Under the pieces are notes generated by a model. It did not search any database. It was not told the DNA's origin and saw only the letters and a program-made list of their open reading frames with translations. Below are positions 1 through 42,861 of a stretch of DNA of 42,861 nucleotides, in pieces. The stretch is from the NCBI GenBank assembly GCA_004297825.1, contig SCSX01000084.1, positions 1-42,861 of the forward strand. Direction: 5' to 3'. The stretch's first letter is position 1. Each line of letters opens with the position of its first letter. The position numbers and the translations under genes were made by a program. This stretch comes from Spirochaetota bacterium (lineage in GTDB: Bacteria; Spirochaetota; UBA4802; UBA5368).

Positions 1-420
1 GGCGAGTATCTCAACCCCTACATCGAGAAGGTCGGGAAAAAGATCCTGATCATGTTCGACCTGAGCGAATGCACCTACCTGGACTCCACCTCGATCGGAT
101 TCATCGTGTCGCTTGCGCGCAAATGCGAGAAGTTTTCCCCCGAGCGCGTCGAGATCGTAAACCCGTCCCCCAAGAGCGAGGAGGCCCTCTCGAAGCTCTG
201 CTGCCTGGACACGTTCGGGATCGTTCACGGCGCGAAGCTGCCCGGAATCCCCCTCTTCGAGCTTGAACCATCGGCGCAGGGATTCGGCAGCAGGAAGAAC
301 GTCGAGCTCATGTTCCGGGCGCATAAAAGTCTGAGCGAGCTGAGCGACTCCAACAGGGAGGCCTTCGCGGAGCTCCTCGCGGAACTCAAGGCGGTCCTGG
401 ATCGGGGGACCATGAGATGA
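1..420 (+). CDS. STAS-domain protein, anti-sigma factor antagonist type (5' partial)
   Basis: The reading frame is open from the first base of the window, so the true start lies upstream and only the last 139 residues are visible. The visible part begins inside a STAS domain: a hydrophobic strand (KKILIMFDLS) leads into the Y-L-D-S-T-S-I-G-F motif. In anti-sigma antagonists (SpoIIAA/RsbV family) this Ser/Thr cluster is the site phosphorylated by the cognate anti-sigma kinase. After the STAS fold comes a C-terminal tail of about 50 residues rich in Glu and Leu, probably helical, which is longer than in minimal SpoIIAA. A role in a partner-switching cascade is inferred from family. The SpoIIE-type phosphatase further along the window could act on it, but nothing in the sequence links them directly. 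An acylphosphatase gene follows 37 nt downstream on the same strand. Confidence 0.85.
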   Translation, partial: GEYLNPYIEKVGKKILIMFDLSECTYLDSTSIGFIVSLARKCEKFSPERVEIVNPSPKSEEALSKLCCLDTFGIVHGAKLPGIPLFELEPSAQGFGSRKNVELMFRAHKSLSELSDSNREAFAELLAELKAVLDRGTMR

Positions 421-457
421 ATTTCACGGGAGCGTCAAAGGGCAGGGGGACGGATGC

Positions 458-733
458 ATGGCGCGTTCGCTGATACTCCACGGCAGGGTCCAAGGCGTGC
501 TGTGCCGGCACTACTGCAGCCAGTACGGAAAGCTGATGGGACTTCACGGATCCGCCTCTAATCTGGAGGACGGAACGGTGCAGGTGCTGCTCGCGACTGA
601 GGACGCGAAAAGGGCCGGGGAATACGCGCGGGCACTCGTCGATAACCCTTCGGGCGTGCGGTTTTTCGGAAAAATTGAGCGCGTGGAGATGGAGCCTTAT
701 TCGGGACCCATGGGCGGGGATTATACGTTTTAG
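458..733 (+). CDS. acyP: Acylphosphatase
   Basis: A 91-residue protein, the normal acylphosphatase length. Acylphosphatases hydrolyse the carboxyl-phosphate bond of acyl phosphates such as acetyl phosphate or 1,3-bisphosphoglycerate in the cytosol. The N-terminal signature reads HGRVQGVLCR, with the phosphate-binding loop followed by the catalytic arginine (Arg17). The second catalytic residue, the asparagine of the usual V-x-N-L-x-D-G motif, is present as SNLEDGTV (Asn35). The usual G-F of VQGVGFR is replaced by L-C, a modest departure. The ATG is preceded by AGGGGG at a spacing of eight. It probably shares a transcript with the STAS gene upstream and converges on the minus-strand metallopeptidase-like gene 12 nt further on. 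No intrinsic terminator is visible between them. Confidence 0.88.
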   Translation: MARSLILHGRVQGVLCRHYCSQYGKLMGLHGSASNLEDGTVQVLLATEDAKRAGEYARALVDNPSGVRFFGKIERVEMEPYSGPMGGDYTF

Positions 734-745
734 GTCCCGCGCCCC

Positions 746-1345
746 TCAGCCTGAGAGCACGGGTTTGGGCATCTTGAGGCGCCTGCCGCGGATACGCCTG
801 AACGCGCCCATGAGCCGCATGGAATCGAGCGATAGGAAATTGTAGTACGGGGTCCCCGCGATCCAGGCGTGAAATTCATTTAGATGTGCCTCGAACTGCC
901 GGTCGAAGGACGCCCTCGATCCGCCGTGCGCCGCCTTCACCCTCGCCATGCGCCGTATGTCCCCGTCGAATCCCGGGCCGATATGATGCAATTCGTGAAA
1001 AATGACCCGGAGCTTTTCCTCCGGCGGCAGGTTGAAAAACCTGGGGAAGTAAAAATACACCACGTACAGCTGCTCGCGCGCGCCGCTCATGACGCGCGGC
1101 ATCGTGTAGACGCGCCCCCGGTAGCGAAGCGTGGACGCCCCACCCTTGAAGCGCATCGGCACCAGCTTGCCGTAAATGGCGCCCCTTCCGCCCGCGCGGT
1201 TGGACGACATGCACACGAGCGTGCGCCCCGCGTCGATATGCGCGTACGCGGCGGATCGCGCGGCGATCTCCTGGATGATGCAGGTCAGCACGTCGGTGAC
1301 GTTGATGGAATCGGCGACCCGCGGCGGGGCGAGGGGAGCGCTCAT
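746..1345 (-). CDS. Putative zinc metallopeptidase with HExxH motif
   Basis: A 199-residue protein with a clear HExxH motif in VIFHELHHIGPGFDGD (His117, Glu118, His121), the zinc-binding and catalytic signature of many small metallopeptidases. It resembles proteins annotated as putative phage-type metallopeptidases (recalled as PF18894), a family recognised mainly by this motif. The C-terminus is basic. No signal peptide is visible, so a cytosolic location is likely. Its ATG lies 2 nt after the recN stop codon (TGACCATG), so translation is probably coupled to recN and the gene belongs to a nadK-recN operon. Whether it has peptidase activity, and on what, cannot be told from sequence. Confidence 0.65.
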   Translation of the reverse strand: MSAPLAPPRVADSINVTDVLTCIIQEIAARSAAYAHIDAGRTLVCMSSNRAGGRGAIYGKLVPMRFKGGASTLRYRGRVYTMPRVMSGAREQLYVVYFYFPRFFNLPPEEKLRVIFHELHHIGPGFDGDIRRMARVKAAHGGSRASFDRQFEAHLNEFHAWIAGTPYYNFLSLDSMRLMGAFRRIRGRRLKMPKPVLSG

Positions 1346-1347
1346 GG

Positions 1348-3057
1348 TCAGGGCTTTTTCTCCGCCAGGGAGACCAACTCCTCAGCGTGCTTCACGGAGA
1401 GCTCGGTAACCTTTTCGCCGGCGAGCATGCGGGCGACCTCGCGCACCTTTTCGGGGCGGGACAGAAGCTTCACCTGGGTCGTGACACGCCCGTTCGTGTT
1501 TTCCTTGAGCACCGAGAAATGGGAGTCCGACATGGCCGCGATCTGGGGCAGGTGCGTGACCACGAGCACCTGGCGTTCGGAGGCGAGGGACTTGAGCTTC
1601 CTTCCCACGACCTCGGCGATCTTGCCGCCCACGCCCGCGTCGACCTCGTCGAATATCAGGCTCTCCACGATGTCGGCGGCGAGTATTACCTTTTTAAGCG
1701 AGAGCATTATCCGCGACATCTCGCCGCCGGACGCGGCCTTGCGAAGCTGGCGCAAATCCTCGCCCGCGTTCGCCGAGAGCAGGAACTCGATCCGGTCCAG
1801 GCCGTGGGGGTAGAGCGCATAACGCTTGTTTTCGGTCTCGATCTCGCCGGTGTCGCTTATCTCCCGTTTGATGGAAATCCTGAACACGGTGCCCGCCATT
1901 CCCAGGTCCTTGAGCTCGCGCATGACACCTTCCTCGAGCGTCTGCGCCGCCTTGAGCCTCCTTGCAGAAAGGTCGAGGGCCGCCTCCTTTGCGGCCTTCA
2001 CCGTCGCGCGGTATTCGGCGTTGAGCTTTTCGATCTGTTCCTCGGAGGACGAGAACGCCTCGAGCTCCCTCTTCGATTTGTCGTTGAAGTCCAGGATCTC
2101 GCGGATGGACCCGCCGTATTTTTTCCGGAGGCTCCCTATGAGCGCGAGCCGCTCCTCGACCTCGTTCACGCGCTCGGGCGAGAAGCTGATCGTCTTCTCG
2201 AAATCGCGCAGGCTCGCCGCGGCGTCCTCGAGCCCGTACAGCGATTCCTTCACGCTCTCGAGCACCCCGGATATCTTCGCGTCGAAATCCGATATCGAGG
2301 ACAGGCTCGCGTCCACCTTCTTGAGCGCGGGAATGATCCCCCCGTCGCCCTTGAGGAGCGAAGCCGACGTCGCGAGCTCGCGGAAGAGCTTTTCCGAGTT
2401 CTGGAGGAGAATGGACTCGTTCTTGAGCGCCTCGTCCTCGCCGGGAACGAGCTTCGCCGTCTCGATCTCCCGGATCACGAACGAGAGATACTCGACCTTC
2501 CGTGCCTTCTCCTTCTCGTCCACCTCGAACGAGCTGATCCTGTCCTTGAGCTCCTGGAGCTTTTTATAGAGACCGCCTATGTTCTCGACGAGCGCGCCGT
2601 GGCCGGCGTAGCTGTCCAGGATCTCGCGGTGCTTGGCCACCTTCATGATGTTCTGGTGCTCGTTCTGGCCGTGTATGTCGACCAGGTACTCGCCGATCTC
2701 CTGGAGCCGGGAGATCGGGATTTGCGCGGAATTCGCGAAGCAGCGCCCCTTTCCGTTGGTGTAGATCTCGCGGCGCAGCACCAGCGTGTCGTCGTCGCAG
2801 TCGATGCCCGATTCGTCCAGGATGGACTTTATCTGCGGCAGCGCGGTCACGTCGAACACGCCTTCGAGCGTGGCCCGTTCGAAGCCGGATCGTATCTGGT
2901 CCGTGGTCATCTTGTCGCCCAGGACCCCGGAGAGGGCGTCTATGAGGATGGACTTGCCCGCCCCCGTCTCACCCGTGAGAATGTTGAGCCCCCGGCCGAA
3001 CTGGATCTTCAGGTCGTCTATGATTACGAAGTTTTTTATGCGGAGCTCATTCAGCAT
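1348..3057 (-). CDS. recN: DNA repair protein RecN
   Basis: A 569-residue SMC-like ATPase of standard RecN length, used in double-strand-break repair by recombination. Domains in order: an N-terminal half ATPase with Walker A GETGAGKS (residues 29-36) and the DIHGQNEHQ Q-loop region (about 127-135); a long charged coiled-coil middle (about 160-380); and a C-terminal half ATPase with the ABC signature ASGGEMSR (442-449), Walker B LIFDEVD (467-473) and the RecN-typical GVGGKIAEVVG and VTHLPQIAA stretches. It starts 9 nt after the nadK stop, with TAGGAAA ahead of the ATG, and a metallopeptidase-like gene follows directly. nadK-recN adjacency is common in bacteria, which supports both calls. No LexA-like operator was recognised. 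Confidence 0.97.
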   Translation of the reverse strand: MLNELRIKNFVIIDDLKIQFGRGLNILTGETGAGKSILIDALSGVLGDKMTTDQIRSGFERATLEGVFDVTALPQIKSILDESGIDCDDDTLVLRREIYTNGKGRCFANSAQIPISRLQEIGEYLVDIHGQNEHQNIMKVAKHREILDSYAGHGALVENIGGLYKKLQELKDRISSFEVDEKEKARKVEYLSFVIREIETAKLVPGEDEALKNESILLQNSEKLFRELATSASLLKGDGGIIPALKKVDASLSSISDFDAKISGVLESVKESLYGLEDAAASLRDFEKTISFSPERVNEVEERLALIGSLRKKYGGSIREILDFNDKSKRELEAFSSSEEQIEKLNAEYRATVKAAKEAALDLSARRLKAAQTLEEGVMRELKDLGMAGTVFRISIKREISDTGEIETENKRYALYPHGLDRIEFLLSANAGEDLRQLRKAASGGEMSRIMLSLKKVILAADIVESLIFDEVDAGVGGKIAEVVGRKLKSLASERQVLVVTHLPQIAAMSDSHFSVLKENTNGRVTTQVKLLSRPEKVREVARMLAGEKVTELSVKHAEELVSLAEKKP

Positions 3058-3066
3058 GCGTGTTTC

Positions 3067-3969
3067 CTACTCGTTCAGGTTCCTGCCCCAGCCCAGCTTC
3101 CGGCGGAGTATCTCGTAGAAGTCCCGCTCGGGGTGGGGGATCAGGCTCACTTTAAGATGGGTTCCGTCGATAAGCACCTCGTCGCCGCCCACGATGGAAA
3201 TCGCCTCCTGCCCGTCAATGGTGAGGAGCAGGTTCTCGAACGGGGAGATGATGCTCGCCTTCAGCGTTGTCGCGGAGGGGATCACCATGGGCCGCGCCGC
3301 GAGGGTGTGGGGGCAGATGGGATTTATAATATACACGTTGTCGATCGCGGGGCTCAGGATGGGTCCTCCCGCCGAGAGCGAATAGGCGGTGGAACCGGTC
3401 GCGGTGGCGATGATGAGGCCATCCCCGGCATAGCAGTTGAGAAAGCGGTTGTCGAGCTCCAGTTGTATCCGTATGGGACGCGAGAAGGCCCCCTTGGAAA
3501 TCACCGCGTCGTTCAGGAACGGAGCCGTCTGGATCACGCGGCCTTCGCGCACATGCCTGGCTTGCAGCAGGGCGCGCGTCGCGATCGTGTACCTGCCCTC
3601 CAGCACGGGGCCTAGATATTTGAAGGCCTCCTCCTGGGAAAATTCGGTAAGGAAGCCGAGCCTTCCGCGGTTGATCCCGAAGAGCGGCACGTTCCCGGAC
3701 GCGAAGAGCCGTGCGGCGCGCAGAAAGGTGCCGTCCCCGCCCACCACGACCACGAGCTTCGCGTCCTCGATGAATTCGCGGCCCCCGGCTACGTACCCGG
3801 CGAAATCGCGCGCCCTGAGCATGGAAAGCTCGGGCAACAGGGGTTTCGCCCCATGTGCTTCAAGGAAGCCGATCAATTCCCGAAGGAAGGGAAGGGAGGC
3901 CTCGTCGTCGGGCCGCAGGTGTATGGATACGGGGATGGTCATGGGACGCTTTTCAGGTACGACCAGCAT
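3067..3969 (-). CDS. nadK: NAD kinase
   Basis: A 300-residue ATP-NAD kinase that phosphorylates NAD+ to NADP+ in the cytosol. The hallmark GGDGT motif is at residues 77-81 (Asp79 is the catalytic base). The later conserved blocks are all present: NDAVISKG, the glycine-rich T-A-T-G-S-T-A-Y-S-L-S-A-G-G-P block, and the N-P-I-C-P-H-T-L-A-A-R-P block that forms the substrate site. The start is uncertain. The first ATG (3969) gives nine extra residues before a second Met at 3942, and neither has a good Shine-Dalgarno sequence. It is the first gene of nadK-recN-metallopeptidase. The 150-nt gap upstream toward the aminopeptidase holds only a weak hairpin near 3999-4016. Confidence 0.96.
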   Translation of the reverse strand: MLVVPEKRPMTIPVSIHLRPDDEASLPFLRELIGFLEAHGAKPLLPELSMLRARDFAGYVAGGREFIEDAKLVVVVGGDGTFLRAARLFASGNVPLFGINRGRLGFLTEFSQEEAFKYLGPVLEGRYTIATRALLQARHVREGRVIQTAPFLNDAVISKGAFSRPIRIQLELDNRFLNCYAGDGLIIATATGSTAYSLSAGGPILSPAIDNVYIINPICPHTLAARPMVIPSATTLKASIISPFENLLLTIDGQEAISIVGGDEVLIDGTHLKVSLIPHPERDFYEILRRKLGWGRNLNE

Positions 3970-4119
3970 GATATGTCACATGAGCGCGGCGTCAATTAAA
4001 AAACCCCGGTTTTCGTCAGTTCTTTTAGTCATAGCTGCGATACCACGGTCTCTATACGAATCTTCCGTTCAAAGTAAGGACAAAAAACACGGGGCGCAGG
4101 GCGGTTTTGCAGGCTTCTC

Positions 4120-5214
4120 CTACCAGGGCAGGAAGGCGCCGTCGCGGTATATGAGCTCGCCGTCGGCGAGGATCTCCCCGCCCCCGCGCATGTCCGCGAT
4201 CAGGTCGATATGAACACCGGAGACGTTCTTCCCGCCCGTCTCGGGATAGGACGCGCCTATGGCCATGTGCACTGTCCCGCCTATCTTCTCGTCGAAAAGC
4301 ATGTTCTTCATGAATCTGGTTATACCGGCATTTGTTCCGATAGCCGCCTCGCCGAAACGACGCGCCCCGGGCACCTCGAAGATGCGGTCCAGGAACTCCC
4401 TGCCCTCGCCGGCCTCCCAGCGCACGACCAGCCCGTCGCGCACCTCGAGCTCGACGTCGCGCACCTCCTGTCCCATGACGATCGCGGGAAAGCTGAACAT
4501 GATCTTCCCGTTGACCGAGTCCTCGACCGGGGAGGTGAACACCTCTCCCGAGGGCATGTTCCTCCGGCCGTCGGAGTTGATCCATGTACGTCCCTTCACC
4601 GAAAAACTCACGTCGACGCCGGGCGCGCGGTAGTGGACGAGCCCCGCCCGGTTCAGCCGGTTTACCGCGCGCTCCTGGGCGTCATGGACGGCGCGCCACG
4701 CCGCGGCCGGGTCCTCCCGGTCCAGGAAGCACGCCGATTCCACGAACGCGGAAAGCTCATCGAGGGACATGCCCGATTCCTGGGCCTGGGCCTCCGTGGG
4801 AAATTCGCACAGGGTCCACCTGAGCGCGCCGGCGGCCGCGCGCCTCATGAACAGATCCTTGACGGGAGCCTGGGCCTCGCTCGCGGCGCGCTTCCTGTCC
4901 GGGTCGGCCGCGGCGAGCTCCTTCAAATTGTACGGCGCGCGGATGTTGAGGACGGCGTCATAGCGCTCGGTGACGAGCTGCCGGAGGGGCGATACGCGGG
5001 AAAGCTGTTCGGGACCGGCTTCGTCGAAGAATATTTTTTCCATTCCGGCGAGCTCGATCCACGTATCGGGATGGGCCCCCGCGCGCAGGGCGGCGCGGTA
5101 TACCTCGCGGACGAGCGGCCCGGCGAGCGGGGTCGCATTGATCGCCAGGGCGTCGCCCTTCCCGAGCCCAAGGCAGTAATCGACGAGCAACGAAGCGTAT
5201 TTTCGGTAATCCAT
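4120..5214 (-). CDS. M29-family aminopeptidase
   Basis: A 364-residue peptidase of the AmpS/AmpT/PepS group (MEROPS M29), a dinuclear metal exopeptidase that removes N-terminal residues from peptides in the cytosol. The conserved C-terminal active-site blocks are visible: NMPSGEVFTSP (Glu223), FGEAAIGTN (Glu289), GGTVHMAIG (His316) and SGVHID (His335, Asp337), matching the family's E-E-H-H-D metal ligands. I place the start at 5214 because GGGAGG lies 9 nt upstream of that ATG. The longer frame starting at 5280 would run through a 21-bp perfect stem-loop that sits between this gene and the upstream kinase gene. The gene is therefore probably transcribed from its own or a read-through message. 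Confidence 0.93.
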   Translation of the reverse strand: MDYRKYASLLVDYCLGLGKGDALAINATPLAGPLVREVYRAALRAGAHPDTWIELAGMEKIFFDEAGPEQLSRVSPLRQLVTERYDAVLNIRAPYNLKELAAADPDRKRAASEAQAPVKDLFMRRAAAGALRWTLCEFPTEAQAQESGMSLDELSAFVESACFLDREDPAAAWRAVHDAQERAVNRLNRAGLVHYRAPGVDVSFSVKGRTWINSDGRRNMPSGEVFTSPVEDSVNGKIMFSFPAIVMGQEVRDVELEVRDGLVVRWEAGEGREFLDRIFEVPGARRFGEAAIGTNAGITRFMKNMLFDEKIGGTVHMAIGASYPETGGKNVSGVHIDLIADMRGGGEILADGELIYRDGAFLPW

Positions 5215-5241
5215 CGCGGCGTGCCTCCCGGAAAAGTTGAA

Positions 5242-5287
5242 CGCGCCCATGAAGGCGCGGAAACGCTTCCGCGCCTTCATGGGCGCG
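5242..5287 (-). terminator. Perfect 21-bp stem-loop between kinase and aminopeptidase genes
   Basis: Bases 5242-5262 and 5267-5287 are exact reverse complements, separated by a 4-base loop. The element starts 9 nt after the kinase/phosphatase stop and ends 27 nt before the aminopeptidase start. On the minus strand it is followed by TTCAACTTTTCC, a broken T-tract, so it may act as a terminator or as a processing or stabilising hairpin. A chance match of this length is very unlikely. Confidence 0.7.
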
Positions 5288-5296
5288 CCCGGTCGA

Positions 5297-8056
5297 TCAT
5301 TCGACCACGTCTATCACGATGAGGGTGAAATCGTCGTCAAGACGCGTCTGGGCACCTCCCCCCTTCCACGCGGTGACCGTTTCGAGCACGCGTTGGCTGA
5401 AATCCCTGCAGCCCATGTGCGCGCTTTCCTCGATGAGCCTGAAAAAGTTAGGGTAGCCGAAAAACTCGCCGGAGGCGTTGCGCGATTCGGGGATGCAGTC
5501 CGTGAAAAGTATCACGCGGTCCCCCTCGTCGATTTCGGTGCTCCGCGTCGTGTATTCGGAGGAAACGTCCACACCCAGCGGCCGTTCGTTCTGGCGTTCG
5601 TAGCGGACCTTGCGCTCGCGGCGCTTCATGACGATCATGGGGCAGTGGCCGGCGTTGGCATGGAGGATCCGCCTGTTGGCGAGGTCGAGCAGGCTGTAAC
5701 AGGTGGTCGCGAACTGGCCGTGGGTATACGCCGACATGACGGTATTCATTCCCTTCATGAGCGTCGAAGGATCGCGTACGTCTTCCTTGTAGACCGAGTA
5801 GGTGGCCTGGAGCATCGCGCTCACGAAGGCCGCGGGGATACCGTGACCGGTAACGTCGGCGATGAGCACTCCCATCTCGGACGGGCCAAGCACGTTGAAA
5901 TCGTAAAAGTCGCCACCCACCTCGTGCATGGGGCGGTAGAGCACGCTGGTCTCCAGTCCCTTCATGTAGGGCGCCTTTTCCGGGAGGAGCGTGCTCTGGA
6001 TCTCCTGGGCCAGGCGCATCTCCCTCTGGAGCATGGAGAGGCGCTGGTGTTCTTTCATGGAGCTCTTTATGGTGATGAGGCTCCTCACGCGCGCGAGCAG
6101 CTCGGAGCGGTTGACCGGCTTGGTCAGATAATCGTTGGCGCCCGCCTCGATGCCGGTTACCATATCCTCGGCCTTGCTCTTGGCCGTGAGCATGAGCACG
6201 GGAAGCTCGTGGGGCGGATACTTCTGGCGGATTCTCTTGCAGACATCGTAGCCCGATACGAAGGGGAGCATGACGTCCAGGAGGATCAGGTCCGGCGAGA
6301 GCCCCTCCTCGAGCAACGCGAGGGCCTGGGGTCCGCTCGTCGCCGTCACCACCTGGTACCCCTCGAGGGTCAGGAAGTTGACGAGCACCTGGATGATGAC
6401 CGGCTCGTCGTCCACCACGAGGATCTTCCTGCCCGAGCGCGACGCCTTTTCCGAGACCGTGGGATTGATAATCTCGCCATGCACGGACAGGGAGGGCGGC
6501 TCGGGAAGCGCGGCGCGCCCGGTTTCGGGCGGCTCGTGGGCGATTTTCTCGAACGAGCGCTTCAGGGTGAAATGGAAGGCCGAGCCCTTTCCCGGCTCGG
6601 ATTCCGCCCAGATGGCGCCGCCGTGAAGCTCGACAAGCCGCTTGGTGATGGAGAGCCCCAGTCCCATCCCGCCGAACGCCCTGGTATCGGAGCCGTCCGC
6701 CTGCTCGAAATACTCGAAGATACCGGCGAGCCGCTCACGGGAAATGCCTATCCCCGTGTCCCGCACGGTGATGATCGTCATCCCCGGCCGCTCCGGGCTC
6801 TCCGAGGCCGAGATGGTGATGTCGCCCCGTTCGGTGAACTTGATCGCGTTGCCCACGAGGTTGACGAGCACCTGTTGCAGGCGGTTCCGGTCGCCGTACA
6901 CGCGCGCGATATCGGGGGGGATCGTGTTGTGGAAGGCGATCTCCTTCTTCCGCCGCAGCGGCTCCAGCACCGAGATCACGAGCTGGCATATGGAATGAAT
7001 GTTCACGGGTTCCATCGAAAGGATGATATCCTGATGCCTGAGCTGCGAAAAATCCAGGATATCATTCACCAGGTCCGAGAGCCGCCTGCCGCTCGCGGTG
7101 ACGAGCGAGAGGTTGTGCCGGGCTTCCGGGTTGAGCTCGCCGGCGGAGCCTTCCAGGAGCGATTCGGCGATGCCTGTGATCCCGTAGAGCGGGGTGCGGA
7201 TTTCGTGGGAGATATTGGCGAGGAATTCGTCCTTGAGCTCGTTCACGCGCCGCAGTTCCCTGTTCATGACCTCGAGACGGGCGATCTGCTGCTTGAGACC
7301 CTCGGCAAGATTATTGAAGGTCATCGCGAGGCTGCCTACCTCGTCGTGCGCCGTAACCTTTACCCGGTAGTCAAGGTCCCCTTTCTCGAATCGCTGGACG
7401 CCGGAGGTGAGATCCTGGATGGGTTTCGTGATGAGGTACCCGAACAGCAGGGCGAGGGCGCCCGCGAAGGCGATAATGACGACGAGAGAAAGGAGGACAA
7501 TCGCGCGTATGCGGTATACCGGCTTGAGGGCGATACTGCGCGAAAAAATGAGGCGTCCGATGCAGAGCGAGGGGGTACGCGTGCCCGTTTCCAGGGAGGC
7601 ATACTCGTAACAGGTGCCCTCGACCCCCGGCAGGGTCGTTTCGTTGGGCACGGGAAGCTTTTTCAAGCGATCAATCTCCGTGTTGTCCAGGCGGCCGGGG
7701 GCGACTTCTTTCCCCGCCAGTACGGTTGTCGAATAGCTCGCCAGCACCAGGCCGTGGAACTCCTCCCTTTTCGAGATGAGGATGGCATCCGCGTAGACCA
7801 GCCCGTATTCCCGGAGATTTTCGAGCATCGAGAGGGTGTCCTGTATATCGACGCGTGACGCCTCGATATCGCCCCCGTTCAGCAGCAGGGTGTTCGATGC
7901 CGACCGGGAGAGGATCCAGCTGTAATATTTGCCCTGCTGGGAAAGCGTGTCCAGGCTCTCGTTTTCCGCCTGGCTGAGTATGAACAGCCCGAAAGGGACG
8001 GTGGAAGCGACAATGATGAACACGAAAATGATTATGAGCTTATATTTTATTTTCAT
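5297..8056 (-). CDS. Membrane hybrid histidine kinase / receiver / SpoIIE-type phosphatase fusion
   Basis: A 919-residue signalling protein joining two regulatory logics. Order: TM1 (about 6-27), periplasmic sensor (about 30-180), TM2 (about 184-208), HAMP (about 208-260), HisKA with NISHEIRTPL (His284), HATPase with N-box NLVGNAIKF, G1 DTGIGI and G2 GMGLGLSI (about 390-500), receiver with DD549-550, phosphoacceptor Asp594 and Lys646, then a PP2C/SpoIIE phosphatase (about 675-919). The phosphatase has GGDFYDF (Asp716), ADVTGHG (Asp734) and a terminal DDDFTL (about 907-912) as metal-binding acidic residues. The likely output is dephosphorylation of a STAS antagonist, controlled by phosphorylation of the receiver. 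A STAS gene is transcribed divergently 177 nt away and is the natural candidate substrate. No sensor ligand can be inferred, and no Shine-Dalgarno sequence is obvious. Confidence 0.93.
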   Translation of the reverse strand: MKIKYKLIIIFVFIIVASTVPFGLFILSQAENESLDTLSQQGKYYSWILSRSASNTLLLNGGDIEASRVDIQDTLSMLENLREYGLVYADAILISKREEFHGLVLASYSTTVLAGKEVAPGRLDNTEIDRLKKLPVPNETTLPGVEGTCYEYASLETGTRTPSLCIGRLIFSRSIALKPVYRIRAIVLLSLVVIIAFAGALALLFGYLITKPIQDLTSGVQRFEKGDLDYRVKVTAHDEVGSLAMTFNNLAEGLKQQIARLEVMNRELRRVNELKDEFLANISHEIRTPLYGITGIAESLLEGSAGELNPEARHNLSLVTASGRRLSDLVNDILDFSQLRHQDIILSMEPVNIHSICQLVISVLEPLRRKKEIAFHNTIPPDIARVYGDRNRLQQVLVNLVGNAIKFTERGDITISASESPERPGMTIITVRDTGIGISRERLAGIFEYFEQADGSDTRAFGGMGLGLSITKRLVELHGGAIWAESEPGKGSAFHFTLKRSFEKIAHEPPETGRAALPEPPSLSVHGEIINPTVSEKASRSGRKILVVDDEPVIIQVLVNFLTLEGYQVVTATSGPQALALLEEGLSPDLILLDVMLPFVSGYDVCKRIRQKYPPHELPVLMLTAKSKAEDMVTGIEAGANDYLTKPVNRSELLARVRSLITIKSSMKEHQRLSMLQREMRLAQEIQSTLLPEKAPYMKGLETSVLYRPMHEVGGDFYDFNVLGPSEMGVLIADVTGHGIPAAFVSAMLQATYSVYKEDVRDPSTLMKGMNTVMSAYTHGQFATTCYSLLDLANRRILHANAGHCPMIVMKRRERKVRYERQNERPLGVDVSSEYTTRSTEIDEGDRVILFTDCIPESRNASGEFFGYPNFFRLIEESAHMGCRDFSQRVLETVTAWKGGGAQTRLDDDFTLIVIDVVE

Positions 8057-8233
8057 GAATAGCGTAAAAATCTTTACATATTCTGATTCAGTATACAGTA
8101 TTAACCCAGGTGGGCGTTATTTCAACACTTTTATGCCAATAAAGGGCAGGGTTGAGCAACTTTTCTGCTTTACACGCGGGGTTCGATGAACGAAATTATT
8201 ATAGAACTCGATCCACTCGAAGAGGTTCCACCC

Positions 8234-8560
8234 ATGCAATACAATCTGGTTGAACACGCGGACTTCAATATTCTCGAAGTTGAAGATTACGTGAGTGTTT
8301 ATAATATCGATGACTTCAAGCGTCTGCTGTTCGATGTCACGGGAGGCAAGCATAAGAACGTCGCCCTCGAACTCCAGATGAACGGCACCCACATGGATTC
8401 CAGCGTTATCAGCGCCCTGATATCGGCCCAAAAGAAGATGAAGGCGCTGGGGGGCCAGTTCGTGCTCCTCAACATAGCCGAAGAGCTCAAGAATATCTTT
8501 ATCCTCGCCGGGCTAAGGGACTTTTTTACCATTTACAACAGCCGAAAGGAGCTCCTCTGA
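8234..8560 (+). CDS. STAS-domain anti-sigma factor antagonist
   Basis: A protein of about 108 residues spanning one complete STAS domain. The signature segment is HMDSSVISALI, where the D-S-S is the expected phosphorylatable Ser of the SpoIIAA/RsbV family. It is followed by the conserved FVLLNIAEELKNIF and LRDFFTIY stretches. I prefer the ATG at 8234, which has AGAGG eight nt upstream. An in-frame ATG at 8186 adds 16 residues but lacks a good ribosome site. The gene is divergent from the SpoIIE-phosphatase fusion, consistent with a phosphatase/antagonist pair. Its 3' end overlaps the convergent ubiE gene by 48 nt. The anti-sigma kinase and sigma factor that would complete the circuit are not in the window. 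Confidence 0.88.
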   Translation: MQYNLVEHADFNILEVEDYVSVYNIDDFKRLLFDVTGGKHKNVALELQMNGTHMDSSVISALISAQKKMKALGGQFVLLNIAEELKNIFILAGLRDFFTIYNSRKELL

Positions 8561-9283
8561 TCCCTGGCCGGACTTCCCGCACACCATGATCGTCGCGATT
8601 CCCAGGGTCAGAGGCAGAATATCCACCTGGCCGTATCCATGCGCCCTGAGCCTTGCGGCGAGATCAACGGGATCGAAAAACGTTCCTATCGTCCCCGCCA
8701 GGTAACGGTAGGCGAGACGTTTCCCGGAAACAATCCCCCCGATGAACGGCAGCACCCTGGTGAGATAGACCGAATATAGTCCGCCCGCGAGCCGCGCGCG
8801 CGGCCTGGTAAGCTCCAGGATCACGAACACGCCGCCCGGTTCGAGGACCCGCAGGGTCTCGTCCATAAATGCGTCAAGGTCGGGGATGTTACGTATGCCG
8901 AAGGCCACCGTAAGGGCGGAAAACCGCGCATCGGCGAACGGCAGGACACTCGCGTCGGCAATCACGGCGCTTCCGGTGATGTTCCCCTTCGCGATTCCGC
9001 GGAGCACCATGGGGAGCGAAAAATCGAGGGAGACGGCCGATGCGCCGGCGCGGGCGAGGAGGCGCGAGACGTCGCCGGTGCCGCAGCAGAGGTCGAGCGC
9101 CCTCTTCCCGCGCATATCGCCCAGCAGGCGTACGGCTTTCTTCCTCCAGTGCGTGTCGATCCCGAGTGACAGGATGCGATTCAGCCGGTCGTAGGTGGGG
9201 ACGATCGCGTCGAACAGGTCCCGGATAAAGCGCTTGCGCTCGCCCGGCGCGCGATCGTGGACTTCGTATTTTAAAAGGCTCAA
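8513..9283 (-). CDS. ubiE: Demethylmenaquinone methyltransferase (UbiE/MenG)
   Basis: A 256-residue class I SAM-dependent methyltransferase that adds the C-methyl group in the last step of menaquinone synthesis. The SAM-binding motif I is LDLCCGTGD (about 63-71). The UbiE family blocks TVAFGIRNIPDLDAF and EPGGVFVILELTRP are well kept. The start codon is TTG at 9283, overlapping the mqnC stop in TTGA, with AGGGG nine nt upstream, so it is translationally coupled to mqnC. The last 15-20 residues go beyond the usual UbiE end and are encoded in the 48-nt overlap with the convergent STAS gene. The genomic setting beside mqnC and mqnA supports menaquinone rather than ubiquinone. Confidence 0.93.
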   Translation of the reverse strand: MSLLKYEVHDRAPGERKRFIRDLFDAIVPTYDRLNRILSLGIDTHWRKKAVRLLGDMRGKRALDLCCGTGDVSRLLARAGASAVSLDFSLPMVLRGIAKGNITGSAVIADASVLPFADARFSALTVAFGIRNIPDLDAFMDETLRVLEPGGVFVILELTRPRARLAGGLYSVYLTRVLPFIGGIVSGKRLAYRYLAGTIGTFFDPVDLAARLRAHGYGQVDILPLTLGIATIMVCGKSGQGSEELLSAVVNGKKVP

Positions 9284-10467
9284 CGATCGAAGCCCCTGAT
9301 TTCCCGGTAATCGGAGTCCCGTTCCACCGGTATCTTCCCCGCGGCGCGGATTACGTGTATGAGCTCCTCCCGATTGGTCTTCGCGCCCAGGCCGGTCGCC
9401 TTCACCACCACCTCCTCGGTGAGCACCCCTCCCATGTCGTTCGCGCCCATCGCCAGCGCGATCTGGGCGAGTTTGAGGCCCTCGGTAAGCCAGCCGGCCT
9501 GGATGTTCACGACGTTGTCCAGGTAGATGCGCGCGACGGCCACGGTCTTCAGATAGTCGATGCCGGTCGCCGGGGGGATATGCTCCATGCGGGTGCGGGC
9601 CGGCGAGAAGGACCAGGGTATGAAGGCGCGCAGGGCGCCGGTCTCGTCCTGGACCGCGCGCACGGTCTCCAGGTGGGAGATTCGTTCCGCGAGGGTTTCG
9701 CCCATCCCGTAGGTCATGGTCGCCGACGACTTCATGCCGTTATGCGCTATTGCACGGATGACGCCGACCCACTCGTCGCGCGTGAGCTTGGCCGGGCTCA
9801 CCTCCCGCCGGATGCGGTCGATCAGGAGGTCCGATGCGCCCGGCATCGAATCGAGCCCCGCTTCCTTAAGCGCGGCGACGACCTGTTCCGGGGTGCGGTG
9901 TTCCTTCCCGGCGATATGGATCACCTCTGCCGGGGAAAAGGAGTGGAGATAGATTCCGGGGAAGCTCCCCTTTACCGCGCGCACCATTTCCACGTAATAC
10001 GCAAGTGTGTATTCCGGGTGCAGTCCCCCCTGGAGCATCACCTGGGTCCCCCCGGCCGCGGCGAGCTCGCCGACCCTCGTTAAAATATCATCGAGGCTCA
10101 TCTCGTAGGGCTCGATGGTGCCGGCGCGCGCGTGGTAGGCGCAGAAACGGCACATCGCATCGCAGCGGTTGGTGAAGTTGATGATCCTGTCGTGAATAAA
10201 GCCCACGCGCTCCGTGGGAACGGCGTGCCTGCGCCTGCGGTCCGCGGCCAGTCCGAGCGGGAGGATTTCCCATTCGAACAGGCGGAGCGCATCGTCCGCG
10301 GAGATCCGTTCTCCTGCGTCGATTTTACGAAGGAGGTTTTGATCGGCTTCGTTCATGGCTTTTATATGCGCACGGTTCGGTCGCGCTGCCGACCCGAGTA
10401 TCGGCGAAAGCTCATACTCCCCCGGGGCCGGGTTTGCTTCAAGCATTTTTATGGAAGAGAGGTCCAT
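9280..10467 (-). CDS. mqnC: Cyclic dehypoxanthine futalosine synthase (MqnC)
   Basis: A 395-residue radical-SAM enzyme of the futalosine pathway that cyclises dehypoxanthine futalosine. The cluster motif C-x3-C-x2-C is in NRCDAMCRFCAYHA (Cys102, 106, 109). MqnC is distinguished from its paralogue MqnE by the GGTQVMLQGG block after the cluster; here MqnE carries TEVHIVGG-like sequence instead. Later blocks include LDSMPGASDLLIDRIRR, SATMTYGMGET and AFIPWSFSPARTRM. The N-terminus is about 35-40 residues longer than usual before MNEADQNLLRK, and a start at 10356 would remove this, but neither start has a strong ribosome site. GGAAG lies upstream of 10467. The gene overlaps ubiE by 4 nt and is divergent from a PAS kinase. 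Confidence 0.93.
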   Translation of the reverse strand: MDLSSIKMLEANPAPGEYELSPILGSAARPNRAHIKAMNEADQNLLRKIDAGERISADDALRLFEWEILPLGLAADRRRRHAVPTERVGFIHDRIINFTNRCDAMCRFCAYHARAGTIEPYEMSLDDILTRVGELAAAGGTQVMLQGGLHPEYTLAYYVEMVRAVKGSFPGIYLHSFSPAEVIHIAGKEHRTPEQVVAALKEAGLDSMPGASDLLIDRIRREVSPAKLTRDEWVGVIRAIAHNGMKSSATMTYGMGETLAERISHLETVRAVQDETGALRAFIPWSFSPARTRMEHIPPATGIDYLKTVAVARIYLDNVVNIQAGWLTEGLKLAQIALAMGANDMGGVLTEEVVVKATGLGAKTNREELIHVIRAAGKIPVERDSDYREIRGFDR

Positions 10468-10505
10468 TGGGCCGCTTCCACGAATTTCGCGGGGGGAGGT
10501 ATAAA

Positions 10506-10534
10506 TTGACGCGTATGTCCGGGCGGGCTATAAT
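10506..10534 (+). promoter_or_regulatory. Sigma70-type promoter for the five-PAS kinase gene
   Basis: TTGACG at 10506-10511 and a perfect TATAAT at 10529-10534 are separated by 17 bp, in the intergenic region between mqnC and the kinase. It reads toward the kinase, and a transcript start near 10541 leaves a leader of about 25-45 nt. Seen directly; promoter activity is inferred. Confidence 0.75.
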
Positions 10535-10564
10535 TATGGCGCCGGTCCGGACCGGCCCCGGCGG

Positions 10565-13525
10565 GTGTGCGGGGTTGCGAGCGGCATGGAGGACGAGGTG
10601 CGGAGAGCGTCGGGCGGTGAGCCCTTGAAAAAGCTGGTCCTGGTGGTCGAGGACGAGGCCGTGGTCGCCCTGGACATAAAGAACCGCATGGAACGCATGG
10701 GCTACCAGGTCCCGGAACCGGTCTCGACCGGGGAGGACGCGGTCCGATGCGCCGATGAGCTTCGCCCGGACCTTATACTCATGGATATACTTCTCGAGGG
10801 CCCCATGGACGGCATCCAGGCGGCCTCCCTTATCGGCGCGCGCATGAGCGTACCCGTCCTTTTTCTCACGGCGTCCAACGACGAGCAGACCCTCCGTCGC
10901 AGCCTTGCCGTGAACCCGTCGGGCTACCTCCACAAGCCGGTCGAACCCGCGACGCTCCGTTTCACCGTTGAGATGGCCCTCGCCAGGGGAGAGCTCGAAT
11001 CGCGCCTTCGCGAGAGCGAGGAGCTCTACCGGACAACCATGGAAAATATCTCCGACGCGGTGTTCCTGACCGATGACCGGGGAGCCTTCGTCTTTATCTG
11101 TCCCACGGTCCACGTCGTGTTCGGCTACGACTATGGCGAGGTGTCGGGAATGGGCTCCATAGCCGCGCTCATGGGGGACGGGATTAAGCTTCATTTCCCC
11201 GGCCGCGAGAATGGCGAGATAACGAACCTGGAATACGAGATTACCGATAAACAGGGCGCGCGCCGCCTGCTGCTCGTCAATATCAAGCCCGTGGCGATCA
11301 GGGGGGCGACGATGCTGTTTACCTGCCGCGACGTAACGGAGCGCGCGCGTTCCGAGGAGGCAATGCGTCTGAGCGAGGAGAAATTCCAGCAGTTGCTCGA
11401 CGAATCCACCGATCCCATTTTCAGCTTCGAGGAGGACGGATCCTACCGCTATGTCAACAGGGCATTCGCCGCGACGGTGGGAATGGATTCCGGGGATATC
11501 ATCGGCAAACGGATATGGAATATCTTTCCGGGCGAGGAGGGGGACCGGCGCTATGCCGCGGTCGGGGCCTCGTTCAGGGACGGAGAGGTCAGGGTCATAG
11601 AGGTCCGTGTGCCGGGCCCTTCGGGCGATCTCTTCTTTATGACTTCGGTGAAGCCCGTACGTGACCACGCGGGAAACATTGCGACCGTCATCTGCATCTC
11701 GAAGGACATCACCCTGAGGAAGCGTGCGGAGGACGCGTTGCGCGAAAGCGAGGCGAGCTACCGGACCCTGTTCGATACCATGTTCCTGGGCGTGGTCTAC
11801 CAGGATCGCGAGGGGCGCATCGTATCGGTGAATCCCGCGGCGGCCAAAATTCTCGGCCGGAGCAGGGAGGAGCTCCTGGGGCTCACCTCCGGGAACGCCG
11901 CGTGGAAATCGGTGCGCGATGACGGATCGGATTTTCCGGCGGATGAACATCCCTCGATGGCCGCGTTCAGGAGCGGCCGCGAGGTCCTGGACGTGCTCAT
12001 GGGGGTATACAACCCGATTAAAAAGGAATACGCGTGGATAATCGTCAACGCGGTGCCCCAGTTCAAGCCGGGGGAAGAGACCCCGTTCCAGGTGTACACG
12101 ACCTTCGAGGACATCACCTCGCGCCGTATCGCCGAAAAGGCGCTGCGTGAAAGCGAGGAGCGGAACCGCTCGCTCATAGACGCCAACCCCGACTTCATGT
12201 TCGTGATCACCGCGGAGGGCAGGATTATCGACAGCAACGTGGACAGGCTCCCGCTCCCGGGGAAAACCGGCACTCGTTTTTTAGGCAGGCTGGCATCGGA
12301 GGTGCTTCCGCCCGCGGTCGCGCAGCTCACTATGGAAAAGATCGCGCTGGTCGTCGAAACGGGAGAGATTGCCACCTATGACTATTTCCTGGACTTTGAA
12401 GGCCCCCGCCACTACGAGGCGAGGATGGTCCCCTACGGGAATAAGCAGGTTCTCGCCATCGTGCGCGACGAAACGGAGATGGTGCGCATGGAGCGGATGC
12501 TCCGGGGAGAGCGCGACAGGGCGCAGCAGCTTCTCGACATCGCGGGTGTCATGATACTGGCCCTGGACACCGATGCGACTGTCACGATGATCAACAGGCA
12601 GGGCCGCGAGATCCTGGGGATGGAAGAAAACGCGATCGTGGGATGCAACTGGATCGAGACCTTCATCCCCGCCGAGGACCGCGCGCGGGTCTGGGACGTG
12701 TTCAGGCGCCTGCTGGACGGCGACGGACACCGGAGCCCCTACGGGGAGAATCAGGTACTGTGCGGCGATGGATCGAAGAAGCTCATCGCCTGGCACAACA
12801 CCCTGGTGCGTGACGCGGACGGACGGGTGTCCGGCTCGCTTTCCTCGGGGGAGGATATCACCGAGAGGAGAAAAGCCGAAGACGCGATCATCCGCTCGCT
12901 CGCGGAGAAAGAGGTGCTCATCAAGGAGATCCATCATCGCGTCAAGAACAACATGCAGGTCATATCGAGCCTGCTCGCACTGCAGTCGCACCAGGTGAAG
13001 GACGAGCAGGTGAAATCGCTGTTCAGGGACAGCCAGAACCGCATCTGGGCCATGGCGCAGGTGCACGAGCGCCTGTACCGGTCGGAGAACCTGGCCTCGA
13101 TCAATTTTCATGAGTACGTAACGGGACTCATGCGGGAGCTCACCGCGACCTACAACTTCGATCCTTCGAGGGTGCTCATAGAGATTGGGAAGGAGGGGAA
13201 CGTTATCGGCGTGGACGAGGCGGTTCCCTGCGGCCTCCTGGTGAACGAGCTCGTTTCGAACGCGATGAAGCACGCATTCGCCGGGGGCGTTATCGGCACC
13301 ATCACCATATCATTTTCCACGGGCGATTCCGGGAGGAGACGGCTGGCGGTGCGCGACAACGGCCGCGGCCTTCCCGACGATTTCGAAACGCGCACGTCGG
13401 GATCCCTGGGGATGCGGCTCGTGCGTGCGCTCTCGACGCAGCTGGGAGGGGAGCTCTCCATCTCCGGCAAGGGCGGGACGTCGGTGGAGATCGTCTTCAA
13501 GGGCGAAGGGGCGCCATCTCCTTAA
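10565..13525 (+). CDS. Receiver - five PAS - HisKA_2-type histidine kinase
   Basis: A soluble sensor kinase of up to 986 residues with no membrane segments. Order: an N-terminal receiver (about 22-140) with Glu29-Asp30, phosphoacceptor Asp74 in ILMDILLEG and Lys124 in HKP; five PAS/PAC repeats at about 150-260, 272-385, 395-520, 530-640 and 652-768, each closed by an E-D-I-T-E/S-R-like linker; then an HisKA_2-type dimerisation domain with IKEIHHRVKNNMQVISSLL (His790) and a HATPase with N-box LVNELVSNAMKHAF and DNGRGLP. Kinases of this type usually signal to stand-alone receivers. The start may be GTG 10565 or ATG 10586; neither has a clear Shine-Dalgarno site. It interrupts a minus-strand menaquinone region and overlaps mqnA convergently by 4 nt. 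A redox or quinone-related signal is only a guess from location. Confidence 0.92.
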   Translation: MCGVASGMEDEVRRASGGEPLKKLVLVVEDEAVVALDIKNRMERMGYQVPEPVSTGEDAVRCADELRPDLILMDILLEGPMDGIQAASLIGARMSVPVLFLTASNDEQTLRRSLAVNPSGYLHKPVEPATLRFTVEMALARGELESRLRESEELYRTTMENISDAVFLTDDRGAFVFICPTVHVVFGYDYGEVSGMGSIAALMGDGIKLHFPGRENGEITNLEYEITDKQGARRLLLVNIKPVAIRGATMLFTCRDVTERARSEEAMRLSEEKFQQLLDESTDPIFSFEEDGSYRYVNRAFAATVGMDSGDIIGKRIWNIFPGEEGDRRYAAVGASFRDGEVRVIEVRVPGPSGDLFFMTSVKPVRDHAGNIATVICISKDITLRKRAEDALRESEASYRTLFDTMFLGVVYQDREGRIVSVNPAAAKILGRSREELLGLTSGNAAWKSVRDDGSDFPADEHPSMAAFRSGREVLDVLMGVYNPIKKEYAWIIVNAVPQFKPGEETPFQVYTTFEDITSRRIAEKALRESEERNRSLIDANPDFMFVITAEGRIIDSNVDRLPLPGKTGTRFLGRLASEVLPPAVAQLTMEKIALVVETGEIATYDYFLDFEGPRHYEARMVPYGNKQVLAIVRDETEMVRMERMLRGERDRAQQLLDIAGVMILALDTDATVTMINRQGREILGMEENAIVGCNWIETFIPAEDRARVWDVFRRLLDGDGHRSPYGENQVLCGDGSKKLIAWHNTLVRDADGRVSGSLSSGEDITERRKAEDAIIRSLAEKEVLIKEIHHRVKNNMQVISSLLALQSHQVKDEQVKSLFRDSQNRIWAMAQVHERLYRSENLASINFHEYVTGLMRELTATYNFDPSRVLIEIGKEGNVIGVDEAVPCGLLVNELVSNAMKHAFAGGVIGTITISFSTGDSGRRRLAVRDNGRGLPDDFETRTSGSLGMRLVRALSTQLGGELSISGKGGTSVEIVFKGEGAPSP

Positions 13526-14334
13526 CGCCGCTCGTAGTAGCGGACGGCGGGAACGTTTTCCAGGAGACCCAGCGATCCCGCCTCGCGGAAATAAAAATCC
13601 AGCGCGCCGTGCAGGTCCGGCGTGAATTCGAAACGCAGCAGCGAATAATAGGTGTCGATATCGTATGCGACGCTCGGGTACTTCGCGCGCGCGCGCGCGA
13701 TGAGCGTCTCCCGCTCCGTGTGCAGGCACAGGAGCGATTTATTGTAGGATTCGATGACCCTTCGTATGTCGTCCATCCCGCGGGCGGCGGCGCGCGCCTG
13801 CACGGCGAAAACCGCGAAGACTACGGGATGTCCCGTCTTGCGCAGCCACAGGTCGCCCAGGTCGTACACGTAGGGGGTGGGTTCCCTTGAATTTTCCATG
13901 GCCTCGTTCCCGATCACGAGCGCCGCGTCTATGTCCTCGAGCGAGGGGGAGGGCGTCGTGGGCAGGTACACCGGCTCGATGCCGTAATATTTCCGGAGCA
14001 GCGTCTTCAACAGCACCACCGAGGTCTGCGACGCCGACGTGAGGCCAATCCGCCTCCCGTCCAGCTCTTCGATGGGGATGCGGCTCCACAGCACCACCGA
14101 GCGCACGTACCCCACCGAGCTCAGGCAGAAATCGGGAAGGACGAGGATGCGGTCCTGCATGTCGGCGTAGGCGGCCGACGAGATGGGGCTCATGTCCAGG
14201 GCGCCGCTCCGCATCATGTCGTTGAGCGCGCTCGGGTACGCCGGGACCACCTCGATGCCGGGAAGATGCTCCTTTTCGAGCATGTGGTAATAGAAGGGGT
14301 AGCAGTTGAGATAGTTGATGTATCCGAGCCTCAT
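13522..14334 (-). CDS. mqnA: Chorismate dehydratase (MqnA)
   Basis: A 270-residue periplasmic-binding-protein-fold enzyme that converts chorismate to 3-enolpyruvylbenzoate, the first step toward futalosine. The N-terminus MRLGYINYLNCYPFYY and the blocks LDMSPISSAAYA, GLTSASQTSVVLLKTLL, DAALVIGNEAM and YDLGDLWLRKTG are typical of MqnA/MqnD-like proteins, and the LNCYP start fits MqnA. I place the start at 14334, where GGAGG precedes the ATG by 8 nt; the frame is open eight codons further upstream without a ribosome site. It follows tetR after 16 nt, so the two are probably co-transcribed. Its 3' end overlaps the convergent kinase gene by 4 nt. No signal peptide is present, as expected for this cytosolic enzyme. 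Confidence 0.93.
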   Translation of the reverse strand: MRLGYINYLNCYPFYYHMLEKEHLPGIEVVPAYPSALNDMMRSGALDMSPISSAAYADMQDRILVLPDFCLSSVGYVRSVVLWSRIPIEELDGRRIGLTSASQTSVVLLKTLLRKYYGIEPVYLPTTPSPSLEDIDAALVIGNEAMENSREPTPYVYDLGDLWLRKTGHPVVFAVFAVQARAAARGMDDIRRVIESYNKSLLCLHTERETLIARARAKYPSVAYDIDTYYSLLRFEFTPDLHGALDFYFREAGSLGLLENVPAVRYYERR

Positions 14335-14350
14335 GATCCCGCCCTCCGTT

Positions 14351-15004
14351 TCACACAAGACCTGGATTCGGGTCGCGCACTTTTAGAAGGCCGTTGAAGG
14401 CGATGCGCAGTCCCTCGCGCACGGTATCCTCAATGGGAATTCCCATAATGCCCATGACGTTGCGCTGGTGCAGGAGGAAGAGCCCGTCCATGAGACCCCA
14501 GAGCGAGACCGTCGCGCGCGCGGTATCCAGGGGCAAAAACTCCCCGGACGCGATCCCCTCTTTAAGAACGGATTCGATGAGTCCCGTGAGCCCCGCCATC
14601 GCGGACTCGACGCTGCGCAGCATCGCGCGGTCGCGCGGAAAATCCTCCTGGCCAAGATGAAGGTAGGAGATGATCGAGTAGTAATCCTGGTGCTCCAGGT
14701 AGAATCTAAAGTAGGTGTCCGCGACGACGGTGAGCTTCGTTTTTCCCGCGGTGCCCGAGCGCGGCAGCGCCTCGCGGAGCATGTCGCCCAGGATCCGTAT
14801 CCCCTCGATAGTGAGCTCGCGGTAGATCGCGGCCTTGCTCTTGAAATAAAGGTAGAAGGTCCCCGTCGCGAGACCCGCGCCCTCGGTGATCATCTCGACC
14901 GTGGTCTTCGCGTATCCCTGCTTTGGGAAAATGATCCTGGCGGAGTTCAGGAGCTTTTGCTTGCGGGCTTCCTTCTCCTCGACGGTTCGTGCGCGCTGTT
15001 TCAT
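14351..15004 (-). CDS. TetR/AcrR-family transcriptional regulator
   Basis: A 217-residue regulator. The N-terminal helix-turn-helix (about residues 18-62) has the typical G-Y-A-K-T-T-V-E-M-I turn followed by GLATGTFYLYFKSKAAIYREL. The rest is a helical ligand-binding and dimerisation domain that gives no ligand clue. It lies 16 nt upstream of mqnA on the same strand, so it may control mqnA or nearby menaquinone genes, or only itself. A short inverted repeat ATGAA-N6-TTCAT at 15018-15033, just upstream of the start, is a possible self-operator. TetR proteins also often control membrane or fatty-acid genes, so the link to quinones is by position only. Confidence 0.9.
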   Translation of the reverse strand: MKQRARTVEEKEARKQKLLNSARIIFPKQGYAKTTVEMITEGAGLATGTFYLYFKSKAAIYRELTIEGIRILGDMLREALPRSGTAGKTKLTVVADTYFRFYLEHQDYYSIISYLHLGQEDFPRDRAMLRSVESAMAGLTGLIESVLKEGIASGEFLPLDTARATVSLWGLMDGLFLLHQRNVMGIMGIPIEDTVREGLRIAFNGLLKVRDPNPGLV

Positions 15005-15017
15005 GGGCGTATCATAA

Positions 15018-15033
15018 ATGAATCTTACTTCAT
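15018..15033. promoter_or_regulatory. Possible TetR operator
   Basis: A short perfect inverted repeat, ATGAA-N6-TTCAT, lies 13 nt upstream of the tetR start and next to an AT-rich stretch that could hold its -10 box. Five-base arms are weak evidence alone; the location is what makes it notable. Confidence 0.3.
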
Positions 15034-15053
15034 GTACCCGCGTCGATGCGGTG

Positions 15054-15098
15054 CGTCAATGATTATTTGAAGGGGGAAGGAGAGGGGGCCGATATGCG
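15054..15098. repeat. TA-associated repeat copy 1
   Basis: A segment of about 45 bp that begins CGTCAATGATT, continues through a purine-rich tract and ends GGGGGCCGATATGCG. A closely similar copy is at 15911-15958. Each copy lies about 55-60 nt beyond the stop codon of a PIN toxin gene, so the repeat and the toxin-antitoxin pair appear to have been duplicated together. Confidence 0.7.
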
Positions 15099-15159
15099 TT
15101 GTGGCAATCATGGGACGCCTTCGTATGCAAGAACGCACACCATGAACGTGGAAGCGTCG

Positions 15160-15552
15160 TCAGCGAATTATCCGGACATCGTATTTCCGAAATTTCTCGT
15201 CACCGGTGACTATGACCGCCTGCTCCTTCAGGGCTGTTGCGATGATAAACCTGTCGGCGGGATCTTTGTGATGAAACGGCAGCTTGTTTGCCAGGCACAG
15301 GATCGAAACATCCAGAGGATACAGCGCTAAGGAATGCTTTTCCACGGCCAGATTGAACCATTTTTCTGCGTCCATGGGAAGGGTCAGTTGCTTGCGGGCG
15401 CATTTCAAACTGATCTCCCATGCCGAAATGGAGGACACGAATACAATTGACGCGTTTTCAATCTCCTGAAGCGCTAAAGGGGAAAGATCGCCGCTCCGGC
15501 TCACAAGCCAGAGCAGGGCGCAGGTATCCAGCACGATCTTCGACTCAAACAT
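15160..15552 (-). CDS. PIN-domain toxin (VapC-like), TA module 1
   Basis: A 130-residue PIN-domain ribonuclease toxin candidate. The acidic active-site residues of the family are present: Asp9 (VLDTCALLWL), Glu46 (AWEISLK), Asp97/Asp100 (KDPADRFIIATA) and Asp118 (TGDEKF). The WEISLK and DPADRFI context is that of the PIN group often paired with Phd/YefM-like antitoxins. I take the ATG at 15552, preceded by AGGAGG nine nt upstream and overlapping the antitoxin's last 8 nt (ATGTTTGA). Starts further upstream would lie inside the antitoxin gene. Expected action is cleavage of RNA when the antitoxin is degraded. The gene is AT-richer than the menaquinone genes on either side, suggesting transfer. 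Confidence 0.9.
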   Translation of the reverse strand: MFESKIVLDTCALLWLVSRSGDLSPLALQEIENASIVFVSSISAWEISLKCARKQLTLPMDAEKWFNLAVEKHSLALYPLDVSILCLANKLPFHHKDPADRFIIATALKEQAVIVTGDEKFRKYDVRIIR

Positions 15553-15769
15553 TTTCCCATTCCTCCTGGGTGGGTTCCGTGGGATCATACAGAATCCGTA
15601 TGTTTTTTAGTTCCTTGTGGATTGCCGTCCTGCTTCCCCTGGGAAGCGGTACGATTTCGGCGACCGCGACGCCGTGCCGCATGATGATCACCTTTTCACC
15701 TTTTGTTTCAATGGTCCGGATCAGCGCGGAAAGCCTGGTCTTAGCCTCATGTATGCTTACGGTAATCAT
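15545..15769 (-). CDS. Phd/YefM-type antitoxin, TA module 1
   Basis: A 74-residue antitoxin. The N-terminal DNA-binding/dimer domain starts MITVSIHEAKTRLSALI, the standard Phd/YefM opening, followed by GEKVIIMRHGVAVAEIVPL. The C-terminal tail (about 50-74) is the part that usually wraps the toxin. The ATG at 15769 has GGAGA seven nt upstream; longer starts in this frame have no support and would cover the promoter. It overlaps the PIN toxin start by 8 nt. A promoter (TTGACA-N17-TAAATT) and repeated NGACT motifs lie upstream, the usual site of autorepression by the toxin-antitoxin complex. Confidence 0.9.
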   Translation of the reverse strand: MITVSIHEAKTRLSALIRTIETKGEKVIIMRHGVAVAEIVPLPRGSRTAIHKELKNIRILYDPTEPTQEEWENV

Positions 15770-15794
15770 GACCGATCTCCAAAAAATATGATCT

Positions 15795-15832
15795 AATGGA
15801 CTCAATTTAACCCAATAGACTATATTTGTCAA
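15795..15832 (-). promoter_or_regulatory. TA module 1 promoter with direct-repeat operator
   Basis: On the minus strand TTGACA (15827-15832) and TAAATT (15804-15809) are 17 bp apart, upstream of antitoxin 1. Two near-identical octamers, AATGGACT (15795-15802) and AATAGACT (15814-15821), flank the -10 box and could be operator half-sites. Confidence 0.6.
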
Positions 15833-15910
15833 GCCTTTTGCCGGCTCGGCTGGAAAATAGAGTCCGGCATTCGGGTGTTCGAACCTGACGGATATTTCAA
15901 GGGCACGGTC

Positions 15911-15958
15911 CGTCAATGATTCTTTGGAGAGGGACGAAGGGGAGGGGGGCCGATACGC
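15911..15958. repeat. TA-associated repeat copy 2
   Basis: Second copy of the repeat at 15054-15098: it begins CGTCAATGATT, has a purine-rich centre and ends GGGGGGCCGATACGC. It lies 55 nt beyond the stop of PIN toxin 2 and upstream of the TA module 1 promoter. Confidence 0.7.
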
Positions 15959-16013
15959 ACGGCTGCAGTCGATGAGCGCGTTCGCGGGGAATTGCGCGGA
16001 TGGCACACGTCGC

Positions 16014-16412
16014 TCAGTTCCAGATTCGCCGCACGCCCTTGTACAGGTCGAACTTCGCGTCGTCGCCCAGTATGTGCATTTTTTCACTCAGGGCGACCGC
16101 TACGATGAACCTGTCAAACGGATCCTTATGCTGTTCGTGCAATTTGAGCGATTCAAATTGAAGTATGTGGGCGTTATCCACGGGCAGCATGGTTATTCCC
16201 GCGTCTTTCGCAAGAATCATAACGTTTTTCAGGCCAATGGGAATGGTGAGCTTCCCAATGTTTATCTTAATCGCCAGTTCCCAGAAAGAAATCTGGCTTA
16301 TGTAGATATCCGATTCGATGTCACGGTAAGCCCTGAGGGCTTTACGGCCGATTTTTTCGGCAGTGCCGCAGCCAATGTAAATGAGTACCTGGGTATCGAG
16401 CAGGTATTTCAA
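16014..16412 (-). CDS. PIN-domain toxin (VapC-like), TA module 2
   Basis: A 132-residue PIN-domain protein related to the toxin of module 1. The active-site acids are Asp6 (YLLDTQVLIY), Glu45 (FWELAIK), Asp97 and Asp100 (KDPFDRFIVAVAL) and Asp117 (LGDDAKF). The two PIN proteins share the overall spacing of these motifs but differ over most of their length, so the duplication is old or the modules were gathered separately. Start and antitoxin stop overlap by 4 nt (ATGA type), giving translational coupling. Base composition is AT-richer than the flanking genes. Expected role: growth-inhibiting ribonuclease held in check by the adjacent antitoxin. Confidence 0.9.
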   Translation of the reverse strand: MKYLLDTQVLIYIGCGTAEKIGRKALRAYRDIESDIYISQISFWELAIKINIGKLTIPIGLKNVMILAKDAGITMLPVDNAHILQFESLKLHEQHKDPFDRFIVAVALSEKMHILGDDAKFDLYKGVRRIWN

Positions 16413-16630
16413 AGGTATTCCTCCATCCCCTCGATCGGGTCATGAAAGGAGGACATGTCTACATCGCACTGGAAAAAGCCCAGGGTTCTTTGCGCACGGT
16501 CATTTTCGGCGACCTGGGCGAATTGAAGTATGGGTTTGCCGTTTTTCGCTATTATGATCTTTTCCCCGGCCTGGAATTTTTCAATGAGCCTGGAGAGGTT
16601 CGTTTTTGCCTCATGAATATTGACGATCAT
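16409..16630 (-). CDS. Phd/YefM-type antitoxin, TA module 2
   Basis: A 73-residue antitoxin beginning MIVNIHEAKTNLSRLIEKF, followed by GEKIIIAKNGKPILQF, the conserved dimer and DNA-binding core of Phd/YefM proteins. The C-terminal acidic tail would bind the PIN toxin. AAGGGG lies upstream of the ATG. It overlaps the toxin by 4 nt. It is clearly related to the antitoxin of module 1 in the N-terminal half (IHEAKT-LS-LI) but not in the tail, as expected if each tail is matched to its own toxin. Confidence 0.9.
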   Translation of the reverse strand: MIVNIHEAKTNLSRLIEKFQAGEKIIIAKNGKPILQFAQVAENDRAQRTLGFFQCDVDMSSFHDPIEGMEEYL

Positions 16631-16649
16631 GGTGCGCTACCCCTTAAAT

Positions 16650-16702
16650 GACTAAGTTGCATAGACTAAGCTAAATATAGCAGCACGCACGTGTTCCGGC
16701 AA
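16650..16702 (-). promoter_or_regulatory. TA module 2 promoter with perfect direct repeats
   Basis: Minus-strand TTGCCG (16697-16702) and TATATT (16674-16679) are 17 bp apart. Two perfect GACTAAG heptamers on the plus strand (16650-16656 and 16664-16670) repeat with a 14-bp period at the predicted transcript start, a natural operator position. Module 1 has related NGACT motifs, so cross-regulation is possible. Confidence 0.65.
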
Positions 16703-16747
16703 GAAAAATTCGTTGCGCGGATTAAAATAGCGATGGTGGAATCTTCT

Positions 16748-17830
16748 TTAATAGCGTGCCGTGCTCCTGACCGGTACGAATCCCGCGTTCTCAATGAGCC
16801 GCCGCAGGCCGGGCTCCGAACCGGCGTCCGGGGTGCGCGCGCCGGCCGCGTGCACGACCTTCTCGTAATGGTACGTTGCGCCGATGTCGTCCACGCCGAA
16901 CGAGAGGAGGACCTGCGCCATCTTCTCGCCCACGTACATCCAGAGCGCCTTCACGTGCGGGACGTTATGCAGGAACACGCGCGCCGCCGCGTACACGCGA
17001 AGGTCGTCGAACCCGGTTACGGCACGCCTCGCGCGCACCTTCGTGTGCTCCTCGTGAAATGAAAGCGGCACGAACGTCTTAAATCCGCCGGTCTCGTCCT
17101 GTAAAGCGCGGATGCGCGCCATGTGGTCCACCAGGTGTTCGGTTTCCTCGACATGGCCGTAGAGCATCGTGGCGTTGGTCTTGAGTCCGGCGCGGTGCGC
17201 GGCGCGCATCACCTTGAGCCAGCGGTCCCCTGAGATTTTTTTTGGGGCGAGCACGGTGCGCACGCCCTCGTCGAAGATCTCGGCGCCCCCGCCGGGGATG
17301 GCGCCCAGGCCCGCATCCATGAATTTTTTAAAGAGCTCGTCCATGGTCATGCCGCCCAGCTTCGCGAAGTGGTCGTATTCCACGGCGGTGAAGGCCACGA
17401 TGAAGAGATCGCTCTTCACGCGCTTGATGCGGCGCAGCATTTCGAAAAAATAATCCAGGGAGAGTGCGGGATTTATCCCCCCTACGATGTGTACTTCGTC
17501 GATCCCGAAGGCGACCGCCTCACGCACGCGCGCCTCGATCTCGTCCAGGCTGAAGGTGTAGGCGTCCGGGTCGCAGGCGTCGCGTGAAAACGCGCATAAC
17601 GGGCATCGCAGCTCGCATACGTTCGTGTAGTTAAGGTTCATGTTCACGCCGTAGTACACGCGGTCCCCGTGGAGGGCGCGGCGCACGTGGTTCGCGATGA
17701 GCCCCAGTTCAAGGACGTCGCCCGTCGTGAGCATCGCGTGCGCATCGTCCACGCCCGCGGGCTCGCCGTCGAGCACCTTCCGGGCGATCGCGCGGAGCTT
17801 CGTGTTGGAGAATGCGGCAAGGTCCATCAT
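16748..17830 (-). CDS. mqnE: Aminodeoxyfutalosine synthase (MqnE)
   Basis: A 360-residue radical-SAM enzyme that joins 3-enolpyruvylbenzoate to the adenosyl moiety of SAM, forming aminodeoxyfutalosine. The cluster motif is C-x3-C-x2-C in NVCELRCPLCAFSRD (Cys72, 76, 79). MqnE-specific blocks include DEVHIVGGINPALS, FTAVEYDHFAKLGG, GLGAIPGGGAEIFDEGVR, TNATMLYGHVEETEHLVDH and TFVPLSFHEEHTKV. GGAGG lies 12 nt upstream of the first ATG (17830) and a second ATG follows directly. It is the last gene of mqnL-mqnP-mqnM-mqnE, 27 nt after ubiX. The tandem TA modules begin immediately downstream in the direction of transcription. Confidence 0.95.
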   Translation of the reverse strand: MMDLAAFSNTKLRAIARKVLDGEPAGVDDAHAMLTTGDVLELGLIANHVRRALHGDRVYYGVNMNLNYTNVCELRCPLCAFSRDACDPDAYTFSLDEIEARVREAVAFGIDEVHIVGGINPALSLDYFFEMLRRIKRVKSDLFIVAFTAVEYDHFAKLGGMTMDELFKKFMDAGLGAIPGGGAEIFDEGVRTVLAPKKISGDRWLKVMRAAHRAGLKTNATMLYGHVEETEHLVDHMARIRALQDETGGFKTFVPLSFHEEHTKVRARRAVTGFDDLRVYAAARVFLHNVPHVKALWMYVGEKMAQVLLSFGVDDIGATYHYEKVVHAAGARTPDAGSEPGLRRLIENAGFVPVRSTARY

Positions 17831-17847
17831 GGGTGCGTGTTTCCTCC

Positions 17848-17886
17848 GGGGGCGCCGTCAATCGCCTGAAGGCGCATCGGCCCCCC
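17848..17886 (-). other. Intercistronic hairpin at the ubiX-mqnE junction
   Basis: GGGGGCGCCG (17848-17857) and CGGCCCCCC (17878-17886) can pair with one bulge, around an inner CGCC-tetraloop-GGCG helix. The structure spans the ubiX stop codon and the mqnE leader. It may stabilise the processed message or tune mqnE translation; there is no T-tract, so termination is unlikely. It contains, in reverse orientation, the same GGGGGGCCGATGCG string found at 28941. Confidence 0.4.
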
Positions 17887-18469
17887 ATGTTTTATACAGG
17901 GAGTGCTCCACACCGAGTAACGTCAATATCTTTCCGGCGATGAAATCGATCACGTCGTCAAGGCTCTCCGGGTGCGTGTAGAAGGCGGGCGCGGGAATGA
18001 CGATGTCGGCGCCGGCGAGCTTCACCGCGCGCATGTTTTCGATATGGATGAGCGAGAGCGGCGTCTCCCGGGGAAGAAGCACGAGGCGGCGGCGCTCCTT
18101 GAGGGCGACGTCGGCGGCGCGGGTGATGAGGGTGTTCGCGTAGCCGGAGGCGACGGCGGCGAGCGTCTTCATGGAACAGGGAGCGATGACCATCGCGTCG
18201 AACGGGAACGAGCCGCTCGCGGGGGGCGCGAACAGGTCATCATGTGCACACTCGCGCAGGAGCCCGGGAGGGACGCGAACGCCCCGCGCGTCAATCACCT
18301 CCGCGAGCGAAGCCGGATGGCTCTTTCCCCGGAAGAGCTCGTGCGCGATCGTCTTCCATCCCATCTCCGATACGATCCCGATGACGGGCTTTCCGCGCGC
18401 GAGAAGCGCCTCGATGAGGCGCACCCCTATTACGGCGCCGCTTGCGCCGGTGATGGCTATGACATGCAT
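17858..18469 (-). CDS. ubiX: Flavin prenyltransferase UbiX (MqnM)
   Basis: A 203-residue UbiX-family enzyme that prenylates FMN to make the cofactor of UbiD-type decarboxylases. The opening [16 protein letters not shown] is the FMN-binding start of the family. [38 protein letters not shown] and [11 protein letters not shown] are the conserved core. Its partner decarboxylase (mqnL) and prenyltransferase (mqnP) genes lie just upstream in the same operon, so in this setting it corresponds to MqnM of the futalosine pathway. It starts 15 nt after the mqnP stop. The C-terminal residues GADAPSGD are encoded within a hairpin that reaches into the mqnE leader. Confidence 0.94.
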
Positions 18470-18484
18470 GCGCCCAGTGTACCG

Positions 18485-19327
18485 CTACTTGAAGAAGACG
18501 TCAACAAATGTTCCCGCGAAGAGGACCGGGGAGACGAATCGATTGAGCAGGAAAAATTCGTGTATCGCCGCCGCGGGATCGTCATGGCGCGCGAGCGACT
18601 GCTGCCGGTAAAAGATGATTGCGGTGGAGAACACCGCCGCCCAGTAGGGAATGCCCCGCGCGGTCATGAACCCGGCGAGCGCGAGGAGCCCCGTGGCGAG
18701 CACGTAGCACGCGATCGATATCGCGAGCGCCTTCTCCTTACCAAGGCGCGCGGGGATGGAGAAAAGCCCTTCCTTCCTGTCGAAGTCCACGTCCAGTATC
18801 GCGTACACCACGTCGAGCCCGGCGATCCAGAACAGGATCACCGCGCCCAGGATAAACGGGAGCATGTCGAACTCCCCGGTCACCGCGAGATAGCCGCCCA
18901 CCGGCGCCGCCGCCTCCACGATGCCCAGATAAAAATGAGAGGCGGAGGTGAAGCGCTTGAAGTAGGAGTACGTGTACAGGAGCACGATCGCGGGGAAGGA
19001 CAGATAGAAGCACAGGCTGTTCAGCATGAGCGCCGACACGACCAGGAGCGCCGATGAACCTACGCCCAGCATGAGCACGTCGCCCGGCTTCATGGCGCCG
19101 GCCGGGAGCGCCCTCCCGCTCGTGCGCGGGTTCTTTGCGTCGATCACGCGGTCGATGTAGCGATTGAAGGACATGCCCGCCGTACGCGCGGCGAACAGGG
19201 CGATGGTCGCCCATATCCATGTGATGAAGTCCCCGCCCCCGGCGAAGAGGATGCCCAGGTACGCGAAGGGCAGCGCGAAGAGCGTCTGTTCGATCATGAT
19301 AAGCTCGGAGAACTTTTTAAAATCCAT
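18485..19327 (-). CDS. mqnP: UbiA-family membrane prenyltransferase (MqnP)
   Basis: A 280-residue integral membrane prenyltransferase. UbiA proteins attach the polyprenyl side chain to an aromatic acid; here the expected acceptor is the naphthoate made by the futalosine pathway. The first aspartate-rich motif is NRYIDRVIDAKNP (Asn55, Asp59, Asp63) and the second is DVDFDRKEG (Asp179, Asp183), both binding Mg-diphosphate. About eight hydrophobic helices are visible. The gene overlaps mqnL by 11 nt and is followed by ubiX after 15 nt. The order decarboxylase-prenyltransferase-UbiX matches the mqnL/mqnP/mqnM set known from futalosine organisms such as Streptomyces. A 4-hydroxybenzoate prenyltransferase is the alternative family name but less likely here. 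Confidence 0.92.
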   Translation of the reverse strand: MDFKKFSELIMIEQTLFALPFAYLGILFAGGGDFITWIWATIALFAARTAGMSFNRYIDRVIDAKNPRTSGRALPAGAMKPGDVLMLGVGSSALLVVSALMLNSLCFYLSFPAIVLLYTYSYFKRFTSASHFYLGIVEAAAPVGGYLAVTGEFDMLPFILGAVILFWIAGLDVVYAILDVDFDRKEGLFSIPARLGKEKALAISIACYVLATGLLALAGFMTARGIPYWAAVFSTAIIFYRQQSLARHDDPAAAIHEFFLLNRFVSPVLFAGTFVDVFFK

Positions 19328-20759
19328 ACTCTTTCCATCTCCTGGTCACAAGCTCCCGCATTTCGGGGCTCATGCGTATTTCCTGGGGCCAGTCGCGGCC
19401 CATTCCTTCCTCACGGGTCTTCCGCGTGGCGTCGATTCCCATCTTGCCCCCGAAGTTCGCGTAGGGGGCCGAATGATCGAGCGCGTCGAGGGGACCCTCC
19501 GCGAGCATGAGGTCGCGCCGCGGGTCCACGTTGTTCAACAGCTTCCAGAGCACGGTGCTCGAGTCGCGGAGGTCGATATCGGCGTCGAAGATTGCGATGA
19601 ACTTGGTCGAGGCCATCTGCCCCAGGCCCCACAAGGCGCTTATCACCTTCTTGGCCTGTCCGGGGAACTCTTTGTGTATGGACACGAGCGCGCAGTTGTG
19701 GAACACACCCTCCAGGGGAAGCTCGATGTCCGCGATCTCCGGGACGACGAGCTTCATGAGCGGGAGGAAGATGCGCTCGGTGGCCTTCGCCATGTAGCAG
19801 TCCTCCATGGGGGGCTTGCCCACGATCGTGGCCGGGTACACGGCGTTCGCGCGGCAGGTGAGCGCCGTTATGTGGAACACGGGGTAGGTGTCGGCGGGCG
19901 AATAGAAGCCGGTGTGGTCTCCAAAGGGGCCCTCGATGCGTTCGTCGCCCGGGTCCACGTATCCCTCCAGGACGAAGTCGGACTCGGCGGGCACGTACAG
20001 GTCCACGGTTTTGCATTTCACGATCTCGATCGCGCTTCCCTCCAGCCAGCCGGCGAACATGAGCTCGTCGATATCCGGCGGGAGCGGCGCGGTCGCCGCG
20101 AAGGTGACCGCGGGCGAGCCGCCCAGCGCGACGGCGACGTCCATCCTGCGGCCCAGCTCCTTGTGGGCGCGGTAGTGGCGCGCCCCGTCCTTGTTGTACT
20201 GCCAGTGCATGCCGGTGCTCCGGCCGTCGAATTTCTGCATGCGGTACATGCCGTAGTTGTGCACGCCGTTCCCCGGGTCCTTCGTCGCCACGATGGGGAG
20301 CGTAATGAAGGGGCCGCCGTCGTGCGGCCAGCAGGTGAGTATGGGCAGCATGTCCAGGAGCGCTCCCTGCGAGTGCACACGCTCCTGGCAGGGGGCGCCC
20401 TTCACCTTTTTAGGGATGAGCCCGGCGATGTCCTTTAGCGTGAAAAGTACCTTCACCTTCTCCGCAAGCGTGCGGGGCGGGTGTATCTTTACGAGGGTTT
20501 CGATGCGCTTGCCGATCTCGTCGAAGGTTGCACATGAGAGGGCGCGCTGCATGCGCGGGAAGCTTCCGAACGCGTTTATGAGCAAGGGGAACGCGGAGCC
20601 TTCCACGTTTTCAAAGAGGAGCGCCGGTCCCGCGGGCTTGCTCATGCGGTCGGCGATCTCGGTGATCTCGAGACGGGGCGAGACCTTCGCCGGGACGCGC
20701 CTGAGCTCCCCGGCGGCGTCCAGGGCGCGGATGAATTCCATCAGGTTCTTATGCGGCAT
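19317..20759 (-). CDS. mqnL: UbiD-family decarboxylase (MqnL)
   Basis: A 480-residue UbiD-type decarboxylase that needs prenylated FMN from UbiX. Conserved UbiD blocks are visible: LLFENVEGSAFPLLINAFG near the N-terminus, the HWQYNKDGARHYRAH region, the glutamate-rich ERIEGPFGDHTGFYSP, and VGKPPMEDCYMAKATERIF. In futalosine-pathway organisms the protein in this position removes the carboxyl group of the naphthoate intermediate. GAGGAG precedes the ATG by 5 nt. It is the first gene of the mqnL-mqnP-mqnM-mqnE operon, transcribed away from a divergent transporter gene across a 194-nt gap. An involvement in ubiquinone synthesis is unlikely given the neighbours. Confidence 0.93.
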   Translation of the reverse strand: MPHKNLMEFIRALDAAGELRRVPAKVSPRLEITEIADRMSKPAGPALLFENVEGSAFPLLINAFGSFPRMQRALSCATFDEIGKRIETLVKIHPPRTLAEKVKVLFTLKDIAGLIPKKVKGAPCQERVHSQGALLDMLPILTCWPHDGGPFITLPIVATKDPGNGVHNYGMYRMQKFDGRSTGMHWQYNKDGARHYRAHKELGRRMDVAVALGGSPAVTFAATAPLPPDIDELMFAGWLEGSAIEIVKCKTVDLYVPAESDFVLEGYVDPGDERIEGPFGDHTGFYSPADTYPVFHITALTCRANAVYPATIVGKPPMEDCYMAKATERIFLPLMKLVVPEIADIELPLEGVFHNCALVSIHKEFPGQAKKVISALWGLGQMASTKFIAIFDADIDLRDSSTVLWKLLNNVDPRRDLMLAEGPLDALDHSAPYANFGGKMGIDATRKTREEGMGRDWPQEIRMSPEMRELVTRRWKEYGF

Positions 20760-20871
20760 CTGTGCTCCTCAAAAAACTCAAAGACGTGTAAGAGTGGGAG
20801 AGGTGGGGATATCTCCATTTCCTTAAAGTCCCGTCCTGAAATAGTCAGCCTAGGCGCGGTGAGCTATTTTT

Positions 20872-20889
20872 CAACCAATTATTTGGTTG
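20872..20889. promoter_or_regulatory. Inverted repeat between mqnL and the transporter
   Basis: CAACCAA-TTAT-TTGGTTG is a perfect 7-bp inverted repeat in the divergent intergenic region. It sits 65 nt upstream of the transporter start and 113 nt from mqnL. It could be an operator for either gene; no regulator is indicated. Confidence 0.4.
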
Positions 20890-20953
20890 CAAAAGGGCCA
20901 CGGTACGTCTTACCTATAAGGCGCGCACTTACATTATTATCGGCTAAATTACA

Positions 20954-22600
20954 GTGATACTCGTCATATTCGGCGGAATAGGCATTTTCCTCGTCGGGAT
21001 GATCCTCATGACCGACGGGCTCAAGTCGGTGGGGGGCGATACCCTGCGCGCCTCGCTCACGCGCTTCACCGGGGGGCCCGTCTCCGCGATCGCGTCGGGC
21101 TTCGCGGTGACCTCGCTGTTGCAGGCGTCCGCGGCCACCATCCTCGCGACCATAGGCTTCGTGAGCGCCGGCTTCATAAGCTTCACGCAGGCCATCTTTA
21201 TAATATTCGGTGCGAACCTGGGTACCAGTGTCACGGGCTGGATCGTGTCGCTCCTGGGTTTCCAGGTGAAGCTGGGAATCATGGCCATGCCGCTCGTGGG
21301 CGTCGGGGCGCTCATGATGCTCCTCCTCCACGGCAAGAACGCGTCCCGGGGTATGGTGCTCGCGGGCTTCGGGCTGCTGTTCGTGGGGATTGATACGCTG
21401 CAGCTCGGCATGAGGGACATGGCGCTCTACGCGGACGTGGGGACGTTTCCGGGAACGGGCTGGGCCGGGAGGCTCGCGCTCATCGGCATAGGGGTGCTCA
21501 TGGCCGCGCTCATGCAGTCACAGAGCGCCGCCCTGGTCACCGCGCTTGCCGCGCTGAACACCGGGAACGTCTCGCTCGAGCAGGCCGCGGCGATAGTTAT
21601 AGGCCAGAGCATCGGGAAGACCAGCACGGCGGCCATCGCTGCGTTTGGCGCATCGGTCCTGGCGCGGCGGGCGGCGCTCGTTCATATAAGCTTCAATTTC
21701 GCGGCGGCGGCGCTTGCCTACCTGCTCTTCCCACAGTTCATTCTGGCGGTCCGGGGGGCGCTGGGGACCGTAGGTGTATCGGACCCCGCCATACTCCTCT
21801 CCGCGTTTTTCACCATGTATTACCTCGCGGGCATCGTCGCGCTGTTCCCCCTGGTTCCGCGCTTGCGCGATTTCATAGAGCGCGTGCTCCCGGAAAGGGG
21901 ATCCGGGCTCACGAGGAACCTTGACAGTAACGTCTCGCACGTGCCCGCGGTCGCCGTTGAGGCCGCCCGCCGCGCGACCGTGTCGATCGCCGCACATATA
22001 ATGCTCTCGCTCCGGGGGCTCATGGACCCGGAAATTCGCTACCGCGAAATTGAGACACGCCTCGAGGAGTCCGAAAGGGCGCTCCGGGAGACGAGCCGGT
22101 TCCTGGGAGGCGTGCGTTCGCGGCCCGGCATGGCGGCCGTGCACCAGCGCCACCTTTCGCTCCTCCACGCGGTCGACCATCTCGACCGTATCGTCGACGC
22201 GTGCCGTGAAAAGGACGAGATCCGCACGGTCGCCCATGTCGGGGCGCTGCGCACCGTGGCCCTTGACAAACTCGCCCAGCTGGATTCGGTGATGGGCTGG
22301 CTGCAGGGCTACTCGAACGAGGCGCCGGTACCCATTCTCGAGGCCATGTCCCAGTCCCTCGCGGGTATCCGCAAGGCCCAACGCGCCGAGGTTTTGGAGC
22401 TGACCGCGACCGGGGCGATTGGCGCGGAGCACGCCCTGGAACAGCTCGAGGCCATGCGCTGGCTGGATCGCCTGGCCTACCATATCTGGAGGGCCATCTA
22501 TCACCTGAGCGAAACGCTGCAGGAGAAGGTCGCCGCGCCGGCCGACGCGCCGCGGAGCCAGAACGGGCGCCGCCATGGCGGCCGCGGGATGGAAATTTAA
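20954..22600 (+). CDS. Na/Pi-cotransporter-like membrane protein with C-terminal PhoU-like domain
   Basis: A 548-residue member of the PNaS (NptA/YjbB) group. The N-terminal half has about eight membrane helices in two inverted repeats, opening GGIGIFLVGMILMTDGL. FGANLGTSVTGWIVSLLG matches the GANIGTT signature. The substrate motif that is normally QSSSA in each repeat is QASAA (57-61) and QSQSA (188-192), so the key Gln is kept but the serines vary. After the membrane part, residues about 330-530 form a charged all-helical PhoU-like region. Transport of phosphate out of or into the cell with sodium is the family role; the altered motif leaves the substrate open. The start is GTG at 20954, because a stop codon lies two codons upstream; no ribosome site is visible. 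Confidence 0.85.
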   Translation: MILVIFGGIGIFLVGMILMTDGLKSVGGDTLRASLTRFTGGPVSAIASGFAVTSLLQASAATILATIGFVSAGFISFTQAIFIIFGANLGTSVTGWIVSLLGFQVKLGIMAMPLVGVGALMMLLLHGKNASRGMVLAGFGLLFVGIDTLQLGMRDMALYADVGTFPGTGWAGRLALIGIGVLMAALMQSQSAALVTALAALNTGNVSLEQAAAIVIGQSIGKTSTAAIAAFGASVLARRAALVHISFNFAAAALAYLLFPQFILAVRGALGTVGVSDPAILLSAFFTMYYLAGIVALFPLVPRLRDFIERVLPERGSGLTRNLDSNVSHVPAVAVEAARRATVSIAAHIMLSLRGLMDPEIRYREIETRLEESERALRETSRFLGGVRSRPGMAAVHQRHLSLLHAVDHLDRIVDACREKDEIRTVAHVGALRTVALDKLAQLDSVMGWLQGYSNEAPVPILEAMSQSLAGIRKAQRAEVLELTATGAIGAEHALEQLEAMRWLDRLAYHIWRAIYHLSETLQEKVAAPADAPRSQNGRRHGGRGMEI

Positions 22601-22613
22601 CTTCGCAAAAAAG

Positions 22614-22641
22614 TTGACAGGGCCGATACCTGAACTAGAGT
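22614..22641 (+). promoter_or_regulatory. Sigma70-type promoter upstream of the 221-residue hypothetical gene
   Basis: A perfect TTGACA (22614-22619) and TAGAGT (22636-22641) are 16 bp apart, 14 nt after the transporter stop. This suggests the two downstream membrane-protein genes have their own transcript. Confidence 0.55.
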
Positions 22642-22690
22642 AGCGGCGTCACCGTTCCGCATTTCCATGTACGCTTCAGGCGAGGTCATT

Positions 22691-23356
22691 ATGAAATATC
22701 TGCTGGTGCGCCAGTTTTACAACAACTCGATAGATAATTTTTTCAACTTCTTCAACCGGATCGTGGACTTCGGCAAGCTTCTCGTCGAAACCTTCCTGGT
22801 CTTCATGGACATCTGGTATCAGTTTTTCATGATATTCATAAATATTTTCAGATACTTCTACTACCTGGTGCTCTTCGGCATCGATAAATCGACGGAATCC
22901 AGGTCGACCATCATTTTCTGGAGAAAGCTGCCCGAGCGCAATCCCTTCCAGCCGGGCCGCGTCTTCACGCGTGAAATCCACAATCCCATTCCCGCAGCCT
23001 ACGGCCGTCACGCGGCCGCGGCGGTTTCCCAGGGAGCAACAGTCGCGGTGTCGGGCATCAGGGGCATCAGGGGCACCGTCGGCACGGTGGCCTCGGCGGC
23101 GAGCTCCGTTACCTCGGCGGGCGGAAAACTCCTGAAGCCGTCGGCAGGCGCGGCGAAGCGCTCGTTTGGAAAGGGATTCCTCCAGTTTTTCGCCGACCTC
23201 GCGTCCGGGATCAAGACGTTTTTCATGAAGCCGGCGCGCCTGATTGCCGACACGGTTATGCGCAGGATGAAACCCGTAAAGGACGAGGAGCCCGGGGTTG
23301 CGGGAAGCCTCATCGAGCAGTACCTCAAGGAGTACGAGAAAAAACGCAGGGCGTAA
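22691..23356 (+). CDS. Conserved-looking hypothetical protein with N-terminal hydrophobic region
   Basis: A 221-residue protein of unknown function. The first 70 residues are strikingly rich in Phe, Tyr, Ile and Asn (FYNNSIDNFFNFFNRI then two hydrophobic stretches, FLVFMDIWYQFFMIFINIF and FYYLVLFGI), consistent with membrane insertion or a hairpin. A middle section (about 105-150) is low-complexity Ala/Ser/Gly/Val with IRGIRGT. The C-terminus is basic and helical and ends EQYLKEYEKKRRA. I choose the ATG at 22691 because GAGG precedes it by 6 nt; an in-frame ATG at 22667 lacks one. It lies 18 nt before a DUF6498-like gene and they are probably co-transcribed. I do not recognise the family. Confidence 0.75.
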   Translation: MKYLLVRQFYNNSIDNFFNFFNRIVDFGKLLVETFLVFMDIWYQFFMIFINIFRYFYYLVLFGIDKSTESRSTIIFWRKLPERNPFQPGRVFTREIHNPIPAAYGRHAAAAVSQGATVAVSGIRGIRGTVGTVASAASSVTSAGGKLLKPSAGAAKRSFGKGFLQFFADLASGIKTFFMKPARLIADTVMRRMKPVKDEEPGVAGSLIEQYLKEYEKKRRA

Positions 23357-23374
23357 CGCGCCGGGCAGGCCGTC

Positions 23375-24031
23375 ATGAGCATTCTTCCGCGCCGTCTCGT
23401 GTCCCTCCCGCTCATGATCGTCCTTGCGAACGCGCTCCCGGTCGTCGAGGTCCTTAACGGCCGCATGCGCGTGTTCGACGTGGTGATGCTCTACTGGCTG
23501 GAAAGCGTCATCATAGGCGGATTCAACATCTTCAGGATCGCGCTCGCACGCGGCGGTCCTGCCGGGAAGCCAAAACTTTTCCTCGTCCCCTTCTTCATGT
23601 TCCATTACTTCGGGTTCATGCTCATCCAACTGGTCTTCATTATCGCGCTCGTGGGCGGGCAGGTGCGTGATTGGGGCGAAATCTCGCCGGGAGGCGGATG
23701 GTACGCAGCGGCACTTCTCGCCCTTGGGGCGGGACACGCGTACGATTTTTTCGCGGGGTACGTGGGGGAGGGCCGCTACCGGGACGCAAACCCCGCCTCC
23801 CAGATGTTCAGGCCGTATGTCCGCGTCGCGATACAGCAGGCGGTGATCCTGGGCGGGGCATTCCTCTCGGGCCGGCTGGGCATGGGGGATTCCATGGTGT
23901 ATCTTGCCATACTCGTGGCGCTCAAGGTGGGTGCGGACCTGGCAGGTTACTATATAGAACGCCGCGCGGGCGCAGGGAAAAAGATCACCCGCCGGGAGTT
24001 CCTTTTTCCCGCATCCCTGCGGGGAAGGTGA
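23375..24031 (+). CDS. DUF6498-like integral membrane protein
   Basis: A 218-residue membrane protein with about six hydrophobic segments. The motif LYWLESVIIGGFNIFRI near residue 40, followed by FFMFHYFGFMLIQLVF, is what I associate with the DUF6498 family, whose function is unknown. The C-terminal tail is basic (ERRAGAGKKITRREFLFP). It follows the hypothetical gene by 18 nt and is likely in the same transcript. Its last 47 nt overlap, in antisense, the 3' end of the convergent PAS kinase gene. Confidence 0.8.
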   Translation: MSILPRRLVSLPLMIVLANALPVVEVLNGRMRVFDVVMLYWLESVIIGGFNIFRIALARGGPAGKPKLFLVPFFMFHYFGFMLIQLVFIIALVGGQVRDWGEISPGGGWYAAALLALGAGHAYDFFAGYVGEGRYRDANPASQMFRPYVRVAIQQAVILGGAFLSGRLGMGDSMVYLAILVALKVGADLAGYYIERRAGAGKKITRREFLFPASLRGR

Positions 24032-25880
24032 TGACGAAATGCGCGCCGCCCCGGTTGAATACCTGCAGGCTTCCCATGAGCTGCATGGTGAGCAGCTTGA
24101 CGATGTACATTCCCATTGACGAGCAGCGCTCGATATCGAAATCCTCGGGGAGACCCACCCCGTCGTCCTTCACGCTGAACCGGTAGTTCCCGTCATCGAG
24201 GCCGCATTCCACCCACACGGTCCCGGTATGGTCCCCGGGGAACGCGTATTTGATCGCGTTGGAAACGAGCTCGCTTATTATCAGCCCGCAGGGCACCGCG
24301 ATATTGACATTCAATTGAAATCCGCACGCGCTCGCCTCGAGCTTGATCCTCCGGCTCGAATATATCGACGACCCCGCCAGCATCTGCATAAGCCGCGGGA
24401 GATAATGCTCGAAATCGATGCGCCCAAGGTCGTTGGACTGATACAGGCTGTTGTGGATGAGCGCCATCGAGTGAATGCGGTTCTTCATGTCGTTGAATAT
24501 CTCCACCACGGCGGGATCCCGCACCCCCTGCGCCTGGATATTCAGCAGGCTGGAAATTATCTGCATGTTGTTCTTCACGCGGTGGTGTATCTCTTTCAGG
24601 AGAATCTCCTTCTCGTGCAGGGACGCGATGACCTTCTCCTCCGCGATCCGGCGCTCGGTAACGTCGCGCGCGATTCCCTCGACGCCCAGGAGCTTACCCG
24701 CCCCGTCGACCACGGGAACGGTGACATGCTCCGTGAACGCGAATCCGCCCTCTTTCTTGCGCAGCCGCAGGATGATCGGTTTCGCGAACACGTCCGAGGA
24801 GGCCTGGATGTCCAGGAGCTGCGCGCGGTCCTCCTCATGAATGATGTCCGTATAGGAAACCGAATGGTCGTAAATTTCCCCGGGGGTATACCCGGTGACA
24901 TCCTCAACCGAGGGGCTGATATAATCGAAACCGGGGAGGGGGCTCACGCGGTAGCGGTAAATAATGTCGCGCGAGCTTTCAATGAGCATCCTGAAACGCC
25001 GCTCACTGTCGGCAAGCTCCTCCTCTGCCCGCTTCTGCCTCGTGATGTCGTCCAGGTAGCAGACGAAACAGGTGGTGATCTTGTTCTGGTCGAAGATGGG
25101 CTTCACGGTCTTGTCGAAGTATTTCCAGGCCCCTTCCCGGTTTTTGATACGGCACTCGATTTTCCACTCGCCCAGGGTCCAGAGCACCTGGTTCGAGAAG
25201 AACTGTTCCATGGACTCCCTTTCGGCGGGATGCAGAAGGTCGAGCTCGTTTTCGCCGATGATATCGGCATCCGTGTAGTCGAGCACCCTTCCGACCGAGG
25301 GGCTTGCGTAGAGGATCGTGCCGTCGCCCGCGACGATGAGTATGACGTCCGAGATGTGCTCGATGAGCATCTCGTAGTAGTGTATCGTCTTGAGAAGGGT
25401 ATTCTCGGATTTGGTGACCTCCGAGACGTCCTTGATGATGCCTATGGTTCCGTAGTAGCGGCGGTCGTCCTGTTCCTGCCCGCGCCGGTGAATCCCCACC
25501 GCGTACGCCTCGCCGTCCATCCCCGCGGAATCGCCTTCCGGATCGCGCTGCTCAAGACGCAGCTTAAGATTCCGCGTAACGCGACTTCCCGTCCTCCGTT
25601 CGTCGAAAAGCTTGGGCGCGGCCTCGTCCCCGGTTGCGGTGCCCCTGAGGAGGACCGTCGCGTGATCGTAGGATATGTCCCCGGCGGTCCCCTCCGGGAG
25701 GAGCGTGCTGAAATGCTTTCCCATGAGTTCCGCGGGGTCGTGCCCGAGCTTGCGCACGGCCTCGTTCACAAACGCGAAGTTCCCGCTGTCATCTATGATG
25801 TAGATGATGTCGGGAATTGCCTGGAGAAGCGACTGGTAGATAAGCGAGTCGCCCAGGAGGTCGTGTGAATGTGCGCTCAT
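23985..25880 (-). CDS. Three-PAS HisKA_2-type histidine kinase
   Basis: A 631-residue soluble sensor kinase. PAS domains are at about 12-155 (with a loop insertion near 60-120 rich in charged residues), 160-283 and 292-411, each closed by a D-V/I-T-linker. The HisKA_2-type dimerisation domain holds IHHRVKNNMQIISSLLNIQ (His432), and the HATPase has N-box ISELVSNAIKYAFPGD and DDGVGLPED. The kinase core closely resembles that of the five-PAS kinase at 10.6-13.5 kb, so the two are paralogues. No response regulator is adjacent; stand-alone receivers elsewhere are expected partners. A promoter lies upstream at 25917-25945. The 3' end overlaps the convergent DUF6498-like gene by 47 nt. The sensed signal is unknown. 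Confidence 0.92.
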   Translation of the reverse strand: MSAHSHDLLGDSLIYQSLLQAIPDIIYIIDDSGNFAFVNEAVRKLGHDPAELMGKHFSTLLPEGTAGDISYDHATVLLRGTATGDEAAPKLFDERRTGSRVTRNLKLRLEQRDPEGDSAGMDGEAYAVGIHRRGQEQDDRRYYGTIGIIKDVSEVTKSENTLLKTIHYYEMLIEHISDVILIVAGDGTILYASPSVGRVLDYTDADIIGENELDLLHPAERESMEQFFSNQVLWTLGEWKIECRIKNREGAWKYFDKTVKPIFDQNKITTCFVCYLDDITRQKRAEEELADSERRFRMLIESSRDIIYRYRVSPLPGFDYISPSVEDVTGYTPGEIYDHSVSYTDIIHEEDRAQLLDIQASSDVFAKPIILRLRKKEGGFAFTEHVTVPVVDGAGKLLGVEGIARDVTERRIAEEKVIASLHEKEILLKEIHHRVKNNMQIISSLLNIQAQGVRDPAVVEIFNDMKNRIHSMALIHNSLYQSNDLGRIDFEHYLPRLMQMLAGSSIYSSRRIKLEASACGFQLNVNIAVPCGLIISELVSNAIKYAFPGDHTGTVWVECGLDDGNYRFSVKDDGVGLPEDFDIERCSSMGMYIVKLLTMQLMGSLQVFNRGGAHFVITFPAGMREKGTPGG

Positions 25881-25916
25881 GTGGTGTGGTGAATGTTTAG
25901 ATTTACTATATAAAGA

Positions 25917-25945
25917 TTTTAAACGATTTTCAGAATATATTCAAG
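25917..25945 (-). promoter_or_regulatory. Promoter for the three-PAS kinase
   Basis: Minus-strand TTGAAT (25940-25945) and TAAAAT (25917-25922) are exactly 17 bp apart in an AT-rich stretch, about 37 nt upstream of the kinase ATG. The rest of the 346-nt gap (25881-26226) holds a short (TAA)n run, the leuA terminator and no credible gene. Confidence 0.5.
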
Positions 25946-26167
25946 AAATAATAATAATAATCTCCAGTATCGCGGATTTCGCATGACGCGTGTTTGTTGC
26001 AGGGCCGTCGATGCGTGCCGGGGTAATCCGCCATAACTGCTGCGGATAACGCGCCTGCGGACAGACGGTGGCCGAAATACTTCAATTGAAAGGAAAAAAC
26101 GAACCGGATGGACGGTGTTTATTTGTTAAGCTGATCCTGTGAAAGGTGTCCTTTCATTGGTTCGGCG

Positions 26168-26200
26168 TGTAAGAAAGGGAGAGGTGAACCCTCCCCCTTT
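26168..26200 (-). terminator. leuA transcription terminator
   Basis: A 10-bp stem (26174-26183 with 26191-26200, one G-T wobble) and a 7-nt loop lie 27 nt after the leuA stop. On the minus strand it is followed by TTTCTT. A second small hairpin, GAAAGG-TGT-CCTTTC, is at 26141-26155. Confidence 0.6.
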
Positions 26201-26226
26201 CCGCGAGCAAGGTTCCACGACAAAGG

Positions 26227-27798
26227 CTAGAAGCGCGCCTCCACGCGCTCGCGTATCCCGTTCACCTTTTTGCGGTATTCGAGCTTGTTGAGCGCGTCCA
26301 CGAAGGAGAGTATGCCCGCGACCGAGATGTCGATGTTCACCCCGTTGCCGGTGACGCGAAGTGGTTTTCCCTCGTACTCTTCCTCGACGGTGACCGTTAC
26401 CTCGCACAGCGCGTCGGAACCGCCCGTTATGGCGACCAGGTTGAAGGTCTTGATCCGCGCGCTCGTGCCGGTGATCTTGATCACCGCGTTCACGCCCGCG
26501 TCCACGCCGCCGTTCCCGTGCGCAACGTCGAAGGTTTCGGCGCCGTCCCGCTCGCGGTCCTTCACGGTCACCAGGCTCATGGGCGGGGAATACATGCCCG
26601 TGGAAATCTGGACGTTAGTCACCTTGAAGCGGCCCTTCTCCTTGTAGAGGGCCTCGCCTATGAGCACCTCGAGGTCCTCGTCGAAGACCTGCTTTTTTAC
26701 GTCGGCCAGCGCCTTGAAGTACTTGAAAAAGCGCTCGAGCTCCTCATCGTTCAAATTATAGCCGATCGCCTTGAGCCGGTCGATCACGGCATGACGCCCC
26801 GAGTGCTTGCCCAGCACCAGGGTGGAGTGGCTGATCCCCACGTCCTCGGGGTTCATGATCTCGTAGGTCATCGCGTTCTTGAGCACGCCGTCCTGGTGGA
26901 TGCCCGATTCGTGTGCGAACGCGTTCGCGCCCACGACCGCCTTGTTCGGCTGGACGGTCACGCCCGTAATGTGCGTGAGAAGCTTGCTCGTGGGCATGAT
27001 CTGCTTCGTGTTGATCCCGGTTGTGCAGTTGAATATCTGCGCCCGGGTCTTCACCGCCATCACTACCTCCTCGAGCGAGGTGTTGCCCGCGCGCTCGCCG
27101 ATGCCGTTCACGGTACATTCGATCTGCCGCGCGCCGGCCTCGACCGCCGCGAGCGCGTTGGCCACCGCGAGCCCCAGGTCGTTGTGGCAGTGGACCGATA
27201 TTACCGCCTTGTGGATGTTGCCTACGCGCTCGAAGAGGTAGCGTATGAGATCGTTGAACTCAGAGGGGATGCTGTACCCCACCGTGTCCGGGATATTCAC
27301 CGTCGTCGCGCCCGCCTCAATGGTCGCCTCGACCATCTTTGCCAGATATTCCCGGTCGCTGCGCGTCGCGTCCATGGGCGAGAACTCCACGTTGGAGGTG
27401 TAGGATTTCGCGCGCTTCACCGCGGCGATCGCGAGATCGAGCACCTCTTCGCGCGTCTTCTTGAACTGGTGGACGATATGGATGTCCGAGCTCGAGATGA
27501 AGGTGTGAAGGCGCGGGTTCTCGGCGTTCTTTATCGCTTCCCAGGCTACGTCTATGTCTTCGAAATCGGCGCGCGCGAGTCCTGCAACCTGAACGCCCTT
27601 CACGCGTTCGGCGATGCGCTTCACCGATTCGAAATCGCCCTTGGACGAGCGGGGAAAGCCCGCCTCGATCACATCGACCCCGAGCCTGGTCAACTGGTCG
27701 GCAAAGTGAAGCTTCTCGTCCATATTCATTGAAAAGCCCGGCGACTGTTCCCCGTCGCGGAGCGTGGTATCGAAAATGATGATTTTATTGTCGTTCAT
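26227..27798 (-). CDS. leuA: 2-isopropylmalate synthase
   Basis: A 523-residue enzyme condensing acetyl-CoA with 2-ketoisovalerate, the first committed step of leucine synthesis. The N-terminal TIM barrel opens [19 protein letters not shown] (metal ligand Asp10). HCHNDLGLA provides His203 and His205, followed by NGIGERAGN with Asn239. [16 protein letters not shown] and [10 protein letters not shown] are present. Residues from about 385 on form the regulatory LeuA dimer domain, the site of leucine feedback in the family; the full-length domain suggests the enzyme is feedback-sensitive. I use the ATG at 27798, with AGGAGA eight nt upstream. Expression is probably attenuated by a leucine-rich leader peptide and intrinsic terminator upstream. 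A homocitrate or citramalate synthase role is a lesser possibility that only closer comparison could exclude. Confidence 0.92.
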
Positions 27799-27924
27799 TG
27801 CCTGAATCTCCTGTTCGTGTTTGTGCATATGCTCACACTTTTAGCCGCGCGCCAATCCGGCGCCGTCACGCTTTCTCGAGACTCCGCGGGATATTTTTCA
27901 TTCCCTTACACCTCCGATGCCGCC

Positions 27925-27963
27925 AAAATAAAAAGGCCGTCGCGGTTTTCCGTGACGGCCTTT
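27925..27963 (-). terminator. leuA attenuator: intrinsic terminator in the leader
   Basis: On the minus strand AAAGGCCGTC-A-CGG pairs with CCG-C-GACGGCCTTT around an AAAA loop (13 bp plus one mismatch), followed by TTTTTATTTT. It lies between the leader peptide stop and leuA, so it would stop transcription before leuA unless the antiterminator forms. Confidence 0.9.
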
Positions 27964-27987
27964 GGATATTCAAAGACAATAGCTATA

Positions 27988-28068
27988 TCACGAAATCCGC
28001 GCGATGGATTCCTCCGTAAGTCGCAGCAACGATAGGGCGAGGCTTATGTTCAGATCTCGTGAATTCAT
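27988..28068 (-). CDS. leuL: leuA leader peptide, leucine-rich (26 residues)
   Basis: A 26-codon open frame ending in TGA, just upstream of the leuA terminator. The peptide reads M-N-S-R-D-L-N-I-S-L-A-L-S-L-L-R-L and then nine further residues. It has six leucines in twelve codons (6-17), spelled CTG, CTC, CTA, TTG, CTG and CTT, five of them within codons 10-17. This density, its position behind a promoter and ahead of a terminator, and the antiterminator arm overlapping its stop codon together make it an attenuation leader. Ribosome stalling at Leu codons when charged tRNA-Leu is scarce would leave the arm free and allow read-through. Its ribosome site is weak (ACGAA). The symbol follows usage for leucine leader peptides; no homology is claimed. 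Confidence 0.82.
   Translation of the reverse strand: MNSRDLNISLALSLLRLTEESIARIS
27989..28001 (-). promoter_or_regulatory. leuA antiterminator arm
   Basis: The segment CGCGGATTTCGTG overlaps the leader stop codon. It can pair with CACGGAAAACCGCG of the terminator (five pairs, a mismatch, four pairs, a bulge, three pairs). This would exclude the terminator stem. A ribosome at the leader stop codon would cover the arm and permit termination; one stalled about 25 nt earlier at the Leu codons would not. Confidence 0.75.
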
Positions 28069-28085
28069 TTCGTTTAATTGCATAC

Positions 28086-28114
28086 AAGCTAAGCGCGCAC
28101 GGCGAAACTGTCAA
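28086..28114 (-). promoter_or_regulatory. leuA leader promoter
   Basis: Minus-strand TTGACA (28109-28114) and TAGCTT (28086-28091) are 17 bp apart. A transcript starting near 28079 would begin about 11 nt ahead of the leader peptide ATG and run about 280 nt to leuA. The -10 match is weak (3 of 6). Confidence 0.55.
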
Positions 28115-28268
28115 TATTATTTACGGATTATTCGAGAAATAACAAAAGCGATTTCTTTCGGTAATTCTGAATCACAAAAACTGCCTCAGAAGGCCCCCTG
28201 AATCCCCCGGAGGGTATGGAAGCGTTTTTTTAACTTGGGAGACCGTTGGTCGAACGTTCAGGATGTGA

Positions 28269-28296
28269 TTGACAGCGCGGTTTCCGATGATATAAC
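28269..28296 (+). promoter_or_regulatory. Promoter for the gamma-carbonic-anhydrase-like gene
   Basis: A perfect TTGACA (28269-28274) and TATAAC (28291-28296) are 16 bp apart and read toward the gene starting at 28403, giving a leader of about 100 nt. It is divergent from the leuA leader promoter. Confidence 0.75.
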
Positions 28297-28402
28297 GCGC
28301 TCATGAAGGGTGGCCCGCGAATCGGCGCCCGAACCCCGCCGTGCGCCGTGACTCTCCGGCGTGCCGATCGGCCGGGTACACATATGCTCCAGGGGGAACG
28401 CG

Positions 28403-28927
28403 ATGCCCATTTACGAAGTCAACAACCGGAGGCCCAGGATTGGCGAGGGGACGTGGATCGCGCCGTCGGCGGAGATCATAGGGGACGTGACAATCGGGAA
28501 GAACTGCTACGTGGGATTCGGGGCGATCATCCGCGGCGATTACGGGACCATCACCATAGGCGACGAGACCGCGGTCGAGGAGGGGGTCACCATCCACGCG
28601 CGCCCCTTCGACAAGACCGATATCGGCACACGGGTGACGATCGGTCACATGGCGATGATACACAACTGCACCATCCACGACTTCGCCGTGATCGGCATGC
28701 TCTCGGTGATAAGCGACTATTCCACGGTGGGCGAATGGGCGATCATCGGGGAGCACTCCCTCGTGGTGAACCGCCAGGTGGTTCCAGGCGCGAAGGTCTA
28801 CGCGGGAGCGCCTGCGAAGGAAAAGGGTGACGTCCAGCAGAAGCATCGCGATGTCTGGAACCTGGGCAAGCAGATATACGTGGACCTCACCTCGCAGTAC
28901 CGGGAGAGCTTCAGGAGAATCGATTAG
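28403..28927 (+). CDS. Gamma-carbonic-anhydrase-like hexapeptide-repeat protein
   Basis: A 174-residue left-handed beta-helix protein of the gamma-carbonic anhydrase/YrdA/PaaY/CaiE group. Hexapeptide repeats run through residues about 10-135 (IAPSAEIIGDVTIGKNCYVG and onward). The three zinc-binding histidines have the family spacing: His65 (VTIHARP), His82 and His87 (TIGHMAMIH). These proteins bind Zn or Fe, and some hydrate CO2 while others lack measurable activity. The start is the ATG at 28403 with AGGGGG six to seven nt upstream; an in-frame GTG at 28361 is less likely. It has its own promoter (28269-28296) and no partner downstream. The C-terminal 40 residues are charged and probably form the helix that packs the trimer. 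Confidence 0.88.
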   Translation: MPIYEVNNRRPRIGEGTWIAPSAEIIGDVTIGKNCYVGFGAIIRGDYGTITIGDETAVEEGVTIHARPFDKTDIGTRVTIGHMAMIHNCTIHDFAVIGMLSVISDYSTVGEWAIIGEHSLVVNRQVVPGAKVYAGAPAKEKGDVQQKHRDVWNLGKQIYVDLTSQYRESFRRID

Positions 28928-28954
28928 GGAGGGAAGGGCCGGGGGGCCGATGCG
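28920..28954 (+). repeat. Possible third copy of the GGGGGGCCGAT repeat
   Basis: This segment starts within the stop region of the preceding gene and has the same layout as the TA-associated repeats: a GATT start, a purine-rich tract, then GGGGGGCCGATGCGC. It is shorter and less conserved than copies 1 and 2. Confidence 0.4.
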
Positions 28955-29227
28955 CTCGCGTGCCCCGGAGTGTGCTATGGCATAACGCGGCTATGCGCGG
29001 ATGATTGAAAATCAATCTCGACCACAAAACCGCATCTGCAGCGGCATTTTTCCCGAAACACCTCAGTCCCCGAACACAATCCGGATGCAACCGACCCCGG
29101 TGCCGGGCCGCGTGCGGGGTTAACAGGTGGCGCATAACGGATTCCGGACGGAATCGTTCAAAATTCGTTGCGCTGCGTACCGGTCCCCAATGAGCGAAAA
29201 GGCGCGGGTCAACTAAATCGGTCCGGC
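28955..29227. other. Intergenic region, no gene seen
   Basis: Between the gamma-carbonic-anhydrase-like gene and the MCP stop codon (convergent). Short open frames here have no ribosome sites or recognisable sequence. No clear terminator was found for either gene. Confidence 0.5.
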
Positions 29228-30793
29228 CTACGCGTCGAAGAGCGTAACCTGGCGCTCCAGGTAATCGGCGAGCCGCGAGACTTCTTCGGCATGATTTTTT
29301 AGTACGTTCAGTATCTCGGAATTCGCCTGCGTAATCTCATTCACGGACGATATCGACTTCACGATCTCTTCCGACGCGGTCATCTGCTCGGCCGACGCGT
29401 ACTTGATCTCGCTCGCGCGGTCCTTGACGATGGACGCCTGCTCGTTGACACCATGGTTGATCTCGTCCTGGCTGGCCATAACGCCGGCGATCTCGCTTAT
29501 CCTCGCGTTCACCGCCCCCACGCCGTCGATGATCCTTCGTATGGTCAGCACCGCCGTGTCCATCGTCGTCGAGCCCCGCGCTATTTCGCCGATATTCAGC
29601 TTAATAAGGGAGTCGATTTCTTTCAGGCTCGATGCCGTCTGATCGGCAAGTTTGGATATCTCGTCGGCCACGACCGCGAACCCCCGGCCCGCGTCCCCGG
29701 CGCGCGCGGCCTCGATCGCCGCGTTGAGCGAAAGCAGGTTGATCTTGTCCGATATCGAATCGATGATCTCGACGATGCCCGTCATCCGGTCGGAGCCCTC
29801 GTGAATTTTAGTCATGCTCGATTGCATGGATTCCAGCGACGACTCGCCCGATTTCGCATGGACCGCGATATCGTTCACCACGGTCATGCTCTCCTTGATC
29901 TTCCCGCCGGTGCTGTCGACCATCCCCGACAGTACATTGAGCCGGTCGAGGAATCCCGTGACGGTCTCGAACTGCGCGGACGCGCTCCCGGCGTTGTGCT
30001 CCGTGGTGGACGAAACTTCCTCCATGGCGGCGGTGATTTCTTCGGCGGAGGAGGCCTGGCTCTGGAAATTGTCCATGAAACCGAGCGTGAGCGATTTCAT
30101 CTCGCTGGACGAGCCCGCCAGGGTCTGCGACGAATCCTTCACCGATTCGAGCAGGGACTGGATTTTACGGTAATTGTCCCTGTTGGTTTTTGCTTCCCTG
30201 TCGGACCTCCTGATGGCGCCCTCCGTGATGGAGACGATGAGATATGAAAGCACCGTGACCAGGGCGAACGTGAAGACAGAGTCGACCACCCCGACGCGGG
30301 CCGCCTGGGATCCAAGCTCGTCCAGCCTGTCCCGTACCATGATGTAAAACGCGAGATCGCCCGCTATGAAGAACACCGAAACTCCGACCAGCAACTTTCT
30401 CTTACAGAAAAGGGCGGCCATCACCACTATGACAAGCATAAGATAGAAATACGAGGTATACCCGGTATGGGGATCCTTGGCGAGCTTCGCGAATTGCGCG
30501 AGCATCAGGAGGAGGGCCGTCCCCATGACAATGAAATTCGCGGCGGCGGTGTATCGCCCGCTTACCAGGATAAGCAGGGTGCCCAGTATCATGAAAATGA
30601 GCGTGCCGATGGCGATGACGGAACGCTCGTAGGATACGGGTTGGGCGACAAGGAAGATCGTTATCATGAGCAGGAGTATGGTGATCGTGCTCACGCTGAA
30701 GTAGTACAGCGCCCCCGCCTTTCGCTTCACCAGGTAAGAATCGTCGCCGAATTTATTTTTGATAAACGAGGGAGCGGTTTTAAATAACGCCAT
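29228..30793 (-). CDS. Methyl-accepting chemotaxis protein with multi-TM sensor and no HAMP
   Basis: A 521-residue chemoreceptor-like protein. The N-terminal 195 residues contain six hydrophobic helices with short loops rather than the usual two helices and a periplasmic domain, so it probably senses within or at the membrane. A charged coiled coil follows with no recognisable HAMP. The cytoplasmic signalling hairpin (about 240-510) has the highly conserved tip [18 protein letters not shown] then [15 protein letters not shown], which contacts CheA and CheW. The adjoining helices carry Glu/Gln pairs ([22 protein letters not shown]) typical of methylation sites. I prefer the ATG at 30793, with AGGGTG upstream, over a GTG three codons earlier. 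No other chemotaxis genes are nearby. The ligand is unknown. Confidence 0.93.
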
Positions 30794-31177
30794 GGCGATC
30801 ACCCTATGCCTCGATGCTCCCGCCTCATCCCGGGACGGGGCAAACCTCCATGCGTAGCGGATCGCGATGATTGTTCACCCCTTGGCCATACTGGATCGGA
30901 AGCGGGTCGTCGAATCTGTATGTTTTTGGTATGAAAATTTATCCATACAGTGGTCCCTGTATTATATTATGTCAATCGTTTTACGATGATGGGGATACGC
31001 CGCATAGCCGTGCATGGTGGTTATATCGGAGACTGTGGATAAAGGCCGGCGTTACAGGCCGGACGCATTCCCCATGCGAGCCGCATCCGCATCGCGCGGG
31101 AGCGGGAAATATCAGCCCCCAAATCATCCGGATTTTAGGATGGGACGATGCCCGGGGACTACCCGGGAGATCTGCGC
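30794..31177. other. Intergenic region upstream of the MCP
   Basis: A 384-nt gap between the MCP start and the stop of the ClpX-like gene. On the minus strand a perfect TATAAT (30961-30966) lies about 170 nt upstream of the MCP, next to a TTGACA (30970-30975) that is not at promoter spacing from it. CTGTATG (30916-30922) and CATACAG (30944-30950) form a spaced inverted repeat downstream of that box, a possible operator. No gene was recognised. Confidence 0.4.
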
Positions 31178-32665
31178 CTATACCTTTTTTTTGAAATTCT
31201 TCCGCACGTACTCGTCCAGATAGTGCGATGGGTTGTCGATCGCCTCGCCCGGTATGCGGAAATTTTCGAGGCCCATGAGCTTGATGCCGTAAGGGTAGTC
31301 GTGGAACAGGTCCTCGCATACCTGGTTGACGCTCTTGTGATTGGCAATCGCGATTTCCTGAATACGCTCCGCGGCGTCCCTGTCGAACTCGATATAGATG
31401 CCGAATTTCACCAGGAAGTTTTTCTGGAAGCTCTTGATATTGTCGTTCAACAGCATCTTGCGCAGCGCCGCCTCGGGTTCGTCGACCACGCTTTTATCGA
31501 CCTGAAGCTGGGTGATCTCGGTGGACGGGAGCGTCTTCTCGAACTTGATGAGCGCCTTTTCGAACACGGACAGCAGCCCGCGCGCCCCGGTCTTTTCCTT
31601 GTTCGCCCTGCCGGCGAGCACGCGCAGCGCCTCGTCGGTGAAATCGAGCTCGATCCCGTAGGACTTGAAGTCCATCTTTTTACCCAGCACCACGGTGGAG
31701 TACTTGTTTTTGAGTATCCTGAACAATCCGTCCTCGGACATTTCGTTCAGGACGACCGTGACGGGAAGCCTGCCCACGAACTCGGATTCGAACCCGAACT
31801 GGATGAGGTCCTCGGTCGTTACCTTTTTGAACAGGTTCTGGACGTCTTCCCGCCGTGCGCCCGCCTTCTCGAAGCCTATCGACTGCATGTTCATGCGGCG
31901 CCGGATGATTTCCGTAAGCCCGCCAAACGCGCCCGATACGATGAAGAGGATGTTCCTGGTATTGATTTTCTTACGGGTGACCTTGCCGGTGCGCTGCGCC
32001 TCCATGGCCGCCTCGACCTGCGAGGCGAGGTCGTGCGGTGTCTTTAAATCGACGTCGGATTCCTCCATGAGCTTGAGGAGGTTCCGCTGCACGCCGGTGC
32101 GCGATACGTCCGGTCCCACGAGGCTCCCGGACGACGCGATCTTGTCGATCTCGTCAAGGTAGATGATGCCGTACTCGGCACGGCTGATATCGCCGTCGGC
32201 CTCGTGCACCAGTTCCCTCACCAGGTCTTCCACGTCGCCGCCCACGTACCCGGTTTCGCTGAACTTGGTCGCGTCCGCCTTTACGAACGGCACGCCTATC
32301 TTCTTCGCGATGAGTTTTATGATGTAGGTCTTGCCTACGCCCGTGGGGCCTATGAGCAACATGTTGCTCTTGATGTTGCCCAGGATACGCTCTTCCTCGG
32401 GAATCGATTTCTCGAGCTTCATCCGGTTGAAGTGCGTGCACACCTTGGTCGCGATGATCTCGACCGCGCCCGCCTGATCCACCACGTACCGGTTAAGGTA
32501 GCTCTCCAGCTCTTCGGGCTTGATGCTGAAATTCACATCCCCCCGATGGCCCGCGGCGCCGGTTTTACCGCCCACCGTTTCCGCGCTGGGATTTGGGCCC
32601 TCGGTCAGGTCGCTTTTCAGGAGCTCCTCGAGATCCTTGTTGGTTTCATACGCTGGTTTCGTCAT
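31178..32665 (-). CDS. ClpX-like AAA+ unfoldase lacking the zinc-binding domain
   Basis: A 495-residue Clp/Hsp100 ATPase related to ClpX. The AAA+ core has Walker A GPTGVGKT (106-113), pore-loop GYVG (139-142), Walker B IIYLDEIDKIA (about 167-177), the E-F-V-G-R-L-P-V block, and sensor-2 TGARGLLSVFEKAL (about 359-372). An S-I-G-F tripeptide motif (263-265) occupies the place of the ClpX IGF loop that docks ClpP, so it may feed a ClpP chamber. Differences from ClpX: no N-terminal Cys4 zinc domain (instead about 45 variable residues), a charged insertion near 205-230, and a C-terminal extension of about 100 residues with no recognised domain. I use the ATG at 32665 (AGGGGA nine nt upstream). 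It is therefore a paralogue, not the housekeeping ClpX. No clpP is in the window. Confidence 0.85.
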   Translation of the reverse strand: MTKPAYETNKDLEELLKSDLTEGPNPSAETVGGKTGAAGHRGDVNFSIKPEELESYLNRYVVDQAGAVEIIATKVCTHFNRMKLEKSIPEEERILGNIKSNMLLIGPTGVGKTYIIKLIAKKIGVPFVKADATKFSETGYVGGDVEDLVRELVHEADGDISRAEYGIIYLDEIDKIASSGSLVGPDVSRTGVQRNLLKLMEESDVDLKTPHDLASQVEAAMEAQRTGKVTRKKINTRNILFIVSGAFGGLTEIIRRRMNMQSIGFEKAGARREDVQNLFKKVTTEDLIQFGFESEFVGRLPVTVVLNEMSEDGLFRILKNKYSTVVLGKKMDFKSYGIELDFTDEALRVLAGRANKEKTGARGLLSVFEKALIKFEKTLPSTEITQLQVDKSVVDEPEAALRKMLLNDNIKSFQKNFLVKFGIYIEFDRDAAERIQEIAIANHKSVNQVCEDLFHDYPYGIKLMGLENFRIPGEAIDNPSHYLDEYVRKNFKKKV

Positions 32666-32799
32666 TTGTTCGTTTCCCCTGGCATCTGGCTCGCATCGTG
32701 TACTGCCGCCTATTCCCGTATCTATTCCTGCGGGATGTATAAAAATACAAAACAATTATGGGCCAAAAATAAAAAATTTCACTTTTTAAGAAAAAATGC

Positions 32800-32828
32800 T
32801 TGCCATATACTACACATAAATATACTAT
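32800..32828 (+). promoter_or_regulatory. Promoter for the zinc-ribbon gene
   Basis: TTGCCA (32800-32805) and TACTAT (32823-32828) are 17 bp apart in an AT-rich intergenic region, about 29 nt ahead of the zinc-ribbon start. A small palindrome, TGTAT-AAAA-ATACA, is at 32736-32749 on the ClpX-like side. Confidence 0.6.
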
Positions 32829-32856
32829 ATATTTGTAAGGAACACGGAGGTGTAGT

Positions 32857-33009
32857 ATGGTGTCTATCCAGGGCGAACTTATAATGAACCGACCTTCAGG
32901 GGAACAGGCGGTGTCCCTCAAGGTATGCCCCGAATGCGGCGCACGGCTGGTTCCCGAATCGGGCTGTTTCTACTGCAGATCGTGCGGCTATTCTCCGTGC
33001 AAAGTTTAA
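32857..33009 (+). CDS. Small zinc-ribbon protein (50 residues)
   Basis: A 50-residue protein with a strong ribosome site (ACGGAGG, six nt before the ATG) and its own promoter. The C-terminal 27 residues carry six cysteines: CPECGARLV, then E-S-G-C-F-Y-C-R-S-C-G-Y-S-P-C. The layout C-x2-C ... C-x2-C-x2-C-G-x3-C is that of the zinc ribbon found at the C-terminus of B12-dependent ribonucleotide reductase (NrdJ) and some related proteins, here as a free-standing unit. The first 22 residues are polar and unremarkable. The gene is divergent from a ClpX-like ATPase that lacks its zinc domain. A functional link is attractive but unproven. Role unknown: zinc binding is a confident inference from the cysteines, nothing more. 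Confidence 0.8.
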   Translation: MVSIQGELIMNRPSGEQAVSLKVCPECGARLVPESGCFYCRSCGYSPCKV

Positions 33010-33076
33010 GGATGCGGATTGCAGATAATCAAATCGCAACTCTTAGAGAAGCGAAGCGTCAACGGATTTCGGGGTT

Positions 33077-33100
33077 CCGATAAAACCACAGGTTGATCGG
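33077..33100 (+). other. Imperfect hairpin after the zinc-ribbon gene
   Basis: CCGAT-AA-AACC pairs with GGTT-G-ATCGG around ACA, 68 nt after the zinc-ribbon stop. No T-tract follows, so termination is doubtful. It may be an RNA 3'-end structure. Confidence 0.3.
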
Positions 33101-33164
33101 GCTCAAGCGTCGGCCATGATTACAAGGCAGCGGGTGCACACTAAACGTCAACTACAGGAGCGAT

Positions 33165-33386
33165 ATGAACGGTTATGAATTCAATGCAACTGGTTTTCAT
33201 GCTCAGGGTCCCGGGCCGCGGGCTGGATATCCGTATACTGCTCAGGGACAGGAAATTGCTCCTGGTCGTAAGGAGAACCGCTCCGCGCCCGAACCCGCGT
33301 TCCGCACCGTTGTCTCAATCTTTCGCGGTACGCTCGTCAACGGCGATGTAAAATCGTTCGACGCATGCGAGTCCTTTATGTTCTAG
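33165..33386 (+). CDS. Small hypothetical protein (73 residues)
   Basis: An open frame of 73 codons with a good ribosome site (CAGGAG four nt before the ATG) and an intrinsic terminator about 105 nt past its stop, so it is probably a real gene. The first half is rich in Gly, Pro, Tyr and Gln (GFHAQGPGPRAGYPYTAQGQ), the second half is ordinary. There is no signal peptide, membrane helix or motif that I recognise. It could share a transcript with the zinc-ribbon gene 155 nt upstream. Function unknown. Some doubt remains whether it is translated. Confidence 0.5.
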   Translation: MNGYEFNATGFHAQGPGPRAGYPYTAQGQEIAPGRKENRSAPEPAFRTVVSIFRGTLVNGDVKSFDACESFMF

Positions 33387-33490
33387 CTTAACACGAATAC
33401 TATGGGACAGGGCTGTTACACATTCTCCCCTTTCGCCCCACCTTAACTCCCACCCCCCACTTAGAGCGATCCCTGTCTCTTTGTATACAA

Positions 33491-33522
33491 AGGGGAATCG
33501 GAAACGATTCCCCTATTTTTTT
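33491..33522 (+). terminator. Strong intrinsic terminator
   Basis: AGGGGAATCG and CGATTCCCCT form a perfect 10-bp stem around GAAA, followed by ATTTTTTT. It ends the transcript of the small gene(s) upstream. A 14-bp palindrome, CTTTGTATACAAAG (33479-33492), abuts it, and GACAGGG (33406-33412) can pair with CCCTGTC (33471-33477). Confidence 0.92.
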
Positions 33523-33760
33523 GGGTGCGCCCTTTATCCGGAAAGTGGACGCAATTTCCTGGATATTTAAATTAGTCAGTGACGAATCGCAGAAAAGTGC
33601 AATTGTTCTTGTGTGCAGTCAGGCCGCTGCCGGGTGCGCCTCAAAGACATGGATGATACCGATCTTCCGGTCGGACCCGCGTTCCTGGAGGTGCTCAGGG
33701 GGAAAATGTGATTTCGACGCACAGTTCATTCCCTGAGAAGCACATCTTGTTCCACGCCTA
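33523..33760. other. Intergenic region between two terminators
   Basis: No credible gene was seen; a 71-codon frame here lacks a ribosome site and family resemblance. The stretch is bounded by a terminator at 33491-33522 and by a promoter-terminator pair at 33761-33829. Confidence 0.4.
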
Positions 33761-33789
33761 TTGACAGACCGTGACCGGCAGTTTATTAC
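33761..33789 (+). promoter_or_regulatory. Promoter ahead of the 7TM gene
   Basis: A perfect TTGACA (33761-33766) and TATTAC (33784-33789) are 17 bp apart. The predicted start near 33796 is only a few bases before a terminator hairpin, an unusual arrangement. Confidence 0.6.
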
Positions 33790-33801
33790 TTTTTATCAAC
33801 G

Positions 33802-33829
33802 AAGGCTCCATTCGGGGCCTTTTTATTTA
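33802..33829 (+). terminator. Intrinsic terminator just after a promoter
   Basis: AAGGCTCC and GGGGCCTT form an 8-bp stem (one G-T) around ATTC, followed by TTTTTATTT. It lies between the promoter at 33761-33789 and the 7TM gene, so it would abort most transcripts unless regulated. Confidence 0.75.
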
Positions 33830-33903
33830 AGTAATTGCGGGGTGCGGAGGATGTCCCCCAATCCGGCGGATCGTCCCCGATCCTGACCGGAATGGGAACT
33901 CGG

Positions 33904-34593
33904 ATGGACGGTTTCATGGCAAACATAACTGTGTATGCGCTGCCCCGGTGTCTGCTGCTGCTGACGGGATTGTCGCTATTTAGCGTTGCCGTTACCAGGA
34001 GGAACCGGCGATCCGAAACGACAATGTTCGGACTTTTGTGCCTGTGGTCGTCTTTAACGGCATTTGATATTGTCCCCAATCTTTTCTTCAAGGGCGATAC
34101 GGGTCGGATCGAGCGAATAGAGCGCGCCATTCACACCCTGTACGTGTTCGCACCCTGGATGGGGATTCTGTTCATTCATTCGGTGGCACGTTACAGGAAC
34201 AGGGGGGTAACTGTCGCGGGTTTCGCCCTGAGCGCGGTCATATCGCTTTCTACATTTAGCGATTATTACATCTACGGCCTCCGGGAATCCCCATGGGGAT
34301 ACATTCCCAGGGCCGGCATCATGCTGCAGGTGTTCTTCGCATTCGCCCTGCTGACTATGATGTATGGAATCTTCATGTTATCGAGGAGAAACAAGAGCGC
34401 GGTCAATGAAAACGAGCGCGTCAAGCTCCGGCTCCTGGTGTTTTCCATAGTACTGTTTTTCCAGATGACGCTGGGCAGCCTCCCGGTGATGCACGGGATC
34501 GATTTCTATCCCGTGGGGAACTTCGTCTTCATCCCGCTGATTCTAATGGCCTGGGGCATATACCGATATGAATGGATTCCCGGTAAATCGTAA
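33904..34593 (+). CDS. Stand-alone 7TM sensor domain (histidine-kinase N-terminal type)
   Basis: A 229-residue membrane protein with seven hydrophobic helices, resembling the 7TM region found at the N-terminus of some histidine kinases and diguanylate cyclases. The last helix ends with AWGIYRYEWIPGKS and then a stop, exactly where an effector (PAS, kinase or GGDEF domain) normally begins. So it is either a sensor module that works with a separate partner or the remnant of a truncated receptor. No effector-like sequence is visible in the AT-rich 216 nt that follow. The start at 33904 is chosen by hydrophobic pattern; ATG 33916 is possible. A promoter and an immediate terminator lie upstream. 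Confidence 0.7.
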   Translation: MDGFMANITVYALPRCLLLLTGLSLFSVAVTRRNRRSETTMFGLLCLWSSLTAFDIVPNLFFKGDTGRIERIERAIHTLYVFAPWMGILFIHSVARYRNRGVTVAGFALSAVISLSTFSDYYIYGLRESPWGYIPRAGIMLQVFFAFALLTMMYGIFMLSRRNKSAVNENERVKLRLLVFSIVLFFQMTLGSLPVMHGIDFYPVGNFVFIPLILMAWGIYRYEWIPGKS

Positions 34594-34809
34594 TGACGCG
34601 GGCTTTAAATTGCAGATGTCGGAAAAAATTTTGTCAAATTTCAGACTTCATCTCGACTACTTCAACGAGAATATGGAGTTGATACTTTCTTATTTTAGGC
34701 GTTTGCCAAATCTATTCGCAAAATGCTCCCACTGGCTTCAGGCATGGGCGCGGTGTACAAAAAAATGGCGTGGTATTAAAATCTGCACCAGTCTCTTCGG
34801 GGGAATCAC

Positions 34810-35715
34810 ATGAACTACAGATTAGCAATGCGAGCGTTCTCACTCCTCACGGTCCTCTCCATGATGAACGTCGTTCAGTGCAGCAAATCCAGGGAGGCCA
34901 GGGCGGTCACGACCCTCGTCACCGGGCAGGTATCGGTCACCTACGACGGGCGTAAGCCGATCGCGCTCAACGTCGGCGACGAGGTAAGGCGCGGGGCCGT
35001 CGTCACGACCGAGGCAATGTCGTCGGCGACCATACAATTGAATGAAGTGGGAATAGTCCGTATCGCCGAGAATTCGCGGCTCGAACTGAAATCGATCATC
35101 GCCGAAAACGGGGCGACGGAGTTGAAGCTCGAAAGTGGGGCGATCTTCTCCCGCGTTTTAAAGAGGCCCGGAACGGAATACAGGGTGCAGACACCCACGC
35201 TGGTCGCATCCGTCCGCGGCACCGAATTCATGGTGACCTCGGACTGGTCGCGGGGCGGCGTGTTTGTGCGCGAGGGGACCGTTGCCGTATCCACGCCCGT
35301 GGACAAGACCGAGAAGCCCGTCACGGTGAAAAAGCGCGCCGCGGTCGGTAGTGACGGCCGCGCCGTGGTCGTCCCCCAGGTTCGCGTGGAGGAGCTCATC
35401 CTCGAGAAGCACGCGCTTCAGCCCTATATCGAGAATATCGAAACCAAAAAACCCGCCGAGATCGAGAAGGTGTTCAAGAAGATCGAGGTTGAGGAGCGGG
35501 CGATCGATCAGAAGATCGAGGACATTAAGCTCACGGCGCTGCAAAAGCTCAAAAAGCAGGGGAAGCCCCTGGTGAGGCTCTTTCTCAGGGACGGAAGCCA
35601 GATCATAGGTTCCGTCGAAGAAACGACCGCGGCCGGGCTCAAGCTCGACACGGGTGAGAGCGTCATAGAGATACCCAAGGGCGACATACGGCGCCGGGTG
35701 CCCGAGCAGCAATAG
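34810..35715 (+). CDS. FecR-domain lipoprotein with C-terminal beta module
   Basis: A 301-residue probable lipoprotein. The signal sequence ends at a relaxed lipobox, MMNVVQC-SKS (Cys24), common in spirochaetes. A FecR domain spans about 35-165 (GDEVRRGAVVTTEAMSSATIQL, RIAENSRLELKSI, PTLVASVRGTEFMV). A charged helical section (about 195-245) follows. A small beta module (about 256-297: RLFLRDGSQIIGSVEE, then IEIPKGDIRR) is shared with the two barrel proteins downstream. No sigma factor gene is adjacent, so this is not a classical FecI/FecR signalling pair. Such free FecR lipoproteins are thought to act at the cell envelope. GGGGGA lies seven nt before the ATG. First gene of a five-gene operon. 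Confidence 0.85.
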   Translation: MNYRLAMRAFSLLTVLSMMNVVQCSKSREARAVTTLVTGQVSVTYDGRKPIALNVGDEVRRGAVVTTEAMSSATIQLNEVGIVRIAENSRLELKSIIAENGATELKLESGAIFSRVLKRPGTEYRVQTPTLVASVRGTEFMVTSDWSRGGVFVREGTVAVSTPVDKTEKPVTVKKRAAVGSDGRAVVVPQVRVEELILEKHALQPYIENIETKKPAEIEKVFKKIEVEERAIDQKIEDIKLTALQKLKKQGKPLVRLFLRDGSQIIGSVEETTAAGLKLDTGESVIEIPKGDIRRRVPEQQ

Positions 35716-35754
35716 GAACCGGAAGGCGATTCGTGAACGAGGGAGATCGCTGAT

Positions 35755-36630
35755 ATGAGAGTCCAGGCGACACGAGCCATCCAGGCCGTCTCCATCCTTT
35801 TAGCGCTGTGTGCGGTCTTCGGGATGACGCACAACGCGGCGGCCGAGATCGTCTACCTGAAAAACGGCAGCGTCGTCAAGGGGACGATTGTCCGGGAAAC
35901 CAGGACCGGGATCACGCTGAAAGACGGCGACCGCGAGCGGGAGATTCCCAACGCGGACATCACGCGGGTGATGTACGGGAACATGGACATGGAAGAGGTC
36001 TATATCCTGGGCATGGACGGTTCAATAACCAGGGAATACATGGTGGACCAGGACAAGGACGCGATCACCGTGCGTGACAAGCCCGACTCCCCGGCCGAGC
36101 GGACCATTTTGAGAAGGGACATCAGGGAGATTTCACGGGACGCCCACTATCCCGTGGACCTGGAGTTTTATATGAAACCCGCCGCCTTCGTGCCGCTTGA
36201 TTCCGGCAGGGCCGATCTTAAGACGACGGGACAGTATACGCTCGGAATGGGATTCAATTCCATGATGGCGCCCAACCTCAGATTAATGTTCGAAACGGGC
36301 TTTCTCCGTTCGGAGAGCGGAACGAATTCCGGCCAGTCCCTGAGGATCGTTCCCGTCACCTTGAGTCTGGCCTACAACTATTTCCTCGCCCGGGAGTTCA
36401 CGCTGATCCCGAAGCTGGGAGGGGGTCTGGGCATCTCGCAGTTTGAAACCGGCGAGGGGGACGTCATGAAGTCGAACCTGCTTGCGGCGACCGCGGGATG
36501 CGGACTGATGTATCGCCCGAACCGCGGCGCGTACTCCTTCGGGCTGTGGGCCGAATACGCGTTCTTCTTCGATGGCGCGAGCGTCTTCCAGGCCGGGGTA
36601 ATAGGCATGTCGTGCGGATACAGGTTGTAG
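35755..36630 (+). CDS. Outer-membrane beta-barrel-like protein A with two N-terminal beta modules
   Basis: A 291-residue exported protein. The signal peptide ends near HNAAA-EIVYL (residue 30). Two copies of the small beta module follow: about 31-76 (VYLKNGSVVKGTIVRE, REIPNADITRVMYG) and about 79-130 (EVYILGMDGSITREYMV, ILRRDIREIS). From about 132 on, alternating strands starting P-V-D-L-E-F and ending CGYRL suggest an eight-strand-type barrel with a terminal aromatic/Leu strand. GGGAGA lies upstream of the ATG. It is a paralogue of the barrel protein at 40598-41479 (shared PVDLEF, similar strand order). Presumed outer-membrane location is an inference from composition; porin, scaffold or assembly roles are all possible. 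Confidence 0.8.
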   Translation: MRVQATRAIQAVSILLALCAVFGMTHNAAAEIVYLKNGSVVKGTIVRETRTGITLKDGDREREIPNADITRVMYGNMDMEEVYILGMDGSITREYMVDQDKDAITVRDKPDSPAERTILRRDIREISRDAHYPVDLEFYMKPAAFVPLDSGRADLKTTGQYTLGMGFNSMMAPNLRLMFETGFLRSESGTNSGQSLRIVPVTLSLAYNYFLAREFTLIPKLGGGLGISQFETGEGDVMKSNLLAATAGCGLMYRPNRGAYSFGLWAEYAFFFDGASVFQAGVIGMSCGYRL

Positions 36631-36634
36631 GGAA

Positions 36635-37378
36635 ATGGGAAACACGATAAGGGCATTCCTGGCCGGGATATTTGCCGCATCAGCGGCGCTCGGCGGAGCC
36701 GGCTGCGGTGAGTCTTATATCGCCGATATGAAAAGCTTCGAAAAAAACGAGTCCCCGGTGATCGATACGTTTACGTCGAATATCGACCCCCTTGCCGTCG
36801 AGATCTATCCCGGCATGGAGATGCTGCTCACGGTGAAGGCACATGACATCGAGGGCGATCCCATCACCTATGCCTTCAAATCCGCGCAGGGGACGATGCG
36901 CAATCTGGTGCATACCGCCGACGGGTGCACCGTGGATTATTTCATAAAATCCACGTGCGGCAGCAGCGATTCAATCCCCATCACGGTCATCGCCACGGAC
37001 GATAAAGGCGCGTCGTCCTCGCGCACCATCGACATGGGAGACGGCACGACCGGTCCTGTCTTTTCGTCATCGACCTGGACCGGCAGCACCACGCTCGCGT
37101 CCGGCGGCACCATGAGTGTCGACTTTTCAGTCGATCGCTCGGGATTCTACCAGGTGAGGTTTCAGAATTCGCTGGTCAGCACAATCGATTTTGATATGTC
37201 TCATGCTTCCTTTTTTTATACGGCCGGTGACCCGAAGACGGTCATATTCCATGCGCTAACCGGAACAGATGAGAACACAAACCTGCCGGCGGCGGGCACC
37301 TACAATGTCTATGTCCTGTTGCTCGATAAGTTCAATCGGCTGTCCTGCGTTTCGAATACGGTCACCGTCATTGATTAG
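36635..37378 (+). CDS. Lipoprotein, short paralogue of the GLUG-repeat lipoprotein N-terminus
   Basis: A 247-residue probable lipoprotein with lipobox LGGAGC (Cys24). Two beta-sandwich-like segments follow, cadherin/Ig-like in pattern (ESPVIDTFTSNIDPL, LLTVKAHDIEGDPITYAF, PITVIATDDKGASSS; then SGFYQVRF, DFDMSHASFFYTAGDP, YNVYVLLLDKFN). The protein aligns along nearly its entire length with residues about 20-245 of the next protein, so it looks like the duplicated N-terminal unit of that larger lipoprotein. The start is 4 nt after the barrel A stop. No function is known. A surface or periplasmic partner of barrel A is a reasonable guess from the operon. Confidence 0.8.
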   Translation: MGNTIRAFLAGIFAASAALGGAGCGESYIADMKSFEKNESPVIDTFTSNIDPLAVEIYPGMEMLLTVKAHDIEGDPITYAFKSAQGTMRNLVHTADGCTVDYFIKSTCGSSDSIPITVIATDDKGASSSRTIDMGDGTTGPVFSSSTWTGSTTLASGGTMSVDFSVDRSGFYQVRFQNSLVSTIDFDMSHASFFYTAGDPKTVIFHALTGTDENTNLPAAGTYNVYVLLLDKFNRLSCVSNTVTVID

Positions 37379-37401
37379 GTCCGGGGATTAGAGGATACAC
37401 T

Positions 37402-40400
37402 ATGAGAACGCGATTAATAAATATTTTTGGTTTATTTCTCCTCCTTCCCTTCCTTCTCGCATCCGGCTGCAGCGAGGTGGTGGGCCCGCTCAAGGACTTC
37501 ACCCCGAACAAGGCGCCATCCATCATCAGCTTCACCGACGACCTCGTTCCCGCGACGCCCATTGTCCCGGGCCTGACCTCCCTCCTCGCGGTGGAGGCGA
37601 GCGACCCCGAGGGCGAGGCGCTCCACTTTGAGTACAGCTCCGCCGACGGGAGCTTCTCCGACCAGACGGACACGAAGTCCGGGAGCACGGTTACCTTCCA
37701 CGCGGGAAGCCATATCATCCCCCTGCAGCCGGTGAGCGTGAAGGTGACGGTCAGTGACGACCGGAAAGGAAAGGCGTCGCAGGAAATTGTCCTGGGGACG
37801 ACGGCAAGTGGTCCCGCCCTTACCTCGATAGGGGATATCCCCGTCTATACCGCCTCGAGCGGGCAGGTCAACTACACCTTCACCGCCAACACCTCCGGGC
37901 TCTACCAAGTGCAGGCCGTAGCCGGCACCGGGGCCGTTGCGCCGGCCTACGACATGGGCCTGGCGAATTACTATTACCACGCCGGCAGCGAGGTCACGGT
38001 CAGCGTAGACGGGCCCGACTGGCTCGGCATCGAGGGCGACGTAAGGGTTTCTGTGAGCGCGCAGAGCAGGGTATGGGTGCTGCTCAAGGACTCCATGGAT
38101 GCCGTGGGAACCGCGTCGTTCATCCTGACGCTCGACGACGGGAAGCCCTCCTCGACGGTGAGCGTGCCGGACGGGACGGAGGCGCTGAGCGCCTTTCAGG
38201 TGGCCATAACGGCAAGCGACGCGTTATCCGGCGTGTCGCGGATCAGCTACACGGTGAATGGGGGCGACCCGGACTTTACCGGCACCGGCACGGTGGTGAC
38301 GGGAGCCTCGGCCGTCGCGACCATAGGGGCAGGAGGCTACGGCACTTACACCTTGAAATATCGCGCTATCGACGCGGTGGGGAACACGGAGGATGTGAAG
38401 AGTGTAACCTACACGGTGGTGAGCGGAGACCATACGCCGCCGGTTTCCACCGTGAATCCTGCCAACGGTCAAATATCCAAGAGCTCGTTCACGGCGACCA
38501 TAAGCGCGACCGACAATCTCGTGGGCGTATCGAGGATCAGCTACGTAGTGAATAGTGCCGCGATCCCGGATTTTTCCGGCAACAACGGGACGATAGTGAC
38601 GGGAAGCACGGCAAATGTGCCCATTGGCAGCTCCGGCGACGGCACCTACGAGCTCAAATACCGCGCCATCGACAAAGAGGATAACCTGGAGGATGTGAAG
38701 ACCGCAACCTACATCGTCGACGGCGTCAAACCCTCCACGACCGTGAATCCCGCGAACCTGCACAGGTCGACGACGCAATTCACGGTGGACATAAGCGCAT
38801 CCGATTCGGTTTCCGGCGTATCGCGGATACGCTACACTCTGGACGGAAGCGATCCTCTGACCTCCGGAACAGCGACGGTCGTGTATGCCGATACGACCCA
38901 GGCGGTCATAGGCCCGGCGGAAGGCACCTATGAGCTCAAGTACCAGGCCATCGACAACGCGGAAAACATGGAAGATGTACGGACGGCTAATTACGCAATC
39001 GACCAGACGGCGCCGGGCGAGGTGAACCTTTCAGTCGTGAGCGCCGGCGGCGAAAGCATTACGGTGCAGTGGACGCCGCCCGGAGACTCCGACCTGAAAG
39101 ACTATCTGCTCACCATCGATTCCGAATCCGGCGGCCCAACGGTAGAGGTCGTTACAGTGATGACGTACATCTTCAGCGGCCTCACCAATGGCACGGAGTA
39201 CACCATCAAGGTGCAGACAAGGGACATCGTGGACAATACCTCGACGGGCGTGAGCATCAAAGTCACCCCGCCCGCTGAGTCCAAGACGGTGTACACAGTC
39301 TCGGGCCCTGCCGACCTCATCCAGGTAAGCGAGACTCCAGCCCGGTGGAACGGCTACATCGTGCTTTCGGGCGACATCGATGTGACCGGACAGACATGGA
39401 CGCCAATTGGTAATTCAACGGTGTGGTTCACCGGTATCTTTGACGGGAACGGCCATGCGGTGACCGGGCTTGAAATGAGCGATAGCACCCATTCGGGGCT
39501 TATAGGCTATGCGAACGGCGCGACCATCAGGAATACCGATGTAACGGGCTGCTCCATTCAGAATGCAGATTACTATTCAGGAGCGCTGGTTGGGATAGCC
39601 GACTCAACCACCATTTCCGATTGCCATGTAACGGGCATTCTCGATGCCACCGCCACCGCCACGGGAGTGGGAGGGTTCGCCGGATCGTTAATGAGCTCAA
39701 CGGTCACGGGGTGCACGGCCGACGTGGACGTGACCGACGGAGATTCATCCGTAGGTGGTTTTGCCGGATCCGTGGTTTCATCCACAATAAGCGACTGTAT
39801 AGTTACAGGAAGCGTGGTTTCGTACGACGGCAACTGTATCGCAGGCGTGGCCGGGTATGTTTCAGGAAGTTCAAGCTTTACAGGCTGCCTGTTTTCGGGA
39901 ACTGTCGTGGGGGCTAATGTAACTGGGGGAATTCTCGGCCATGGGGAGGGTCTGGTAAGCAGATGCAGATCGACGGGGACGGTAACAAGCAGTGGTGATC
40001 ATGCCGGGGGTATTGTGGGCGAGACGACTAATATCACAATAACCGAGAGTTGGGCGACCGGGGACGTGCGTGGCACCTATAATTTTGGCGGGCTCGTTGG
40101 CTGGATCAGTGTGAGTTCCACATGCGAAATCAGCAATTGCTATGCACGTGGAAATGTTACACACACCGGGAGCGGAGACAACTTTGGCGGACTGTTAGGA
40201 TACGGCATCGGTTCGGCGCTGACGATCATAAACTGCTATGCCACGGGAGCTGTTACACAATCGGGGACCACTTATGGCGGCTTTGTGGGGTATATCGACG
40301 GCCCGACGATTACGAATTGCTTTTATTATCAGCCGCCGAAAAACCCCGCTGTAGGGGATGCGGGGGGTTATTACACGACGCAGGCACTTATGCTGCAGCA

Positions 40401-40497
40401 GTCCACCTATACCGGATGGGACTTCACGAATACCTGGAACATAGACGGTACCAACGACGGCTTCCCGTATCTGCGGGAGAACCCGCCGTTGCCGTAA
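37402..40497 (+). CDS. Large surface lipoprotein: OmpL47-like repeats, Fn3 and GLUG repeats
   Basis: A 1031-residue modular lipoprotein. Order: signal with lipobox LASGC (Cys23); an N-terminal unit (about 30-245) homologous to the preceding lipoprotein; three OmpL47-like/chitobiase-linker repeats at about 247-340, 345-440 and 441-534 (each with S-G-V-S-R-I-x-Y-T and Y-x-L-K-Y-x-A-I-D motifs); one fibronectin type III domain (about 536-622); then a Ser/Thr/Gly-rich beta-helix of GLUG repeats (about 690-975), recognisable by repeated G-G-F-A-G/G-G-L-V-G and T-I-S-D-C/I-x-N-C-Y-A-x-G steps. The C-terminus ends DGFPYLRENPPLP, typical of GLUG proteins. An adhesin or surface-binding role is likely by analogy. 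AGAGG precedes the ATG. Confidence 0.88.
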   Translation: MRTRLINIFGLFLLLPFLLASGCSEVVGPLKDFTPNKAPSIISFTDDLVPATPIVPGLTSLLAVEASDPEGEALHFEYSSADGSFSDQTDTKSGSTVTFHAGSHIIPLQPVSVKVTVSDDRKGKASQEIVLGTTASGPALTSIGDIPVYTASSGQVNYTFTANTSGLYQVQAVAGTGAVAPAYDMGLANYYYHAGSEVTVSVDGPDWLGIEGDVRVSVSAQSRVWVLLKDSMDAVGTASFILTLDDGKPSSTVSVPDGTEALSAFQVAITASDALSGVSRISYTVNGGDPDFTGTGTVVTGASAVATIGAGGYGTYTLKYRAIDAVGNTEDVKSVTYTVVSGDHTPPVSTVNPANGQISKSSFTATISATDNLVGVSRISYVVNSAAIPDFSGNNGTIVTGSTANVPIGSSGDGTYELKYRAIDKEDNLEDVKTATYIVDGVKPSTTVNPANLHRSTTQFTVDISASDSVSGVSRIRYTLDGSDPLTSGTATVVYADTTQAVIGPAEGTYELKYQAIDNAENMEDVRTANYAIDQTAPGEVNLSVVSAGGESITVQWTPPGDSDLKDYLLTIDSESGGPTVEVVTVMTYIFSGLTNGTEYTIKVQTRDIVDNTSTGVSIKVTPPAESKTVYTVSGPADLIQVSETPARWNGYIVLSGDIDVTGQTWTPIGNSTVWFTGIFDGNGHAVTGLEMSDSTHSGLIGYANGATIRNTDVTGCSIQNADYYSGALVGIADSTTISDCHVTGILDATATATGVGGFAGSLMSSTVTGCTADVDVTDGDSSVGGFAGSVVSSTISDCIVTGSVVSYDGNCIAGVAGYVSGSSSFTGCLFSGTVVGANVTGGILGHGEGLVSRCRSTGTVTSSGDHAGGIVGETTNITITESWATGDVRGTYNFGGLVGWISVSSTCEISNCYARGNVTHTGSGDNFGGLLGYGIGSALTIINCYATGAVTQSGTTYGGFVGYIDGPTITNCFYYQPPKNPAVGDAGGYYTTQALMLQQSTYTGWDFTNTWNIDGTNDGFPYLRENPPLP

Positions 40498-40597
40498 CGG
40501 GAAGATGACCCGACGGGAATGCGGGGATATAAATCAAGGAACGAGGCGCCGTCCGGATGCGGGCGATATCAGACCTCAGAGCCTTAAAGGAGAACCG

Positions 40598-41479
40598 ATG
40601 AGCACCTTTAAATACAATGCGATCAACCCATTCATCGCAATCCTTGCGGGAGCGTTTCTGCTGGGCGTGCTTTCCTTCACGAGTCGCGCCCTCGCCGAAA
40701 TCATCTCCCTCCATGACGGGCAGGTGATCAACGGCGAGATCATTCAGCGCGGCGACGGCTACATCACCGTCAAGACGAAATACCAGACGCGGCAGATCAA
40801 CCTGGGCGAGGTGAAGAGCATAGAGAAGGAGCGCAAGGGATTCGAGCGCGTGTACATCCTCACACGCGAGAACGCGGTCATATCCGGCTACCTCGTGGAG
40901 GAGGACGCGCTTCGCGTGGTGTACCGGGAGGGCCAGGACGCGCCGGACAAGACCCTGTCGAAGCTCAACATCGTGAAAATGTCGGGCGAGGAGATCAGTC
41001 CCGTGGACCTGGAGTTCCGCTTCATGCCGGGGGCGTTCATCCCGCTGAACACGGGGGGCTCCCATCTGGGTCCCGCGACCTCCTACATGGGGAGCGCCGG
41101 CTTTAACGCCTTATTCGTGCCGCGAATGCGCCTGCTCCTGGACGCGGGATACGCTAAGAGCGTGAACGGAGAGCACTCCGAGCGCTATCTCCAGGTGATA
41201 CCGGTCATCGCGAGCGCGGTCTACCCCTTCCGCGCGACCTCGCGGCTCGAGATCATTCCCCGCCTGGGACTGGGTTTTACGAGGCTGGAATATTATGACG
41301 GCGAGAAGGACGAGCTGAGCACCATGGCCATGACCACGGTCGCGGGACTGTCGCTCTCGTTCTCGTTCGTGCCCCGGCGCTTCTACCTGGGCTTGTTCGC
41401 CGATTACATGATGCTCTACGATTTTTCGGCCGCGCTCCACGCCGTGGTCGCGGGCGTATTCGCGGGGTTCAGGCTTTAA
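40598..41479 (+). CDS. Outer-membrane beta-barrel-like protein B with two N-terminal beta modules
   Basis: A 293-residue exported protein, paralogue of barrel protein A. The signal peptide ends at SRALA-EIISL (residue 33). Two small beta modules follow: about 34-78 (IISLHDGQVINGEIIQ, QINLGEVKSIEK) and about 84-130 (RVYILTRENAVISGYLV, LSKLNIVKMSG). The region from S-P-V-D-L-E-F (about 134) to the final FAGFRL strand has barrel-like alternation, with RLEIIPRLGLGFTRLEYYDG in the middle. I use the ATG at 40598 (AAAGGAGA six nt upstream); the frame is open further upstream without a ribosome site. Last gene of the envelope operon; a GC-rich hairpin lies 28 nt past its stop. Confidence 0.8.
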   Translation: MSTFKYNAINPFIAILAGAFLLGVLSFTSRALAEIISLHDGQVINGEIIQRGDGYITVKTKYQTRQINLGEVKSIEKERKGFERVYILTRENAVISGYLVEEDALRVVYREGQDAPDKTLSKLNIVKMSGEEISPVDLEFRFMPGAFIPLNTGGSHLGPATSYMGSAGFNALFVPRMRLLLDAGYAKSVNGEHSERYLQVIPVIASAVYPFRATSRLEIIPRLGLGFTRLEYYDGEKDELSTMAMTTVAGLSLSFSFVPRRFYLGLFADYMMLYDFSAALHAVVAGVFAGFRL

Positions 41480-41506
41480 ATATTCGCGGCATCCTGCCGC
41501 ATCTGG

Positions 41507-41537
41507 CGCACGCGTTACCGGCATGGGGCGTGCGTTT
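41507..41537 (+). terminator. Weak terminator-like hairpin after the envelope operon
   Basis: CGCACGC (41507-41513) pairs with GCGTGCG (41528-41534) around a 14-nt loop, followed by only TTT. A compact GCGGCA-TCC-TGCCGC hairpin (about 41486-41500) precedes it. Either could end the operon transcript. Confidence 0.35.
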
Positions 41538-41615
41538 CGGCCCGTATTTTATAGTCTTGCGGAGAAAGTCGACAGGGCCCGGTACGAATTCGCGCTTTCA
41601 AGATGATGATAAAAA

Positions 41616-42773
41616 TTAAACATCTATGTTGACAACATTCCTCCATGAAGTAATCGTAACCCCTTCCCTTTCATAACTTTTATTGCCACCATAAACGATG
41701 TAAGAAGGCCCCGCGTTTTTATTCAAGGTTTTGAAGAAATTCAGGCCCTTGAGAAAATCACTCGCGACCGTCATGCCGGATTTTATTTCAATCTGCCCGG
41801 TTTCGGATCCCCGATCCATTATAATGTCGACCTCGTTCCCCGTGTTGTCTCTGAAGTAATACAGATTGTCGGTTTTAACCGCGTTATACCTTTTCTTGAT
41901 AAGCTCGGATACGACAAGGGATTCAAAAATCGCGCCTCGGAGAGGATGATTCATCAAATGATCCGGGTCATTGATGCCAAGGAGATAACAGACAAGACCG
42001 GAATCAAGGAAATAAAGTTTTGGTGATTTGATAAGTCTTTTGTTGAAGTTTTTATAGTATGGCCGGAGAAGTTTTAAGATGCCGCTGGCTTCAAGTATGG
42101 ATACCCAGTTTTTTACCGTAGCGTGGTTTATGCCGCAGTCATTCCCAATAGATGACAAATTCAGAATCTGGCCGCATCTTCCCGCGCAGAGTTTCAAGAA
42201 TCTGTCGAACACGGAAAGGTCTTTAATGTTAATAATATTTCTCAGATCTCCTTCAATATAGGTATTTACATAAAAGGATAACGCCTCGGTGGGGTTCAGC
42301 TTCTGGTCATGAATGCGGGGATAGAAGCCGGTGTAAAGGACCGTATCAATGTCCGGAGTTTTTTTGGGTGCATAAATCTCATCAATAGTGAAGGGAAGAA
42401 GGTTTATGAGCGCCGTTCGTCCGGCGAGAGACTGGGTTACTGAACTCAGCAGGTCAAATTGGTGGCTCCCGGTTAGTATGAATCTGCCGTTTCCCTTTTT
42501 GCCGTCGACCGCGGTCTGGATATATGAAAGCAGGCCGGGGACACGTTGGACCTCGTCGATCACTACCCCGTTGGGAAATTGTTTCAGAAAACCCCTTGGG
42601 TCATTTCTGGCATACTCCCGGTTGTCAATATCCTCCAGAGATATATACTCCCTGTGTTTAAAAAGGGCCCTGCAAAGGGTCGTTTTACCTGATTGCCGTG
42701 GACCGGTGATGGTAATTACCGGATACTGATCCGCAAGCTGGAGAACCTTCCCGGATATGGCGCGTTTTATCAT
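41616..42773 (-). CDS. DUF4143-type AAA+ ATPase with nuclease-like C-terminus
   Basis: A 385-residue protein of the AAA_14/DUF4143 group. The N-terminal ATPase has Walker A GPRQSGKTT (24-32), Walker B GVVIDEVQRVP (about 69-79) and a sensor motif FILTGSHQFDLL. The C-terminal DUF4143 part ends with the restriction-endonuclease-like pattern G-N-E-V-D-I-I-M followed by EIKSG, the E-V-D...E-I-K core of PD-(D/E)xK folds. These proteins are widespread, patchily distributed and functionally unresolved; some lie in mobile or defence regions. The gene is visibly AT-richer than its neighbours and carries a 33-bp palindrome upstream, both consistent with horizontal acquisition and self-regulation. The ATG at 42773 fits the family's usual N-terminus. 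Confidence 0.9.
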   Translation of the reverse strand: MIKRAISGKVLQLADQYPVITITGPRQSGKTTLCRALFKHREYISLEDIDNREYARNDPRGFLKQFPNGVVIDEVQRVPGLLSYIQTAVDGKKGNGRFILTGSHQFDLLSSVTQSLAGRTALINLLPFTIDEIYAPKKTPDIDTVLYTGFYPRIHDQKLNPTEALSFYVNTYIEGDLRNIINIKDLSVFDRFLKLCAGRCGQILNLSSIGNDCGINHATVKNWVSILEASGILKLLRPYYKNFNKRLIKSPKLYFLDSGLVCYLLGINDPDHLMNHPLRGAIFESLVVSELIKKRYNAVKTDNLYYFRDNTGNEVDIIMDRGSETGQIEIKSGMTVASDFLKGLNFFKTLNKNAGPSYIVYGGNKSYEREGVTITSWRNVVNIDV

Positions 42774-42797
42774 TCGAAATTCCCCCGCCGCGTGACT

Positions 42798-42830
42798 TTA
42801 CAGATTGTGAATTGTATTCACAATATGTAA
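42798..42830. promoter_or_regulatory. 33-bp palindrome in the promoter region of the DUF4143 gene
   Basis: TTACA-G-ATTGTGAAT, a TGT centre, then ATTCACAAT-A-TGTAA: fourteen of fifteen arm positions pair. It lies 25-57 nt upstream of the ATG in AT-rich DNA that could hold the promoter (TTTACA on the minus strand at its edge). It looks like an operator for a dimeric regulator. Confidence 0.6.
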
Positions 42831-42861
42831 AGAACTTTTTCTTCCCCATAGTGCGAATCTT

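Follow-up and report, generated by a model that had tools for sequence, protein, structure and literature searches.

A five-gene lipoprotein and barrel cassette of a Spirochaetota bacterium, possibly derived from FecR-type cell-surface signalling

In this work, a cassette of five genes encoding a FecR-domain protein, two predicted outer membrane barrels and two lipoproteins was characterized in the window, which is the whole 42,861-nt contig SCSX01000084.1 of an uncultured Spirochaetota bacterium (assembly GCA_004297825.1). We hypothesize, with a probability of about 45%, that FecR-type cell-surface signalling gave rise to this surface-lipoprotein cassette, and that the sigma part was lost in this copy. 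The setting in relatives, where a regulator of FecR type and its sigma factor are encoded alongside, points to an unrecognised surface display or sensing system without the usual TonB receptor. There, a non-TonB barrel with an N-terminal domain is encoded right after a sigma factor and an anti-sigma protein, and the latter has a module matching that domain.

Organization and conservation of the cassette

The five genes were described in the initial annotation as a same-strand operon with short gaps, and the ORF calls agree: the cassette spans 34810-41479, entirely on the plus strand, with intergenic gaps of 39, 4, 23 and approximately 100 bp (Table 1). The start of barrel B was placed by that annotation at ATG 40505, which is possible, but ATG 40598 is preferred because AAAGGAG lies just 5' of it and the resulting protein starts with a signal peptide, as the orthologue does. 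Promoter and terminator scans gave no more matches than scans of shuffled sequences.

Table 1. Coordinates of the cassette genes and their domains in the window.
Feature	Position	Strand	Evidence
FecR-domain protein, probable lipoprotein	34810..35715	+	Pfam FecR 1.8e-15; NCBIfam Lsa33 2.4e-27 (below family cut-off); alignment A3
FecR C-terminal Sm/SH3-like module	35578..35700	+	hhalign 97.8% vs barrel repeat 1; BLASTP E 8e-5 vs barrel A
Barrel A: signal peptide, two Sm/SH3-like periplasmic repeats, eight-stranded OmpA-like barrel (predicted)	35755..36630	+	NCBIfam Lepto_7_Nterm 45.8 bits; AF2; PDB matches
Barrel A tandem Sm/SH3-like repeats x2 (aa 31-127)	35845..36135	+	AF2 secondary structure; repeat 1 vs 2 hhalign 93%
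Barrel A eight-stranded membrane barrel (aa 137-290)	36163..36624	+	AF2; OmpA/NspA/OmpW Z 17-19
Lipoprotein 1: lipobox AGC, tether CGESYI, two Ig-like domains, without passenger	36635..37378	+	
Lipoprotein 2: lipobox SGC, tether CSEVVG, LIPN region and modular passenger	37402..40497	+	
Lipoprotein 2 LIPN region, paralogous to lipoprotein 1	37471..38139	+	BLASTP E 3e-23; 71% identity with G001 orthologue
Lipoprotein 2 OmpL47-type Ig-like repeats x3	38140..39006	+	NCBIfam NF047446 1.8e-28, 3 stretches; AF2
Lipoprotein 2 fn3 domain	39010..39225	+	Pfam 2.1e-11
Lipoprotein 2 GLUG-repeat beta-helix	39355..40329	+	Pfam GLUG 4.8e-15, 6 stretches; AF2 strand pattern
Barrel B, paralogue of A	40598..41479	+	BLASTP E 3e-47; RBS AAAGGAG; 70% identity with G001 barrel B

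All five genes are kept in the same order in two relatives, one from the same genus (G001) and one from another family of the same taxonomic order (G022), so the order is not private to this genome, an outcome that the initial annotation had named as a refutation. Abridged versions occur in G008, G037 (where the lipoprotein appears as two ORFs that form one frame interrupted by TAA) and G039, and some loci depart from the cassette gene order. A scan of genome contigs with barrel B alone returned no match, and with alignment A1 as query it returned four loci in uncultured Spirochaetes/Spirochaetota MAGs. The two proposed paralogies also stand: 84 of 276 residues are identical between barrels A and B (30%, BLASTP E 3e-47), and 66 of 231 between lipoprotein 1 and the N-terminus of lipoprotein 2 (29%, residues 21-246, E 3e-23). 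Judged by sequence, neither pair arose by chance.

In a sample of 296 genomes, the lipoprotein family was present in all 13 having a full-length barrel, mostly as the neighbouring gene (hypergeometric 9e-22; several of the statistical tests in this work treat related sequences as independent). Barrel and lipoprotein genes adjoin even in loci without FecR (L134-L138), such units being found in families f22, f38 and f41, and the trees of the two proteins are congruent. These trees do not discriminate between the pairing of A with lipoprotein 1 and B with lipoprotein 2 and the swapped one, all four groups following one species order; the assignment used here is therefore taken from gene order. 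Family lipoproteins also occur apart from barrels: G014 (96% complete) has six and no barrel, and additional ones lie distant from any barrel in G022.

Barrels and lipoproteins

The barrel regions, initially identified from the letters, are predicted as such by AlphaFold2, with eight membrane strands in residues 137-290 of barrel A (pLDDT 85.8). In a structure search against the PDB, this fold matched that of OmpA/NspA (Z about 19; 17-19 for OmpA, NspA and OmpW). The N-terminus carries two tandem repeats, each predicted to be five-stranded, and the repeats of barrel A match each other at 93% in hhalign. Their label as Sm/SH3-like is drawn from secondary structure and weak sequence matches, and the Foldseek/VIA structure lists scarcely covered residues 1-130 of barrel A. 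Barrel A exceeds the curated cut-off of 43 bits for Lepto_7_Nterm (NF047433) with 45.8 bits, barrel B falls under it with 25.5 bits, and a weak match to TP0733 (E 1.7e-4) does not reach the cut-off. Pfam gave no match in the barrels to a TonB or plug domain, to an STN domain at the N-terminus (where the two five-strand repeats lie instead), to the OmpA C-terminal peptidoglycan-binding domain (the barrel is the end of the protein), or to a POTRA, autotransporter or SLAM domain. Display of the passenger through the barrel was rejected, since eight strands make too narrow a conduit to pass Ig and beta-helix domains. Of the two lipoprotein-barrel systems suggested in the initial annotation, the matched pairing is supported by the co-occurrence in 13/13 genomes, the congruent trees and the adjacency without FecR; independent systems with a barrel conduit are not supported, given the eight strands and the barrel-less family lipoproteins.

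The modular passenger ascribed to lipoprotein 2 was recovered by Pfam, NCBIfam and AF2 as Ig-like repeats, fn3 and GLUG, and Foldseek with this protein retrieved only strings of Ig/Fn3 domains. The gene 3' of a barrel encodes a lipoprotein in 33 of 48 cases, against a background of 32/397 (p 1e-20). The passengers beside barrels are unrelated in domain content (PMP/beta-helix, FG-GAP, NHL, kelch, Big_2). Nevertheless, the barrel-adjacent lipoproteins share an acidic tether, C-x-[DE]-x-[hydrophobic], after the lipid cysteine (p 1e-8 and 3e-11), which is absent from the FecR lipoproteins.

FecR protein and sigma factor

The FecR domain covers residues 64-158 of the cassette protein, which scores 95.9 bits against Lsa33 (NF047849), below the curated cut-off of 420. 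Its lipobox, VVQ-C at Cys24, has an atypical Q at -1, and the orthologues have canonical ASC, VSC or MAC. In alignment A3 it has a signal peptide only, with no counterpart of the TM segment and cytoplasmic anti-sigma domain of its relatives. The C-terminal module of approximately 40 residues is homologous to the barrel N-terminal repeats (hhalign 97.8%, E 1e-12), and the profiles of both drift weakly to Sm/Hfq-like chains. Both proteins could simply have made use of one generic fold here.

In relatives, the gene order ECF sigma - anti-sigma FecR - barrel was found in G013, G026, G037, G023 and G033, with one sigma subfamily throughout and Sigma70_r2 matches in the sigma genes; the FecR proteins of the first four have an inner-membrane TM segment and a cytoplasmic anti-sigma domain. 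No ECF sigma gene was found among the operon genes of the cassette. Across the 91 barrel N-domain genes, 36 are directly preceded by FecR or an anti-sigma fragment and 55 have no FecR directly upstream. The homologous module, and the anti-sigma and ECF sigma genes upstream in relatives, make FecR part of the unit; this membership and its anti-sigma role in relatives were missed initially. Distances among the FecR proteins correlate with those among the barrels at r 0.76; swapping partners inside each genome gave 0.53, and 1 in 2000 swaps reached the observed value. This correlation reflects joint descent and not contact, since neighbouring genes are inherited together.

Proposed mechanism and alternatives

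From gene order, homologies, predicted folds and co-occurrence, we infer the following contacts, surface exposure and signalling. The OmpA-class eight-stranded barrel would anchor in the outer membrane and place two Sm/SH3-like domains in the periplasm. The modular lipoprotein, bearing exchangeable binding or adhesive domains, would be the barrel's partner at the outer membrane and most likely face the surface. FecR may contact the periplasmic domain of the barrel via its homologous C-terminal module, by analogy with FecR/PupR and the STN domain of FecA/PupB. In relatives, inner-membrane FecR and the neighbouring ECF sigma factor could relay ligand binding by lipoprotein and barrel to transcription. 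In this lineage, FecR would have turned into a lipoprotein, and duplication of barrel and lipoprotein genes would have given the pairs of barrel A with short lipoprotein 1 and barrel B with long lipoprotein 2. The direct link to a sigma factor may have been lost, or anti-sigma FecR proteins from other loci of the genome may provide the coupling. Against this signalling-derived cassette were counted the lack of an operon sigma gene, a FecR without TM and cytoplasmic domains, the 55/91 genes without upstream FecR, and the barrel-less lipoproteins in G014 and G022.

A plain outer membrane adhesin operon without signalling is a serious competitor, somewhat less probable than the signalling origin: surface lipoproteins would be anchored or chaperoned by the barrels, with FecR serving as a structural lipoprotein in the periplasm and the Sm-like modules as scaffold contacts. 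It would account for the missing sigma factor, the units without FecR in f22, f38 and f41 and the adhesin-like passengers; in Leptospira, laminin binding at the surface was reported for the FecR lipoprotein Lsa33 (PMC3444417). However, FecR of the relatives is an anti-sigma protein, encoded with its sigma factor directly upstream of the barrel, and the module common to FecR and barrel mirrors the PupR-PupB arrangement. It is improbable that the barrel and its periplasmic domain recognise a cognate acidic tether and flip the lipoprotein to the surface, like SLAM or the unknown Bacteroidetes exporter. Such an export pair would fit the common tether on unrelated passengers, absent from FecR lipoproteins, and the 13/13 co-occurrence, but OmpA-type barrels of eight strands lack a usable pore, six family lipoproteins occur without a barrel in G014, and the tethers depart from the Bacteroidetes minimal signal (PMC5080379). 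That unrelated envelope genes were clustered and duplicated by chance in this lineage is very improbable and already disfavoured: surplus lipoprotein copies distant from barrels and broken gene order at some loci would agree with it, but the order is kept between families, and the co-occurrence, congruent trees and FecR-barrel partner test all speak against it.

Comparison with known systems

Barrel A shares the eight-stranded fold of OmpA, NspA and OmpW, but instead of the C-terminal peptidoglycan domain of OmpA it has two N-terminal Sm-like domains. TP0733 and Lepto_7_Nterm (NCBIfam) are named families without assigned function, and barrel A passes only the latter. Autotransporters, two-partner secretion and SLAM use barrels of at least 12 strands to pass or flip the passenger, in contrast to the eight strands here. 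The Bacteroidetes LES also has acidic residues right after the lipid cysteine, but it needs K-(D/E)2 or Q-A-(D/E)2 (PMC5080379), whereas cassette-type tethers usually have a single acidic residue and then a hydrophobic one; neither motif occurs near +2 to +6 in lipoprotein 1 (CGESYI) or lipoprotein 2 (CSEVVG). Lsa33, the reported laminin binder, and LipL45 of Leptospira have the FecR-domain lipoprotein architecture of the cassette FecR, which scores far below their curated cut-offs (420 and 350 bits).

The closest parallels are FecI-FecR-FecA and PupI-PupR-PupB. As in the cassette, the regulator has a FecR periplasmic domain and its C-terminal subdomain is homologous to the N-terminal periplasmic domain of the outer membrane partner, the two having the same fold in PupR-PupB (PMC7186176); as in the relatives of the cassette, the ECF sigma and anti-sigma FecR genes adjoin the outer membrane gene. 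Compared with FecI-FecR-FecA, the cassette has an eight-stranded OmpA-like barrel and not a TonB-dependent receptor, an Sm/SH3-like module and not STN, an additional modular lipoprotein partner, and, in this copy, neither a sigma factor nor a TM anti-sigma protein.

The Leptospira ECF sigma - FecR-like pair LIC_12757/LIC_12756 has the layout of the long FecR of relatives (cytoplasmic ~1-73, TM ~74-93, periplasmic FecR; PMC12155086, PMC13118517) and no known outer membrane partner; this likeness is one of layout, the sequence compared being a chromosome II relative. According to its authors, no Leptospira TonB receptor has the required N-terminal extension (PMC12155086, PMC13118517), and the 2025-2026 papers leave the partner of the FecR-like anti-sigma factors open, TonB receptors lacking that extension (PMC12155086, PMC12655853). 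Our Leptospira comparison covers chromosome II or plasmid records, in which L. interrogans has a sigma/FecR pair whose FecR C-terminus is a similar module. A tblastn search of plasmid records with the barrel gave no match, and no barrel gene was found beside the FecR genes in two plasmid-collection loci; none of the 393 genomes searched in the phylum had an above-cut-off match to NF047528, an anti-sigma family of Leptospira. It is conceivable, if doubtful, that there is a TonB-independent class of spirochaete cell-surface signalling, in which exchangeable surface lipoproteins detect ligands, an OmpA-class barrel with Sm-like domains in the periplasm transduces and a FecR anti-sigma protein reads via its own, corresponding Sm-like module; the outer membrane partner missing from the Leptospira ECF/FecR pairs would then be a protein of this kind. 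If true, modular surface lipoproteins would join the iron receptors in cell-surface signalling, a single plan would cover dozens of so far unnamed envelope loci of spirochaetes, and the Leptospira FecR-like anti-sigma factors would have a concrete candidate for their outer membrane partner.

Conservation of the cassette

The ORF coordinates bear out an envelope operon of five genes on one strand with short gaps (34810-41479, +), and both paralogies of the initial annotation also hold: barrels A and B share 30% identity across 276 residues (E 3e-47), and lipoprotein 1 matches the N-terminus of lipoprotein 2 (residues 21-246 aligned, 29% identity, E 3e-23). In searches of the whole assembly, lipoprotein 1 found two copies only, lipoproteins 1 and 2, and barrel B recovered no full-length copies other than A and B. 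All five genes occur in identical order in G001, of the same genus as the window genome (G000), and in G022, of another family in the same taxonomic order. Identity to the G001 orthologues was 68% for FecR, 67% for barrel A, 51% for lipoprotein 1, 61% for lipoprotein 2 and 70% for barrel B. A shorter FecR-barrel-lipoprotein cassette is present in G008, G037 and G039. Outside the order, in families f22, f38 and f41, a full-length barrel adjoins a lipoprotein with the cassette-type N-terminal region (LIPN), no FecR is adjacent (L134-L138), and the two genes are convergent in two cases. By profile searches, the lipoprotein family is present in 13/13 genomes with a full-length barrel, and the barrel in 13 of 14 genomes that encode the lipoprotein family (hypergeometric 9e-22, sample of 296 genomes); the exception, G014, has six family lipoproteins and no barrel. 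We conclude that the cassette is real and conserved.

Barrels A, barrels B and lipoproteins 1 each form a clade of G000, G001 and G022, and the lipoprotein 2 clade also holds two extra G022 copies, all with full or near-full support. Since these clades each span the three genomes, the duplication would be older than the divergence of G000/G001 and G022, or would have spread by transfer. In both trees G140 and G148, and G144 and G107, are sisters, and the G013 and G037 proteins cluster. The initial annotation had proposed two matched lipoprotein-barrel systems; the trees fit either assignment of lipoprotein to barrel.

Upstream of the operon lies a hydrophobic 252-aa ORF resembling the 7TM sensor portion of a histidine kinase but lacking a kinase domain; its single Pfam match is weak (Git3, receptor-like, E 0.024). 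The convergent AAA_14/DUF4143 ATPase gene directly after the operon belongs to a common solitary family and is probably unrelated to it.

Positions of the cassette genes and of other features
Sequence	Positions	Strand	Feature
Window	33835-34593		252-aa ORF
Window	34810-35715	+	FecR, cassette gene 1
Window	35755-36630	+	Barrel A, cassette gene 2
Window	36635-37378	+	Lipoprotein 1, cassette gene 3
Window	37402-40497	+	Lipoprotein 2, cassette gene 4
Window	40598-41479	+	Barrel B, cassette gene 5
Window	41616-42773		AAA_14/DUF4143 ATPase
L030	3148-3603		MEFTKEQLEQIGSYIE ORF copy
L031	7960-8529		MEFTKEQLEQIGSYIE ORF copy
L032	2340-2759		MEFTKEQLEQIGSYIE ORF copy
L037	1282-1767		MEFTKEQLEQIGSYIE ORF copy
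L033 (G037)	8384-11653		Lipoprotein with in-frame TAA
L182 (L. interrogans chromosome II)	1506-4693		Sigma/FecR gene row

Barrel and lipoproteins

Barrel A is predicted (mean pLDDT 85.8) as two N-terminal five-strand repeats (aa 31-127) followed by eight long strands (aa 137-290), and its membrane part matches OmpA, NspA and OmpW with Z 17-19. The region is thus predicted to be a barrel, as the initial annotation held; a reading of it as a display conduit for the passenger is not supported. OmpA-type eight-strand barrels have no pore for large domains, folded or unfolded, so the modelled barrel would serve for anchoring or transduction and not as a conduit. The model of lipoprotein 2 is a string of two Ig-like domains, which are those common to lipoprotein 1, three OmpL47-type Ig repeats, fn3 and a GLUG beta-helix.

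Counted from the lipid cysteine, downstream lipoproteins carry an acidic residue at +2/+3 and a hydrophobic residue at +5, a pattern missing from the FecR lipoproteins of the same loci. Passengers and family lipoproteins (39) against FecR and background (48) gave 31/39 versus 9/48 (p 1e-8) and 31/39 versus 5/48 (p 3e-11), p values that mark strong trends since related sequences were treated as independent. Lipoproteins 1 (CGESYI) and 2 (CSEVVG) match the pattern. Downstream lipoproteins of L077-L142 (e.g. L083, L102, L140), whose passengers are unrelated, have in common a short tether immediately after the cysteine, C-[GDS]-[DE]-[SL]-[YFIL]-[YTD], which is missing from FecR lipoproteins at these loci and is possibly a spirochaete sorting signal.

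In G014 and G026, four family lipoprotein loci adjoin copies of one 140-190 aa ORF (MEFTKEQLEQIGSYIE...), which has no Pfam match and is perhaps a mobile or switching element. The G037 lipoprotein is one frame with a TAA between N-terminal region and passenger, and LIPN matches in G014 (C78, C112), G026 and G039 have stops inside or run into them.

FecR and the barrel N-domain

The initial annotation rightly placed a FecR at the head of the operon and missed that its last ~40 residues are homologous to the barrel N-terminal repeats (BLASTP E 8e-5). In profile-profile comparison this module scored 97.8% against repeat 1 and 77% against repeat 2, and the repeats 93% against each other; both profiles drift weakly to Sm/Hfq-like PDB chains (E 0.01-0.5). 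In G013, G026, G037 and G023 a longer FecR carries a cytoplasmic domain at its N-terminus and a TM helix, and the order is ECF sigma factor, long FecR, barrel; the sigma gene was recognised by Sigma70_r2 in G026 and G037 (E 5e-8 to 1e-10), sigma70-ECF in G013 (7e-17) and a sigma profile in G023. G033 also has the sigma-FecR-barrel order, and in G032 and G034 an anti-sigma N-domain lies between sigma and barrel.

Within the order, proteins that bear the barrel N-domain make up a large family. A FecR or anti-sigma fragment is the next upstream gene on the same strand in 36 of 91 N-domain genes examined. The downstream neighbour is a lipoprotein in 33/48 cases against 32/397 background genes scored by the identical rule (p 1e-20, likewise a strong trend among related sequences), and these downstream proteins have unrelated content (PMP/beta-helix, FG-GAP, NHL, kelch, Big_2, Listeria-Bacteroides repeats). 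Over 34 adjacent pairs, FecR distances in the trees correlate with those of the barrel N-domain (r 0.76); with partners swapped among same-genome paralogues r was 0.53 +/- 0.07, and 1/2000 swaps was as high. The result is consistent with cognate pairing, but co-inheritance of neighbouring genes could by itself give it.

Proposed mechanism

We hypothesize that the lipoprotein most likely carries binding domains at the outer membrane, that the barrel would hold it and present Sm-like domains to the periplasm, and that FecR would dock on these via its matching module. Where FecR is sigma-linked, the arrangement would yield signalling. The analysis shows the gene order, the homologies, the predicted folds and the co-occurrence; the contacts, the exposure at the surface and the signalling are inferred. 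The main rival is a simple adhesin operon in which no signalling takes place. Because the window FecR is a lipoprotein that lacks the anti-sigma part, signalling there would be lost or indirect. At other sites, C36 and C60, G000 encodes sigma/anti-sigma FecR pairs, and one pair is transcribed divergently from a further FecR lipoprotein gene. Such divergent layouts, found in four genomes (L144 on C36 of G000, L081, L143, L146), suggest that the FecR lipoprotein takes part in the sigma/anti-sigma circuit. We regard the cassette as a new FecR-type surface signalling variant, or its remains, built from OmpA-class barrels and modular lipoproteins.

Comparison with known systems

In an L. interrogans record of chromosome II, an ECF sigma gene precedes a 363-residue FecR that has a TM, and another FecR protein is also encoded. 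The row in L182 reads ECF sigma, FecR anti-sigma, HAMP-like membrane protein, second FecR. The 363-residue FecR aligns end to end with the cassette FecR (98.4%), and its C-terminus as a single sequence matches the module at 61-65% (shuffles <=3.5%). Work on LIC_12757/LIC_12756 identifies such a FecR as an anti-sigma factor whose outer-membrane partner is not known, and none of the Leptospira TonB receptors has the needed extension (PMC12155086, PMC12655853, PMC13118517). Lepto_7_Nterm proteins in NCBIfam are named after Leptospira loci, so a candidate partner is available there. In the PupR-PupB structure, the regulator C-terminal subdomain and the receptor N-terminal domain, both STN folds, form one complex (PMC7186176). 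The likeness to FecI-FecR-FecA type signalling lies in this plan, a regulator C-terminus sharing its fold with the N-terminus of an outer-membrane partner, whereas the domain differs: STN there, an Sm/SH3-like module in the spirochaete loci.
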